DNA of 64,000 nucleotides. Source: Auricularia sp. M13 (taxonomy: Eukaryota; Basidiomycota; Agaricomycetes; Auriculariales; Auriculariaceae). Numbering within the stretch: position 1 is the stretch's first letter; every line of letters starts with the position of its first letter. Under the pieces are notes generated by a model, which did not search any database, was not told where the DNA came from, and saw only the letters and a list, made by a program, of their open reading frames with translations. Positions 1-64,000 of the stretch are shown here, piece after piece. The DNA is taken from positions 3,224,001-3,288,000 of the forward strand of contig CM073196.1 of the NCBI GenBank assembly GCA_037042915.1. Direction: 5' to 3'. The position numbers and the translations under genes are program-made.

Positions 1-624
1 AACTTCTCGCCCGTCGGGTCGAACGGGACGACGCCGTACTTCGCAAAGGTCGCCAGGAGCTGCTTCTGCGTCATCTCGATGCCCGCGCGCAGGTTCGCGT
101 CGAGCCCGGCCTGCTGCGGCGCGGAGGCGTCGTGCGAGTCCGAGGCGCCGCCTGAGTCCGCCGACGCAGGCGCAGCGGTCGAGCCCGCGGGCGGCGCGAG
201 CGAGCGCAGCGCCAGCGCGAGCACGTCGGCCGTCTCCAGCAGGTCGAGCGCGAACCGCGAGATGGCGAAGTGCGCCTGCTGCTCCTTCTCGCGCGCCGCG
301 ATGCGCTGCTGGTTGACCAGGTCCGCCTGCGCGTACCGTAGCCGGCTCTGTTGCTGCCGTCAGCGCTGTGCTCCTCCGGAAATTTTCGAGGAGGCGACGC
401 ACGGTCAGGTCCGCGATCTCCTCATCCTTCGCCTTCAGCTTCGCCTCCACGCTGTCCGCCTGCGGGGCTTCTGGGCTGGCGGGCGCGTCGTCCGGCTTGG
501 CCGCCTCAGCCGTGCTCGACATCGGTCGTCTTAAGCGGGCCGCGCATGCTGGCGCTATGCGGCGGGTTGACGAGACGCGCAGCGCGCCAGTGGACGCGCG
601 GAGGACGTGCTGCAAGGCGGACAT
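1..624 (-). CDS. mge1: Mitochondrial GrpE nucleotide-exchange factor (Mge1), 3' end beyond window
   Basis: GrpE releases ADP from mitochondrial Hsp70 during import and folding in the matrix. Exon 1 is 403-624 (74 codons) and exon 2 starts at 347; the 55-nt intron (348-402) has a GTGCGT donor and CAG acceptor and joins ADLT to SRLRYAQADL in phase 0. Residues 1-35 are Arg-rich with almost no acids, as in a mitochondrial presequence. A Lys/Glu coiled-coil follows (EAKLKAKDEEIADL). Exon 2 carries the GrpE core (NQQRIAAREKEQQAHFAISR, then LLETADVLALALRSL) and runs to FAKYGVVPFDPTGEKF, the conserved beta-domain entry, where the window ends. The last roughly 50 residues are missing. The start is the ATG at 622-624. 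The family call is firm. Confidence 0.9.
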   Translation of the reverse strand, partial: MSALQHVLRASTGALRVSSTRRIAPACAARLRRPMSSTAEAAKPDDAPASPEAPQADSVEAKLKAKDEEIADLTVRRLLENFRRSTALTAATEPATVRAGGPGQPAAHRGAREGAAGALRHLAVRARPAGDGRRARAGAALARAARGLDRCACVGGLRRRLGLARRLRAAAGRARREPARGHRDDAEAAPGDLCEVRRRPVRPDGREV

Positions 625-841
625 TGGGGAACGCAAGTTTCGAAGCAGAACGCGTAGAGGCAAAAGCAGAAAGCAGGTTACAAAACTCCGCGCTCGACTC
701 TCTTCCCGACCATCTTACGGCGGCCTGGCTTGGCTCGTCTCGCTCGCGTGGCTGGGCCTTCGAAAAGCACACTCCCCTGCTTAGTACCTGCTGGATCTCA
801 GCAGATCTGAACCTCCGATCGCAGTGAGCATCGCTGTGAAC

Positions 842-1996
842 ATGCATCTTCCGCCCGAGATATTGCTAGCCATCTTCGAATGCGGCCGCCCTCAGCAGGT
901 TCGCGATAAAGGCTTCCATAGCGGCATATCGACACGGAGGGATTATTACTTCTCTCTCCGTATGTTCTCACTCGTGCACAGGACCTGGACGCCATGGGCG
1001 CAAGAGCTGTTGTTCGCCCACATCGAGCCTCCGGAGACGTCCCCTTCGGGATGCTACCCCATCGATGCCCTGCTCGATGCCCCGGAATATCTGCGCTCGA
1101 GGACAAAGTCACTGTCTTTGCGTCTCGGGGATCACTTGCGCTTCCGGAGGCCGTCCGTCGTGTTGGCGAGGTATGCTCCGTGGCTACACCTTCCCCGCAT
1201 CCTCCGCGCCTTCCCCAACCTGAATTCTCTGCGCCTTGATCTATACTCGCTGCATAGCTGCGGACCGCTGACAGAGGAGCTTCACGAGCACCGGTCGTTG
1301 CGCCACTTAGTCGTCCGCGCCTGCGCGCCGGGACGGTATAACCACTGGAATATTCTCTACCGTCGCACCTGCTCTTGGCCTCTACTGGAGACGCTCGAAG
1401 TTTCCGGCTTTTCCACAGAGCCATGCTACAGCGCGCGTGCTATCGGGCCAGTGCATTCTGTAGAGGAGCTGCGCGCGCCGCGATGGTGCTCGCAGATCGA
1501 GTGGGTCCGGAACACGGTCGTCCTGGAGTCCCAACACTTGCGGGCACTCCGTTGCTCAATCTGGGATCTGCCACTATTTCTTCCATATCTGCACGTCAGC
1601 CTGGAGACTCTGACGGTAGACGTCGATGCCAACCGGATTGTGAGGGCCGAGGACGATGCGCTCGCCTGCCTCGCGCTATGCAGCAGGCTCGAGAAACTCG
1701 TGATCGTCGATCCCAGCATGGCACCAGCTAACTATGTCAAGGGGCTGCCAGCCGGGCTGCGACACATATCCATCGCCGTGCACCCAGGCTGGTTTCTCAA
1801 CTGCGCTCCTGAGATAGACTGGTACTCGCTGCGCACCATCACTCTTGTCTGGCCTCCGCAGAGCTACGCCGTGCGACGGTATCTGGATCTCAAGGGTGCC
1901 AAAAAGGACGCGGCAGCCTTGCGGGCTGTGTGTTCGAAGCACCGCGTAGAGCTTACGATGCTATCTGACTGCTATCCTGAAGATTGGCAACACTGA
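842..1996 (+). CDS. F-box domain protein
   Basis: Single-exon 384-aa protein. The first ATG is at 842; an in-frame GTG at 824 is not needed. Residues 2-50 look like a fungal F-box (LPPEILLAIFECG, then FSLVHRTWTPWAQELLFAHI), the part that would bind Skp1 in an SCF ubiquitin ligase. The rest has loosely repeated leucine-rich stretches (LPRILRAFPNLNSLRLDLY; WPLLETLEVSGF), typical of the large lineage-expanded F-box families of Agaricomycetes. It is divergent from mge1 across about 220 bp. The substrate is unknown. F-box is likely, function beyond that is not. Confidence 0.75.
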   Translation: MHLPPEILLAIFECGRPQQVRDKGFHSGISTRRDYYFSLRMFSLVHRTWTPWAQELLFAHIEPPETSPSGCYPIDALLDAPEYLRSRTKSLSLRLGDHLRFRRPSVVLARYAPWLHLPRILRAFPNLNSLRLDLYSLHSCGPLTEELHEHRSLRHLVVRACAPGRYNHWNILYRRTCSWPLLETLEVSGFSTEPCYSARAIGPVHSVEELRAPRWCSQIEWVRNTVVLESQHLRALRCSIWDLPLFLPYLHVSLETLTVDVDANRIVRAEDDALACLALCSRLEKLVIVDPSMAPANYVKGLPAGLRHISIAVHPGWFLNCAPEIDWYSLRTITLVWPPQSYAVRRYLDLKGAKKDAAALRAVCSKHRVELTMLSDCYPEDWQH

Positions 1997-2446
1997 GTTG
2001 ATTTTTTTTGTGCAAGTGCCTACTATGCGAATGGTCACCCCGATGAGCGTGGCGCGACCGAACGGCCAGGCTGTCGATTGGTGGTGGATAACGCACGCGT
2101 ACCAGCTGCTGGTAGTCTCGCCGCGGTACTCCGCGGAAGGCCGATGTTCCGTCATTTATTGTGTGCGCCCCCTCTTGCGACCACGACAATTGCTGCTGCC
2201 AGGCCTATCATCTCCGGAATAACGCCAATTTCGGCATTGTTAACATCGGTGACGCGTGTCGAAGAGACATTCGGATAGTGACATGAGAAAAACATGATTT
2301 GCTCGGATCTCGACACTCTTTATTGGATAGTTCTCTGAAAAACCTTTTTGCGTGGCTCACGACCAGTGGAAATAATGAATGTTGTACAACGAATCTGTGG
2401 CGCCTGGACCCTGGTAATATACACATAACAGTAGGCCCGAGAGCTA
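1997..2446. other. Convergent intergenic region
   Basis: 450 bp between the 3' ends of the F-box gene and the AN1-APH gene. Only short ORFs without family features occur here. I see no repeat or RNA gene in it. Confidence 0.5.
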
Positions 2447-3931
2447 TTAGCCGGCTGTCAACAAGTTTTTGACCTCGACGATAGACCCATAGACTTCCGC
2501 ACGAAGGGCATGAGCCTTCCACGAGTCCCATGATGGCCACTCGTCAAACCCGCTTGCAGTCAACAAGCCGCGGAAAAGCGGCCAGTAGTCAGTCTCATGA
2601 AGATTCTGACCGAGACAGAACTCCAGACGCTGATATCGCTTCCCGTCGAGCACGTAGGACGCAAGATCACGCCGGCCCAACTTCTCCAAGGCAGCAGCAA
2701 GAGCGGCCTCATCGGCAGATAAAGAGTTATCGCCTTCATAGAAGGTTGCCACATCGATCATGAATGTGGGTCCGACGAATGCCTCTTGCGGAGAGCAGCT
2801 GCGTGTTCTATAATGGTCACATTAGAATTAGTTATAAATGTTCATAATAATGGAAGAGTACCTCTCCCAGTCTATTATGCCGACTATATTGCACTCATCG
2901 TCGACGAGATGGTTATCGCCCTTGTCGTCGGGATGCTTGATGAAGAACGGTGCGCGACCAGGGGCCTGTTCGGGATAGAGACGGTCCACAACATCCAGCA
3001 GCTGCAAATGTACGAGATACGCGTCGAGCGGCCGTGAGACGTATCGGATGCTGTTGAGGATATCGCTGAGAATGCCAGCAATACGAGCGCGATGAAACGC
3101 CCGCGATGTCTCGAACGGGCCAAACGGTATGATACTACCATCCGTAGCGGTCTCAATAATATTCGGGTCGAGCAGCGGGCCTACATTGCCTGTTTCGTCC
3201 TGTAGATAGCCCAGAGCCGGCAAGGGGCATGCGGCCAGCCGAACGAAGTGCGCGGCGGTTTGCGCAATCTGTCGCTGCTTCTGGTCCTGGCTCGGCGACT
3301 CGTACATCATGGGCTTGCCCTGCATGCGCTCGAAAATGATGTACGGAGTACGGACGCGGTTATCGCCAGTCTTTTCGGCGGCAAAGACTTCGGGTACGGG
3401 CAGGCCAACCGTCCTGAGGTAACGAAGGGTCGACACCTCGCTTCCGAGGAGTGCGCAACATACGGCAGGCGAAGGCTGCTTAATGTTGTCTCGAGGTATT
3501 CTGACGAGCCACGAAACGCCGTCGGCGAAAGTGATGGGGATGTGCAAGTTATAGCCGCCCATGAGTAGCCGGCGGTGGTCGATATGCTCTGGTGAGTCCA
3601 AGAACATCGGGTCAATCGTGGCCTCCACTCCAGGGCGAAGAAGCGCGATAGCGTCGACCAGAGCGCCGAAATCAACCTTCCCGACGAGAGCAGATATCTC
3701 CCGCTTTCTTGCATCACTGTCAAGAAGCTGGAAAGTTTCCCATTCCTCCTGAACGCACAATAAGAGCATTTAGAAATTAACTATATTGGAACGCACCTCG
3801 ATGAATACGTCAGGACATTGGTGCGCTGGACGCAGCGCATGCGTATGGCATAAGCGATGTCCACAGAGTTGGCAATAACCTTGCGCATCGCGTAATGCTC
3901 GCTTTTGACAGCCAAAAATGCTACAGCTCAT
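2447..3931 (-). CDS. AN1-type zinc finger plus aminoglycoside phosphotransferase-like kinase
   Basis: 460-aa protein in three exons: 3797-3931, 2862-3748 and 2447-2807, with introns of 48 and 54 nt. Exon 1 encodes a compact finger with C3, C8, C20, C23, C28, H31, H37 and C39. From C20 on this is the AN1 spacing (C-x2-C-x4-C-x2-H-x5-H-x-C). The body is the APH/choline-kinase-like fold common in basidiomycetes: an N-lobe with WLVRIPRDN and a later catalytic segment (DDKGDNHLVDDECNIVGIID) in place of a canonical HGD loop. The C-terminus is SPQEAFVGPTFMIDVATFYEG, typical of this fungal group. No antibiotic substrate is implied; these proteins are uncharacterised and could be small-molecule kinases or pseudokinases. 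Confidence 0.8.
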
Positions 3932-4525
3932 CAGTGTGTGAGAACGGGGAGATGGTGAGTGTTCGTGCGACGAGGCTGATGATGCGATGGGAAAGAGCAC
4001 ACGCGTGTTTGGCTCAAACAGAGGTAAACAATTGGCAGACCTCAAGGCCTCACCGGCACCCCTTTACCTCCCTTCGGTCTGTGAGAACATGTGAGGGACG
4101 GAAGCATGTGAGAGACGCTTATCAGCGGCAATGCTACAGATTGAGATAGGTGAGTTACAATTGATTTCTTCCTATGGGGTTAACAAGGCCATCGGATTCG
4201 TAAGGCTGAGGCTGTGGGAAGAATGGTGCGCGATACTGTGGTAATGTGGAGGACTATAAGCTTTGCACGTATATGTAAAAGGTAGGGGCTTGAGTTGCGC
4301 AGCGTATGAACAAGCTCGTCGACTCGTTTTTCGCGGTGCAAAGGAGAGTGGCGGCTCACTACGCAATGGAAAACTGTGGGCGTGATAAGTGCCCCGATGA
4401 AGCCTCGAACCAGGAACGCAGAAGCTGCCAAAATGCAGCGCCGTGGGGCTGAAAACCAGATAATCATCACATGCATCAGGAAAACGCGCCTGTGCCGTGG
4501 AGACTCCGGGAGCGGTCTATATAAA

Positions 4526-4566
4526 GTGACGCGCAAGTGACGCGCAGTGACGCGCGAGACGCGCAG
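4526..4566. repeat. Clustered TGACGCGC direct repeats
   Basis: Three tandem TGACGCGC units and one GAGACGCGC unit, directly after a TATATAA at about 4516. The same word recurs at 4704-4726 and 5165-5234. These resemble the subterminal repeat clusters of DNA transposons, but ACGCG-core words also match fungal MBF-type sites. I assign no function. Confidence 0.6.
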
Positions 4567-4709
4567 CACCATTTTGTACCCAATACTAACCCTTGTGAGG
4601 TCTGATAACATGGACCATATCCACTGAGGCCTCCAAAACGATTGGGCAGGTGCCATCAGCCCAGGGTCTTAGTTAACCAGGCAAAGTTGTAATAGTACCA
4701 AAAGGCTTG

Positions 4710-5234
4710 CGCGTCTCTTGCGCGTCCCCTGCATGTCATTGCAGATTGCAATAAATACAGACATTTGGAGCAAATGCCATGTGTAAGGAAGGTAAGACAT
4801 AGTCTATACTCTTTTTCGTGTTATTTCGATTGAAATTATTGCTCAAATAAACAATGCATACTCAATATGTGACACTCGTAAATAATAGCTTTCTACACAC
4901 TGCCACCAGTCACTACTGGGTCAATCTATCCACATGTGACAATCCATTTACACAGTACACATATTTAGCACAATTACCCTAGTTTGTGAGAGGGTGAATT
5001 CACCTAGAGACTCAGTCCAAAATCTCAAAGTCAGTCGTAAATACAGTTACCACCACCCTGGCAATATCATTATGTCTATACTCTTCCATATGGCATTTCA
5101 AGTTGTTTCTACACACATTTTGTTGATTCCTTGAGATTATGAGCAGAACGGGTTGCATTTGTGCAGACGCGTCTGTTGCGCGTCACTCTGACCAAGTCGC
5201 TCAGAGTGACGCGCAGTGACGCGCAAGAGACGCG
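4710..5234. mobile_element. Short inverted-repeat element (MITE-like) with GACGCGC ends
   Basis: The 17-mer CGCGTCTCTTGCGCGTC at 4710-4726 reappears as its exact reverse complement at 5218-5234. The 490 bp between are AT-rich and non-coding, in contrast to the GC-rich neighbours. The right side carries a second perfect inverted repeat (5177-5191 with 5201-5215). No convincing target-site duplication was found by eye, so the outer limits are uncertain. It could instead be one end of the large MULE element beside it. Confidence 0.45.
5177..5215. repeat. Perfect 15-bp hairpin
   Basis: TGCGCGTCACTCTGA at 5177-5191 is the exact reverse complement of 5201-5215, with a 9-nt loop (CCAAGTCGC). It lies inside the right end of the GACGCGC element. 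It is a likely transposase-binding or subterminal palindrome; no T-tract follows, so it is not a terminator-type hairpin. Confidence 0.7.
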
Positions 5235-5362
5235 TATATGAGTTAAAACTATTAAATGTATAAATATCAGACGGAGATTTAACTCATCAACTGGTGATAT
5301 GTACTAGTGTTTGGAGGTGGAATCTGAAATGGAAATAGTGTCTAGAGCCAGCAGGGGATGCA

Positions 5363-8300
5363 TCATTTGCGAGATTTCCTTCTAGTAGCACGTGTTTGGA
5401 TGCTAGAAACTCTAGGCATCTTCTTGACTGGTTCCTTTGCCTCATCCATGTTTGCCTTTGCCTCCTGCATCCGATCTTCCTCTTCCATCTCTGCATCGAA
5501 CTCCCTTTGATGATTTAGTTCCTTGTTGTGTCATTTGAGTGATTATGACTTACTGCTTTCGTTTGAGAGTTATTTGGCGTTCCAAAGGGGTTATATCAGG
5601 AGTCATATCACGTTTTGGAGAGTCCTCCTTGTAATTTGGCCCATTCTAAATTATAAAATAAATCAGATTTACCACTCATCGCAGTTATTCAGACCTACTG
5701 TCATAGCGAGCTCATACTCTGTTGACAGGCTATCCCAGCCAGCCTCTTCTTCTCTACCCTCAGTTGGACCATAGAGATATGGGTTCCAGTGATGCTGGTG
5801 ATGTCCAGCATCGCGCCCCCACTGAGAACAAGCAAACAGTCCAAGTTCTGCTGTCTGGTCCAGCATTAGATGTTCAAGAATAGCCAAAGCAAACACGTCG
5901 AGATCAATACTCTGCTGCCGCCCCAATCCTTTGTCGTGGATCTGATATGAGTCCCAGGCCTCATCCACTGATAGACTATTGCGTGAAGCAAGCACCAGAT
6001 TAATCGCGTGGAAGAGTGGCGCCTTCATGAAGATAGCAGGATTGTCAGACACATTGAGCCGCAGCCAATGCATGATCTGGGCCGCATCCATAGAAGTCAA
6101 AGTGCCATAAGAGGGATAGTCTGGAAGCTTGCCACAGTGCTTGGCCTGATATGAAGCCACTGGAGGTAGAGCAGACTTGAGAAGCGATTTCTCAGCCTGA
6201 GATGCACCATGGCACAGAGCATGCAAAATAGCGCTGTGGGGCTCCAGAAGATCCTTGATCTCCTGAGAGGGTGGGTGACGAAGGTAATTCTGATCAGGTT
6301 TGCTTTCCTCCACCTCGCTGGCAGGGAGCCATCGACCAAGCTATGGCAATTCTTATTAGTGGAGAAATAGTATAGAAAATATTTACTCACGCGAATCTGA
6401 CGTCTCTCAGCCTGTCTTCCAAATAGGCAGTCCACAATGTGATCTTCTAGGACAATCGAGGGGGGGAAGAACCCAGGAGGTTCAAATCTGGAGGATGGGT
6501 ACCATACAACATGCCATATTGAGCGATGTGCTGCATCTTTTCCCTTGGATATCAGGCGAGCAGGATAGTGGTATTTGCTGAGCCCGCTTTCTACTGTATA
6601 TGCTGCAAGGATGGCCATTCCTGGGCTATCATATGCTTAGTACTTAGAAAATGAAATACTATAACACATACTGAAGACGCTGAATGAGTGGCAAGTCCTT
6701 CATCAATGGAATAGCCTTCTTGAGTTCTCTGATCATTATAGTCAGATGGATTTCATGATTCAGTAAAGACACTCACTTGGCCAAATTTTCTGTATGGCGG
6801 TGAGTAGTACTGAGGCACTTGTGGCATCTGAACTCCTGCTCCTTCGCAAGGATCGTAACATATCCACCGAGTTGACAAGCCAAGTGAGAGGGACGCTTGC
6901 ATGTAATGCAGTGAACCAAGGGGCCATCCTTCGCCAAAGTTTGACGAGCTCCACAGCGACAGTGCAAGTCGTCGAAGTGAACATGCTTTGTGGGTAGCGC
7001 GCTGCTACGAACAGTAATCGAGGTTTGTTCAACCTTTCGATGTCCATAAACGCAATCCAACTGGGGATCATGTAAAGGCTGATTCCAGACGTCGGGGTCC
7101 AGCGTAGCAGTATGAGATGATGCATCTGAGCGAGAAAGATGTATGCCAAATTCGCGCAAGACATACTGTGACTGGTGGTCGGTGAAATAGTCTCTGGCTG
7201 ATTTGCCACCTCGAAGGTGATATACTGCTGACCAAATTCTGTGATCTTCTGAGGCATGCAAGAGGTGGTTGTCATCTAGAATGGAGCTGAGGATAACAGA
7301 ATCCCCATTGTTCCTCATGCCGTCATAGTAATAGGCCGAACCAGAAGGTGAAGAAAAGGTCGCAGTATAGTGGAGAGCTGCAGAGTCACCAGAACCCGAA
7401 AGATATCCAATCAAGTCGTAGACAAGCCCATGGGAGACACCAACATCCTCTCCCAAAGGGTAGATTTGAGTACTGAAGTACCAAACATGCTTTGTGTTTG
7501 GCTCTTCGAGATCCAGAATAAGTATATGTGGCAGTTCAACGATGATGCGATGGGTTGTAGAACAGCGTTCTGGGAATGGATGTTGATTGACTGCGCAGGA
7601 TGAAGGTGAATTCCAGGTAAGGGCCTCATGGAACCAGCTGGTGATGTTGCCTTGGAAGCGAGTGAAGAAGCCGTCCACATCGTTTTGAAACCGATAAGAG
7701 GACTTGTAGGTAAGACCACTGAGATTGACAATGTCACCGCAAAGCGCAAAGACCAGGGATTGTACTGTAAAGTATGCAGCCAGACCTGACGTCTTAGGAA
7801 ACTTGGCACGCTCGTAGTTTGCTAGATCGTAAAGCCATGACTACAAAATAATGAGTACCTCCTAAAGGAAAACAGATTACTCAACATACCCATGGACTGT
7901 CCATGCCACCTGGAGCTCTGTCTTTGATAGCCTGACCAGTGGAATGCTCGACAATTGTTTGCCTAAGGCCATCACGCTGGCGAGTAATAAAGGCAGAAGT
8001 GCCAGGTCCAGGACTCTGAAGAACTTCAGAGCGCAGTTGGAAGAGCTTCAAAAGCACTGAGAGGGGACTCTCAGGTGGAGAAAGCGCAAGGAGTGGTGAG
8101 AGGTAGTCCATGTCACGCAGACACGCATAATATAGGAGATGTGAGGACGAGTCCAGCCAGCAGGAGTTGGCCGACCATCTGGCACCAGGAATCTGTATCT
8201 ATCAGATTTGAATCAAGGATGATGAGCGTAATGAGCTTACACAATTGGTTATCTCTTTTCCAGAAAGTTCTAACCCTTCAGAGTGTGGCTGAGGCTTCAG

Positions 8301-11300
8301 TTCAGGAGTAGAAGGGGCTGAGCTGCTAGCAGCAGATTCGGCTGGTGAAGATGGTATCACCATGGAGGACTTCTTCTTTTGGCGACCTGAAGGCTTTGCT
8401 GGCAATGAAGTGGGTGCTGCTCCAGATGTCTTCTTGGAAGGTGATCGCACAAGAGCCCGTGCTGTATCTGGGCCACGTCCATCGTTAGGAATGACAAGAC
8501 GAACTTGAGTCTCAACATTCTTGGCAGTTTTGCGCACTCGAGGTCGTGGGTGTGAGATAACCGTTCCATAGCGAACACCATATCCAGCTAAGTGAATAAG
8601 TAAAGAATATATAAGTAATAGGCTGATTGGCTCACCCATCAGAGACTTGTCCATACTTTCAAAACCCTCCAGCCAGGCTCTAAGGCGCTTGAGCCCTTCG
8701 AGAAACCCAAAGCCCTTGCCCACAGCAGTGTATAGCCTCCAGTTCTGGGACTCCTGGGCATTATTTGTTGAAGGCAACAAACTCCAGAGCTCGTCATCCA
8801 TAACCTTGCAGGCAGGAAATATCTTAGACGCAACCCGTGGGTTCATCCACCAGTCCAGCCAAGCACCAATGCCGGGATAGGTCTTTCGCAAATTGTCCAC
8901 ATGAGTGGTAAAAGCTTCCAAGTCGCGAATCTGAAGCAGACGTCGAGCAGAAGCCTTGAAGGCATCACGCTGGGCAACTGGTATAACTGCCGAAACGGCA
9001 GAGACCTTGGTTACGCTCCCATCGTAGTGGTACTCGCAGCCTTTGATGTGCTCTGCAGCAAGGGCAAGAAGCTGATCTTCTGAATGACTTTCGTAGATGG
9101 TTGAAAACACATCAACGAATGCACCTCGAAATGCAGCGTCTTCAGCCATGGAAAAGTCCATCATCTAGAAAAATATTACTATATGATGTAGCACACGCTG
9201 TTGAACATACCATGTTGATGTCATCAGGTTGCAAACTGCGACCATCCTGAACAAGAATCTTATGGATGCCCATAAAGAGGCAGGAGTAATGTCGCTTATA
9301 CGCCCTCTGGGACCCACTGGTGCTCCATGACGCAAGTACTGGTATCCATGTGGATAGGGATTCCGAATAGGTCGAGGTGACAATGAGAAGTGCACCAGAT
9401 GTAAAGAACTTGTGCGCTGCATCAGAGACGAAGCCGTTGTTGGCAGCCTCAGTTCTAAGCTTGATAGAGGACACAGCGACATTGGCCATGAAAGTGGTCT
9501 GTAGCGTCACCATGCTGAAGTCGTCAAAGACATGGTCCACAATCTCGTTGGAATGGAGGTCGTAGAACAAATTCCAGTCCGCAATGAATGCATCCCCTCC
9601 ACGCACAGGTGCGGTCTTAACGAATTTACGACGCTTGTAGCCCAGCCGCGACTTGTTGCCAAGGACAGGAGATATTGTAGATGCTGAGGGTCCAGTTCCA
9701 TGTAATGTGCGCAGTCCAGTAAGTAGCTGGGAAGGCCCTGCATCAGGATGGAAATTGACAACATTGCCCAGTTCAGACAACTCGTCCTGGGTGAGGTGCT
9801 TGACAGGTGGCCGAACATGCATGTGCAGTCCACCATTGATGTAAAGGCACCCATCTCTCCAAGTGCGAATGGTAGACTCTACACCACAGTCCAGGTGGTG
9901 CACAGTAACCTTGTGCTGAGGGCACTGAAGCTCCTGAAGCTGTTTCTGCCTGCGATCTCGTCTCGCTTGTGGTCGAGCAACGAATGGGCAGTCGGCAGTT
10001 GGGCAATGGAAAACCCCAAGACACTTGCGAACAAGCACACGTCCTTTTGTTGGATCCTCAGCATTAGGGTCCTGCTGACGGCCTGAACCCTTTGGCTCTG
10101 ATGCCCAGTGCACAGGAAACTTGGCCTGCTGCCATTTTGAGTGCATGGCTGCAGTCTGCGAAGTCGAAACAAACGAGTAGAAGTCGCCATCGGCAAACTC
10201 TTCCCAGGCCTCCCAGGAACGGTGAGGAAGTGAGGGTGGTAGCAAGCCGGATTGGGTAAGCAGCGAAATTAGGGGTGCTCCAGGTGCTGAGCTAGCTTGG
10301 GGTTTTGCCACAGTCTGGCCAGACTGATGGATCGAAGGAGGATTGGTGGAAATTGACAAAGGCAATGAAGACGGCTGAGTGCCTGACAAAGCCAATGGCT
10401 GAGATGTTGATAATGATGCACGATCAGACATCACTGGAGGAAGAGGCAAGGTGTCCTGGACGTGTGAAGGTGCAACCAAAGTTTGTGTTTGCGCCGGTGG
10501 ATGGCCAACTACAATGGAGATGTTGTTGGATATTGGCACTTTGGAGTCTGGAAGTAGACATTAGAATTAGACATGCTAGCGGATTCTATCTTACCATGGG
10601 ACCCATGATGATTTCCAGATAATACAGAGGGTGCCTTGCTCTTGGATTGGGAGAGTACATGGGAACGCAGCGGATCCACTACATTATACACATAAGTGAA
10701 TCGAAAGTCAACTCAAAACTTAATGAAATATACCATCGAGGAGAGGGAGAACAGCCAAGGAGTGCCCTGCAAAGATACAGATGAATAAGAGTCTGAAAGG
10801 AAGTAATGAGGCATACCCAGTGCATTGACACACGTCACAAATCCACCTGATGGGTAGGTTGCTATAGCTGTTATGCAAGCATTAATACATCTGTTAGAAT
10901 GGCATTGATGTAGCCTACAAGATGAGAGGCCTGTAAAGGAGTGGCTTTTGGTTTTGAGGAACTGAATAACTAGAGACTCTTTAGATAACCTTGGGGAAAA
11001 TGTCACAATTTCCGTACCTTGTTGCTCTGGAAGCTGTGCAATTAAGGACCCTTTTTTGTGTAAGAATGATATATTTCAGAAGGTGGTGACCACCTCTTAC
11101 CAACAGAATCAATTATGTTGACGTAGTGATTGGGCGCCGGTGTGATGGGAGCTGGCAAAGTTTGAGATATAAAGCAAAGGGTCCATGATTTTACTTACCA
11201 CGTGGCTCAGATCTGGCTTTTGGGAAGAACTTTTGGAAGAGAAACATCACAGAACCTATAATGTGGTCAGATTAATAGATACCTCCACAGGAAGATAATT

Positions 11301-11375
11301 ACCAGAATCAATAAAGCGATTAGCAGGTTCCTGGAGCGAGCAGAACCACGAAGTAAAGACAGCAGTATCCAGATA
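5363..11375 (-). CDS. GCM-finger MULE transposase fused to UCH-like cysteine peptidase and PHD-like finger
   Basis: Supported exons, 5' to 3': 11303-11375, 11199-11255, 11101-11151, 11018-11050, 10817-10867, 10734-10766, 10595-10678, 9211-10547, 8636-9164, 8241-8587, 7890-8198, 6777-7840, 6672-6728, 6391-6625, 5699-6340, 5554-5645, 5363-5504. They sum to 5136 nt, 1712 in-frame codons. The first exon (start codon) lies upstream and is not resolved. Parts in order: two related short repeats (VNIIDSVGSLIAQLP; VTCVNALGHSLAVLP); a GCM/WRKY-type zinc finger (HCPTADCPF, then CPQHKVTVHHLDC; 9888-10026); an RNase H transposase core with D in VSDAAHKFF, D in MMDFSMAED and E in NNAQESQNW; a papain-like peptidase with Cys in NSCWLDSS (about 8155), His in HYTATF and Asp in YYYDGM; a PHD-like C4HC3 finger (about 6790-6990); and a basic C-terminus. 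One intron (10868-11017) is unusually long at 150 nt. Confidence 0.75.
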
Positions 11376-12067
11376 CTAGACACAGAAGCTAACAGAGCAG
11401 AGACACAAGACCAGAGCCCAACAGAGAGTGCAGACAAGGATTGTTGCCAGTATACGCAGTAGTATCCTAAACAAGGCGCTGCAAAGGTTACCACCTGTCC
11501 CCAGCACAGAGACACAGGCAAAGTCAGGAGCAGGAATATAGTACTCTATCACCAAAATCTGGGATGAGCACAGAGCGCCACGAATCAGAAGCCGGTCCAC
11601 AAGGTGTAGGATTAACCGCTCTCAAATGAGAACAGTAAGATTTTTAATCGTTCTCAAATGAGAGCAACTAAGGATAAACCACACGAAGTGATTTTACCCT
11701 GAGGGGTGACAAGTTTGAGGTAGAGTGGAAGCAGGGAAGCGATGGTGGTGGTAGGAAGACAAGGAGCAAACAGCTGACTTCGAAATTATACTCAGATAGG
11801 CCCCCGGAAAGCTCCGGTAGAGGTCCCATCCGCCGCCAGGCGGAATGTGACGGCGTTTAGACCTCGCCGAGGGCCCATTTTGCACGTCGTTTACCTGGAA
11901 CCTCGGCTTTTCCCGGTTTCCTCCGAAAAAAGTTCCGCTGTTCCCTCGTCCTCGCACCGCGGCTGCTCCAGCTCCCTACACCACAGGAAAGGATAGATTG
12001 ACGCGCCAGGAATACATCTGTGTAAGATACAACTAAATATTGCCAGAAATGTGAAAATAATCCCAAG
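11376..12067. other. Transposon 5' region and intergenic DNA
   Basis: Holds the unresolved N-terminal exon(s) of the MULE gene and the paired palindromes. A minus-strand hydrophobic ORF (11267-11521) overlaps the N-terminal exons in another frame and is probably not used. From 11.7 to 12.06 kb I see nothing coding. Confidence 0.4.
11618..11665. promoter_or_regulatory. Paired near-palindromes upstream of the MULE gene
   Basis: GCTCTCAAATGAGAAC (11618-11633) and GTTCTCAAATGAGAGC (11650-11665) share the core TCTCAAATGAGA and face each other across 16 bp. They lie just upstream of the transposase coding region on the minus strand. A dimeric binding site for the element's own finger protein or a host factor is a reasonable guess. 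Confidence 0.5.
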
Positions 12068-15000
12068 CTAGTCAAAGAACTCGTCGGACTCATCCGCCTC
12101 GTCTTCAACCACCGGCTTAGCGGCTGCCTTCGAGCGTATCCCCGTCTGCGCGGCCTTCACGGCTTTTATAATGTCAGCCTTTCGGGCCTGCGCGCCTTCA
12201 AATATCTTCATGGCAGCCTTATCAAGTGTGAGGTGCGTTACTGTGCCGTCGTCCTCCTGGATCTCCTTCCGACCGATCTTGTACTTATGGGGATGGAATG
12301 CGAAGATGATGTTGAATGGGGAAACATGGGCAAATGTTGCGCAGCCCAGCTCTGGGCAGGAGCTGCTGGTCATGACCGCGAGCTTGTGGCGGCTGAAGAC
12401 CTGAACACTGATGTACGACAGGCCTCCAAGAGCGGCCGCTTGCTCGATTGGCGCATGGCGCCGGCTGGTAACATGGTACATGGCTAGAACTGGAAATTGT
12501 GAGTATTTTACCTATGCAATAAAGTTGTACGCACCTTGACCAACCGCAAGGTAGGGCTTCTTTGCGGGCACAAGGACAAGAACATACTGCGGCGCATCCA
12601 GGGCAAGCGGTGCAACGCTGCTCACAGCTGCGTTCGGAAGTTGGGAATGGACCTTCCCAAAGTCCTTGACATGCTTTGTAAACGCCTGTATGCGTGCGTC
12701 ATGGTGTTTCTGGCCGACGTATGTGTCAGTCTCCAACGGCAACGATAGCAAGGCTGCTTACTTTAACCGCTGCAGACGACTCATCCTCAGATTCCTTTGC
12801 TGCTTCACCCGGACCGTCCGTGTACCGCATCTTGCGCGTATAACCCGCGCGTGTTGTTGCCTTTCCCATCAACTCGACAAACTTGACCGCAAGCCGCGAC
12901 TTGAGTGACGAGGCCAGATCGTCGTTGTTGTCGTCGGCTTCGGACTGTTGACTACGAGACTGGACCCCCTTGCGGATCGCGTCGCTCGTGAATGCATTCT
13001 GGTGAGTTGCACGATCGCAAATGAGTGTGTCATAGCTGAATGTCGAGTCCGGCCCAAATAGCACCGCCGGAAGAACTGTTGGCTTGAATTGCGCGTGAGC
13101 AAAAATCGCGGGTGCGTGGAGTGCCAGTAATAACTCACCGTTGGTGTTCCAGGGGTGCTGGCAGGCTGCACGACTGCTCGCGCGTGCTTGACAAAGTCCT
13201 TGATGAGATCTGCTGCTTTGTTCTGAGCGCGATCGTCAGTCTCAGGAAGGGAATCGCTGAATAAGACAGGTTAGAATGCGTATGCGGACATCACGAATGC
13301 AACACACTGACATCTTTTCCGACTCTTGCATATCAGCAGCGGCGTAGGCTGCCGCTGTGACGTCCAGCTCACCGCGAAGCTCCTCGTCGGCTACGACGAG
13401 CTGGTCTCTGACTCGCAGCAGCTCCGATAAGCTGTCGACCTTGTCGTGCACAAGATAACTCTCGCACAGCTTGGCGGGCAGGCGCATGAGACTAGGGCAA
13501 GAGCGATTGGGCAAGGCACGAGGAGTGGGCACGGGCTTTGCCTTCTTTGTCCGCGTAACAACCTCTGGAGCGGGAGACGTAGACCCAACGAGCATCGCCT
13601 CTGCGTCGATTCCCACATCTTTCATGATGATCTGAACGTCTGCAAAAGCAGCATCCGAGATGGCGGCGATCTCAGCGTCTGTTGGCCAAGACGCAAGCGC
13701 CTTGAGGTCAATGCCGTCGTCGTTCATGTACGTATGCCAATAACCAGCGGCCGTCAGGTTCGCGCGATTTTCCTCGCTCAGAAGCCCAAACTTCCCAAGC
13801 AAAAAGACGCAGAGCTTTGGGATGAAGTGGAGGAAATCAGCGTAGTTGAAGTCGAGCTTCAGCTGGCGCAAGACACCGAACACGTGCTCCACTGGTTCTG
13901 TCGAATGTAGCCACGGAAGAAAAGGCCAATCACGATGGTGTTCTCGATAGGAGACGGTGAGCGCGATGAGACTCTCGCATAAGGTGATGAAAATGTCCAT
14001 CGACTCGCGGGAAATAAAGTTACGCTGACGAGTGTGGTCAGGATGAGCATCGATGTGAGCCTGCCATGCTTTCAGAAAGAACCGACAGCGCAGCGCCAAT
14101 AATATGCGGGAAGCATGCGGGAGCTTGCGGCTCTGCCAAGCGTCGAAAAGGCCGCCAAGGAAAAACAGATACTGAGAAACCCCCGCGCGGTCGGGAAAGT
14201 GTTTGCAATGATGCCGCAGTGACTCCACGGAGAAGAGGCGGGCTGCAGCACGATCTTCCTGTCGGTCGGGATTCTCGACGTCACGCCAAAAGAGCGGCGA
14301 CGACTCGTGTCGAGCCAGATCGCGAAGCATGCCGTAGAACATGGGATAGTTTCCGAGGGCCAGCAAGCGGGCCCCGGTAAACAGTTGGTTGCGAGCTGTC
14401 TTGATTCCGTGCTTCGAATCTTGCACCATGACGCAAGGATGGCCGAGAAACGTGGGGACAGCGATCGAGAAGACGAGCTCAGGGGTTGAGCTGCCAATCG
14501 AGAGGTTCTTGACGCTAGAGCTTTCGACGATCTTGCGCTGAAGCTTGCGCTCGATTTCTGCACCATCAGAGGCATAGGCAATCGGGAAGATGTTTGCATC
14601 ATTGAGCATGCGAAGCAGACGGGTGTGCATGTCAAACAGCTCATCCGCATTGTCAGAAGAGCCGCGCGATACGCCAGCAAGGACGATAGGTGGGACTTTG
14701 GGAACAGGAACTGTCAGAACCCAAACACGAAGCTGGATGGGTGCAATCAGCGACGGGATGGACATTGGAAGGAATCACTCAAACCTTGTCAGCAAGAAGA
14801 ATTGATGCATCCTCGAGCAGTTCATCGAGATCGTCCTCCTCCTTGACCTGGATGGGATCGCCCGCATTGCCAATAATAACCCAGGCTCCCGATGGGAGCG
14901 CAACCTCACGCAGGACAGGCTCCAGTTTAGTATCATCGCATGAGAGAACAATTGGTCCAGTGTAACCATATGACTGGATAATCTTCACAGCCGCTTCGAT

Positions 15001-15426
15001 ATTCTCTTTACAGAGGCCAGGCAGGCAGCGTGCTGCGGCTCGGAGCATACTGCAAGGAATAAGCTGATGCGTTGCCCGTGCGAGATGGAGAGCTTACCGG
15101 AGACTGCGCAGAGTGCGCCCTCCAAAGTGCGAACGAAAGAGCCGGTATGCTCGTGGCGAAATGGTGGCGAGAACGGCGCAGACGTTGTCAAATACCGCCG
15201 GATATTGCATACCGCGTGTTGACTTGCCCTGGGATTCTCGTTGCTTCGTGACGATCGTCGCCTTGATCGCGCCAAGCAGTACCTCTTGATTCTTGTATAG
15301 TCCATTGAGAACTCCACGAGCGAAGTCTGCCAACATCTTGCTGTCTGAGGATCCTGACGATGCTCGACCTGCCACGTCCCGGAAACGGTCACGCACTACC
15401 TCCTCCATTGCACACGCTTTAATCAT
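12068..15426 (-). CDS. Large DDE-transposase-like protein (basidiomycete family, possibly P-element/THAP9-like)
   Basis: Seven exons, all phases consistent: 15098-15426, 14785-15049, 13312-14732, 13139-13256, 12762-13082, 12535-12730, 12068-12489; total 3072 nt, 1023 aa. Visible features are PRAYRLFRSHFGGRTLRSLR near residue 105 (like the start of P-element-type transposases), an acidic LSCDDTKLEPVL, then IAYASDGAEIERKL, a segment DSKHGIKTARNQLFTGARLL, and STEPVEHVFGVLRQLKLDFN, which would carry a late acidic catalytic residue. The C-terminus ends in an acidic tail (DEADESDEFFD). One predicted intron (12731-12761) is only 31 nt yet needed to keep frame. The N-terminus may start further upstream, since an in-frame stop precedes residue 1 closely. 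Family assignment is tentative; it could be an active transposon or a domesticated gene. Confidence 0.6.
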
Positions 15427-15859
15427 GCCCGCCACACGCTTCGCACGCGCATCAAACGCCCTTTATCCCTTCAACTCCTTCTGAACAACCCCAAAGCCAT
15501 TCCTGCTTTACTCCGTTACATACATGACACCGATCGATTCCCGCACTACCACGACGACATAGTTTCCCTCCCTTCGTTTCACTCCCTTAGAACCTGAGTC
15601 TCCCTCTGCTTCTCGAGTGTGTCCTAAACGCCGTACCCTATTACCCATGCTTACGGCCTCTTTCGGGATCCTCCCCTGTCTACCCTAAGCTGCATAGCCG
15701 CACCGCTAGCATGTCTTCATTTCACACCCACCTTTGTACCTCCCTGTAGACAGTCCGACATAAGCCGCCACAGCGGCTTCATGGACTTAAATGGAATACA
15801 ACAACAACAACAACTCAGACCTGACGCATTGTGGTAACAGTAGCTCAGAAACGACCGGT

Positions 15860-16532
15860 GGTTATCGCCCTGATCGTGCTGACTCTCTGATCAGTCTGAT
15901 AACCCGCCCCACCGCGGGCGATGAAAAGTACTGGAGCAGTGGCACGCGCTACTCAAGTCTTTCTACACTGCTCTCTACACCCACACTTACTTACTTTACT
16001 CTCTACACTCGCACTTACTTACTTTACTTTCATGCAGGCCAACTTGTAACCTACTGCATCTAATATTCATTACACTTATGTAGTATTAATGTCATGTTTG
16101 AGTCTTGAGTTGGCTTCATCAGCGATGGAGCCGCAGCCCCACGCGCGCTTGTGTGGAGTCGGTCTCTCCCGAGGGGCCTTCCATTCGCTCATGTTTTAAG
16201 CGCGACCGACGGCTGTTAGAACCTGGTCCGTGCGCAGCGTTGCGGTGAGGTATTACATACGCGTGGGGAACGTCAAATTCAGTATCTGCAAACGGAGTCA
16301 CGTGATAACATAGATGTTATGCACCAGGATAAATGGACTGCTCTGAGGGCATTGCGATAGCTCCACATAGGTACCGATATGTGCTGATCACTCGCCGCGA
16401 GTGGGTTATCACTGGTTATCTGCCATTTTCGGGCTGACGCTTGCTGATCAGCGGTTATGAGAGGCTACAACCGCCCCGCGGCCCTCTGATCAGAGGCTAC
16501 AACCGCGTCAGCAAGAGTCAGCCCCGATAACC
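15860..16532. mobile_element. MITE-like element with GGTTATCG...GCTGACTC ends
   Basis: The left end reads GGTTATCGCCC...GCTGACTC from 15860; the reverse complement of the right end (about 16516-16532) reads GGTTATCGGGGCTGACTC. Inside are further inverted and direct copies of GATAACCC, CTGATCAG and GGCTACAACCGC. It is about 670 bp and non-coding. No clear target-site duplication was seen, so this is a candidate. Confidence 0.45.
15971..16028. repeat. Two-copy 28-30 bp tandem repeat
   Basis: CTCTACAC-C-CACTTACTTACTTTACT is repeated twice with one or two differences, itself built of CTTA/CTTT words. It lies within the MITE-like element. Confidence 0.7.
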
Positions 16533-16984
16533 CATTTGCAATTCTTGGGACATGAGCATTGTGAAGCTTTGCCTCGCTGCTCTTGTGACCTTCGCGAATG
16601 CTGAGATACCCGAAGCAAATGTATAGCTTCTTCGTTCAGACCCGTTGAACTCCGAGATTGAGATGACGCTGCGCACCTTGCTTTTGCTTGTAGTTTCCTG
16701 TGCGTCGAATAAAGAGTCGTAAAAATCAGTCCGAAGAGTGCTGAAAGCCGGTCTCAACGCCCACGAAACTCGAGATACGAGTAAAAGCACTCAAATTAGT
16801 ACAATTCATATAGGGCTTTGAACGTGGTAGTACATTCTGGGTGCGACATGATTTCAACATAAAGCCCGCGGCACTTTACAATTTGTTAAGCGCCCACACG
16901 CGTCATCGCGACCGCCGCGGATTTCTGCTCAACTCCCAAGTTTCCCGCGCACCGTCTCAGCTTGAATCTCGTATTACGACTACC

Positions 16985-17381
16985 ATGTCAGACGTGAAGC
17001 AAGCGCGCTCGGCCGTCAGCCAATTCGTACAGGTCCGCAAAGCTCGCCCACTTTGTCGTTTAATCCTCACAATTACCCTCCTACGCCGCCAGAAAGCACC
17101 AAACGCGGTGTACACGCTCGACTCCGAGCGCGACGCGCCCGAGTCTGAAATCTGCCGCAAGGCGCAGTTCGCGACGCCCGAACAGCAGCGCGAATGCAGG
17201 CGGGTGCGTCGTTCGAGCTTTACCATAATACCATTCCCTGCGTCTGAAGCCGCTGCAGGTGCAACTACACGCGACGGCCCTGTTCGCGACGATGCAGGAC
17301 CTCGGCTTCTTCTGCGCGCTGCCGCAGGAGCCCGGGCGGACGTACATCGAGTGCAAGCCGCTTCCCAAGGAGCTCAAATAG
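16985..17381 (+). CDS. Small conserved-looking protein, 96 aa, unknown function
   Basis: Three exons (16985-17032, 17093-17203, 17250-17381) with introns of 60 and 46 nt give a 96-aa product in consistent phase. It begins MSDVKQARSAVSQFVQK, has a charged middle with two cysteines (ESEICRKAQFATPEQQRECR), then a helix-like stretch and GFFCALPQEPGRTYIECKPL. No signal peptide or membrane segment. I do not recognise the family. It converges with the RS-rich gene, whose stop codon lies 80 bp away. Intron quality and codon use favour a real gene. Confidence 0.6.
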
Positions 17382-17460
17382 CGCTGCGGCAAACCAACTA
17401 CTAAGTCTACCCTACATTACATTCATTGTACAAATACAAACTGCTACTCGGACCGAAGAG

Positions 17461-19105
17461 TCAAGACCAGCTCACGTCGATGTCCTCGACCCTTCCGGAG
17501 ATGGCGCGCTGGAGCTCCTCATCCGCGAGCTGCTTGCGCTGCGTGAGCGAGCGGATGTCGCACGCCAGGACGTCGATGCGGTGCTTGTTGTCGAAGAGCT
17601 TCATCTTGTGCTCCGCCAGCCGGTTTCGAGCAAGCGTGGTGTTGGACATGTTCATGGCCATCGTCTTCACACACTGGTCGATCTGCAGAGTGTGCGAGCA
17701 AGCGTTAGGAAAAAAAAGTGTGCTGAACGGAGGATGCGTACCTCATACTGCTGATGCTGGTCTTCCCGCTTGATTTTCAGCTTCGCCCTCCGATCCTCCG
17801 TGAGAGGAGGAGGCAGGAATTCAGATTCCTCTTTCTTCGCGTGCGGGTTGTACTCGACGCGCGGCTTCCTGAACCGGATCGTGCTGGTGGAGGTCGTTGG
17901 GTTGGCATGCGCGCCGGTGCCAAGACGCGGGATGTGTCCCGGCGGATGCTGTTCTGGCGCATGTTGCGGCGGCGGCGGCAACGACGGCGCCACAGACCCA
18001 GGAAGCTGCGGGCGGGCGGATGGCGTCAGCGCGGAGGCCGACGCAGGCGATGCTGGGAACGACGACGACGCGGTCGAGACGTGCACGGGCGGGCGAAGAG
18101 GAAGCTGGTGCATGGGGCCTGATGCGGGAGACGCGGACGTAAAGGAGGTCTGCGACGGCGTGTGCATGGAAGGACGCGCTGGAAGGTCCAGAGACGGCCG
18201 CGGCGGCAGTTCGTGGCGGGGATAGCCTGCAAATGCAGCAGCGTTGACGTGGGGAGGCGGAGGCGGCGGTAGATGGGGCGGAGGTGCTGGCGGCAGGGCA
18301 GGAGGCTCTTCGGGCGGTGGGCTGGGACTGGCAGGCACGTAGGGCTCGTGGATGACGGCGCTGGTGTCCATCTCGCTTGGATGGCGCACGGGCGAGCGCG
18401 AACGCGAGCGGGAGCGAGAGTCTTGCCGTCCGCGGATAGACTGGGTGCGGGAGCGCGACGCTGAACGCGGCGACCGCGGCGACCTGGGTGAACGAGGCGA
18501 ACGAGGCGAGCGAGTGCGCCTGTAACTTCCTGTCCGCGAGCGTGTAATCTCGCCGTCGCTGGGAGGGCCGCTCCGCGGGGCGCGGCGAGAGTACGGAGAC
18601 GCGGACCTATCGCGCATTGGGCGTGCAAATGGAGACGGCTGAGGCACTCTATTGCCAAAGAAGGGCGGCGCTCTGCGGTCTGTGCGTCCAATGAGCCAAC
18701 AATTACGGCGACAGATGCAGGCGTACCCTGGTCAGGCAATGCTGGCCGAGTAGGCTCCCAGTGGTCGCCGCTGCCACTGGCGTCCCGCTCGCGCCGGTCC
18801 TGGTCTCGCATCATCTTCTCTCGTTGTCGTCGACCGCCTCTCTTCCTCGGACGGTCCGGGCGGTCGGGGCGGTCACTCTTGGAACCATGCTGGCCGTCGT
18901 TCCGGTCTCTCTCGCGGGGCTCACGGTCGCGGTCAAAGTCGCGGTCGCGGTCCCTGTCGCGTTCTCTGTCCCGCGGCCTGTCGCGGTCGTGCTCGGGCTG
19001 CCAGCTATCAATCCGATTGCGATGCTGCCTCGAGTCGTAGTGCGCTGGGTGCCAGGAGGACGGGCGCTCGCGCGGCTGCCAGCCATTGCGGTCGCGGTCG
19101 CCCAT
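17461..19105 (-). CDS. RS/RD-rich nuclear protein
   Basis: Three exons (18727-19105, 17742-18670, 17461-17682), 509 aa. The N-terminus is dominated by RDRDRE repeats and a basic RKRGGRRQREK block. Residues 160-230 hold SR/SPRSPRSP repeats of the RS-domain type; the middle is Pro-rich (poly-P near residue 270) and disordered. The C-terminal 100 residues are predicted helical (IKREDQHQQYEIDQCVKTM; LAEHKMKLFDNKHRIDVLA). RS domains act in splicing factors and speckle proteins. It is head-to-head with cyclin L, a speckle-associated cyclin, across 78 bp, which supports a splicing-linked role. No RRM is present, so it is not a classical SR protein. Confidence 0.7.
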
Positions 19106-19183
19106 TTTCGGTTGTGGCAGAAGCCAAGTGTCGGGCGTGGCGGAGTTTCCAACCGCGCTTCGACTTCGACCGTCACAACGACC
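19106..19183. promoter_or_regulatory. 78-bp bidirectional promoter, RS-rich gene / cyclin L
   Basis: Only 78 bp separate the ATG codons of two divergent genes, both with plausible RNA-processing roles. Shared control is likely. No TATA box is visible in either direction. Confidence 0.6.
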
Positions 19184-20091
19184 ATGTCCCAGTCCCGCGT
19201 TCTGAACCCGCTGGCGTCGCTGTCCCAGGTAGAGCGCACGCCGTCCATGGACGATGGCCTGTCTTGGGAAATGGAAGAAGACCTGCGCGCCTATGGCTGC
19301 AAGCTCATCCAGCAGGCCGGCATTCTGCTCAAGCAGTCAGTCGTCCTTCCCGTATTACCATCTACGGCCCTGGCTTACTGTCGACTAGGAACCAGGTTGC
19401 CATGGCGTCCGCCCAAATTCTGTTCCAGCGCTTCTGGTATGTCTCGTCCATGAAGCAGTTCGGCATTGGCGACATCGGCATGGGCGCGCTCTACCTCGCG
19501 TCCAAGCTCGAGGAATGCCCAGTCCGCATGCGCGACCTCATCAACGTATACGACCTGCTCCTCGCACGCGCCGCACACAACTCGTCGTCCGCACCGGGCC
19601 CTTACGTGCACACGCCCATGCTCTACTTCGCGCCGGCCTTCTACGAGCTCAAAGACGCGCTCGTCGTGTCCGAAATGCAAATTCTCAAACGACTGGGATT
19701 CAACACCCAGGTTGTTCTGCCATACGGCACGCTCGTCAACTACCTCCGCGTCCTGGAGCTCTCGAAGGACCCGGCCGCCTGCCAAAAAGCATGGGGATAC
19801 CTCAACGACTCGCTGCAGACGCCGGTGTTCGCGCTGTACCCCGTACCTACGGTCGTATGCGCGTGCATACTCCTCACGACGCGCCATCTGGGCATTCCGC
19901 TGCCGGATGAGTGGTGGGTGCTGTTCGACGCCGACTGGGAGGACGTGCATTCCGTTGCTGGCACCATTATGCGGTTATACCGGCCACGGTCACTCTTGGA
20001 GCGCGCGCTGCCTGAAAAACTTATCAGCAAGCGCGAAGTGCGTCGCTGGCTAGAGGATCATGCGAAGGAGAAACCGCCGCGCTCGTCCTGA
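19184..20091 (+). CDS. Cyclin L-like cyclin
   Basis: 284 aa from two exons (19184-19335, 19389-20091; 53-nt intron in phase 2). Cyclin L partners CDK11/CDK12-type kinases in transcription-coupled splicing. The cyclin box is clear: VAMASAQILFQRFWYVSSMK, then MGALYLASKLEECPVRMRDL with INVYDLL, the hallmark cyclin L/K segment, then VSEMQILKRLGFNTQVVLPY. A second cyclin fold follows (YLNDSLQTPVFALYPVPTVV). The protein stops after KEKPPRSS and lacks the long RS tail of animal cyclin L. The start is the ATG at 19184. Confidence 0.85.
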
Positions 20092-20495
20092 ATGCATTAG
20101 CGCACGCCCCGCGACACATGAGGCCAACGACGGCGTCCCAAGTCCCTGTCGGGCTCCGATGCGATAGCCACGACGTATGCCTGTTTGTCACGTCTGGAAT
20201 GTACTCTACACGACCTCCGTGCTGAGTGTCTCCCCGCGAGGCAGCGCTGTCTCCATCGACCGGCAGGTTGCTATGCGACGCAAACACACTAGGATTGTAT
20301 GGTCAAGAGCCTCAGAGCGCACTTGTTCGCCTACTTGCTCTCTTCCATGTATTAACTTGCTGTACGCACCTGTTGCTGTTGCGCGACGAGGGCTTATGTA
20401 AGGGATTCGCAGGAGTGACGTCACGCGCCATGGGATCGTTTTTCTGTCGCTTGCACTCTAAATTCTCCTCGAGTCCTTGACCGCCTATTATCATT
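20092..20495. other. Intergenic region
   Basis: 404 bp between cyclin L and the MFS gene on the same strand. It is the presumed cyclin L terminator and MFS promoter; I see no distinctive motif. Confidence 0.5.
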
Positions 20496-22887
20496 ATGAC
20501 CTCGTCGCCGAGTGACGACGTGTCGGGACTACCGCAGCGCGAGGACGGCACTGTGCCACGCGTCGACGAGATAGCAGAGGCGTCCGTGAACCATGGCGAC
20601 TACCCAGAGTCCGCGCCGCTCGTGCGCCAGCTGCCCGAGCGCGCTACCAATTCCACCATTGCCTCTCCGCCGCGATGGAAACGTCCTTCTGTATACTGGT
20701 ACGTACCATGCAGCACGAAACGGCCATTCTGAATGAGCTAATGCAGAGCCGCGCCCTTGCAGGGTCTTGCCACTCGCAGCAATACGTCTCCTCGCAGAAG
20801 CCATGCAAGCCGCGCCCGCTGTAGAAATCTTCACGCGGATGGCATGCCAGGTGCACAGACCGGACCTGGGCATTGTGCACGTGCGTTATCCCGACTGGCG
20901 CGATGACGACCTTGCCCTCGCGCCGACGAAAACGAGGGGCCAGCTGTGTGCGGAGGACAGCGCGGTGCAGCAGGCGACGGCTACTATTATCACAGGTACG
21001 CTCAATGGTTTTTCCCGATGGTGATCTTATTATTTCCGTATTTCAGTCCTTGGAGCATTGGCTGGCATCTTGACCACTGTGACTTCTGCCTGGTGGGGTC
21101 AGGTCAGTCGTTTGCCACTGTCTTCCGCGTCCTTTGTGGCGCGAGTCTCACGACCGCTGAATCGTGATTGTAGAGAGCAGATTTGTGGGGACGCACGACC
21201 GTGCTCGGAGTTACGACACTCGCCTCACTCGTCCGGTGCGTTGACTACTTGCCATGCAATGGGAGTTGGGAGCACTTATCCGGTTTTATAGAGATTCGAA
21301 CGTTGTTCTCGCCGCGTACTTCTCAGGACAATTGCCTGGTAAAAGTTACTGGTGGCTACTCCCGGGGACGATAATGATAGGCCTTCTGGGCGGTAAGTCA
21401 TTCCACTGTGCAGTCCTTCTACTAGGATCAGAAGTGCCTAATGAGCCTTCATAATCATCCAGGAGCTACTGGAAATGCGGCGTTGCAGGCCTACCTGAGC
21501 GATTGCACAGCTCCCGGGACCAGGTGTGTCAAAAGTTCCAAGCACACATGCACTGGGCATCGCACCACTCACATTTCTGGTCGTTTCCAGAGCGGCAGCG
21601 TTCGCCGTCAGCACAGGCCTCTCGTGGGGCGGCGTCGCGCTCGCACCCCTCATCGGCGCGCAACTGATCAAGTGGTCCGGCGATCTCCTCAGCGTGTTCT
21701 ACTTCTCCCTCGCGGCAAATGCGCTGGTCCTGCTCCTCCTCGTCGCCATCGTCCCCGAGAGTCTATCGCTAAAAGACCGCGCGGAGAACGAGCGCAAAGC
21801 GCAGCAGGAACGCACCAAGCGCCTTGCCCGCGCCGCGGGCGTCCGGTGCCGCTGGAGCCAGGTTTCGTGTCGGCTGCAGAACAGCTTCCTCATGGACTTG
21901 ATCCGTCCCCTTAAGGTGTTCCTGCCGAAATGGCGGGATGCCGGGGATCACAAGCTGGGCAGGGATTGGAATTTTCCTGTCATGGGCGTGGCGTACCTGC
22001 TCTTTGCGATTGGAACGGTGCGCTTTTACCGTCATTCTTTTACTCTCCGTGGGCATAAGAGTACTGAATACGGCTTGGTAGGGCTACGCATTATTTCTCA
22101 TGCAACTGGGTCAGGTTCTCTGGGGATGGGATAGCGAAATGGTGCGTGTGCCCTCGGTCAAGCGGTTGAACCAGGTTTCACCATGCGTTTCGAAGACTGG
22201 TTATTGGCTAAGCTTAATTGGTTTTTGTCGGGCGGTATACCTTTTGGTGGTGTTCCCTTGTGAGTTCCATCCTTGTTCCATCCCGTACCAGGCGTCTCAC
22301 ACGGGCGCAGTGATCATCCGCTTTTTCAAGCCGAAAACATCTGCTGTGCGACTGGATGGCCCAGAGGAGCAGCTGGTGTCCGGCTCCAGCGTCTCTATTG
22401 GAGCGGACGAGCTTGCCTCACGGAAAAAGAACTCCACACCGGGCTTCGACCTCCTGCTGTCGCGCGTCGTGCTGCTGATTGAGGCAGTGGTCTACGTGCT
22501 CGTTACCCTTTCGCGGACGCCCAAGCAGTGGACAGCGAGCACGATGGGCATAGCTCTAGGCGGAAGCTTACCGCCGTCTCTCATGAGCTTTGCGCTTGCG
22601 CTCTCACCTGGAGGATCGGCCGAGGCGGGTAGTCTCTTCGGTGCCTTCGGCGTGCTCCTGTCACTGGGGTGAGTCGGCTGCGTAATGTGCTGAGCTTGTT
22701 GATGACCGTTTCCTGCAGCGACGACGTCCTTGGACAGCTGCTCTCTGGAGCTCTTTTTGCGTTGACTGTCGCAGCTTTCCCGCGAGCTATTTTGGTGTTC
22801 TCGGCCGTTTTACACGGCCTAGCATTCGCACTGCTCTTCCTCATTCGCCTGCCCCAAGGAGACAAACGCACTTCAGCATCTTTATGA
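20496..22887 (+). CDS. Major facilitator superfamily transporter
   Basis: Multi-exon MFS protein of the tetracycline-resistance/hippocampus-abundant-transcript type. Exon 1 (20496-20698) encodes a hydrophilic tail; the next begins VLPLAAIRLLAEAMQAAPAVE. The loop 2-3 motif is GQRADLWGR, followed by a hydrophobic segment (TTVLGVTTLASLV). Later segments include WWLLPGTIMIGLLG, LVLLLLVAIVPES, a cytosolic loop rich in Lys/Glu, GYALFLMQLGQVLWGW and a C-terminal pair (LFALTVAAFPRAILVF; LHGLAFALLFLIRLP). At least eight introns are needed; the junction around 22260-22300 is uncertain. Substrate unknown. Confidence 0.8.
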
Positions 22888-22988
22888 ATGCTTCGGTCTG
22901 CGCGTACCCGCGCATTGATTTGTAGGATTACACTTGTACATGTACACACGATGGACGCATCAGCAAACTTGAAGGCCAGATGAGCGGA

Positions 22989-23772
22989 TCAAGCTTCTTC
23001 TGCAGGTAATCGACTCGAGCTCGCCACAGGTGCACTGTCCACGACCATTTCATCAGCAGCGTTATCAGGACCGTCTTCGTCAACGCTCTGCTGGTCCTCA
23101 CTCCACTCAGCATCGTCGTCAGTACTGTCAATTTCTTTCCTCTTTTTGCCCTTCGCAGCCTTCTTGTCGGCTTCCACCTCGCTCTTCCGTCGTCGACGGC
23201 GACGCGGCTGGTCGTCCGACCGCTGGAAGATCCTGCTCGCACGCTTCCGGCGTCGAATCAGCTGCTTCTGCGCGGCCGTCACTGTCTCCTCGAGCAGTTC
23301 CTCGGCAGCGGCGAGGTCGCCGGGCTCAGGCGGCGCGCGGATGTGCACCTCGCTGAAGCGGATGCGCTTGGAGGTCGTGGCGACTGGGACGACGAATCTA
23401 CGGTTGGGATGGACCTCGTCTGATGCACTCGTCAGTTGTGAACGCAGCAGGATGCATGCGCTGCACCTCGTCCATTCGCGAAGAGGATCTCCGAGCCTAA
23501 CAGCTGCGTGTGCTCGCCCTTGAAGGTCGCGCCCGAAAGTTGTAAGAATGGTGTGGGAGTGTCCAGTCCCTATGTAACGCGTTATGCTCGCCGCATGCGT
23601 TGCCAGAGCAATTTCTGGTTCATACTGCTAAACGGTAGGACGAAGTCTGCGGCACGAGCTGGGGCTCGACGTGGCCGAGGTCGAGCGTGACGTACTCGAC
23701 CTCCTCGCCGCTCTCGTACTCCTCATCGGGGCCGAACGCGTCGACATGGACGTAGCCGGGAACAAGAGACAT
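22989..23772 (-). CDS. TFIIIC triple-barrel subunit (Sfc7/Tfc7-like)
   Basis: 226 aa from exons 23626-23772, 23467-23569 and 22989-23419 (introns 56 and 47 nt). TFIIIC recruits RNA polymerase III to tRNA genes. The family signature is plain: [17 protein letters not shown], then [20 protein letters not shown], then [16 protein letters not shown] (TFIIIC_sub6 triple barrel, residues about 15-85). After it lies [21 protein letters not shown] and a long basic/acidic tail with RRRRRRKSE and [11 protein letters not shown] nuclear-localisation-like clusters. It is divergent from the MRM2-like gene with 48 bp between ATGs. Confidence 0.85.
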
Positions 23773-23820
23773 CGGTCGGAGTTGCACGAGCGCGACCTCG
23801 CTTTCTCTCCGACCGCGACC
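23773..23820. promoter_or_regulatory. 48-bp bidirectional promoter, TFIIIC subunit / MRM2
   Basis: The two start codons are 48 bp apart on opposite strands, so the 5' UTRs must be very short or overlapping. An upstream in-frame extension of the methyltransferase would run antisense through TFIIIC exon 1 and is not required. Confidence 0.55.
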
Positions 23821-24827
23821 ATGCGCCCGACGGCGCTGGCAGCCAAGGGCCCCAACCGCTGGATTGCGCGCCAGCTGGCCGACCCGTACGTGCGCGGCCG
23901 CCAGACGGCCTCATTCGAGTTCCGCTCGCGCGCGGCGTTCAAGCTGCTCGAGCTCGATGAGAAGTACCGCTTCCTGAAGCGCGCCCGCGTCGTCGTTGAC
24001 CTCGGCGCCGCGCCGGGCGGGTGGTCCCAGGTCGCCGCGTCCAAGCTCGGCTGGTTTCGCAAGCCCGCAGAGGTCATCGTCGAGGAGTCCGAGGCGCGCC
24101 GCGAACTGGACCTCGTCACCGGCCGCACGCCTAGCTGGAGCGACGAGCTCGAGGATCGGAGGCCTGACGTTGCCAAGGGCCGCGGTACCATTGTCGCCGT
24201 CGACCTACTGCACATGCCGCCCATTGCTGGCGTCAATTTCGTTCAGGGCGACTTTCTGGACCCTGCTGTTCAGGAAATGGTCCAGCTGCTCATCCCGGCG
24301 GGCAGAATGGGCAAACGATACGCGGACGTCGTACTCTCGGATATGGGCGCAAACATGACAGGCAACCGCATTTCCGACAGCCAGGCGTCACTCGACCTTT
24401 GCACGGCTGCGTTTGCGTTTGCGCGAGCCCATCTTCGGCCGTTCGACGCGTCCGTGGCTCACTCTGGCGGAACATTCGTGTACATCTTTCTCCTCGTCAA
24501 TACATATCTCTGCACCGCGCTAAGCAAAACCCATCACGCAGATTAAAACACTTCGCGCATCCGCTGCTCAACGACTTCCGGCGGGATATGCTCGACCCAC
24601 ATTTCAAGCACGTCCACTACATCAAGCCTGGAGCCAGTAGACAGGAATCTGCGGAGGGGTACTGGGTATGCCAGCAGTTTGTCGCAGGTCCGTGCCGATC
24701 TATTGGGCGATGCAGTAACCTATTGAGAACTTTTAGCGTCAGAGCGCGGTTAAGAATGGCGGGATGCCCTCACAGCGGATCATGCGAAATACAGCAACAT
24801 CAGCGAGCCTTAACTGAGTGCGTTTAG
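23821..24827 (+). CDS. mrm2: FtsJ-family rRNA 2'-O-methyltransferase, probably mitochondrial (MRM2-like)
   Basis: Two exons (23821-24479, 24542-24827), 314 aa. The FtsJ/RrmJ fold methylates a uridine of the large-subunit rRNA A-loop. SAM motif I is [15 protein letters not shown]. The K-D-K-E tetrad is present: K in [14 protein letters not shown] in [12 protein letters not shown] in TFVLKHF (formed across the intron) and E in SAEGYWVC. An insertion of about 45 residues after SKLGW separates motif I from the IVAVDLL strand, as in fungal Mrm2. The last 40 residues after YWVCQQF are unlike the family and may reflect a mis-set 3' end or extra intron. Confidence 0.85.
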
Positions 24828-25080
24828 GCACGGACACATATCAGATCGCGCACGGCCTGGCTCTCAAGAATCGATCAACACTGACCAGGCGCACGAGTCG
24901 TCGCATCGCCCTGTTTGAACGGGAAGCTTGCCGGCGCCTTTCAGTCCGTGACAGGCTCAATAACCAAATTTGCCGGAGTTAAAACTACCATTGACAGGCA
25001 TGGAACATCCGTCGGTCTGGCATACAATTGGGTATCTAATTAACGTATAACAATTCATTGTCTCTGGAATTTCCCGCGAT

Positions 25081-26174
25081 CTACCAGCCCTCAATGTCAA
25101 ACTCGAAGACTTGATCCCCTTGGCCGCGCGATATGGGTCTACCGCCTTCATCGAAAAGACGTCTCTCGACGTAGGTCACGTGGCCGTGCTTATCCACTAG
25201 TAAGACGGTCTGGCGCTGCGTGCCGTAAACGCCTGTCATATCATTCTCTAGCGGTGCGGCGGTCTCTAGCGGTGCGGTTGTCTAAGCAAGAAACGATGAG
25301 CTGGGACTCGAAGAACGCGAACTGTGCTGGCCTTCGGAGGACTCTCGGTAACTGGCGTTGGCTGCATGATCGATCTCATGTATTCCTCGTAGTCCTTTGG
25401 GCCGCCGATCGGAGGGATGAAGATGCTGTAGCGCAGGTTGTCGAGGTAATGCTCGAATGACTGTCCCTCTTGGCGGGGAGGGAGCGTGTCCTCGTCCAGG
25501 ATGCTGAGCAATCTCTTGACGAATTCCCCTTTAGGCTCGCTGAGGGCGACAGAGTCTTTGACAGCCGTCTTGAGCAATTCCTGCCCGCGTTGGACTTTTG
25601 GCCATGGCTCCAGAAACGCCGAGTTGGACAGGCCGTAGACTTGATCGGCATCGCCGCTAAGCCAGATGGTATGGCTGACATCGCTGGCCCGATTGCTGAT
25701 TAGAGCAAGAGGGAGGACGCGATGCTGGCCCGGGACATGCGAATCAGGGGATGCACGCCGCAGCCGTCCAAAGATGAGGCTGAAGCCTCCGACATTGGAC
25801 ACGCCGCCGTCGTCGTGGATGAGATGCCGCAAGTAATCTTCCACAGTGTCGGGACTGTGCGAGGGGAGCGCAAGCCAGTTGGTGACCATGCTGCCACGGG
25901 AGCGCGTCCCGGCAACAGGATGCGCGGCGTCCTGCACATTGTCCTCGCGGTAGTTAGTGAGCACCGCGAGCCGGCCCTGCTTGGTGATGCCCATCCAGGT
26001 GCCGTGCTCAGGACGCAGCAAGTCGACCGCGGACAGCACGTAGGGATCTTCTGTCGATCCTGGTGGTGCCCACCATGACACCCGGCTCGTAGGACGCGTT
26101 ATGAACTCGTCCCTGTTGTCGAGCAGGATAAGCGGGAAGTCCGGGTGCGCCGTCGAGACCAGTACGATGCACAT
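25081..26174 (-). CDS. TANGO2/NRDE family protein
   Basis: Two exons (25323-26174, 25081-25281; 41-nt intron, phase 0), 350 aa. TANGO2 proteins affect Golgi organisation, mitochondrial lipid/heme handling and acyl-CoA balance; mechanism unsettled. The N-terminus is MCIVLVSTAHPDFPLIL with Cys2, then LDNRDEFITRPT containing the family's NRDE motif. Further marks are GTWMGITKQGRLAVLTNYRE and the C-terminal TGVYGTQRQTVLLVDKHG. Exon 2 opens with a small coding tandem repeat (TAPLE/TAAPLE) from a 15-bp duplication at 25245-25259 and 25263-25277. Confidence 0.85.
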
Positions 26175-26315
26175 GGCTGACTTGGGTGGGTGAGAGTCGT
26201 GGTCGCGGTCGAGGCCGCCAAGGGAGCGGATATAACGGCCCGTATCAGCTGCACGGGCTGTGTGGCGCAGGAAAGCTCCGGCTCGGATTCGGATTTATTC
26301 TGTCCACCATCCGTC

Positions 26316-28577
26316 ATGTTCAAGTCGAGCAAGGGCGGCAGCTTTGCCACTAAGATCGCGCATACAGCCCTGATCCCACTGGGCAACCAGGACTTGCGGC
26401 ATCTGCAAGAGCTCATCAATAATGAGAAGACCGTGCTTAACAGGTGCCGCATACCGTTCGCTGCACGCGACTGCGAGCTCATCGATGCGCACAAAGCCTA
26501 CAGCGTCTGTCAGCCGACTATGCGAAGGCCGCGGACAGCCTGAAGGCTTACGGCGCGTCCGAAGGCGACGACCTGAACGATGTGCTTGGCCACAGCGCTC
26601 GCATAATGGGCCATGTCTCCGCAGCGCTCAATCAGCTCGCCACTCACACGCTCACCGTCCGCGGACATATGAAGGCCATCCGCACGCGCGAGGAGAAGCT
26701 GGCCGAGCTTCGAAAGCGCCGCAAAACGGTGGGCGCAAAGGCCGAGGACGCGGAGAGGAAGCTCTCCAAGATGTCCGGAGAGGTGCGTGAGCACACTGCA
26801 TTCCGTCACGCCCCACGCGTTTGCTGAGTCCAGCCTCGACGCAGCACAAGAACCTGCCGCAGCAGACCGACATCCTGAACCGGTTGCGCGATGAAATGCG
26901 TCAGCTCGACATGGAAATCCTCAAGGACGAGGCTGAGTTGTCAGATTTCAAACGCGCAGCATGCAAGCACTTCCTCACACTGAAATTCGGCGGCCTCAAC
27001 GAGTTTGCTGAAAAATGCTCTGTGCGTTTCAATGCGGAATTTGCTAATGCTTACTCATAACTCCTGCAGATCGTGGGGGAACTTGGTAGAGTCCTGATCG
27101 ACGTGAGTGTGGCAGTAGCTTGTTCCGACGCTGTGCATTCTTACATGATTCTGCAGGAAATACCGCTCGAACGCACACCACCTGGTCATCAGCGACCTAT
27201 GTACCAAGGTGAGTAGACTTCCGTATGGTGTTACACTTGCTTTGAAACGTTCTCGATCTTGTTCATTTCTGACACTTTTCTAATGCAGGTTTCGAGAAAA
27301 CGAACAAAATTGTACAAGAAATCGACCGCTGTGTGGGCGAGGTGGTATTCACTCCATCGCCTGAAGCTACTTCGCTCGCTCCGCCATGGGTAAACTCGGG
27401 CAGGGTATCGGAGGACAGCACGGCTCCGGCAATGATGCCTTCTCTCAACACGGGAGGCTCGCACTTTAACACCGTCAGCTCGCATCGTACGGAGAATAGC
27501 GAGCACGTTGCATCGCCAACAGCGCAAGACATGCCTCGCACATCAGAATTTGGCGAGGAGAGCGGCCACCGGTCGCGCCCTTCGACTGCTTCTGGGCCGA
27601 GTGCGCACCACCACTTGGAAGAACCGCCTCGCTCCGCCTTTTCGACGTTCCCTTCGTCGGGAAGCAAGCGGCGCGACGACCGTAACGTATCCTTCGCGCA
27701 GTCTGTCCAGGAAGCATTAAGCGGGAGCCCGAACCTATCTTCTATCGACGTCTCCAGCGGGCCCCCACTTGACCTGCACACGCCGACTCCACGCAGCCCG
27801 ACGCGGGATGAGGCAAATCAACCGAATCCGTGGGATGCGCCGGCTGGGCCGGAACGCCGCAGCTCGTGGGCGGATCTGCCTGAACAAGAGCGCGAGAAGA
27901 ACGAGGCGGCCGCACGCGACATCGGGCTCTCTATCTTTGCGCCCAACGACCCTTTGCACCGCACCATTTCCGTCCCGCCGCCGCCACCCATGCCCGCCGC
28001 CATGCCTGCGCTGCGTACGCCGTCGCCGAGCGTCATGCCCCAGCCGCTGCCCGAGGAATCATACTCGCCTCCACAACCGCAACAGCAGCTCAGCCCGACA
28101 TCGTATGCGCCGTCGCACCCGCTGCCCCAGGCTCCAAGCTCTCCGTACGCAGCGCCATCGGGTCCGCCTCCAAATATATCGTACGCGCCCCCACCCGCGC
28201 CGCCGTCCATGTACTCGACCCCGGCGCATTCGTTCGCGGGCGAGCAGCCGTCGACGCCCGGGAAGATCTCAGCGGCCGCGTTCAAACGTGCGCCGGGACT
28301 GCGCACACCTTCGGGCTCGAGCACGGACGTTCGGCGCGGGTCTATACCGACGACGCCTTCGTCTGAGTTCCCGGTGGCCGTCGGACCCGTACCAGGTCGC
28401 CAGGGCACTTTGCCGCCGTATGAGCCGCAGCTGCATCCCCCGAGGGCATACGCGGAAGACGCCTACGCGACTGGGAGTCCCACGGACGTCGACTATGGCG
28501 CCCTTGGCCCGACAAGGATTCACAACTCGGACCAGGGCTACGCGCAGGGGAGGTTTGCGACGAATTTAGATCGTTAA
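26316..28577 (+). CDS. pil1: Eisosome BAR-domain protein (Pil1/Lsp1 family)
   Basis: Six exons (26316-26443, 26497-26782, 26845-27021, 27070-27102, 27157-27208, 27289-28577), 654 aa. Pil1 assembles on PI(4,5)P2-rich plasma membrane to form eisosomes. The N-terminal segment (FKSSKGGSFATKIAHTALIP) matches the membrane-inserting start of the family. The BAR region covers residues about 30-250: NQDLRHLQELINNEKTVLN, SLQRLSADYAKAADSLKAYG, then LRKRRKTVGAKAEDAERKL. After residue 260 the protein has a 390-residue Ser/Pro-rich disordered tail, much longer than in yeast, with repeated PPPP and SYAPP stretches. Confidence 0.9.
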
Positions 28578-28792
28578 GATCGGACTGTAACAGATGAGAT
28601 TGGACTCTTTGCCCATGTACCATGCCTATCACACTTCATGGACCCTTCGACTTGGTTGGATCTATGAGCACGTAGCTGTGCAGTAACCTGGCGCTCAGAG
28701 TCAACCCGGTGCAACTGCAAGTTCGACACGATCACCAGTTGCCATGTCACCGCCCTGGGATCCGGAAGCAGGCTGAGTGACGCATGCGCGCA

Positions 28793-28799
28793 GTATAAA
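28793..28799 (+). promoter_or_regulatory. TATA box of the CAP-domain gene
   Basis: TATAAAG lies 147 bp upstream of the ATG at 28940. It is followed by a long pyrimidine-rich leader (CTCTACTCTTTTTTTTCGCC and more), usual for strongly expressed basidiomycete genes. Confidence 0.6.
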
Positions 28800-28939
28800 G
28801 CAGCATCGGACCGCGCAGCCCATCTGTTCTCCCCGACTCTACTCTTTTTTTTCGCCTCCACCTCTTTGCCTTTTCTTTTCGCTCGCAACCCGTTTGCGGC
28901 GTCCTTGTGCTCTTTTTATTTTTGTTATTTCTTCAAGCA

Positions 28940-30729
28940 ATGCGCTCTGCAACTCTCCTGCTCGCCGTCGCCATCGGCGTTTCCGCTGCGCCGCTCCCGG
29001 TCAGGGAGGAGGTCAAGCGCTCGCCCGTTGCGGCCAACGCGTTCAAGACCGACTATGTCTGGAAGCACAGGCACTTTGACTCGTCTCGCGACTCCCAGGC
29101 CGTGAAGCGCGCAGCGCCCGTCGCTAAGAGGGTCCCTGAGCCGTATCAGCACAAGCATTACGAGGCCGCCGCCAAATCGACTGCACCCGCCGCGAAGCGC
29201 GCGCCTGCGCCCCAGACCCAGGCGCCGTGGCAGCACAAGCACTACGAGACCGCGGTCAAGTCGGCGGTCGTCAAGCGCCAGGAGGCGCACACCGCCAACG
29301 TGCACGCGTTCTGGGCCAACAGGCAGTACGAGATCGCGCCCGTGCCCTCGTCGGAAGCCCCTGCGGCCCCGGCCCCGACGACTGCCCCGGCCCCGGCCCC
29401 GACGACTACCCCGGCGCAGCCCAGTGAGACCAGCCACGGCCACGGCCACGGCCAGCATCACTCGCACTCGGGCGCTCACACCGGCACCTGGTCGCACTCC
29501 GGCACTCACACCGGTACCTGGTCGCACGACGGCTCGCACCACACCTGGTCGCACGATGGCTCGCACTCGCACACCCACACCGGCACGCACACGCGCGGCG
29601 CGGGGCACCATCATCCCACGCACACGGGCAGCGCAGGTGCCGTGCAGACTGGCATCCCTGGCACGTTCCCCGACCAGGCGCCGTGCTGGCACTACCCCAA
29701 CTTCCCGCTCCCGTCGGGCCCGCACGCGACGCCGACGAGCTGGGAGTGGAGCACCAGCTGGACGCTCCCGACTGGTGTCGCCGCCGACGGCAAGGACTGG
29801 CCGTTCCCCTGGCCCCCGTGCCCGCAGGAGCCCAAGGACGGGTCTGACCCAGCACCTGCTCCCACCGGTGCCCCCGGTCCCCAGGACCCCGCTCCCTTCC
29901 CGCTTCCCACCGAAATCCCCCTTCCTTTCCCCACTGGCGTACGTTTTCCGTCGCTGACATGCGTGATCGCAATCTGACCACCCACTGCAGGAGCCCGCCC
30001 CGGAGCCGAAGCCCACTGAGGCGCCCGCACCTGCTCCTGAGCCCCAACCCACTGAGGCGCCCGCACCTGCTCCTGAGCCCCAACCCACTGAGGCTCCTAC
30101 CCCGGAGCAGCCGACCGAGGCTCCTGCCCCTGCTCCGGAGCCGCAGCCCACCGAGGCTCCCGCCCCCGCCCCGCCCTCGGCTCCCGCTGACGGCGACGCC
30201 CAGGCGTACCTTGAGGCCCACAACGCCGCCCGCGCGCAGTACCACGCAAACCCGCTCACCTGGTCTGACGAGCTCGCTGCGCTCGCGAAGCAGTGGACCA
30301 GCAATTGCAACTTCGAGCACAGCGGAGGCAGCCTGAGCTCCACCGCGTACGGCGAGAACCTCGCAGCTGGCACCGGCGACTACAAGCCCGCTGACGGTGT
30401 TGCGGGCTGGATGGCTGAGGCTCGTGAGTGATAACTCGATATGAATTTTTCAGCGGTTGCTGACCAAGTATGTGCAGCGGACTACAACCCCAGCAACCCC
30501 GTCCCCTCTCACTTCACCCAGGTCGTCTGGAAGAGCTCGACGGTGGTCGGCTGCGCCTGGTCTGAGTGCCCGGCTGGCAGCATCTTCGACGCCAGCTACG
30601 GTCCGGCCAAGTTCCACTCCTGCATGTACGGACCGCCGGGCAACTACATCGGCGACTTTGCGTCAGTCTCTTCAACTGCTATGCTCGACCCTGTGCTGAC
30701 CTTTGTTCAGGAACAACGTTGAGGTTTGA
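28940..30729 (+). CDS. Secreted CAP/PR-1-like protein with Kex2-type repeats and His-rich and PTEAP spacers
   Basis: Four exons (28940-29938, 29991-30423, 30478-30661, 30711-30729), 544 aa. The signal peptide MRSATLLLAVAIGVSAA precedes about 110 residues cut by KR dibasic sites; the intervals share [YW]QHKHYE-like cores (WKHRHFDSSR, YQHKHYEAAAKS, WQHKHYETAVKS, WANRQYEIAP). A His-rich block follows (29430-29630, repeated SHSGTHTGTW words), then PTEAPAPAPEPQ repeats (from 29991). The C-terminal CAP domain is complete: EAHNAARAQYHANPLTWSDE, NCNFEHSG, YGENLAAGTG, SHFTQVVWKSSTVVGCAW and CMYGPPGNYIG. CAP proteins bind sterols and lipids. The long Kex2-repeat leader is the unusual part. Confidence 0.85.
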
Positions 30730-31237
30730 AGATTATCAATCCCAGCACATGTTGGTGCCCAAACTGCGCGCTTTGCTCAGTTGGCACTGCACCCTATCAA
30801 CGCGAGTTGAACGGGTTGCACATCTTTTATCTAAATTATTCGGTTCGCGCTGTCATGCGTTGCATACCCCTTGCATACCCACCATGATATCGTCAATCAA
30901 ATTTCCTTACTTTTATTCCTGGCGTGGCAACCTGGGTGTCGTGAGCCGTTGAGGTTGCTGGTGCATGGAAGCTGGCTCGGAGAGATGCTCAAAGAGGCCG
31001 TGCCTTACTGACTAGGCCCAGCAGGAACGAATCTGGTGTTCCAGACCAATACTGCCAGCGTAGATCTGAAGAAGACGTCCACTGCTGCTCGGTTGACAGG
31101 GCAGATTGACTTTCAAGGAAATTCACCGAAGGGGTATATTCAGCCTGTTCAGCATTTCGACCGGCGTATGTGCAATCGCGAGGATCGTTCTGAATTAGAT
31201 TACAGGTCAGCCAGGGAACGGAGGACAACTAAAGAAG
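30730..31237. other. Convergent intergenic region
   Basis: 508 bp between the CAP gene and the hydrolase gene. No supportable gene or repeat. Confidence 0.5.
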
Positions 31238-32062
31238 TCATTTACAGAAGGATCGCACAAACCGCCGAGTGACCTCGCCCAGCCGTCCCGGCGCCTCCAG
31301 GGGCACGAGGTGGCCAGCGTACTCCAGTCTCACAATCGCAGTGCCCTCTGCCCTCACCATCCTGTCGAGCACCTCAGCCCTCACTCGGCTCTCGGGCTCG
31401 ATCCGATCCAAGGTCCCCACGACGGCGAGGACCCGACATCGTATTTCCACCGCAAGACGCTGGAGATCCTCCCTCATGCCGTACTGCGGCCATGCCTTCC
31501 CAGTGGTCACCGCGCTCCAGAGCAGACGTTGCATGAGGTCGTCGCTGACCGCGTCCCGGCGGCCGAGCAGCTGCGTGCGGATGGTGTGCTCCGCCGACTC
31601 CGCGTCGTGGAACGCGTTCATCTGCTGCTCCAACGTTTCCTGCGAAAGCACGACGGGAGACAGCGGCGCTGGCGCTACGAGGACAAGGCCGTGCAGGCCG
31701 GGGGGCCGACGGGCGGCAAGGGCTTGGGCCACTTTGCCGCCCATGCTGTGCCCGAGGACGACGTATCCCGCGCCAGTGTGCAGCCGACGACTGAGAATAA
31801 GGTTCATCACGTCAGACGCCAGCATCTCTACGTATCCCCCATCGCTGTCCTTGGCCAGAGTCTGGCGAAACGCCGGGGCGATAATGTGCATGTCCGGGAG
31901 CTCGTCCATCAACGGTTGGTAGAGCTCGGGCGAGCCTCCCCAGAAATGCAGGCATATAAGCGAGGGCGTGGAAGGCGATGCCCTGCCGCTCACAAAGACG
32001 TTGAGGTAGACAGGGCTTTGGGTCGTATCGGGCATGATAGCAGGGATCCTCCGCCGCAGCAT
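31238..32062 (-). CDS. Alpha/beta-hydrolase
   Basis: Single exon, 274 aa from the ATG at 32062 (an internal ATG at 32035 is an alternative start). Canonical order: strand with SLICLHFWGGSPE (oxyanion region), nucleophile elbow GHSMGG with Ser as nucleophile, catalytic Asp in VVGTLDRIEPES and His in YAGHLVPLEAP. A lid region lies between VLVAPAPLSPVVLS and the late strand. No signal peptide, so cytosolic. Substrate not predictable; resembles esterase/haloperoxidase-like fungal hydrolases. Confidence 0.85.
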   Translation of the reverse strand: MLRRRIPAIMPDTTQSPVYLNVFVSGRASPSTPSLICLHFWGGSPELYQPLMDELPDMHIIAPAFRQTLAKDSDGGYVEMLASDVMNLILSRRLHTGAGYVVLGHSMGGKVAQALAARRPPGLHGLVLVAPAPLSPVVLSQETLEQQMNAFHDAESAEHTIRTQLLGRRDAVSDDLMQRLLWSAVTTGKAWPQYGMREDLQRLAVEIRCRVLAVVGTLDRIEPESRVRAEVLDRMVRAEGTAIVRLEYAGHLVPLEAPGRLGEVTRRFVRSFCK

Positions 32063-32311
32063 GATCTTATATAAATCGGCGTGCAGTGCAGAGCGTCTTT
32101 GACTTTCATTAACTGCAGCTCGGACAGCTAAGCGCGGTTGCAATGCGCTGTCGCTGTGATCTGCCGATCCCACTGAATCAATGCGTCAGATTCGACGGAA
32201 TAGGGCAAATCAAGTAGCATCGTCCGCCTGAATGTCTTTGGGAGAAGATCGTTTCGTACATACAGACAGTGCTTGTGACAAACTACACGAACGGAGATTT
32301 CCTCGTTGAGG

Positions 32312-33967
32312 TCAGAACTTCAGGTCCACAACGCGGACCGCGGACGGAGAACTACTCGCCGACTTCTCCTGGTAAAGGACGGATACCACGCGTTCGGTTG
32401 CCAACCGGCGACGGTCAAGTGTCACCTCGCCGAATGCGTTAAGAGAAGACTTGCCGTCAAATACAAGGGACCAGTCCGTCCAGTTTGACGCCTTGGTGGC
32501 TGCCATGACGCGCACGAACGGCAGCACGACGTAAACGTTGTCTTGCGGGTCGAGGAAGATCTGCGACCGTCCGACACTGCCGATCGGCTGCGGGATCTCC
32601 ATCTTGGTCCAGCTCCCTGACGAGGACCGGAAAAGGTGGAAAGCGTATCCGTGGGCTACGCGCCCGCTTTCGTACGAGGATACGCATTGTCCGAAACGAC
32701 CTGACCAGGGTCAGCCTGTTTGAACCGCCACAGATTCGAAGTGCCGCGGCACAATCAGCGCACCCGGTACATAGCTGATGATGATATGAGGCTGGTTCTG
32801 GGAGTCAGTTGCTTGGCTCTCCTGGTTCATCAGGGCATGGTCGGCGTTGAGAGGGTCAACGATGATGCCTGCAGTGCTGACGGCGATCGGCGAGCTTCCC
32901 GATGTGCCGATCTTGCTTCCGGCAGAGTTAAACCAATTGCGCCCGCGATCGTCGCTATTTCAGCAGTTCAGTAACTTGCGGGTGTTCGCGGCGATGGAAT
33001 ACCTATAGAAGTAAACAGTGTCGTGGTTCGTAAGACCACCACTGCTGCAGCTGACAGCGGCGTTGTTCTCGCGCCAGGTGCCAGAAACATGCACACGGCC
33101 AGACTTCGAGTAAGTAAACCCATGAATATAGAGCTGTGCGATTGAATTCAACGAAGGTTTATAATTGAACACCATATCAAACTCACATTCCGAGCTTTAC
33201 TGGTAGCGCCGGTCGTATTTGTATAGCTTCCAGTCGCCGACGACCATTGTCCGACGTTAGCCCAAGCGCCATTGCTGTACTCTGCAAGCTGTGCAGCGCC
33301 GTTGCCGGAGACCGCAGTGCGATACACGAATTGAAGCTTGTTTTCGGGAGTGACCACGAATTGCGGATAGGTCACGGTGCTAAATTCCGTTGTTAGACTC
33401 CACACATAAACTGGCAGACATATCCAACGAACGGTCCGATGTCCAGGTTCCCCAAGGTCGTCTGGATGGCACCAAAGCTGGAGGCCGCCCATGTCTTTGA
33501 GGCAGGGTCATTGGCTAGCCCACTGGCAGATTTGGTATAGTACTACGCGCGCTCGGTCAGGTCAACAGGGTTGCACGACCACCACGCTCGCTCGCCATTT
33601 TAGTGGCATGGCAGTCCATGGCCACATGTAGCACCCCATCCGCCGGCGAGATGCCCAAAGAGATCACGTTGTGCGAGTCATTGGCCGTGAGGTTGTGCGG
33701 CAGGTCGAAGTAAGACCACGCGCCGGTGGGAAGAGCGCGGCGGGCTAGACGCGCCGCCCTAGAAGACGTGTACCAAGCAGCGTATTGGTACCCGTTGTGC
33801 GTAATGACGGCGCTCGACTGGAAGGAGTTGACGTTCACGAGCCCGTCATAGGAGACGAAGTAGATGCCGGACGAGTCGAGCAGGGTGTTAGACGAAAGGG
33901 ACACATTCAGCGCAAGCGCGGGGAGCGCTGACAGAAAGGCGAAGGCAAAGCGCCAAAGTGCAACCAT
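32312..33967 (-). CDS. Secreted BNR-repeat family protein
   Basis: Six short-intron exons run from the ATG at 33967 to the stop at 32312. A signal peptide (MVALWRFAFAFLSALPALALN) leads into SSNTLLDSSGIYFVSYDGLV. The order of features fits the fungal BNR_4 beta-propeller family: GYQYAAWYT, NVISLGISPADGVLHVAMDC, then after introns YTKSASGLANDPASKTW, VTYPQFVVTPENKLQFVYR, LYIHGFTYSKSGRVHVSGTW, DDRGRNWFNSAGSKIGTSGS, DSQNQPHIIISYVPG and a C-terminal DPQDNVYVVLPF. One intron (about 32716-32760) needs a distal acceptor to avoid a stop. Probably acts on extracellular polysaccharide; substrate unknown. Confidence 0.7.
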
Positions 33968-34929
33968 GGCGTGGAAGGAAAGAAAAGGAAAGGAACAATT
34001 GCGGGCCACGCTGGCCATGGATACTGCGTTATATTAGCTTTCAACGTCGAACTCCGGATGATTGCACGGCGTCATGATGCGTCCATGGGACTCGCCAGCT
34101 CTGCAACAACGATCCGTCGGTCCGCCGTCGCAAGATGGGAGAAGAACCAAACGCATGACGGGCATGCAAGAAGAGCAGTTTTTAGACGGGTCCCGCGTGG
34201 CTGGAGCATCATGCCAGCAAGGCCGATCCACGGTGAGCACAACGAGCTGCCGGGTTTAAGGCCATAAAAAGTAGAAATTTGAAGAAAAGTCAGCCGCGTC
34301 GAATTGTGCGCAATCGCTCTCGATGAAGAGCCCATTCTGCTGCCAAACTGAGAGGAGACGAAGCGACGGTAAACGCGGAGTTCACACGCGTGCAGGTACC
34401 GGGCCGACCGCTTCCTTTCCCCAATATCCGCTGCCAATCATTATCATCAGGCCCCTGCACGTACACCGCACAGGAAGGAGAGATACTCCTATCCTGGAGC
34501 TGCTGGGCACCTTAGAACTTGACAACCGGAAGATAATTGGCGAAACCAAGAATGTCACATGGGCTCGACGTGGCATTGGACGCATTGGACATTCGGATGC
34601 GCTCTGACGCGCTCATACTTACTGCGCAGTCCCTGTCAAACCAGGTTGTGCAAGCAGGATCGCTCCCAACGCTGCACAGCACGAGCCGCTAACGCCATAG
34701 CCCCTGCACCTGGTGTCCGAGCTTCGAGGACACGGCCTACTGTACCTATTATGCAGCCAAGTGCCTGATCTCAACGCTCTGGAGCTGCTCTTCTCGTTGA
34801 CTGCACGTGGAGTCGGTTGCTGTAACCCCAGAAGTGGCGCGCCGGATTCGTGGTCCACTCAAAGCCCTTCCCAATTATGCACAGCACCCTGACAGAATTC
34901 GGAGGTCTCTCACTCTCTCACGAACAGTC
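33968..34929. other. Divergent intergenic region
   Basis: About 960 bp between the BNR gene and the Cys-rich secreted gene, transcribed away from each other. I see only short ORFs of no recognisable family. Confidence 0.5.
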
Positions 34930-35953
34930 ATGACACCTCAACGAATGCTCCTGCTGTCCACGCTCCCGCTGCTCGCGTCGGCCGCGGCCACGACGTTCGC
35001 AGCGCCGCTCAAGGGGGCCTTGCGACTCGCTCTCAGCGCCGGTGCGTGGATTGCCTGCGCTTGTGTTGTGTGCAACGGCTGAGCTTGCGCATACCGTCTG
35101 TCTTGCAGCCCCAGCGAAGACCACGATCACGCAAGCGTGCGGAGACGGCGCAGTCGGCCATACCGTGGACAGCGTCTCGTACCTGCTCGAGAGCGGCGTG
35201 AAGATGACCATGGGCACTTGCGCGGCGTCCAACGCGACGCTCGAGGCCCGCGCCGCGCGCAAGCGCGTGGCGGATTCGCCCTTGCCAGACTCGCGGGAGC
35301 CTGGCGACGAGTGCGACACGCCTTGCAAAACGGTTCGTAGAATATCCTCCGGCGTTCGTTGAATCGGACGCTAAGCGGCTTGCGTGTACTGTATAGGTGT
35401 GCTTCAAAGGGCATAGGAGCCCGGACCCTGCAGGTGCGGTGCCCGAAGTCTAAAGCCCTGGTTATGGAGAAACGTCAGAATCTCACGGTCATAATGGATA
35501 GATTGCCAAGTTATCTTCGACGCACTGTCCGGTGGTAAAGCGCGTACGTTCGAGTCGACAATGCGCACGAATGGTGGCTAAGAAGCTTACGCAGAGAACT
35601 TCACGCTGGGCCAAGACGGATACGTCCTGTACACCTTCAAATCCTGCGGCACCAGCTTCACGGTAAGCAGCCGTCTACACGGTGGGCACCACCTAATCGC
35701 GTTCTGTAGAACCAAATTAGAGGCAGCGAGCAGCCCCAGCCGCTGACGTACTGCTATGCGGATTGGGCAGGCGCAGGCCACTATATCGCCGAGACGTGCC
35801 AGGCGGAAGACGGGGCTGCCGGTGGGAAGTGTGTCGCGGCCTTCGGGTCGTTTATCGATGTAAGCACTGCATAGATGCCTTCTCGCCGCCTTCAACGCTT
35901 ACTGATGCCCGGGGGTGTGTACTGTGCAGTGGCCGGATTGGTATATGCAGTGA
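34930..35953 (+). CDS. Secreted cysteine-rich protein, unknown function
   Basis: Seven exons (34930-35041, 35109-35332, 35397-35433, 35502-35531, 35595-35662, 35710-35859, 35930-35953), total 215 codons including stop, 214 aa. A hydrophobic signal peptide (MLLLSTLPLLASAAATTFAA) is followed by ITQACGDGAVGHTVDSVSYL, a KR dibasic stretch, CDTPCKTVCFKG, DCQVIFDALS, LYTFKSCGTSFTNQ, PLTYCYADWAG and ETCQAEDGAAGGKCVAAF. The even spread of Cys suggests disulfide stabilisation. Three exons are only 24-37 nt. No known domain recognised; effector-like or cell-wall role is only a guess. Confidence 0.65.
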
Positions 35954-36415
35954 GTGCTCCGTCTCCCTTCTGCGGTGGACGAGCGTTGACTCACGGCGGA
36001 CATTGCGTTGTAGAGTGTATAACACTTGAAGCTTCCTGTACTCCGTCCTCCTTGGAGCCATGTATCGCGTACTGTAAGGCTGCAACGTTGTATCAGTTCT
36101 GCAAAGTGGTTGTACCGCGGCTCGAGCCTCTTGAGCCTGGAGAAAGACGTTAGTCTGTATCAATGACACACGAGCTTTCTCCTCAAGTCCAAGGTCGAAA
36201 TTATGCAAGCTTGATGTCAGCGCTCCGACTGTGCTACGAGTGGAGTGGACGCGTGCAGCAGAACGCGTCCGGCCGCCGCCGAAACGCGCTTTGTTCTCCG
36301 ACACTGAAGATGAGATAAAGGAAGACAAGAACGTCGTACTAGCAGGCTGATCGTCTTCATGGATGTGGTGCATTCGGTAAACTGAATTGTTTCGAAGTTA
36401 GTTGCACGCAAAGTA
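35954..36415. other. Convergent intergenic region
   Basis: 462 bp between convergent genes. Nothing recognisable. Confidence 0.5.
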
Positions 36416-37515
36416 TCATGTTGCCAGCGCTGCCTGCCCTAGTTTATCGATCTGTGCAAAACATAGATGCAACCACTTGGTCGTCTTCGATGCAGTCGAG
36501 TCCAGTTTTAAGTTCTCCAATTGGCTGGAAATATCGTCTCCGTTTGGCAGCAATAATGGTTTCAAACTCGCTGCGGTGTCAAGGATGGAGGTTATTGCTG
36601 CGTTGAGAACGCTGACGTCTTGGGGACCGTAAAGAGCGGCCACTACGTCCTCAAAACGCGTGAGGACTTCCGTTGATAAAGGCTGGAGCGATTCCAACTG
36701 CGACATCGAAAGCTGGGGTTCATGTGCGGGTGTTAGATGCGCAGTGAGGATTTTCTTATGAAGCTGGGTCACGACCTTGACCAGTGGGTACACCTGAAGG
36801 GCGTCAACAGGAAAATAACTTTCGTGAGTAAATGGCATACGTCTTTGACGCGTTTTCGTTCGGCAGGCGAGAGTTGCGAGGACGGAAACTCGTCGCCGTC
36901 CCATGGCCAGCCACCGTCGATTTCAGGCTCTTCAGGTCCGCCTTCCTCCATGAGGTCTTGCAGTTCCGGCAAGCCATCGTCGAGACACGCCTGGTTTTCC
37001 TTGAAAAGGCTGCGCACTGCGTCGAGTTCGGACGCGGGCAGGTCGTTGCGTGCGTGATCGATGGCATCGTGTACGGAGCCCGTGCGCACGTAGAGATCCT
37101 CGCTATCGTCTTCCAACGTGCTCGCAAGCTGCTGCACCGTGCGCAGAACGTCGGAAGCGAGGTTGCGCGCCTGCGTGCGGAGCGACGCGCCGTGGTGCTG
37201 TGCGGAGAACAGCGAGGCGCACGACGAGAGCGCCACGGTCGCGCTGCCCATGTCGGCTATGGGCTGGAGCGCGGCCTTCCACTCCTGCTTGGGCGGGCGC
37301 AGCGCCAGTGCGACTTTGGTCACGGCCGCGTACAGCAGCGTCAGAATGGACGTGTAGTCCTTGCGCAGGACGGCCAGGTCGATCGCCGGCGCTGCCTCGC
37401 TGTTCTGCGTGGCCTGCAGGGCGTTCAGCGCTGCCTCCGCGGTGCTGGCTGCGGCTTTGAGGGCGGCGCTGGCCTTTGCATGGTCGTCGGTGCTGGACGA
37501 CGCGGACGAAGACAT
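36416..37515 (-). CDS. GCIP/cyclin-D1-binding-protein-1-like helical protein
   Basis: Two exons (36841-37515, 36416-36793; 47-nt intron, phase 0), 350 aa. Almost entirely helical with Ala/Leu heptads: ALKAAASTAEAALNALQ, LAVLRKDYTSILTLLYAAVT, LRTQARNLASDVLRTVQQLA. The middle has an acidic linker (EEGGPEEPEIDGGWPWDGDE) followed by LSPAERKRVKD and a second helical region (VYPLVKVVTQLHKKILTAHL). This layout fits fungal members of the GCIP family. Assigned from overall pattern rather than a catalytic motif, so moderately sure. Confidence 0.6.
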
Positions 37516-37827
37516 TCCTCCGCCGGCACGGGCCGCGTACACCTCCCTTCCCTCTCACCGTCGAATGCATGCAAGCCTAGGTTTGCAGGTGCGCACTCGG
37601 CGCTCTCAAGCGTATAATATGACGCTAATATGAAGGATTTGTAGGCAGCGGGCGCACTCAACGCCTGCGAGTCCGCTTTCTCGTGGGCGGCCGCGTTCGC
37701 GCGGCCACGGCCACTGGTGCAGCTGTCCCAGTCCCGCGCTCGCGAAACGGTGAGTCCTTTCAGCTACTGTAGCCGTATTTCCGCTCAATGCAGGGCTTGC
37801 TGCCAGTCGCAACAATGTGGATCTATA

Positions 37828-40785
37828 ATGCTGCCAGGACTTGCTGGCCATCGCTCGTCTCCGCGGATATCGTACTCCAGTAATTTCTTGACATCCCGAC
37901 CCCTCACTGCGCAAGCGATATTATCCCCGTTCTCTGCGCAGGCTCGCTCCTTCCATTCCTCAAGGTCTCTGCTTCCCCGGAGACCAGCCACAGCACCGCC
38001 AGCACACACCCGACATATCTCGCTTTCGTCTATCTCGTCGCTCTGGAAGACCTCGCCGTCGACGCCGTCGCCATTTAAAATATGGCGCGTGTCGAAGCTG
38101 GAGGACGAGGCCGACCTGGCGCCGCAGGAACCTGCGCGGCAGATCGCCTTGCTCCAGGGCCTCGCCGACTTGGACAACAAGGTCGGCTACGAGCGCATCA
38201 TCCGCCGCTGGGAGCGCATGTGCGAGTTTTCGCCCAGCAACCCGACGCTGCGCAGCGACGAGGCGTTCCGGCTGTACGTGCTCGCGCTCGTCAAGACCGG
38301 CCAGCAGGACTCTATCCCCTCCGCCACCCGTCGGAGGGAGTCTATCCTTGCGAAGAACCCGCTCCCTGGTCAGCCAGCGGCGCAGGCTCTCCCGGAAGGC
38401 CAGACGCGCTCGGACAAGATTGCCAACTCGGTGCTCGAGGACCCCAAGGCCCATGCGAAGCTCAATGCTTTACCTGATCCTGTGCCTACGCCTGACCCGC
38501 TTGCTACTGCCACGGCCTCTGCAACGGCTACTGGAACAACACCAGCTAGCCCTTTGACTGGTGTGCAAGCTCTGCTCTCGGCTGGCGGTGCTGGCGGGAA
38601 GGACACTCCAATCTACGTGACCATCGCGCAACGTTCGTCTTGCATCTATCATTCGTGACCTCGAAAGCTGAAATAAAACTTCACAGCGAAGGGAGAGGGT
38701 ATGTGGCGCTTCCTGCGCTTCACGGCCATGCTAGCCGTCGGCAGCTTCTTCATCTTCAGCTTCGTCGCGCTCATCGCGGATAACGCGGGCATCCTGAAGC
38801 AGAGGAACGAGCCGTCCGAGTACCAGGTTACGCAGGGGAAACAGGTCCTGTTCTCAGATGTGCACGGTGTGGACGAGGCGAAAGAAGAGTTGCAGGAGAT
38901 CGTGCAGTTCCTCAAAGACCCGACCGCCTTCGCCGCGCTTGGCGGCCGGCTGTCGAAGGGTGTCCTGCTCACTGGCCCGCCTGGTACCGGCAAGACGTTG
39001 CTCGCGAGGGCCGTGGCTGGCGAAGCCGGTGTGGTGCGTCCCAATCATCCTCATTGCTGCGTTCATTGACCATTCGCACTGCACTATAGCCCTTCTTCTT
39101 CGCCTCGGGCTCGGAGTTCGACGAGATGTTCGTGGGCGTGGGCGCGAAGCGGATGCGCAGCCTGTTCAAGGCGGCGCGCGAGAAGCAGCCGGCCATCATC
39201 TTCATTGACGAGCTGGACGCGATCGGCACGAAACGCTCCGCGCGCGACCAGCAGCACATGAAGCAGACGCTCAACCAGCTGCTCGTCGAGATGGACGGCT
39301 TCACGCCCGCGGACGGCATCATCGTCATCGCCGCGACCAACTTCCCGCAGTCGCTCGACAACGCGCTTGTGCGCCCCGGCCGCTTCGACAAGAAGATCGC
39401 CGTGCCGCTGCCCGATATCCGCGGCCGCGAGCAGATCTTGAGACACCATCTTAGGAATACGAAGTTGGAGCCTGGTATGTCTGAGCGCGGCTTGTCTTCA
39501 ACTTGACGAACATGATGCAGGCATTGACATCTCCATCCTGGCGCGTGGTACATCTGGTTTCTCCGGCGCTGATATCGAGAACTTGTGCAAGTACGTCCCT
39601 GACTACCCTACCTCGCGTTAATTATACTGATCTGGTTTATGTTTGTAGCCAAGCCGCGGTGAAGGCTGCGAAGGACGGGTTCCAGCATGTTGCCCGCAAG
39701 CACTTGGAGTGGGCACGCGTATGTCTAATTGCACTAGTCTTCTTCTCTCCACGAGACTGAAGACGCAATCAGGACCGCATCATCATGGGCGCAGAGCGCC
39801 GCAGCTTCTTCATGGACGACAAGACCAAGCTCATGACGGCCTACCACGAAGGCGGCCACGCTCTCGTCGCGCTGTACACGGACGGCGCCATGCCGCTGTA
39901 CAAGGTCACCTGCATGCCGCGCGGACATTCCCTCGGCCACGTATGTCTAACCACCTACCGTTCATGCGGGCCGTGTCGCTGACCATGCCTCGTAGACGTC
40001 GTTCTTGCCAGAGAAGGACCGGATATCGGTATCGCTGAAACAGTACCGCGCGTCCATCGATGTCAGCATGGGTGGACGCATCGCTGAAGAAATCGGTCCG
40101 TGCAGTCTATCTTGTCACCACCGTCGTTACTTAATCGCGTGCTGTGCGTAGTGTACGGTCCCGAGGACGTTACCAGCGGCTGCTCGTCCGACCTGCAGAA
40201 CGCGACAAGCATTGCGAAGGCCATGGTTCGGGTGCGGAGCGTTTCTCGTTATCTTAACTCAGGCGATGCTGATGTCTGGGTGCGCTGCAGCATTTCGGAA
40301 TGTCGGACAAGGTCGGCCCTGTGTTCTACTCTGCCAACGACCACAACATCAGCGGGCACCAGCGCGAGATGATCGAGGAGGAGGTCCGGAGGTCAGCATC
40401 GGCGCGCCGTCCGACTATTCCTTGCTTCCGCTGATATAACTTGACGATTGCAGAATATTAACTGGCGCGTCCGACCGTGCCAGGGAAATACTTACAACGA
40501 GGAGGGAGGAGTTGCGCTTGGTATGCCCGTCTCTTTTTCTTTCGATGTCATCTCGCTGGCGTGCTGACGGTATCTTTGTAGCTCGCGGAGGCGCTGGTGG
40601 AATTCGAGACGCTGGACCTGGAAGAGGTCAAGAAGGTGATCAAGGGCCATAAGATTCGCCAGGACGAGAAGCACAATGTGTCGAACGTTGAGGTCACCAC
40701 GATCACCTCGACGCCGCTTCCCTCGCCGCCAGGCCAGCCTATCGGTGCGCCCGCGGCGTCGGAGACGCCTGACCCATCATCATAG
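37828..40785 (+). CDS. yme1: Mitochondrial i-AAA protease (YME1/FtsH family)
   Basis: Eleven exons (37828-38632, 38687-39033, 39090-39474, 39521-39590, 39649-39718, 39773-39940, 39996-40095, 40152-40231, 40291-40391, 40454-40520, 40582-40785), 798 aa. The protease sits in the inner membrane facing the intermembrane space and degrades unfolded or surplus proteins. Order: Arg/Ser-rich presequence; YME1 N-terminal domain ([20 protein letters not shown]); one membrane span ([17 protein letters not shown]); Walker A GPPGTGKT; pore-loop region; Walker [34 protein letters not shown]; zinc site HEGGH (family usual HEAGH); and third ligand region [19 protein letters not shown]. The 3' end is duplicated downstream. 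Confidence 0.93.
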
Positions 40786-41029
40786 ACCAGGGCATCTCGT
40801 TGTGGTTGAACAAAAGTTGCAGTAGTTTCCTTGTGTGTACACCCCGCAATCAAATATCCTAAGCATTCCGTGTGCCTAAGTACATGCGATAACCCAGCAT
40901 GTCCTTCAGGGCGACTGTCATACCTCGCGGACCGCATCCGCGGCTTGACGCCAACTCGTCACGACTTGAGACAACGATTTTGCCATAAGCCCCGACTGAA
41001 GGCGATACGTCTGAAAAGAACCATCGGCG

Positions 41030-41038
41030 ACGTCAGGA
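41030..41038. repeat. Target-site duplication, left of MITE-1
   Basis: ACGTCAGGA, repeated exactly at 41705-41713 on the other side of the element. A 9-bp duplication is in the range for Mutator-like (MULE) transposition. Confidence 0.85.
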
Positions 41039-41704
41039 TAGTCTCGTCACCAGACACTGTTACTGCTGGTGCGCTGGCCGGGTCGCGTTTCGGTGTTTGT
41101 GTGTGTTTGCGACCGGCGGCTTTCAGCAGTAAAGAGTCTGGTGGAATTTACATGACTTACCCCCGTTGACCTTACCCTGACACAAAACTTCGGGGTTGCA
41201 ATTGGCAGTATTATTGATGATTTATAGTGGAAAAAATGAGAGCTTTGAGTGAAGCTTGTGTCCTGTGAGAGGCCGACCATGAATAAACCTCATCCTTCCT
41301 TTTGCATCCGAAGGTTTCTCTCTGCTCTACAATCCGCCACCAGGGTCATATTCCTTGTTCAAAGCTGTCTCAATAGCTGCAATATATACTCTTTGACAGA
41401 GTTTGACTTCTCCAAGGTGCCCCAGGCTTGCTTGGTGCAACCAGGGTGAAAAGTTCCCACGCTCCATGTCAGGAGATATACAGGGCCTTGGCCCATTTGA
41501 AGGTCATAAAATATCATTTTATGCTGTTATTATACATTCTGAGCAGGGTTTTGGTGGAAACAAAAATTGTGGAGGTCACCGGGGGTAAGTAATGTGAATT
41601 CCACCAGGCCCTTTGCTACCGGACGGCTCCGCGCGCAAATACTAACAAACACCGAAATGACATAAGCCGTCTGATATGTAGCAAAGGGCCTGGTCACGAG
41701 TCTA
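41039..41704. mobile_element. MITE-1, 666 bp, long terminal inverted repeats, 9-bp TSD
   Basis: The left end (TAGTCTCGTCACCAG...) and the reverse complement of the right end (TAGACTCGTGACCAG...) align over about 125 bp with gaps, sharing blocks such as TTTCGGTGTTTGT, GTTTGCG and CTGGTGGAATT-ACAT-ACTTACCCCC. Exact ACGTCAGGA duplications flank it. It has no coding capacity of its own. It sits inside the 3' coding part of deaminase gene A; the matching site in copy B is empty, so insertion followed the segmental duplication. Confidence 0.88.
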
Positions 41705-43024
41705 ACGTCAGGAGGATACCAGACAACTGGGCTCTGGCCACTGCAGCCGCGAAGGTAGAAATGGCGCTCAGAGTACGCATTGTATGACTCGAACATATTC
41801 CAACAGGGCACGCAGCTGGGTTCTGAAGTGCCGATGTATGGTTGGCAAGAATGCCCGCCACGGACAAGATGCTCGAGCAGGGCACATTCGCTGTGCTGAT
41901 AGGCATCGACCGAGGCCACCCATTTGTCAGTCATCGCCGCAGTGCCGAAGTGCGCGCGGAGAGGCTCAATTACACACTGCCGCCATTCCTCCTCGAACCG
42001 CGGTGGGCGTCCTGCAGAGGTCAAGATAGGATGATAAGCGCGTCCTGCGATATTGAAAAGATTCGGTTGTAGAAAATCAAGCGTGAGGCGACAAGGCGGC
42101 AATGGATGCACCGGCATGATCTGGGGCTCGGTTTGGAACCACTGTTTGTAACGATTGTCGTGAGCTGCGCTGCTTAGGACTGCACGAGCCGCTCCGAGCC
42201 AGCATAGCCTTCGCAGCAAGAAGCGAACTGGAGTTCTGGCTAGCAGGCATCCATCAGTGTCCGGAAAAGCGTGGCAGTAAAACTGTTAGCTTACAGACGT
42301 GTTCAACGTGGCGGACGAACTGGGAGGACCGCTTGTCCTTCAACGTATACTCGATTGTAGCGTAGATTTGACGTTGCTTGAGGAGAATAGCGAACAAGTC
42401 GACTCGCCGAGACGTGCCCTGGGATTGAAGATCGCTAATTCGGTCAACCAGATCTTGCAGGAACTTCATGTTGCTCTCGGTCCGCTGCTTCGCGCACTCG
42501 GTTCCTGAACAGTCCGCCTTATGAATAGCACAATCGTGGGCGAGCGCTCGAGTCATAGCGATAAGGAGGTTCCGAGCGTCCTCCCCATGTCGTGCCACGA
42601 TGGCAGGCAACGAATAGCGTAGTTGATCTTCGAAAAACGATCTATGTTTCTGCGCAAGGTCGGGATATTCCATTATATGACTTCCGGCGGCGGCAGCACA
42701 GTTGGGATCGTTCTGGATGTACCGCATGAAGTCCCAAAGTGCCTTCAGTCGCCCGATTGCCTCTTCGGGCACTCCTGTAGTCGTGTTTGAAGCGACGTAG
42801 ACGTTGACGGACAATGAAGAAGAGAGTTCCAAGGCAACGGCGTACGTGTCAGATGATTGGCGAACACATATGCCAGCGAGTGCGTCGAGCAGTTCCATGT
42901 CGTCGAGTTTAACATTCCACATGGCCTCGTCCGTTTGGTCTCGACCATTGTGGGTGCCATACATGTTCAAGCTAGACATGCAAGCGATGCGAACACCTGC
43001 CGACTTGGTCGATGCTGCGTCCAT
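41530..43024 (-). CDS. OTT_1508-like deaminase family protein, copy A, with MITE-derived C-terminus
   Basis: Exons 42295-43024 and 41530-42239 (55-nt intron, phase 1) give 479 aa. The N-terminal 240 residues are helical (DDMELLDALAGICV; LRYSLPAIVARHGEDARNLL). The C-terminal domain has the deaminase zinc signature of the OTT_1508-like clan: H-x-E in YQHSECALLEHLV, then YIGTSEPSCVPCWNMF with the two Cys. OTT_1508-like deaminases are abundant in fungi; substrate unknown. After WYPPD the frame enters MITE-1 and ends inside it, so the last roughly 60 residues are MITE-encoded; the original tail lies beyond the element (below 41030). Whether the chimera functions is unknown. Confidence 0.7.
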
Positions 43025-43084
43025 GTCGATGGTGGAGAGGCGACAATAGACCGAACACAGACGGCAAAGCCAAGCTTTGTACAT

Positions 43085-43227
43085 ATGCCTGTCGCCTTTT
43101 TTAGATTTCATATCGCTGGCGTGCTGACGTTATCTCTGGAGCTCGCGGAGGCGCCAGTGGGTTTCGAGACGCTGGACATGGAGGATGCCATCGTGATCAA
43201 GGGCCACAAGATTCGCCAACGTTGAAG
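43085..43227 (+). pseudogene. Duplicated fragment of YME1 3' end, part 1
   Basis: Matches YME1 from about 40524: the last intron (TCGCTGGCGTGCTGACG) and exon 11 (LAEAPVGFETLDMEDAI versus [26 protein letters not shown] identical). Because intron sequence is included, this is a genomic duplication, not a retrocopy. About 21 bp present in YME1 after KIRQ are missing. The copy is interrupted at GTTGAAG by MITE-2 and resumes at 43774. Confidence 0.88.
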
Positions 43228-43773
43228 TGGTGTGTCCAGCCGGCGGCCACCGCACGTTCCCGATTGCATCCGCGACAAGTCCTCCGCAACGTCGAAAGAC
43301 GTCCCAGCTCGTCTCCTCCGGCACTATAGCAGTGAGACATATACATAATCATTGAAAATACTTTCTATAAGGTGAATATGCACAAAAATTGGCGATTCGA
43401 GCAGTCTCATTTGTGCCTATTCTCAGCACAAATCTGCGAATAACCTTCCAGAAACACAGTTTACGGCTCTCATACCTTGCTATCATAGTGCCTTACACTA
43501 CATTAACAAACTGTGGGCCCCAGAACCGCGATATCCTTACAGATATACTTATCCGGATAACGCTCAGAGCAAGAATTGAGGCAGATACTGAGACCCAGAC
43601 ATCGTGCTCTAGATAGTACACCTAGCAATTGTAGCGATGCATTAGCGCTGTTATTTCCGATGGTAATCAGAGATTTAGCTCTTGTCCTGGGGGTTTAATT
43701 CGAGTCGGGAAAGCTGCCTGCAGGAAACAGCCGAAAACGTTTACATCCGATTGAATGGCGGCTGGACACACCA
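43228..43773. mobile_element. MITE-2, 546 bp, TGGTGTGTCCAGCCG ends, 7-bp TSD
   Basis: Begins TGGTGTGTCCAGCCG and ends with its exact reverse complement CGGCTGGACACACCA. GTTGAAG flanks it on both sides (43221-43227 and 43774-43780). The interior is AT-rich and non-coding. Its ends are unlike those of MITE-1, so it is a different family. The interrupted sequence is the YME1 3' fragment, and the intact YME1 gene shows the empty site (AACGTTGAGGTCACC). Confidence 0.88.
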
Positions 43774-43835
43774 GTTGAAGTCGCCGGAATCACCTCGCCG
43801 CCGGTGCCCGCACCGCCGGGTCAGCCCATCGGCAT
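43774..43835 (+). pseudogene. Duplicated fragment of YME1 3' end, part 2
   Basis: GTTGAAGTCGCCGGAATCAC and following bases match YME1 from about 40686 to 40743 (ending at the PPGQPIG codons). Weaker similarity to the YME1 3' flank continues toward deaminase copy B, showing the duplicated segment is continuous. Confidence 0.8.
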
Positions 43836-43954
43836 ATTTCGTGGTCGCGCAAAATTGCAGTGGGTTCATTGTATGAATCAATGAAGTATCATTCAGCGAT
43901 CGCAATTACATGCGATATCCATTATGTACAACATTGGACTATACTTCGATGTTG

Positions 43955-45374
43955 TCACGAACCCCTGGCCGCGTCGCAGGCGAGACGCCAGCTCCGCACA
44001 ACTCTAGGGAATGCCATGACTATCCAATCACGTTGAAGACGATACATCTCCGGAGGGGCACCGTCGAAATGAGGACAATCCCAGGTCATTGGGCTCTGTC
44101 CACTACAGCCGCGAGTGTGAAAGGGGCGACGTTCGAAATACACATTATAAGCCTGGAACATCTTCCAGCAAGGCATGCAACTGGGTTCGGAAACACCGAT
44201 GTAGGGTTTGCAAGAGCGGATGTGGTGAACAAGGTACTCGAGCAGAGTACATTCGCTATGCTTATACGCATGTGTTGAGGCGACCCATTCGCCATTCATA
44301 TCGGTGCCGAAGAACGCGCGTAGAGGCTCAAGCACGCAAGCGCGCCACTCTGCCTCAAGCTGCGCCGGTCGGGTGGGAGATCCGCCAGATTTATAGAACG
44401 ATTCTGCAGGGTGAAATAGCCTTGGCTCCGAAAAATCGAGTGTGATATGGCGCGGCGAAGGCGGTGACACAGCGATGATTTCATGATTGCGCGTAAACAA
44501 GGCGCGATATCTCGTGTTGTGAGCCACTTTGCCCAGACAGACACGAGCTGCTCCAAGCCAGCATAACTTGCGTAGGAAAAACCGAACTGGAGTTCTTGCT
44601 GATATACGCAGTAAGAATCCGGAAAGGGGGCCAAATGAGTGACGTACAGATCTGTTCAATAGAACGGACAAACAGGGACGACTGATCGTCCTTGAAAACA
44701 CCCCTGACATGGCGATAGAGGCTGGTTTGTGCATCAATGGCATCCATCAACCCTTCATGCTGCCTTGTATCCAGAGACCGAAGACGGTTGACTTTGTCTA
44801 CCGCCTCGCGCAGGAACAATTTGTTCTCCTCGGTCAAGTGATTGATACACTGGCCTCCCAAGCAGTCCGCCTTATGGATGGCGCAATTGTGAGTCAAGGC
44901 TCGATTTAAGGCGGCGACAATGTCGGAAGCCTCCTGCCCGTTTCGAGCCTCGATGGCAGGGGACGAATAGTATAGTTGACCATGAAGAAATGAGGCGTGC
45001 TTCTCCACCAGGCAAGGATAGCTGCTGAGGTCCTTGGCAGCGGCTTCACATGCGGGATCGCTCTGAATCGATTTGATGAAATCCCAAGCAGCATTAAGTC
45101 ATGCGATCGCTGCCTCGGGGACTCCTGCAGTGCTATTGGAGGCGACCCAGACGGTGACCGATGCAGAGAGGTCCAAAGCAGTGGCAAATGTGTCGGATGA
45201 CTCACAAACACAGATGGAGGCGAGTGTGTCGAGAAGGTCCAGGATGCGACGACCGTCGTTGTCGAATTTCTCTTCGTCCATCTGGTTCTGAACAGACAAG
45301 TGTGTGTTGTATTTATTCAAGATACCCATACCGGCAATGCGTATACCGACCGACTCGAGTGTGTCTGTGTCCAT
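43955..45374 (-). pseudogene. OTT_1508-like deaminase family, copy B
   Basis: Tandem paralogue of copy A, on the same strand, with the same one-intron structure. Shared N-terminal start (MDTDTLESVGIRIAGMGILN) and deaminase signature (YKHSECTLLEYLV, then YIGVSEPSCMPCWKMFQAYN). Here the natural C-terminus is present without a MITE (GCSGQSPMTWDCPHFDG to SWRLACDAARGS). The frame appears broken, by about one interruption, so it is probably a pseudogene. A TATA-like TTTATAAA lies upstream at about 45438. Confidence 0.7.
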
Positions 45375-46371
45375 GTCGTAGACGGTGTGGGGAGAGCGAA
45401 GGTTGAATTACAACAGACCGGTGCCGTCTGCAGCGGCTTTATAAACTAATTCGAACGCCGATGTTTGGTCCGGGTCCGGGGTTCACATTCATGTGTCCAC
45501 GCACAATGCAGGAGTCTTGTACTTACCTACTTTCCCGCAATTGCATTGACTGATCCCACAATTCTTGGAAGTTTTATCCGTGTCAAGTAGCACGACAGAG
45601 CATTTGTGCAAGTATCTTCAACCCGCTTCTACGCCCACGCGTACCTACTCAGCTTACTAAGTTATAGCCCGCCCAATCCGTCCAGCGTCAGCGCTTCCAA
45701 CCCTAATATCTGAGTCACTGCCTCAGGTTACCGCATTGCCGTACAACAGGTGCAATCTGGAATTCAGGGTTAACCACTCCGTGGCTCAGCTTGGAGTCCT
45801 GAGAAGCTGCGACTGCGGTGCAAGTACTAGTACCAGTAAAACGTGTTCTGATTGACGGATGATAGAATCATTGTGGGGTTTGTGTCGTTCTATGTTCCGG
45901 ATGACTTCAGGGTAAGTATTATCACTAGCCATCATGCGGCTATTGTAGTGCACTACGTTGGTGGGAGGGTCCTTGTGCCCACTCACTGATCATAAACCCT
46001 CAATACTCGACAGAGGCCCTGAGAAGAGCCTGTATCCTTAGTCCGTCTACCTATTGCTTTGTGCCATTGTGAAGCTATCCCGCCAGGGTGTTTCGCACAT
46101 CATGATGTTCTGAGACGCAAGGAACCCTTGATGAGTCGATGACCCCGGATGTAAATCACAAGCTGCTACTTCGACTCTCAATGCTCGTTTCTCTCAACCA
46201 AGGCAGTGTGTACATTGTGCCAAAGTTGTGAAACCGCCCTATTGGAGTGTTTGTCTCCCTGTTATTGGGCGTGGGCTCCCTTGATTGGTTCATGAGACAT
46301 CCCAGGGATCTTGCCTTGTCATGTACTGTGCTGCTGTGACGGCAGTAGCCCGGTCGTGATGTGCTCTCAAG
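45375..46371. other. Divergent intergenic region between deaminase loci
   Basis: 1 kb between copy B (minus) and the third locus (plus). No gene is supportable. It holds promoters for both sides. Confidence 0.5.
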
Positions 46372-46379
46372 TATATAAA
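46372..46379 (+). promoter_or_regulatory. TATA box of third deaminase-type locus
   Basis: TATATAAA stands 65 bp upstream of the ATG at 46437, the best-formed TATA box in the window and at normal fungal distance. Confidence 0.65.
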
Positions 46380-46436
46380 CCCTCAGTCTTTGGGCATCCT
46401 TCTGCACCTCAGCACCGAATTCGCTACGTCTCAGCA

Positions 46437-47625
46437 ATGGCTCTCAGCTCCAAGTCCCAGCATATCAACGAACTTCTGGCCGCTCTATGCGCCTTTGGTC
46501 CTCGCGATCTGGACGACGCTGGTCGCCGAGTATCCTACAACAAGGACGATGCGAAAATCAAGTTCTTAAACTTCGCCAATGGTCTAGCAGCTGTCTGTGC
46601 CAATCATGAGAGCAAGGGTGTTATCGCCTGTGTCATGCTCAAGCCAACGGCGAACCGCCCAGCGCAACTTGTCGTGACCACGAACGCGGAGGCAGACTTT
46701 CCTCGGGGGATCGAAGGATATCTACAAGATCTATTGGCATGGCTCTTCGCAATTTCTCGATCAGCGTCTGAGGCTGAGGTCCGAGCAGCGGAGACGCAGC
46801 TTTGGAACACCATCCTAGGCTTTTGTTGGCGCAAGCTAACGAAAAGATTTGTAAAACACGGCAAAGGACCCACGGGTTTAACCGAGCTGCAAAATTTCCA
46901 CGCTACTCTGCAGGAATCCGACCCGGATTACAATGTCATCAAGGCTATCTCCGAGCTTTGGAAAGCTGTGGTCACTGCAATTGGTCCGCAAGTTAACGGC
47001 AAGTTCCCACCTAATACGTACCGCGCGCCGTACTTCGACGATACTGGCAAAATGTCAGACAGAGTCCCGAAGAACTCCAGGCTCATTCACACAGCACCAG
47101 AGGGCGGGTGGGAATCAACCTTCGGTAAAGTGATTGAAAAGTATGCAGCCGTTCTCCAGCAGGCAGAGACAGCAAGATGTTCTTTGGCATTTGATGAAGA
47201 CGAAGTCAACAATGACGCAAACATGGTGATTTATAGACTTGACAGGGCCATTAGTGAGTTTAGGTCCCACATATCCTTCATCATATCACTCATTGCTGTC
47301 CACAGATGTCGGGGACAAGGATACCTTCGGGCACCATTTCAACAAGACGGTTTCGTATTTCAACAATGTCAGAGACCTCATTGCATATGCGAAGACAGAC
47401 GAGTTCCGGACATGGGCCACCTCACCCAACTCGGTTGAAGTCGTGCGGTATGTCGGCGACCCAGACACGGTGCTACAGCGGTTTCCGTTCACTGCCTCAT
47501 TCGACACCGGCTCAGCATTCGGCCAGGCCCTTAAACACAGGCTCAAAGAGAGAGGGCAGGACTACGATGATTTCCACGCAGCTTTGATCAAAGGTCTCGA
47601 GGAGAGGATGCGCACTTCATTCTGA
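46437..47625 (+). CDS. Helical protein of the OTT_1508-deaminase neighbourhood (N-terminal type)
   Basis: Two exons (46437-47253, 47306-47625; 52-nt intron, phase 1), 378 aa. Helix-rich with no signal peptide: INELLAALCAFGPRDLDDAG, FLNFANGLAAVCANHESKG (aligns in style with LLDALAGICVRQSSDT of copies A and B), LQDLLAWLFAISRSASEAEV, YFNNVRDLIAYAKTDEFRTW. It corresponds in position to the N-terminal half of the deaminase-family proteins. The deaminase signature itself is on the next ORF, 18 bp downstream. I annotate the two separately because their relation (one locus or two genes) cannot be settled here. Confidence 0.6.
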
Positions 47626-47643
47626 ACTTTCCGGAAATCGACC

Positions 47644-48102
47644 ATGTCGCTTGAACCGAACCACACCAGTCCTGTGCATTGCGAATCCGCGATACCTCCG
47701 TTCATGGTGAAGCACGGATACAACAAGGATGATCTTGTTGTCGACTACATCGGGGTCTCGAAATTGTGCTGCCTTCCCTGCTTCGACTACTGTCGTGCCG
47801 TCGGCGATACGAACAAGAATCTACGGCTTAAAGTGCGCAGCAGCCACAGCAGTACCTTTACTCCCTGGTATCTTCCCGTATACAAGGACAACAATTCAAG
47901 CACGGAGCCGGAGTGGGTGGCCGATGCGCGCGAGAGATTTATCGAGCACATGTGGCAGAGAGTCCTGGACGCCGGTCAGAAGCGGATGGTCCGGCGCAGT
48001 TCAAATAGCACCACGCGCTCCACACAGTCTCTTGGAAGGGCAGAAGGTTCGGTGATGAAGGATATGAAGGCCAAGGCGGGCGGTAAGGAGACGAAGGTCT
48101 AA
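47644..48102 (+). CDS. OTT_1508-like deaminase domain ORF
   Basis: 152 aa. Zinc-binding signature of the deaminase fold: H-x-E in PVHCESAIPPF, then VVDYIGVSKLCCLPCFDYCR with Cys pair, matching IGTSEPSCVPCWNMF and IGVSEPSCMPCWKMF of copies A and B. The C-terminus is basic and Ser-rich (MVRRSSNSTTRSTQSLGRAE). It follows the helical ORF closely on the same strand and is probably functionally linked to it. Domain call is good; start codon and transcript structure are uncertain. Confidence 0.6.
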   Translation: MSLEPNHTSPVHCESAIPPFMVKHGYNKDDLVVDYIGVSKLCCLPCFDYCRAVGDTNKNLRLKVRSSHSSTFTPWYLPVYKDNNSSTEPEWVADARERFIEHMWQRVLDAGQKRMVRRSSNSTTRSTQSLGRAEGSVMKDMKAKAGGKETKV

Positions 48103-48473
48103 AGCACGCCCGAGCATGTATTAGCATTATCATTGTCACTGTTGTTCCTGTCGTTTGTTTTCGTATGCATGAACCGTCTGCTGACTAATCCTCATGTCGC
48201 ATAATGTCCATGTGAAGGATGTACCGGCGACTCAGCGAGTGTCGACACCGCTGCCAGTTCCACAGACTTCCAGTTGGATGTTAAACGGCACACGTTGAAC
48301 GTTGAACAATGACCGGACGTCGAACGTTGGCCTTCTGACTGAGTCCGAGTCAGAGGCAGTGTCAACAACTTTAAACCCCGGACAACAGTTTGGATTCAGT
48401 AGACCGTTGGAACCCACTCGAATTGTTACAATTACAAAATGGACGCAGAGATACACCACCGAATCGCCCACAC
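48103..48473. other. Convergent intergenic region
   Basis: 371 bp between the deaminase ORF and the DDX41 gene. It contains short imperfect inverted copies of GAACGTTGAACAATG-like words near 48290-48310 but no gene. Confidence 0.4.
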
Positions 48474-50631
<2,158 letters not shown>

Positions 50632-51692
50632 TGCGATTCTGCGTGCGTGATGGTCTGAAGACAAAAGCGGGGACACTGACTTACCTAATCACCACTTTGA
50701 CAGGAGGAACACCGGCACGTGACTTTCTCCCTGGCATGGATGAAGAGAAACTGGTTCTACCATCCGGGCGCTCACATTTTCATAGGAAATTATAATATAC
50801 GTGCTATGAGGGCCCCGCTCATCGTTTTTTATCATAGCAATGGGCTTTCCGGGTCACAGGAGGCGCTCCTAGGGGACAATTTAAAGCTGTGAGGAATGTG
50901 CGATTTGAATTTCAGCACTGTACTGCGCTGAGTAACTGAGAGCTGTCTTCTGGTACCGCTTAGCAGGTAGAGTCGAGGGAGGGTACAATGCTCGCAAGCC
51001 AACCCCTCTGACTTGGTCCGGCGAATTGCTATCCCCAAAACAAACGATGGAAAGGGCAGCTGAGACCTCATCTGAAAAGCTGAGACGGGATGTGGCAGAT
51101 CTTCTGAGTTCTAGCTGCCGGCGTTTGAAGTCACGCGGTCTATTCCATGCACCTACCACGGCTTTCTGACGCAAGTGTAGACGTGGATGAACATGCGGGC
51201 ATCAGGCAAGGCGCCTTGACAGGGGCACTTCATAGAATGATCTTCGAGAGTCTGCCTCTGCGAGACACAGTCCTTTTTTTGGCTGTGCCACTGGCAGCTT
51301 CTATTCGTTAGAATTCTAGTAGCTCCGGGAGTTGTGCCACGGCTAGCTAACTGGTGGAACATACCAGGAAATATTTGACAGCTTGAACGCTGTGTGATGG
51401 ATTGAGAAGATGAACCTGAAAGGAGCGGATCTTCCAGGGCTTGCACCGGCATCGCGGCATGCAAAACTCAGGCTCGCCGGGGTCGTTCCGCGCCACACGG
51501 CGCAGAGGCGGGATACCGAAGGCGCTGCGCCGCTGGGCGGCCCCGTGAGCGCGCGCACAAGTTCCTCCCGAGTCAGAGTCAGAAAATCGCAGCATGATCT
51601 CGCAGACCGCAAGCGGTGCTTGGCGCGGGCGGCCGGGCTTATAAACTAAAAGGGATGACGCGCCCAGGCTGCAGCCGAAACACCGAACTCCC
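50632..51692. other. Divergent intergenic region
   Basis: About 1.06 kb between DDX41 and the penta-EF-hand gene. A TATA-like TTATAAA stands at about 51639 for the latter. No other supportable feature. Confidence 0.5.
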
Positions 51693-53047
51693 ATGAACAG
51701 ACTGTCCGCAATGCTCAGCGGCGGCGCCGCGCGCCCCGCCAGCTCGCCCAGCCCCAACCCGCAGCACCAGCATCGCCAGTCGTACGGCGGCCAGCAACAG
51801 CAGCAGCAGCAGCAACAGTACAGCCAGCAGCAGCAGTACCACGCCCCGCAGCAGCAGTACGCCCAGCAGCAGCAGCAGGCCCCGGGCTATGGCAGCAACG
51901 CGTTCGCTGGCGGCTTCCAGCCCCACCGCCGCGCGGGCCCGCCGCCGGGCGCCGATCCGACGCTGTGGGCGTGGTTCTCCGCGGTCGACCTGGACGGCTC
52001 AGGTGCGTCCGCCCTGCCAGCGTGACGCGGACACTAGTCCTGACAGCGCACAGGCTCCATATCCGCCACCGAGCTCCAGCAGGCGCTCGTGAACGGCAAC
52101 TGGACCCAGTTCGACCTCGATACCGTCAAGGTGTGCCCGCCATGCAGCTGCTTGTGTCTGCCGTGTGCGCTGACGGGACGTCTTATATCTGCAGATGCTC
52201 ATGACGATCTTTGTGCGCCTACTGCTTCCTGAACTGGCGCTCAATGGATTTACATTTTATTGCGCAGGATACTGACCGCTCCGGCACAATAGGGTTTAAC
52301 GAGTTTGCCGGCCTGTGGAAGTACATTTCGGACTGGTACGTACCGCCGCCGTCGTTCGTGTCTAATATTCGGCGTGCTGTTGCTGAAGCGGCGCACCCCC
52401 ATTCTCAGGCAGAACGTCTTCCGTCATTTCGATCGGTGCGTGCAGGAAGCCGCCGTTCAAGCTGTCTGTCTGTCTGTCTGTCTGACGCCGTTTGTTTCAT
52501 CTTCCCAGCGACCGCAGCGGCTCGATCGACCAGGGCGAGCTGGGCACGGCGCTCAACTCGTTCGGCTACCACCTCTCGCCGCGCACCATCCAAATCATCG
52601 CCGAGAAATACTGTGCGTGCGCAGCGAACCCCCGTCCCTGGGGCGTGTTCTCATTGACGGCTCACAGCGATCCCAGCCTCTCTGCCCCCCGCGTCAGGCT
52701 ATGGCCCCGCGCCGGGAATCACGTTCGACAGGTATGCCCAACCCGCCGGAGGGATTCGCGATGTGCGCGACTCGCGAAACTGACCGGGCCCCAGATTCGT
52801 GCGGGCGTGCGTCGTCGTCAAGACGCTCACGGAGAGCTTCCAAGGGTGCGCCAATCCGCGGCGACGATGCTCGCGCCCCAGGCGGATGCTCACATTCTGA
52901 CGGACTGACAGGCTCGACACGGACAGGGACGGCATTGTCGCCATGTCTTATGACCAGTTCATGCGGGTGCGTCCTCGCACGGCGGTTCCGCGACTCTTGG
53001 CGGTGTCTGACACGATTCTTTGGCAGGTCGCCCTGAGCGCGCCATGA
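51693..53047 (+). CDS. Penta-EF-hand calcium-binding protein (ALG-2/PEF1-like)
   Basis: Nine or so short exons. The N-terminus is a low-complexity Gln-rich arm encoded by a CAG/CAA-rich tract (51788-51882; QQQQQQQQQYSQQQQYHAPQ). EF-hands follow in order: DLDGSGSISATELQQAL (EF1), DTDRSGTIGFNEFAGLWKYI (EF3 type, before QNVFRHFD), DRSGSIDQGELGTALNSFGY and a late DTDRDGIVAMSYDQFMR. The final residues VALSAP* are split off by an intron. PEF proteins bind membrane/ESCRT partners in a Ca-dependent way. Gln-Pro-Tyr-rich arms replace the Gly/Pro-rich arm of animals. Confidence 0.85.
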
Positions 53048-53351
53048 TTCTCGTTCAGGATGTCACGATTCACGATCATGAATTCTCTTTTCCCCCTCAG
53101 CACACTATTCCGTACAGTACACTAACAACGGTGTCGGGTTTCATAATTGTATTGGTAGCAGCCAAGCACGCGATATACAGTAATATGACAGTATGGGTGA
53201 CGAAAGCCTGGTGCCAGAGGAAAGGGAAAGGCGCGACGATCGCACGCGGGGCGGATTTTCCGTCCGGCGTTGAAACAGTCGATCGCGAGAGGACGGTCTA
53301 TAAGTCGCAGGCAGGCCCCATCCCACGATCCTCGCCCGCCCCCCGCCTGAG

Positions 53352-54845
53352 ATGCCGCAGGAGCTGCCCACGTACTCCCGCCCGTCGCGCTTCCACTACC
53401 GCCTGCGCACGCTGGGGCAGTTCCCGCAGCGCCTGCTGTGCCCGTGCGACGCCGGCGTGGGCACCGTGCGCTCGTTCAGGATCACGCCCAAGTACGATGT
53501 GAGGCTCGACGACGTGCTCAATGCGCGCCATCTCCCGCCGCTGGGCCTCAAGGAGTTTGAGGAGTACCTGCTCTACGTCGAGCGCTCCGCGGAGAACCTG
53601 TGAGACTGCATGCGACTGCGTCGGTGGCCTCGTTCTGAGATGCTGTTTTCAGTTACTTTTGGTTCTGGCTCAAGAAATACGAGGGTGTGTGTTGTGTGAA
53701 TGGGCCGATGCCGGGTAGCGAGCTGATGGTCCGGCCGCAGAGACGTATGCGCGCATGGCCGACGGCGAGGACAAGGACGGCAGCGTGGCGCGCGAGCTGC
53801 GGGCGTCGTACGCCTGCGCGCGCGCGACGTTCCTGATCCCGCACGCGCCGCTCGAGCTCAACCTGCCCGCGGACGTGCTGGACGCGCTGCCGCTCCCGCC
53901 GCTGGAGACAGAGCACGAGGCGCCCGCGCCGCCCGGCGCGTTCGCGCAGGCCAAGCGGCAGGTGACGGACATGCTGCAGCACTCGCTGCACGCGTTCGTC
54001 GCCGCGCACTCGCGCAACGCCGGCCGCCGCCGCGGGCTGTTCGCCATCGCCGTCGGCCTGCTCACGTGCGCCGTCGGCCTCGCGCCCATCCTGCTCTCGT
54101 TCTACGGCGCCGCGCGCAACCGCTGGCTGGCGTTCGCCGCGCTGCCGTGTCTCTGGCTCGGCGTCGGCACGCTCGTCGCGGGCCTGCATGGCGTGCGTCC
54201 GGCGCCTGCTCCCGCTCCCCCGATTCGTGTGCGCTGATATGAGAGGTGTAGGTCTGCGTCGTCATCTTCCTGTTCGGCGACGCGCGGCAGCTGCACCCGC
54301 ACGAGCTCGTGTCGCCCTCGGAGGCCGAGATCGTCCAGGCGCGCGCGCAGACGCGCAGCCGCCGCAGCTCCGTCGCGACAAAAGGCATCGGCGCCGCGCA
54401 CGAGGCCATCGCGCTCGCGCGCACCGAGTCCGCCGTCGGCGAGAAAATCCGGCGCCAGGACAGCAGCAGCCACCTCGGCGCGCGCACCGTCGACGTCAAG
54501 CTGCCGCTGCCGCAGCAGCAGCCGTCGCGCACGTCCATGAGCGTCATCGCGCCGTTCCTCGCGGAGCCCGTGAGCCCGTCGAGCCCGATGAGCCCGCGCT
54601 CGACGAGCAACACCTCGTCGGCGTTCGAGTGGGCCATCGCGCCCAGCAACGCCAGCATACTCGCCCGCCGCTCGAAGGCGTCTGAGAGCGTGCGCAGCAT
54701 CTTCCAGCCGATGGCCGAGGTCCTGAGCCCCATCGTCCGCCGAGGCCAGTGGGAGATTGTCATCCGCTCGTTCCTGGTGGGCCTCGCGGTGGCGCTTGCG
54801 GTGTGCGGCATCTGTGCGGCGCCGTATCGTGGGCGCCGTCGTTAA
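53352..54845 (+). CDS. RGS-domain membrane protein (Rax1-like)
   Basis: Four exons with introns near 53600, 53684 and 54190-54250. The N-terminal RGS-like region reads VLNARHLPPLGLKEFEEYLL, then YVERSAENLYFWFWLKKYE, with the second half after an intron (ELNLPADVLDALPLPPLETE; KRQVTDMLQHSLHAFVAAHS). Two hydrophobic segments follow (LFAIAVGLLTCAVGLAPILL; LAFAALPCLWLGVGTLVAGL), then a Ser-rich cytosolic tail and a last span (FLVGLAVALAVCGICAAP). This fits yeast Rax1, which marks bud sites. TATAAG lies about 50 bp upstream of the ATG. Confidence 0.75.
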
Positions 54846-55205
54846 GGGTCTGTGCCGTGCTGCCTGCTGACTGCCATGCCATGGGTGGCTGCTTGAAGGG
54901 AGATCTAGAGGGGAAAGAAAGAAACCCCGTCAGTTTTAACTCAGATGTATTGTAATCTTCATATACGCTCGTGTATTCGGTTATTGGTAGCAATACACGG
55001 CGCCAACGCTCGTTTTTTTTTTTTCCTTACAAGCATGACGAGGAATTTCGCTCGAAAAGGACAAGAGTGGACAGAAGAAGTGAGGCTGCCAAGCAGCTGT
55101 CGTGGATCTGCCGGCACGTGATTGTTTGTGCCTCGCTTGACCCCAGGATTATAGCGGTTCCTCTTCGTTTCCCTCCTCATCCCATCCCGCTCCCGGACGC
55201 CCACC

Positions 55206-57995
55206 ATGCCGCTCAAGCTCGTCCCCTTCCCGCCCGACATCGACTACAACAAGCAGGGTATTATCCTGCCAGGCACCAAGCGCCCTGGCCAGTCCGGTAC
55301 GCACTATTACAGCAGCGCACTTGAGACGCGAACGGTCTGACGATGCCCTGCCTGTAGCTGTCTACGCCAACGGTACGCCAGTCGCCATATGGCAGAGATA
55401 GCCGGCGCTGAGAGCCCGGCAAAAAAAACAGCATTTTGGCCGCAGGCGCACCCGCTGGACTACGGCGTGAGCGTGCTGGGCGAGGTGTTCGACTCGGGCC
55501 TGCTCTTCGGCGCAGACCGCACGCTCTTCGGCCACCGCCCGCGCGTCCCGCACACGCACCCGCCCCAGCTCGAGCCGCGCTACGTCTGGGAGACGTACGG
55601 CCAGATCGACGCGCGCCGCCGCGACCTCGGCTCCGCGCTCTTCGCGCTCTTCCGCAACGGCGAGCTCGGCGGCGGCGAGCACCCCACCGTCGGCATATGG
55701 GCCGTCAACAGGCCCGGTGCGTCTGCGCGTCCAGTCTTGCTTTTGCCTTTGCTTTTTGCTCATTGCGAATGAAACGAAGAGTGGCAGGTGGTCGACCTCG
55801 CCAACCAGCTGTACGGCTTCGTCACCGTCGCGCTCTACGACACGCTCGGCCCCGACGCAGTAGGTTCGTTGCGCTGTGCTGCTCATGTTCAAAAAGTCCA
55901 TACTGACATTGGTGCCAGAATACGCGTAAGATCGTGCCGCGCGTCGCGGATATCGTGTCATATCTCATTGGATTTCAGAATCAACCATGCCGAGGTCACC
56001 GTCATCTTTTCGAGCGCGAAGAACCTGCCGGCGATCCTGAGACTTGCAGGCGGGGCGTGTCCCAAGCTGCGCCTGCTCGTCTCGATGGACCCGCTTGAGC
56101 CCGACGTGAGGCCCGCGCTCGAGGCGTGGGGCGCGGAGAAGGGCGTCAAGGTCGTCGGGATGGCCGAGAGTGCGTGAATATTGGCCTCACCGGCGTATAG
56201 CACATGCCGGCTTATATCAGCACGCAGTCGAGGAGCTGGGCAAGAAACACAGGATCGAGCCGCCCAAGATTCGCCCGGAGAGCGTCGCGTCGATATGTTA
56301 TACTTCGGTATGTCCTAAAGCTGTCTCACACTAAGCGCGCGTACTTGGTGTTGACGATAACTTTGCAGGGCACGACGGGTAACCCCAAGGGTCAGCAGCG
56401 ATTCGGCTGTTTCTTGCCCTTGCGATCCGAGTCTGACGCGCTGTGTGCCTGCAGGTGCTGTGCTCACGCACAAGGCCGTCGTGGCCGCGGTGTCGGCGTG
56501 GTGCCACGGCGCGGAGCTGGACCACAACAAGACGGTTATCTCCTACCTCCCGCTCGCGCACATCTACGGGCGCGTCGCGGAGCTGTTCGCGATGGCGCTG
56601 GGCGCGCGCGTGGGCTACTTCTCGGGCGACACGGCGAACCTGCTCGCGGACATGCAGATCCTGCAGCCGGACTACCTGCCCGCCGTGCCGCGCGTGCTCA
56701 ACAAGATCTACGCCGGCATCGCGAACATGGCGAAGCAGCCCGGGCTCAAGGGCGCGATGCTCCGCACCGCCATCGACGCGAAGCTCGAGAAGTTCAGGCG
56801 CACGGGCGACCCGAACCACTTCTTGTGGGACCGGCTGGTGTTCCGCAAGGTCAAGCAGGTCGCGGGCGGGAAGGTGTCGGGCATCGCGTGCGGCTCGGCG
56901 CCCGTGTCGCGCGACGTGTTCGACCTGATCAAAGTCGCGTTTGGCGGGCAGAACGTCGAGGGGTGCGTTTCCCTCCCTCGCTCCCTTTTCCCACACCGCA
57001 CACCACACTGACGCGCGGGACAGGTACGGCATGACGGAGACGTGCGCGACCATCTCGCGCACGCTGCCGTTCGACAAGGACGCGGGCGGGTTCGCGGGCA
57101 TGCCGCACGCGTTCTGCCACGTCAAGCTCGTCGACGTGCCCGCGATGGGCTACTCGGGCGACGACAAGCCGTACCCGCGCGGCGAGATCTGCATCAAGTC
57201 CGACGTGTGCATCTCCGAGTACTACAAGGACCCGGAGAACACGCGCAAGCTCATCGACGACGAGGGATGGTTGCACACCGGCGATGTTGGACTCGTCGAC
57301 GAGGCCGGGCGCTTCAAGATTATTGACCGCGTCAAGGTGTGCATCCCCCCGCTTATCCTCTGGCCCCCCCTTTCCTTTGCTGATGCGCATTGTGCGCTGC
57401 GTGTGTGCAGAACATCATGAAGCTCGCGCAGGGCGAGTACGTCGGCCTGGAGCGCTGCGAGAACGCGTACAGCGCGTGCGCGCTGCTGCAGCAGGTGTAC
57501 GTGCACGGCAACTCGCTGCGCGAGTACCTCGTGGGCATCGCGGTGCCGGAGCCCGCGCCGTTCGCGGAGCTCGCGTCGCGCGCGCTGGGCGAGAAGATCG
57601 CGCCGGACGACCGGCTCGCGCTGGAGCGCGCCGCGCGCGACCCGCGCGTCATCGAGCGCGTGCTGCAGGCGCTCGACAAGGAGGCGCAGCGCGAGAAGCT
57701 CAAGGGGTGCGTTGCGTGTTGTCGACTGACTGAATTGACTGGCTGACGGTGCCGCGTTGTGTGTCGGCAGCTTCGAGCAGATCAAGAACATCTACATCGA
57801 GATCGAGCCGTTCAGCGTCGACAACGGCCTGCTCACGCCGACGTTCAAGGCGCGGAGGTGTGTCCTATCTGTCTGTTTCACGCAGTGTGATACATACATG
57901 CACACAGAGCCGACGTCGAGAAGAAGTACGGCAAGATATTCGAGGAGCTGTACGCGGCAGGCATCCCGGCGCGCAAGGCTGCCGCGAAGTTGTGA
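55206..57995 (+). CDS. Long-chain acyl-CoA synthetase, C-terminal AKL (peroxisomal)
   Basis: Multi-exon gene (about 12 exons) coding for the AMP-forming acyl-CoA ligase family. It activates long-chain fatty acids to CoA esters. Signatures: QAHPLDYGVSVLGEVFDSGL near the N-terminus; P-loop CYTSGTTGNPKGAVLTH, assembled over three exons; VISYLPLAHIYGRVAELFAM; YGMTETCATISRTLPFD; GWLHTGDVGLVDEAGRFKII; NIMKLAQGEYVGLERCENAY. The last three residues are AKL, a valid PTS1, so the enzyme likely serves peroxisomal beta-oxidation. Start is the ATG in CACCATGCC at 55206. Confidence 0.9.
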
Positions 57996-58431
57996 TTCGA
58001 GCTCTCTATCCTATGTTGAAAATAATCTGAGCGGTTGCTTGTACATGAAGAGCCTTATCCTAATCTTCTTATACGATTCATTTTATGATGTGGACTGTGG
58101 ACTGGTTATATTGGATTGAATTCTGGGGATAAGAGCAGGTACATGTTCGAGTGAAAGCCCAACGTAAGACATACATGGACGGCCTGGAAAAATGGCCGAG
58201 GAGAGAAAGGAAGAAGGTAGGCATGGTAAACGACATGGTACAGGAAAACTGATGAGTAGATGGGTTTAAATAGGCAGCTGCAACGGGGTACGCGTGCACT
58301 GGGCGACGACAGATACATAATCAAGAAAAGAGAGATGCAAGCAAAGGAATGTGAATGTGGAATGTGGGCTGAAGACGCGGAAAATGCGAGACACTATGAT
58401 GTCACGCTAGACAGTCTGCTGGGGGACAGAC
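57996..58431. other. Convergent intergenic region
   Basis: 436 bp between convergent genes. No feature seen. Confidence 0.5.
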
Positions 58432-59296
58432 TCAGAGGCTGGCCTCCATTTCCTCGAGCTCACGGGCTGCAGGGCTGACTGCCGAGGAGGTAAGGAGGAG
58501 GCCGGAGGGGGAGGGAGTGCGGGAGGAGAGTCGGAAGGAGAGGTTCTGGGTCATGCTTTCGTAGCATGGGTCGCGAGGGAGCGGGTTCATGGTGTGCGAG
58601 CGGGAGATGGGCGAGGCTAGGGGTGTGGCAGATGAGCACAAGATAATCCGGATATTAGTGTGCTCACCGAGGAGGACGGCGTCGATTTCGGCCGGGTGGG
58701 CGTCGGACTCGCGGTCGGTCGTGGAACGGATGCTGGCGCGCTTGGAGGCCGAGTCGGGCGCGCCGCCGTCGGACGAGACTGAGGACGCCGAGCGGGAGGT
58801 GTCGCGGCGGGCGAGCTTGTAGGGGTGGCCGGGGCGCTCGTACGCGGGCGAGACGGAGCCGGACGGCATGGACAGCGAGGACGTCGCGGAGTGGTGGCCC
58901 GAGCGCCGGATGCGGGCAATGGGCGACGCCGGGCTCAGCAGCACGCTCGGCCGCAGGATGGACAGGAACTCCTCGAGCGCCTCCGCGTTGAGCCTGGGCC
59001 ACGTCTCAGTATCAGCCCGGGCGGCTACAGGGAGCAATGAGCCGCACTCACCGGCCGGGCTCGACCCCCAGCGGGCTCGCGGCGCGCTCGGGGTCCGCGC
59101 TACCCCTTGCGCCGGCGCTGCTGCCGTCGTACGGCTGGTCGGCGGCGAGCTCGAGGCGCGAGAGCGCATCCGAGATCGGTGGGCTGCTGTATTTCGCAAA
59201 CGGCGCGGAGATGCGGCGCTGGTGGCCGCCCACGATGTTGGCGCCGAACGGCGTGGCGGTCAGGCGGAGCGGGCGGGGCGCAATGAGCTCTTGCAT
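58432..59296 (-). CDS. Ser/Pro-rich protein, unknown function
   Basis: Three exons (59052-59296, 58668-58993, 58432-58616), 251 aa with consistent phase. It begins MQELIAPRPLRLTATPFGAN, has SRLELAADQPYDG and LNAEALEEFLSILRPSVLLS, then a Ser/Asp-rich region (SRSASSVSSDGGAPDSASKR) and SRSHTMNPLPRDPCYESM. No signal peptide, membrane span or known domain recognised; looks like a disordered regulatory protein with many possible phosphorylation sites. An upstream exon is possible. Confidence 0.55.
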
Positions 59297-60330
59297 GGCA
59301 CTGGCAGGGAGGAACTTGAAGAGGATCAGATGATTGGCGTAAACACAGCCAAACGGCGGAGGCCTGCTGGTCGAGACCGCCGCCGACGACGCTCGCGCTG
59401 CGTCTCCCCGTCGTCCGGTCATGGCAGCGGGCGGCGAGGGTCACACCAATTTAGGTGGCTGATGGGGCCCTGCATGCCCCGTCTATCCCGCCCGCGCACC
59501 GAAACACTGACTTCAGATAATAGTCTCCGCCTCCGATCCCATGAGGCACCACCGGTTCTTAAACTGGGACTATGTTGTCAATCAATGCATTGCCCTGCCA
59601 TGCCAAAACGTCAACTTGCGCCTAGGCAGCCCCATGATTGCCTGGAGGTTTGAGAAGAACAGGTGCGGTCGTTGCAGCGGCTACTCGACATTGGCTGGAC
59701 AAGACAACAGATCCTGACAGTGCCTGGATACGACAAACGTTGGGAGCTTCCAATTTGTCGCCCTCACACGACCGTGTGGTACCAGCTGCAGCAGCATCAG
59801 CCACCTTGCGCTGTCAGCTTTCCCACCAAGGCCTGGGCCGATGTGCACTTTCGCTTTTCCATTGCGTTCAAGAACAAGCAGGTTTGGTCGCCGAGCTTAA
59901 ACAAGACTTTGTCCTCGCTGTCCGCTCGCACTCGCTGCATGTCAGGGATTTCTTGCGGCGGTACTTCTACGTGCTCGGTAGCGCATGGTGCTGCAACTGC
60001 GACGGTGTGGTGGAAGTGGACGCCGGGGACGCCTGCCCAAAGAAAAATCTCAGTGAGCCAAACCGCAAGTTTCGTCCGAATTAGGCAAGCGTCCTACAGA
60101 CGAAACTCACCGTTTGGCTCTCCGTCTGTCACCTCTCACGACACCTGCTCTTTAGCGTTTTGCAATGCGCAAATACTGGCACTCCCTTCCCGGTACCAAA
60201 ACCGAACCTTGGCGGCCGTAGCACGTTGATTTCTAGCATTATTGTTTTTACACCGCTCCTCAATTCACCCCGACTCACAGCTACCTCTAGCCTGGATGAT
60301 CAGGCCCTCGTACGGTGCGCGCTTGCCAAA
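59297..60330. other. Intergenic region with unsupported ORFs
   Basis: About 1 kb. Plus-strand ORFs here (for instance 59663-60229, 188 codons) have no recognisable motif, no clear introns and no codon bias I trust. I annotate no gene. Confidence 0.4.
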
Positions 60331-60395
60331 CGGACGAGGCGATGCGGACCGTTAAACTAGACGACATGGAACTGCTCGACGCACTCGCTGGCATA
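60331..60395 (+). pseudogene. 65-bp fragment of the deaminase family
   Basis: CGGACGAGGC-ATG-GGA...TTAAACT-GACGACATGG and the following AACTGCTCGACGCACTCGCT are nearly identical to deaminase copy A (reverse complement of about 42870-42934, coding KLDDMELLDALAGI), with about five differences. It is in opposite genomic orientation to copy A and about 17 kb from it. No other deaminase sequence surrounds it. Confidence 0.75.
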
Positions 60396-60550
60396 TCGTT
60401 CTGGAACTCACACCTCTTAGCATTTAGTACAAATTCCAACAGTTGATGCTATGGGCAGAGGTCTCGATCTGCACTGCAACAGTCAATGAAGCAAAATGCA
60501 AAAATTGTTCCAGAAAGCCCGATGTGCTTCCGGACCGCCCTCTTTCCTGT

Positions 60551-60985
60551 CTACGCGTTGTGGCCTTTCCGGGCAATGCGCAGACACTCGGCCTCGAAAC
60601 CTTTGAGCCAGACAACCTCGATGCCCGCCTTCTTGAGCCGCTCCGCGCCCTCGCACACGACGAAATCGGCCGGCTCGCCGACGCCGATGATGCAGCGCTT
60701 CACGCGCGCCGCGACGAGCGCGTCCGCGCAGGGCGCCAGCCCAGATGTGCGCACGGAGCACGGCTCCATGGTCGTGTAGACGTCTGCCTCGCCCAGCGGG
60801 GCGTCGGGCGGCAGCTTGTGCAGCGCGTTCGCCTCGGCGTGCGTGTTGCCCGGCAGCTCGCGCGAGTACCCGGTCGCCAGGATGCGCCCGTTGGCGACGA
60901 TGACGCAGCCGACGCAGAAGGCTGTCGGCGTCGGGATGGCCTTGTCGGCCTCGGCGAGGGCGGCGCGCATATACTCCTCGTCCAT
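60551..60985 (-). CDS. RibD/dCMP-type cytidine deaminase-fold enzyme
   Basis: Single exon, 144 aa. Zinc deaminase fold with H-A-E in NTHAEANALHKLP and MEPCSVRTSGLAPC, the spacing of the riboflavin-pathway (RibD/Rib2) pyrimidine deaminases rather than the dCMP class. N-terminal helix MDEEYMRAALAEADKAIPT and CVGCVIVANGRILATGYS are typical. C-terminal RLKKAGIEVVWLKGFEAECL closes the domain. Length equals one deaminase domain, without a reductase or pseudouridine-synthase partner, so it is a stand-alone enzyme. It is unrelated in sequence to the OTT_1508 family upstream apart from the shared fold. Confidence 0.85.
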   Translation of the reverse strand: MDEEYMRAALAEADKAIPTPTAFCVGCVIVANGRILATGYSRELPGNTHAEANALHKLPPDAPLGEADVYTTMEPCSVRTSGLAPCADALVAARVKRCIIGVGEPADFVVCEGAERLKKAGIEVVWLKGFEAECLRIARKGHNA

Positions 60986-62102
60986 GATATCGATGTCGTG
61001 AACGGTCGTCCGTTACAAAGCCAAAGTCCGACCGCTTCTTTGGAATCCGTGCCAACCTCGGTAATTGGCCACCTCCGCGGAGACTCCTGAATCCTTTCGA
61101 ACATGTTCAACTGTGGATCTCGAGCTTCTCATGACTGGGTGTGCCATTCGCGGTCGATTGGCAATTGCAGTGGTGGATGTCTGCCGTCTCTGCATGTGTA
61201 CCTCTTCTGTATCCTCTCTCTGCAGGCAACCGCGGCATCTACCTGGGCAAAGTTTCGGCTGGCTACTGTCTCCACCGCTCTGTTCACTTACTACATGTCA
61301 TGCCCATGGATTCATAAGATTGTGCCCTCGTCGCGTTTGGATTGTGTGGCGGCCACAACCCTGCTTTGCTTGGCGCAGAGGCAGCTGCTCTGCGTTTTAT
61401 CGCCAATAAGACCATGCATCGCTGCCGATTGTCTATAACTTACGTTTCGTTCCACGCGTGGAGAAGCGGTCGCTATTGAGGTGGCTCTGACCATGACAGT
61501 GTGCTGCTGCGCCAGTGGGAGCGTTGCAAATGGGCTTGCCTGCTATCGGACGCCCGGCTGCTTGTGACGATAAGGCGGAATCCACATCAGCCCAGGCGTC
61601 TGCCTCATCGTGGTTCTCGTCGATGCCCTTGCAGCTGGCCAGTGCCGAACGACTTTGACAGCAGGTGCGGGTAGCATGACCTTGAAGTCTCTCCATCATC
61701 AGTTAAGTTATCACTCATCAATTTATTTGCAACTGAGCAAGAATTTCGGGCGAGGCACGCCGAGTCTATCTCAATGCTTCTATGCCTTCCCAGCGGACAA
61801 TATAATGCGCCGATGAACGGCCCTTTGGCGCAAACATATTCTGTGCTTCTCATGGAGCATGGAACAGGACGGCCCGGCCCTTGGACGAATTGATCGACCC
61901 TTTGCATTCACTCTGAAGTCTACGGTGCATACAGTCTGTGCCTGCGCCCAGTCCTTCACTTTGCGTTCCGTTAAATTCAATTTGCAGCCATGAAATGAAG
62001 AATGTTCTCAGGCTCGTCGCCCGCTCGCTAGTGCTGCCCTGCGCTACTACGTCAAATGAAATTTCTCACCTCGCGCCCCTGAGGATCGCCACACGAAATT
62101 CG
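60986..62102. other. Intergenic region
   Basis: 1.1 kb. Only short, unconvincing ORFs on both strands. No repeat, RNA gene or promoter element stood out. Confidence 0.5.
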
Positions 62103-62537
62103 TTATGGCAACCTTGGCGTCGACGTAGGCTCATACAATCTTGTCAATGATCTCTGAATTGAAATCGCAGGCATGATTATTCGGTCAATCATATTGATTG
62201 GGACATCTCATACCTGTCCTATCATCTCATTTTGTAGCTCTGAAATTTGGAGCCTGAAACTTTGCACGTCAGCACCAGTTGGCTTTTGGGCTATGGGCAG
62301 TCGACGTCGGACGATCGATGATTCAAGCAGTGCGGTAATCTGTGAGCGTCCTCCGCCAGGGCCTCGCGAGTGGGATGTTACCCTCGTCAGGCGCCAGGGG
62401 AAAGCGATGAAGACGTTTTGTCCAGACCGCCGGCTACGTACTGGCACGATGTCGATATCACACCAGGGGTGTCGGGACAAGAGATCTGAATGAAATTGAG
62501 TCCTTCCTTCTGCTGAGCACATCTGCATATATTTCAT
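62103..62537 (-). CDS. Candidate small gene, 124 aa, unknown function
   Basis: Two exons (62214-62537, 62103-62153) with a 60-nt intron (GTATGAG donor, CAG acceptor, phase 0) make 125 codons including stop. It reads MKYMQMCSAEGRTQFHSDLL, then CDIDIVPVRSRRSGQNVFIA, FPWRLTRVTSHSRGPGGGRS and a helix-like QITALLESSIVRRRLPIAQ, ending TRLYEPTSTPRLP. The run from IVPVRSRR to ISELQNEMIG looks protein-like and fits a regulatory or nucleic-acid-binding fragment, but I do not recognise it. It may be the 3' part of a longer gene. Low confidence. Confidence 0.35.
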
Positions 62538-63065
62538 GAGGCGCCCGCCCTTTACCTTGACAGCAGCACGCCTGCAGGGCCACCGTCCAGATCTGGTGCA
62601 ACAGTGTGCCACCGAACATTGCATTGCCGGACAACCTTGTCGCTTACTCGGTTTAGACCTCGACGAAATGACTTCACTGTTGTTGACCGTTACGCCGAAG
62701 GGGGAGGCACAAAAGATAAGAGATCTGGAGCAAGCAGATGTACTGTATACCGGGCCAAGATCCACGAATTGTTGTTACTAGGTTTCGCGTGCGCTATTTG
62801 AACCTGCACGGACCGATTGACAGGGCACCAATGAATCTGAGGGTCGTCGACACGTAAACCCGGGTCTCTTGTAAACGCGCAAGATCTCGCACTGGCAGCA
62901 AGACAGCGCGATCTGCCTTGGGGGAACACCGCCGATGTCGTCGCAAGGGTGGCCATGGGCACCGACGTAACCGGACCAAGTGCGAGATTCAGAGCCGCGA
63001 TTGGACATTCCAAGACGCTGAAGCCACCACCCAGTATTAATCTTACACCATAGCACGAAACGCGC

Positions 63066-64000
63066 TCATGACAGAGGGTGGTCTGCGAGAGCGCAACAAA
63101 CACACGCCTTGTGATGCCCATTGTACTGACGCACGGTTTCGCCAGTGCCAACTTCCCACAGCCTTGCCACATGATCGGACGATGCTGGGAGCGCCGCCAA
63201 ACGTCAGCCACCGTAGGATATCGCAGTGAAGAGTGAGCGCGAGTACACACCCGTGACAAGATACATCGAGTCTGCGCTCCAGGCTGCATCCCAAACCCAG
63301 CGCTGGTGACCCGCCAGCGTTCTTTCGAGCTTAAACTCTAATTTCGGCGAGATGGACCAGATTTTGACGGTGGTGTCAGCTGAACACGTCGCCAACAACC
63401 TGCGAGTGGCCAAGCATGAAAACACTGGGTCAGATGCGGTGGTGGAGACGCTCGTACGCAGAGTTTGGGCTCAGTACGATGCGCGTTATGAAGCGCGGGT
63501 GAGCAGCGAATCGCGTCACGGCTTGGTATCGGGGCAGGTTCGAATTCTCGTCGTTGATCCTCCACACGAAAACGCGTCCCTTGCACGGCGTCAACTCGGG
63601 CAAGACTCGGCGGGTGCGCGCCAACGGACCTTGTTGTTTGCAGCGACGAGGCAAGAACCGTCCTTTGCGACACTGACTGAGCGAATGGGAATGTCGCCGG
63701 CGGGTGTCTGGGCCAAGCACGGAAAATGGGTGCATTGGCGAAAGAGGTGGTTGGGTGGTACGTACGAGTTCGAGGGTGCAGGTATTCTCTTCGAGATCCC
63801 ACTGCTTGACGCTTCCCGCCTGATCGCACGATATGAGTTCGCCCTGGTTCGGGTGGATGCAGAGGTCGTTGACTGCGCGCGCGCGCGAACACGAAGAGCC
63901 GCTCAGCCGCCGCCGACACGGCGACAGGACTTCCGTACGTACCGGGCGAGCCGTTCTCGTAGGTACGGTGCAGATGTTTGTGGCTGCAGAAACGCAAATC
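63066..64000 (-). CDS. lst8: LST8, WD40 subunit of TOR complexes (5' end beyond window)
   Basis: C-terminal part of LST8, which stabilises the TOR kinase domain in TORC1 and TORC2. Exons read in order: [20 protein letters not shown] with [136 protein letters not shown]. Each matches an LST8 blade. Introns are near 63950-63900, 63760, 63620-63600, 63470-63410 and 63250-63205. The first three blades lie outside the window. Confidence 0.9.

Follow-up and report, generated by a model that had tools for sequence, protein, structure and literature searches.

Do three deaminase genes packed into a few kilobases among transposons form a working editing system, and what would such a system edit? The window analyzed here is a stretch of 64,000 nucleotides, and positions are counted from its first letter. 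A profile search found three matches to the Pfam family PF14441 (OTT_1508_deam), at 41707-41895 (minus strand), 44069-44260 (minus) and 47674-47877 (plus), all exceeding the curated cut-off (>27 bits), and their whole-genome E-values of 1.0e-8, 2.1e-8 and 2.5e-10 indicate that they are not chance matches. The three copies carry the motifs HSE/PYIGTSEPSCVPC, HSE/PYIGVSEPSCMPC and HCE/DYIGVSKLCCLPC, with the residues of H-x-E and C-x-x-C intact. The region 41530-48102 thus holds three OTT_1508-like deaminase genes (g1, g2 and g3, for copies 1, 2 and 3), and the sequence-only reading of this DNA was right about both the three loci and their family.

In an alignment of ten copies from the genome, which leaves out the C5 relic and the C4:3348-3350 kb relic, the catalytic H, E, C and C, together with an R and a W, are invariant in all ten rows, while identity between subfamilies is 18-28%. 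The likeness to PF14441 is one of conserved catalytic residues and ten genome matches over the curated cut-off; the N-terminal helical part, in contrast, has no Pfam name, and a single one-pattern scan of bacterial genome contigs matched one stretch and confirmed no relative. AlphaFold models built from alignments of 10 and 11 rows were poor (low confidence, mean pLDDT 51.6 and 56.7), and with them Foldseek gave no fold match at E < 0.001. A sequence search of solved structures returned a single match (E 0.63), NCBIfam none for five proteins, and PADLOC one weak match for four proteins (E 0.081).

Copy 1 (41530-43024, minus strand) was modeled by hand from its GT-AG intron and by comparing it with copy 2: it starts with an ATG at 43024, has its intron at 42294-42240, and its second exon runs into an inserted 666-bp element that splits the C-terminus. 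This inverted-repeat element (41039-41704) has arms at 41088-41172 and 41573-41657 that are 80% complementary, has TAG ends, and is flanked by a 9-bp target duplication, ACGTCAGGA; a sister copy, 99% identical and with its own duplication, CATCGACGC, lies at C6:3227847-3228512. Mutator-like elements create target duplications of this length. The g1 reading frame takes its final 57-58 residues from the inserted element, and a tblastn comparison of the g2 tail with the 387-bp stretch beyond it detected a remnant of the native C-terminus (QTYRLQSGLM...VTSWRQAADAVR, 40927-41013, minus strand, E 2.7e-7). All residues lost in this way lie past the W that is conserved in the core.

Copy 2 (43955-45374, minus strand; profile match and gene model) starts with an ATG at 45374, has its intron at 44647-44599, and is interrupted at 45101-45099 by an in-frame TGA; the corresponding g1 codon is CGA (Arg). 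The two genes had been read as a recent duplication: the tandem duplication is real, but it is not recent, since identity is 64.7% for DNA over 1206 columns and 52% for amino acids, with dS about 1.3. The dN/dS of the pair is 0.30 (0.22-0.43), or 0.40 (0.25-0.58) for exon 1 and 0.20 (0.11-0.34) for exon 2, and that of two copies outside the window, C2:1237 kb and C2:1235 kb, is 0.19 (0.15-0.26); these values are rough because dS above 1 nears saturation, and they suggest in outline a signature of past purifying selection. A stretch just upstream of copy 1 (40522-40661) is 82% identical to 43084-43218; this pair is the trace of a segmental duplication and probably represents the end of a neighboring gene. 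A relic of a g1/g2-type copy, recognized by sequence similarity, lies at 60327-60404 (plus strand; 26 residues, 81% identical). The transposon load described earlier is also present: besides the element in copy 1, a repeat search found, at 43228-43774 between copies 1 and 2, a dispersed repeat of ∼546 bp (inverted ends, TGGTGTGTCCAGCC...GGCTGGACACACCA) that has seven further copies of at least 400 bp plus shorter pieces, and a repeat at 8.2-10.6 kb exists in three full copies at 99% identity.

Copy 3 (46437-48102, plus strand; profile match and gene model) is a divergent gene of another subfamily. It starts with an ATG at 46437 and has, by eye, a 52-bp GT-AG intron at 47254-47305, upstream of an in-frame TGA at 47623-47625. 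The opposite orientation of this locus was correctly noted, but its helical and deaminase parts do not lie on adjacent open reading frames: they share one frame, split by that single TGA. The stop might be spliced out through an alternative phase-compatible intron seen by eye (GTATGT...CAG, 47448-47669), which would drop about 74 codons; a second possible donor, GTCTCG, is poor. The helical part of g3 has no match elsewhere in the genome. A conserved pairing of g1-type with g3-type genes was also considered (g2-g3 in the window; C4:3350 kb with the g3-like relic at C4:3348-3350 kb), and we do not claim it because the similarity is weak (BLASTP E 0.018 in a single comparison), the cases number only two, and the g3 helical part is unmatched elsewhere.

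The 52-Mb genome contains at least 12 OTT_1508-like deaminase copies or relics. PF14441 is over its cut-off in 10 of 13 candidates, and two relatives fall below it (C4:2812 kb, 22.1 bits; C4:3348 kb, 21.7 bits). Three copies, all outside the window, look intact: C2:1235 kb, C2:1237 kb and C4:3350 kb. At least two genes for STE3 pheromone receptors are also present in the genome, a count that would fit a basidiomycete, as ascomycetes usually have one.

What such proteins do has been described in Neurospora crassa, where the OTT_1508-like deaminases OLD-1 and OLD-2 edit zao mRNAs from A to I (PMC12754623); zao is a zinc-finger gene next to the deaminase gene, and the editing of its stop codon is reported to belong to an antiviral response (PMC12754623). 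The statement that fungal members have no known substrate is therefore out of date, and the nucleic-acid-acting, conflict-related role that had been proposed is borne out by this literature, for relatives only (PMC12754623). The function of such relatives is also treated in PMC11169179. The genes described here share with the N. crassa pairs (old-1/zao-1 and old-2/zao-2) the OTT_1508-like deaminase, the H-x-E ... C-x-x-C residues and the presence of more than one copy; the conflict-related role is N. crassa's, as reported, and a ZAO homologue, CHE1, belongs to Fusarium graminearum. They differ in that none of the copies was found to have a C2H2 gene next to it and no TAG-interrupted partner was recognized, and, against two reported pairs, in numbering at least 12 copies or relics, most with lesions. 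The Tad2-Tad3-Ame1 mRNA editing complex likewise deaminates A to I, favoring hairpin loops with U at position -1 (PMC12754623), but it is of another deaminase family and acts in sexual reproduction.

Are the genes in the window still at work? Each still encodes the catalytic tetrad and each shows one lesion: the element in g1 and a single in-frame TGA in g2 and in g3. With a lesion in all three copies, it is doubtful that the window contains a working system, and the duplication and decay noted earlier are both evident. It is unlikely, though a reading with some substance, that the cluster is an active arsenal, in which g1 would function with an element-derived tail and splicing, readthrough or differences between alleles would get past the g2 and g3 stops: the intact catalytic residues, the single lesion per copy, the alternative g3 intron and the loss from g1 of just the residues past the core W are all consistent with it, but the native g1 tail sits beyond the element and the g2 stop stands where g1 has CGA. 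Moreover, the window is GC-rich and often has a stop separating two open stretches of 90 aa or more (44 cases, of which 27 are TGA), so that such stops require no special device. A relative with OLD activity might instead edit its own family, turning UGA into UGG (Trp) and switching members on, since two of the three window copies, g2 and g3, are interrupted by a single in-frame UGA; if true, the family would activate its own members, replacing the OLD-to-ZAO relay. We regard this as extremely improbable. The A of each UGA is preceded by G, while described fungal A-to-I sites prefer U; a plain CGA-to-TGA mutation explains the g2 stop; and although a hairpin loop is predicted around both UGAs, the same holds for 191 of the 600 TGAs sampled from the window. 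Most likely, the window copies have recently been inactivated or are being lost, and these losses appear young because each long, otherwise open gene shows one lesion and the g1 element is 99% identical to its sister.

The neighboring transposons had been proposed as plausible targets, and that the genes encode DNA or RNA cytosine deaminases defending the genome against them is a natural thought: the family is a deaminase family, transposons are close by, and the region at 4-12 kb is CpG-poor (observed/expected 0.53-0.74). Methylated CpG decays to TpG/CpA. The C-to-T count, however, showed differences among the three copies of the 8.2-10.6 kb repeat that are strand-symmetric and CpG-centered, as methylation decay predicts (15 of 37 singleton differences are CpG transitions; C>T 12, G>A 11), and no clear bias among seven copies of the 546-bp repeat (C>T 29, G>A 21, A>G 20, T>C 22). 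No C-to-T excess beyond CpG decay was found in these two families, so DNA editing of transposons is unsupported; nor would OLD chemistry be expected to leave C-to-T marks, because A-to-I editing produces none. As the studied relatives act on adenosine (PMC12754623), we consider cytosine-deaminase defense very unlikely. Equally slim is the chance that a complete OLD-ZAO module is present and its zinc-finger gene was missed: OLD-ZAO is said to occur in one basidiomycete (PMC12754623), the C5 relic has a C2H2 gene ∼24 kb away, and, as each exon was searched on its own, a finger divided by an intron may have escaped notice, but the C5 gene reads by eye as an ordinary spliced C2H2 gene. A motif scan of the window plus ∼134.5 kb of flanks gave three C2H2-like matches (L011:7395-7466, window 51392-51463 and 49744-49809) and two Zn2Cys6-like matches, all isolated and in frames that by eye are unlikely or low-complexity; the PF00096 match nearest to the C4 cluster, among the 150 of 205 candidates scored, is ∼125 kb away. 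A handful of TAG-split open stretches near the copies were judged by eye to be chance, and the seven deaminase neighborhoods compared share no gene besides the deaminase.

We conclude that the genome probably holds a set of OLD-family deaminases evolving by birth and death, with no ZAO neighbor, and that the window shows decaying members of this set; turnover would proceed as genes are duplicated in tandem, inactivated or hit by transposons. If the chemistry of Neurospora OLD-1/OLD-2 carries across subfamilies of 18-28% identity, the intact members at C2:1237 kb, C2:1235 kb and C4:3350 kb are, by analogy, most likely zinc-dependent adenosine deaminases that would convert A to I at a small number of hairpin-loop sites in host mRNAs and may act as a switch induced by viruses. 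Because no zinc-finger neighbor was found, the editing target, if any, would lie elsewhere.

A re-examination of RNA editing in basidiomycetes, covering mycelia of five Polyporales and Coprinopsis development, found no evidence of it (PMC9723688), and despite this negative result for six species the present genome retains copies, intact in appearance and with a signature of purifying selection, of a family whose Neurospora members edit mRNA. If the intact copies act solely during virus infection, transcriptomes from virus-free material would not show the editing, and the C2:1237, C2:1235 and C4:3350 loci make virus-dependent editing directly testable. That OLD genes multiply and die without a ZAO neighbor bears on what the unit of evolution is: the deaminase or the pair.

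The three deaminase copies in the window (C4:3224001-3288000) belong to the OTT_1508-like deaminase (OLD) family: across the genome (52.1 Mb, 14 contigs) we found ten PF14441 matches above the cut-off, three of them inside the window, and these three hold on translated frames too. The sequence-only reading had recognised a real family correctly. Copy 1 (minus strand) begins at ATG 43024 with an intron at 42294-42240, copy 2 (minus strand) at ATG 45374 with an intron at 44647-44599, and copy 3 (plus strand) at ATG 46437, where its first-exon match also begins, with an intron at 47254-47305 read by eye. All three retain His, Glu, Cys and Cys, and neither these four nor R162 and W172 (copy 2 exon numbering) vary among the aligned copies (10/10). 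The fungal gene content of the window comprises a GCIP-like gene, an FtsJ methyltransferase, TANGO2 and a DEAD-box helicase; an AAA protease translated from it is presumably FtsH-type. Contig C7 carries two STE3 genes, 41 kb apart, as would suit a basidiomycete.

Six of the ten matches lie inside 116 kb of C4 and three inside 5 kb of C2. Counting the window's three, there are 12 copies; window 60327-60404 holds a further relic, 26 residues long. C2:1237 and C2:1235 (contig and kb position) each occupy a single stop-to-stop frame (579 and 513 aa) with helical and deaminase parts, and C4:3350 consists of two open frames joinable, by eye, by an intron. Six others are incomplete or damaged: C2:1239 (two frames), C4:2812 (frame shifts past CxxC), C4:3335 (N-terminal part scattered over several frames, one TAA), C4:3381 (deaminase part alone seen), C5:1046 (fragments in several frames) and C4:3348-3350 (frame change at HxE; 21.7 bits). 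In some of them the altered frame may reflect an intron. A LINE-type element with endonuclease and reverse transcriptase domains adjoins the broken C4:3335 copy (fetched stretches L010/L019, about C4:3338-3342.5 kb). The C4:3348-3350 relic, which is copy 3-like (C4:3348400-3350290, stretch L011), directly adjoins a copy 1-like member (C4:3350387-3351839), as copy 3 adjoins copy 2; the pairing of these subfamilies is possibly recurrent.

Copies 1 and 2 had been taken for a recent duplication, a view not borne out by their divergence: over 415 codons, amino-acid identity is 52%, dS 1.28 and dN/dS 0.30 (0.22-0.43; NG86 values from a script of our own, bootstrapped; a dS beyond 1 is rough). By exon, identity and dN/dS are 48% and 0.40 (0.25-0.58) in exon 1, and 57% and 0.20 (0.11-0.34) in exon 2 as far as an inserted element. 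From these dS and dN/dS values we infer an old pair under long constraint, with lesions that look young. The C2:1237-C2:1235 pair shows 70% identity and, by the same script, dN/dS 0.19 (0.15-0.26) over 480 codons. A duplicated neighbour stretch (43084-43218 / 40522-40661, upstream of copy 1; 82% over 140 columns) has diverged less than the deaminase pair. In a tree of ten deaminase segments, where 1/7 inner branches meets both support limits, copies 1 and 2, C4:3335 and C4:3350, and the C2 trio form groups, and copy 3, C4:2812 and C4:3381 have long branches. The join of C4:2812 with copy 3 is weak and doubtful, because C4:2812 is closest to copy 1 by identity (49-51%).

Loss of the window copies is most likely complete or under way. 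Residues 422-478 of the copy 1 frame match C6:3228344-3228514 at 98%, and their source is a 666-bp element (window 41039-41704) that is 99% identical to C6:3227847-3228512. It has inverted ends and 9-bp target duplications, different at each site (ACGTCAGGA; CATCGACGC) and typical of Mutator-like elements; the native C-terminus resumes past it (a tblastn query with the C-terminal tail of copy 2 finds it within a 387-bp stretch, E 2.7e-7). Copy 2 has a TGA at 45101-45099 where copy 1 reads CGA, and copy 3 a TGA at 47623-47625, with the open stretches on both sides sharing its frame. These stops are in themselves nothing special, because such stop-split open stretches are common here: the window holds 44 stop-separated pairs with at least 90 aa on each side, 27 of them split by TGA. 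The copy 2 TGA lies within a small perfect hairpin (45091-45104; GCAT-GACTTA-ATGC, by eye), and the 61-nt stretch around it has a folding z of -2.24.

The suggestion that neighbouring transposons might be targets of editing finds no support in the counts of C-to-T in their copies; the differences look like methylation-type decay and not like a deaminase footprint. In the 8.2-10.6 kb repeat (three copies, 99% identical, columns 1400-4000, sites with two copies agreeing only), 15 of 37 singleton differences are CpG transitions, and the 37 include in all C>T 12, G>A 11, A>G 4 and T>C 4. For the dispersed 546-bp repeat, a member of which lies between copies 1 and 2, differences of seven repeat copies from their majority, counted without one 443-bp copy and shorter pieces, amount to C>T 29, G>A 21, A>G 20 and T>C 22, one copy (L047) alone contributing 11/29 C>T and 11/22 T>C. 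CpG o/e is low at window 4-12 kb (0.53-0.74), and the deaminase genes are not CpG-depleted (0.99-1.15 in 8/12). The larger repeat (8205-10560, within the CpG-poor region 4000-12000) has two further full copies, on C9 and C7, at 99% identity; its scanned long open frames gave no Pfam family at E 0.01.

The family had also been described as having no known substrate, which is contradicted by work on the Neurospora OLD-ZAO module, where OLD is reported to edit a stop codon A-to-I in the adjacent C2H2 gene zao (PMC12754623). CHE1, which the same paper names as homologous to zao, carries three fingers of the C2H2 type (PMC11169179). We scanned the window and about 134.5 kb of flanks in 14 stretches for zinc-finger motifs (C4:3328001-3329999, 3374901-3375999 and the C4:2812 flanks excluded). 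This yielded three matches of C2H2-like and two of Zn2Cys6-like type, each standing alone in a frame of unlikely appearance or low complexity. PF00096 gave 27 matches among the 150 scored of 205 candidates; of these, the nearest lie ~125 kb from the window copies, ~24 kb from the C5 relic and ~2 Mb from the C2 trio. Across seven neighbourhoods (4 to 30 kb; open frames from 40 aa upwards, E up to 1e-4), the deaminase was the sole common family. Having found no adjacent C2H2 gene and no common neighbour, we assign the copies to the OLD family and, on the adjacency tested, not to the OLD-ZAO module.

In Neurospora, RNAi represses the module. Piwi-domain (Argonaute) matches occur in at least six places on C1 and C4, an expanded set, so a similar RNAi layer may be present in this genome. 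By analogy with Neurospora in chemistry, target and trigger, intact members would most likely deaminate adenosines in a few host mRNAs. RNA editing in basidiomycetes has been sought without success (PMC9723688); this fungus, a likely basidiomycete, has a repertoire of OLD genes with no ZAO found beside them.
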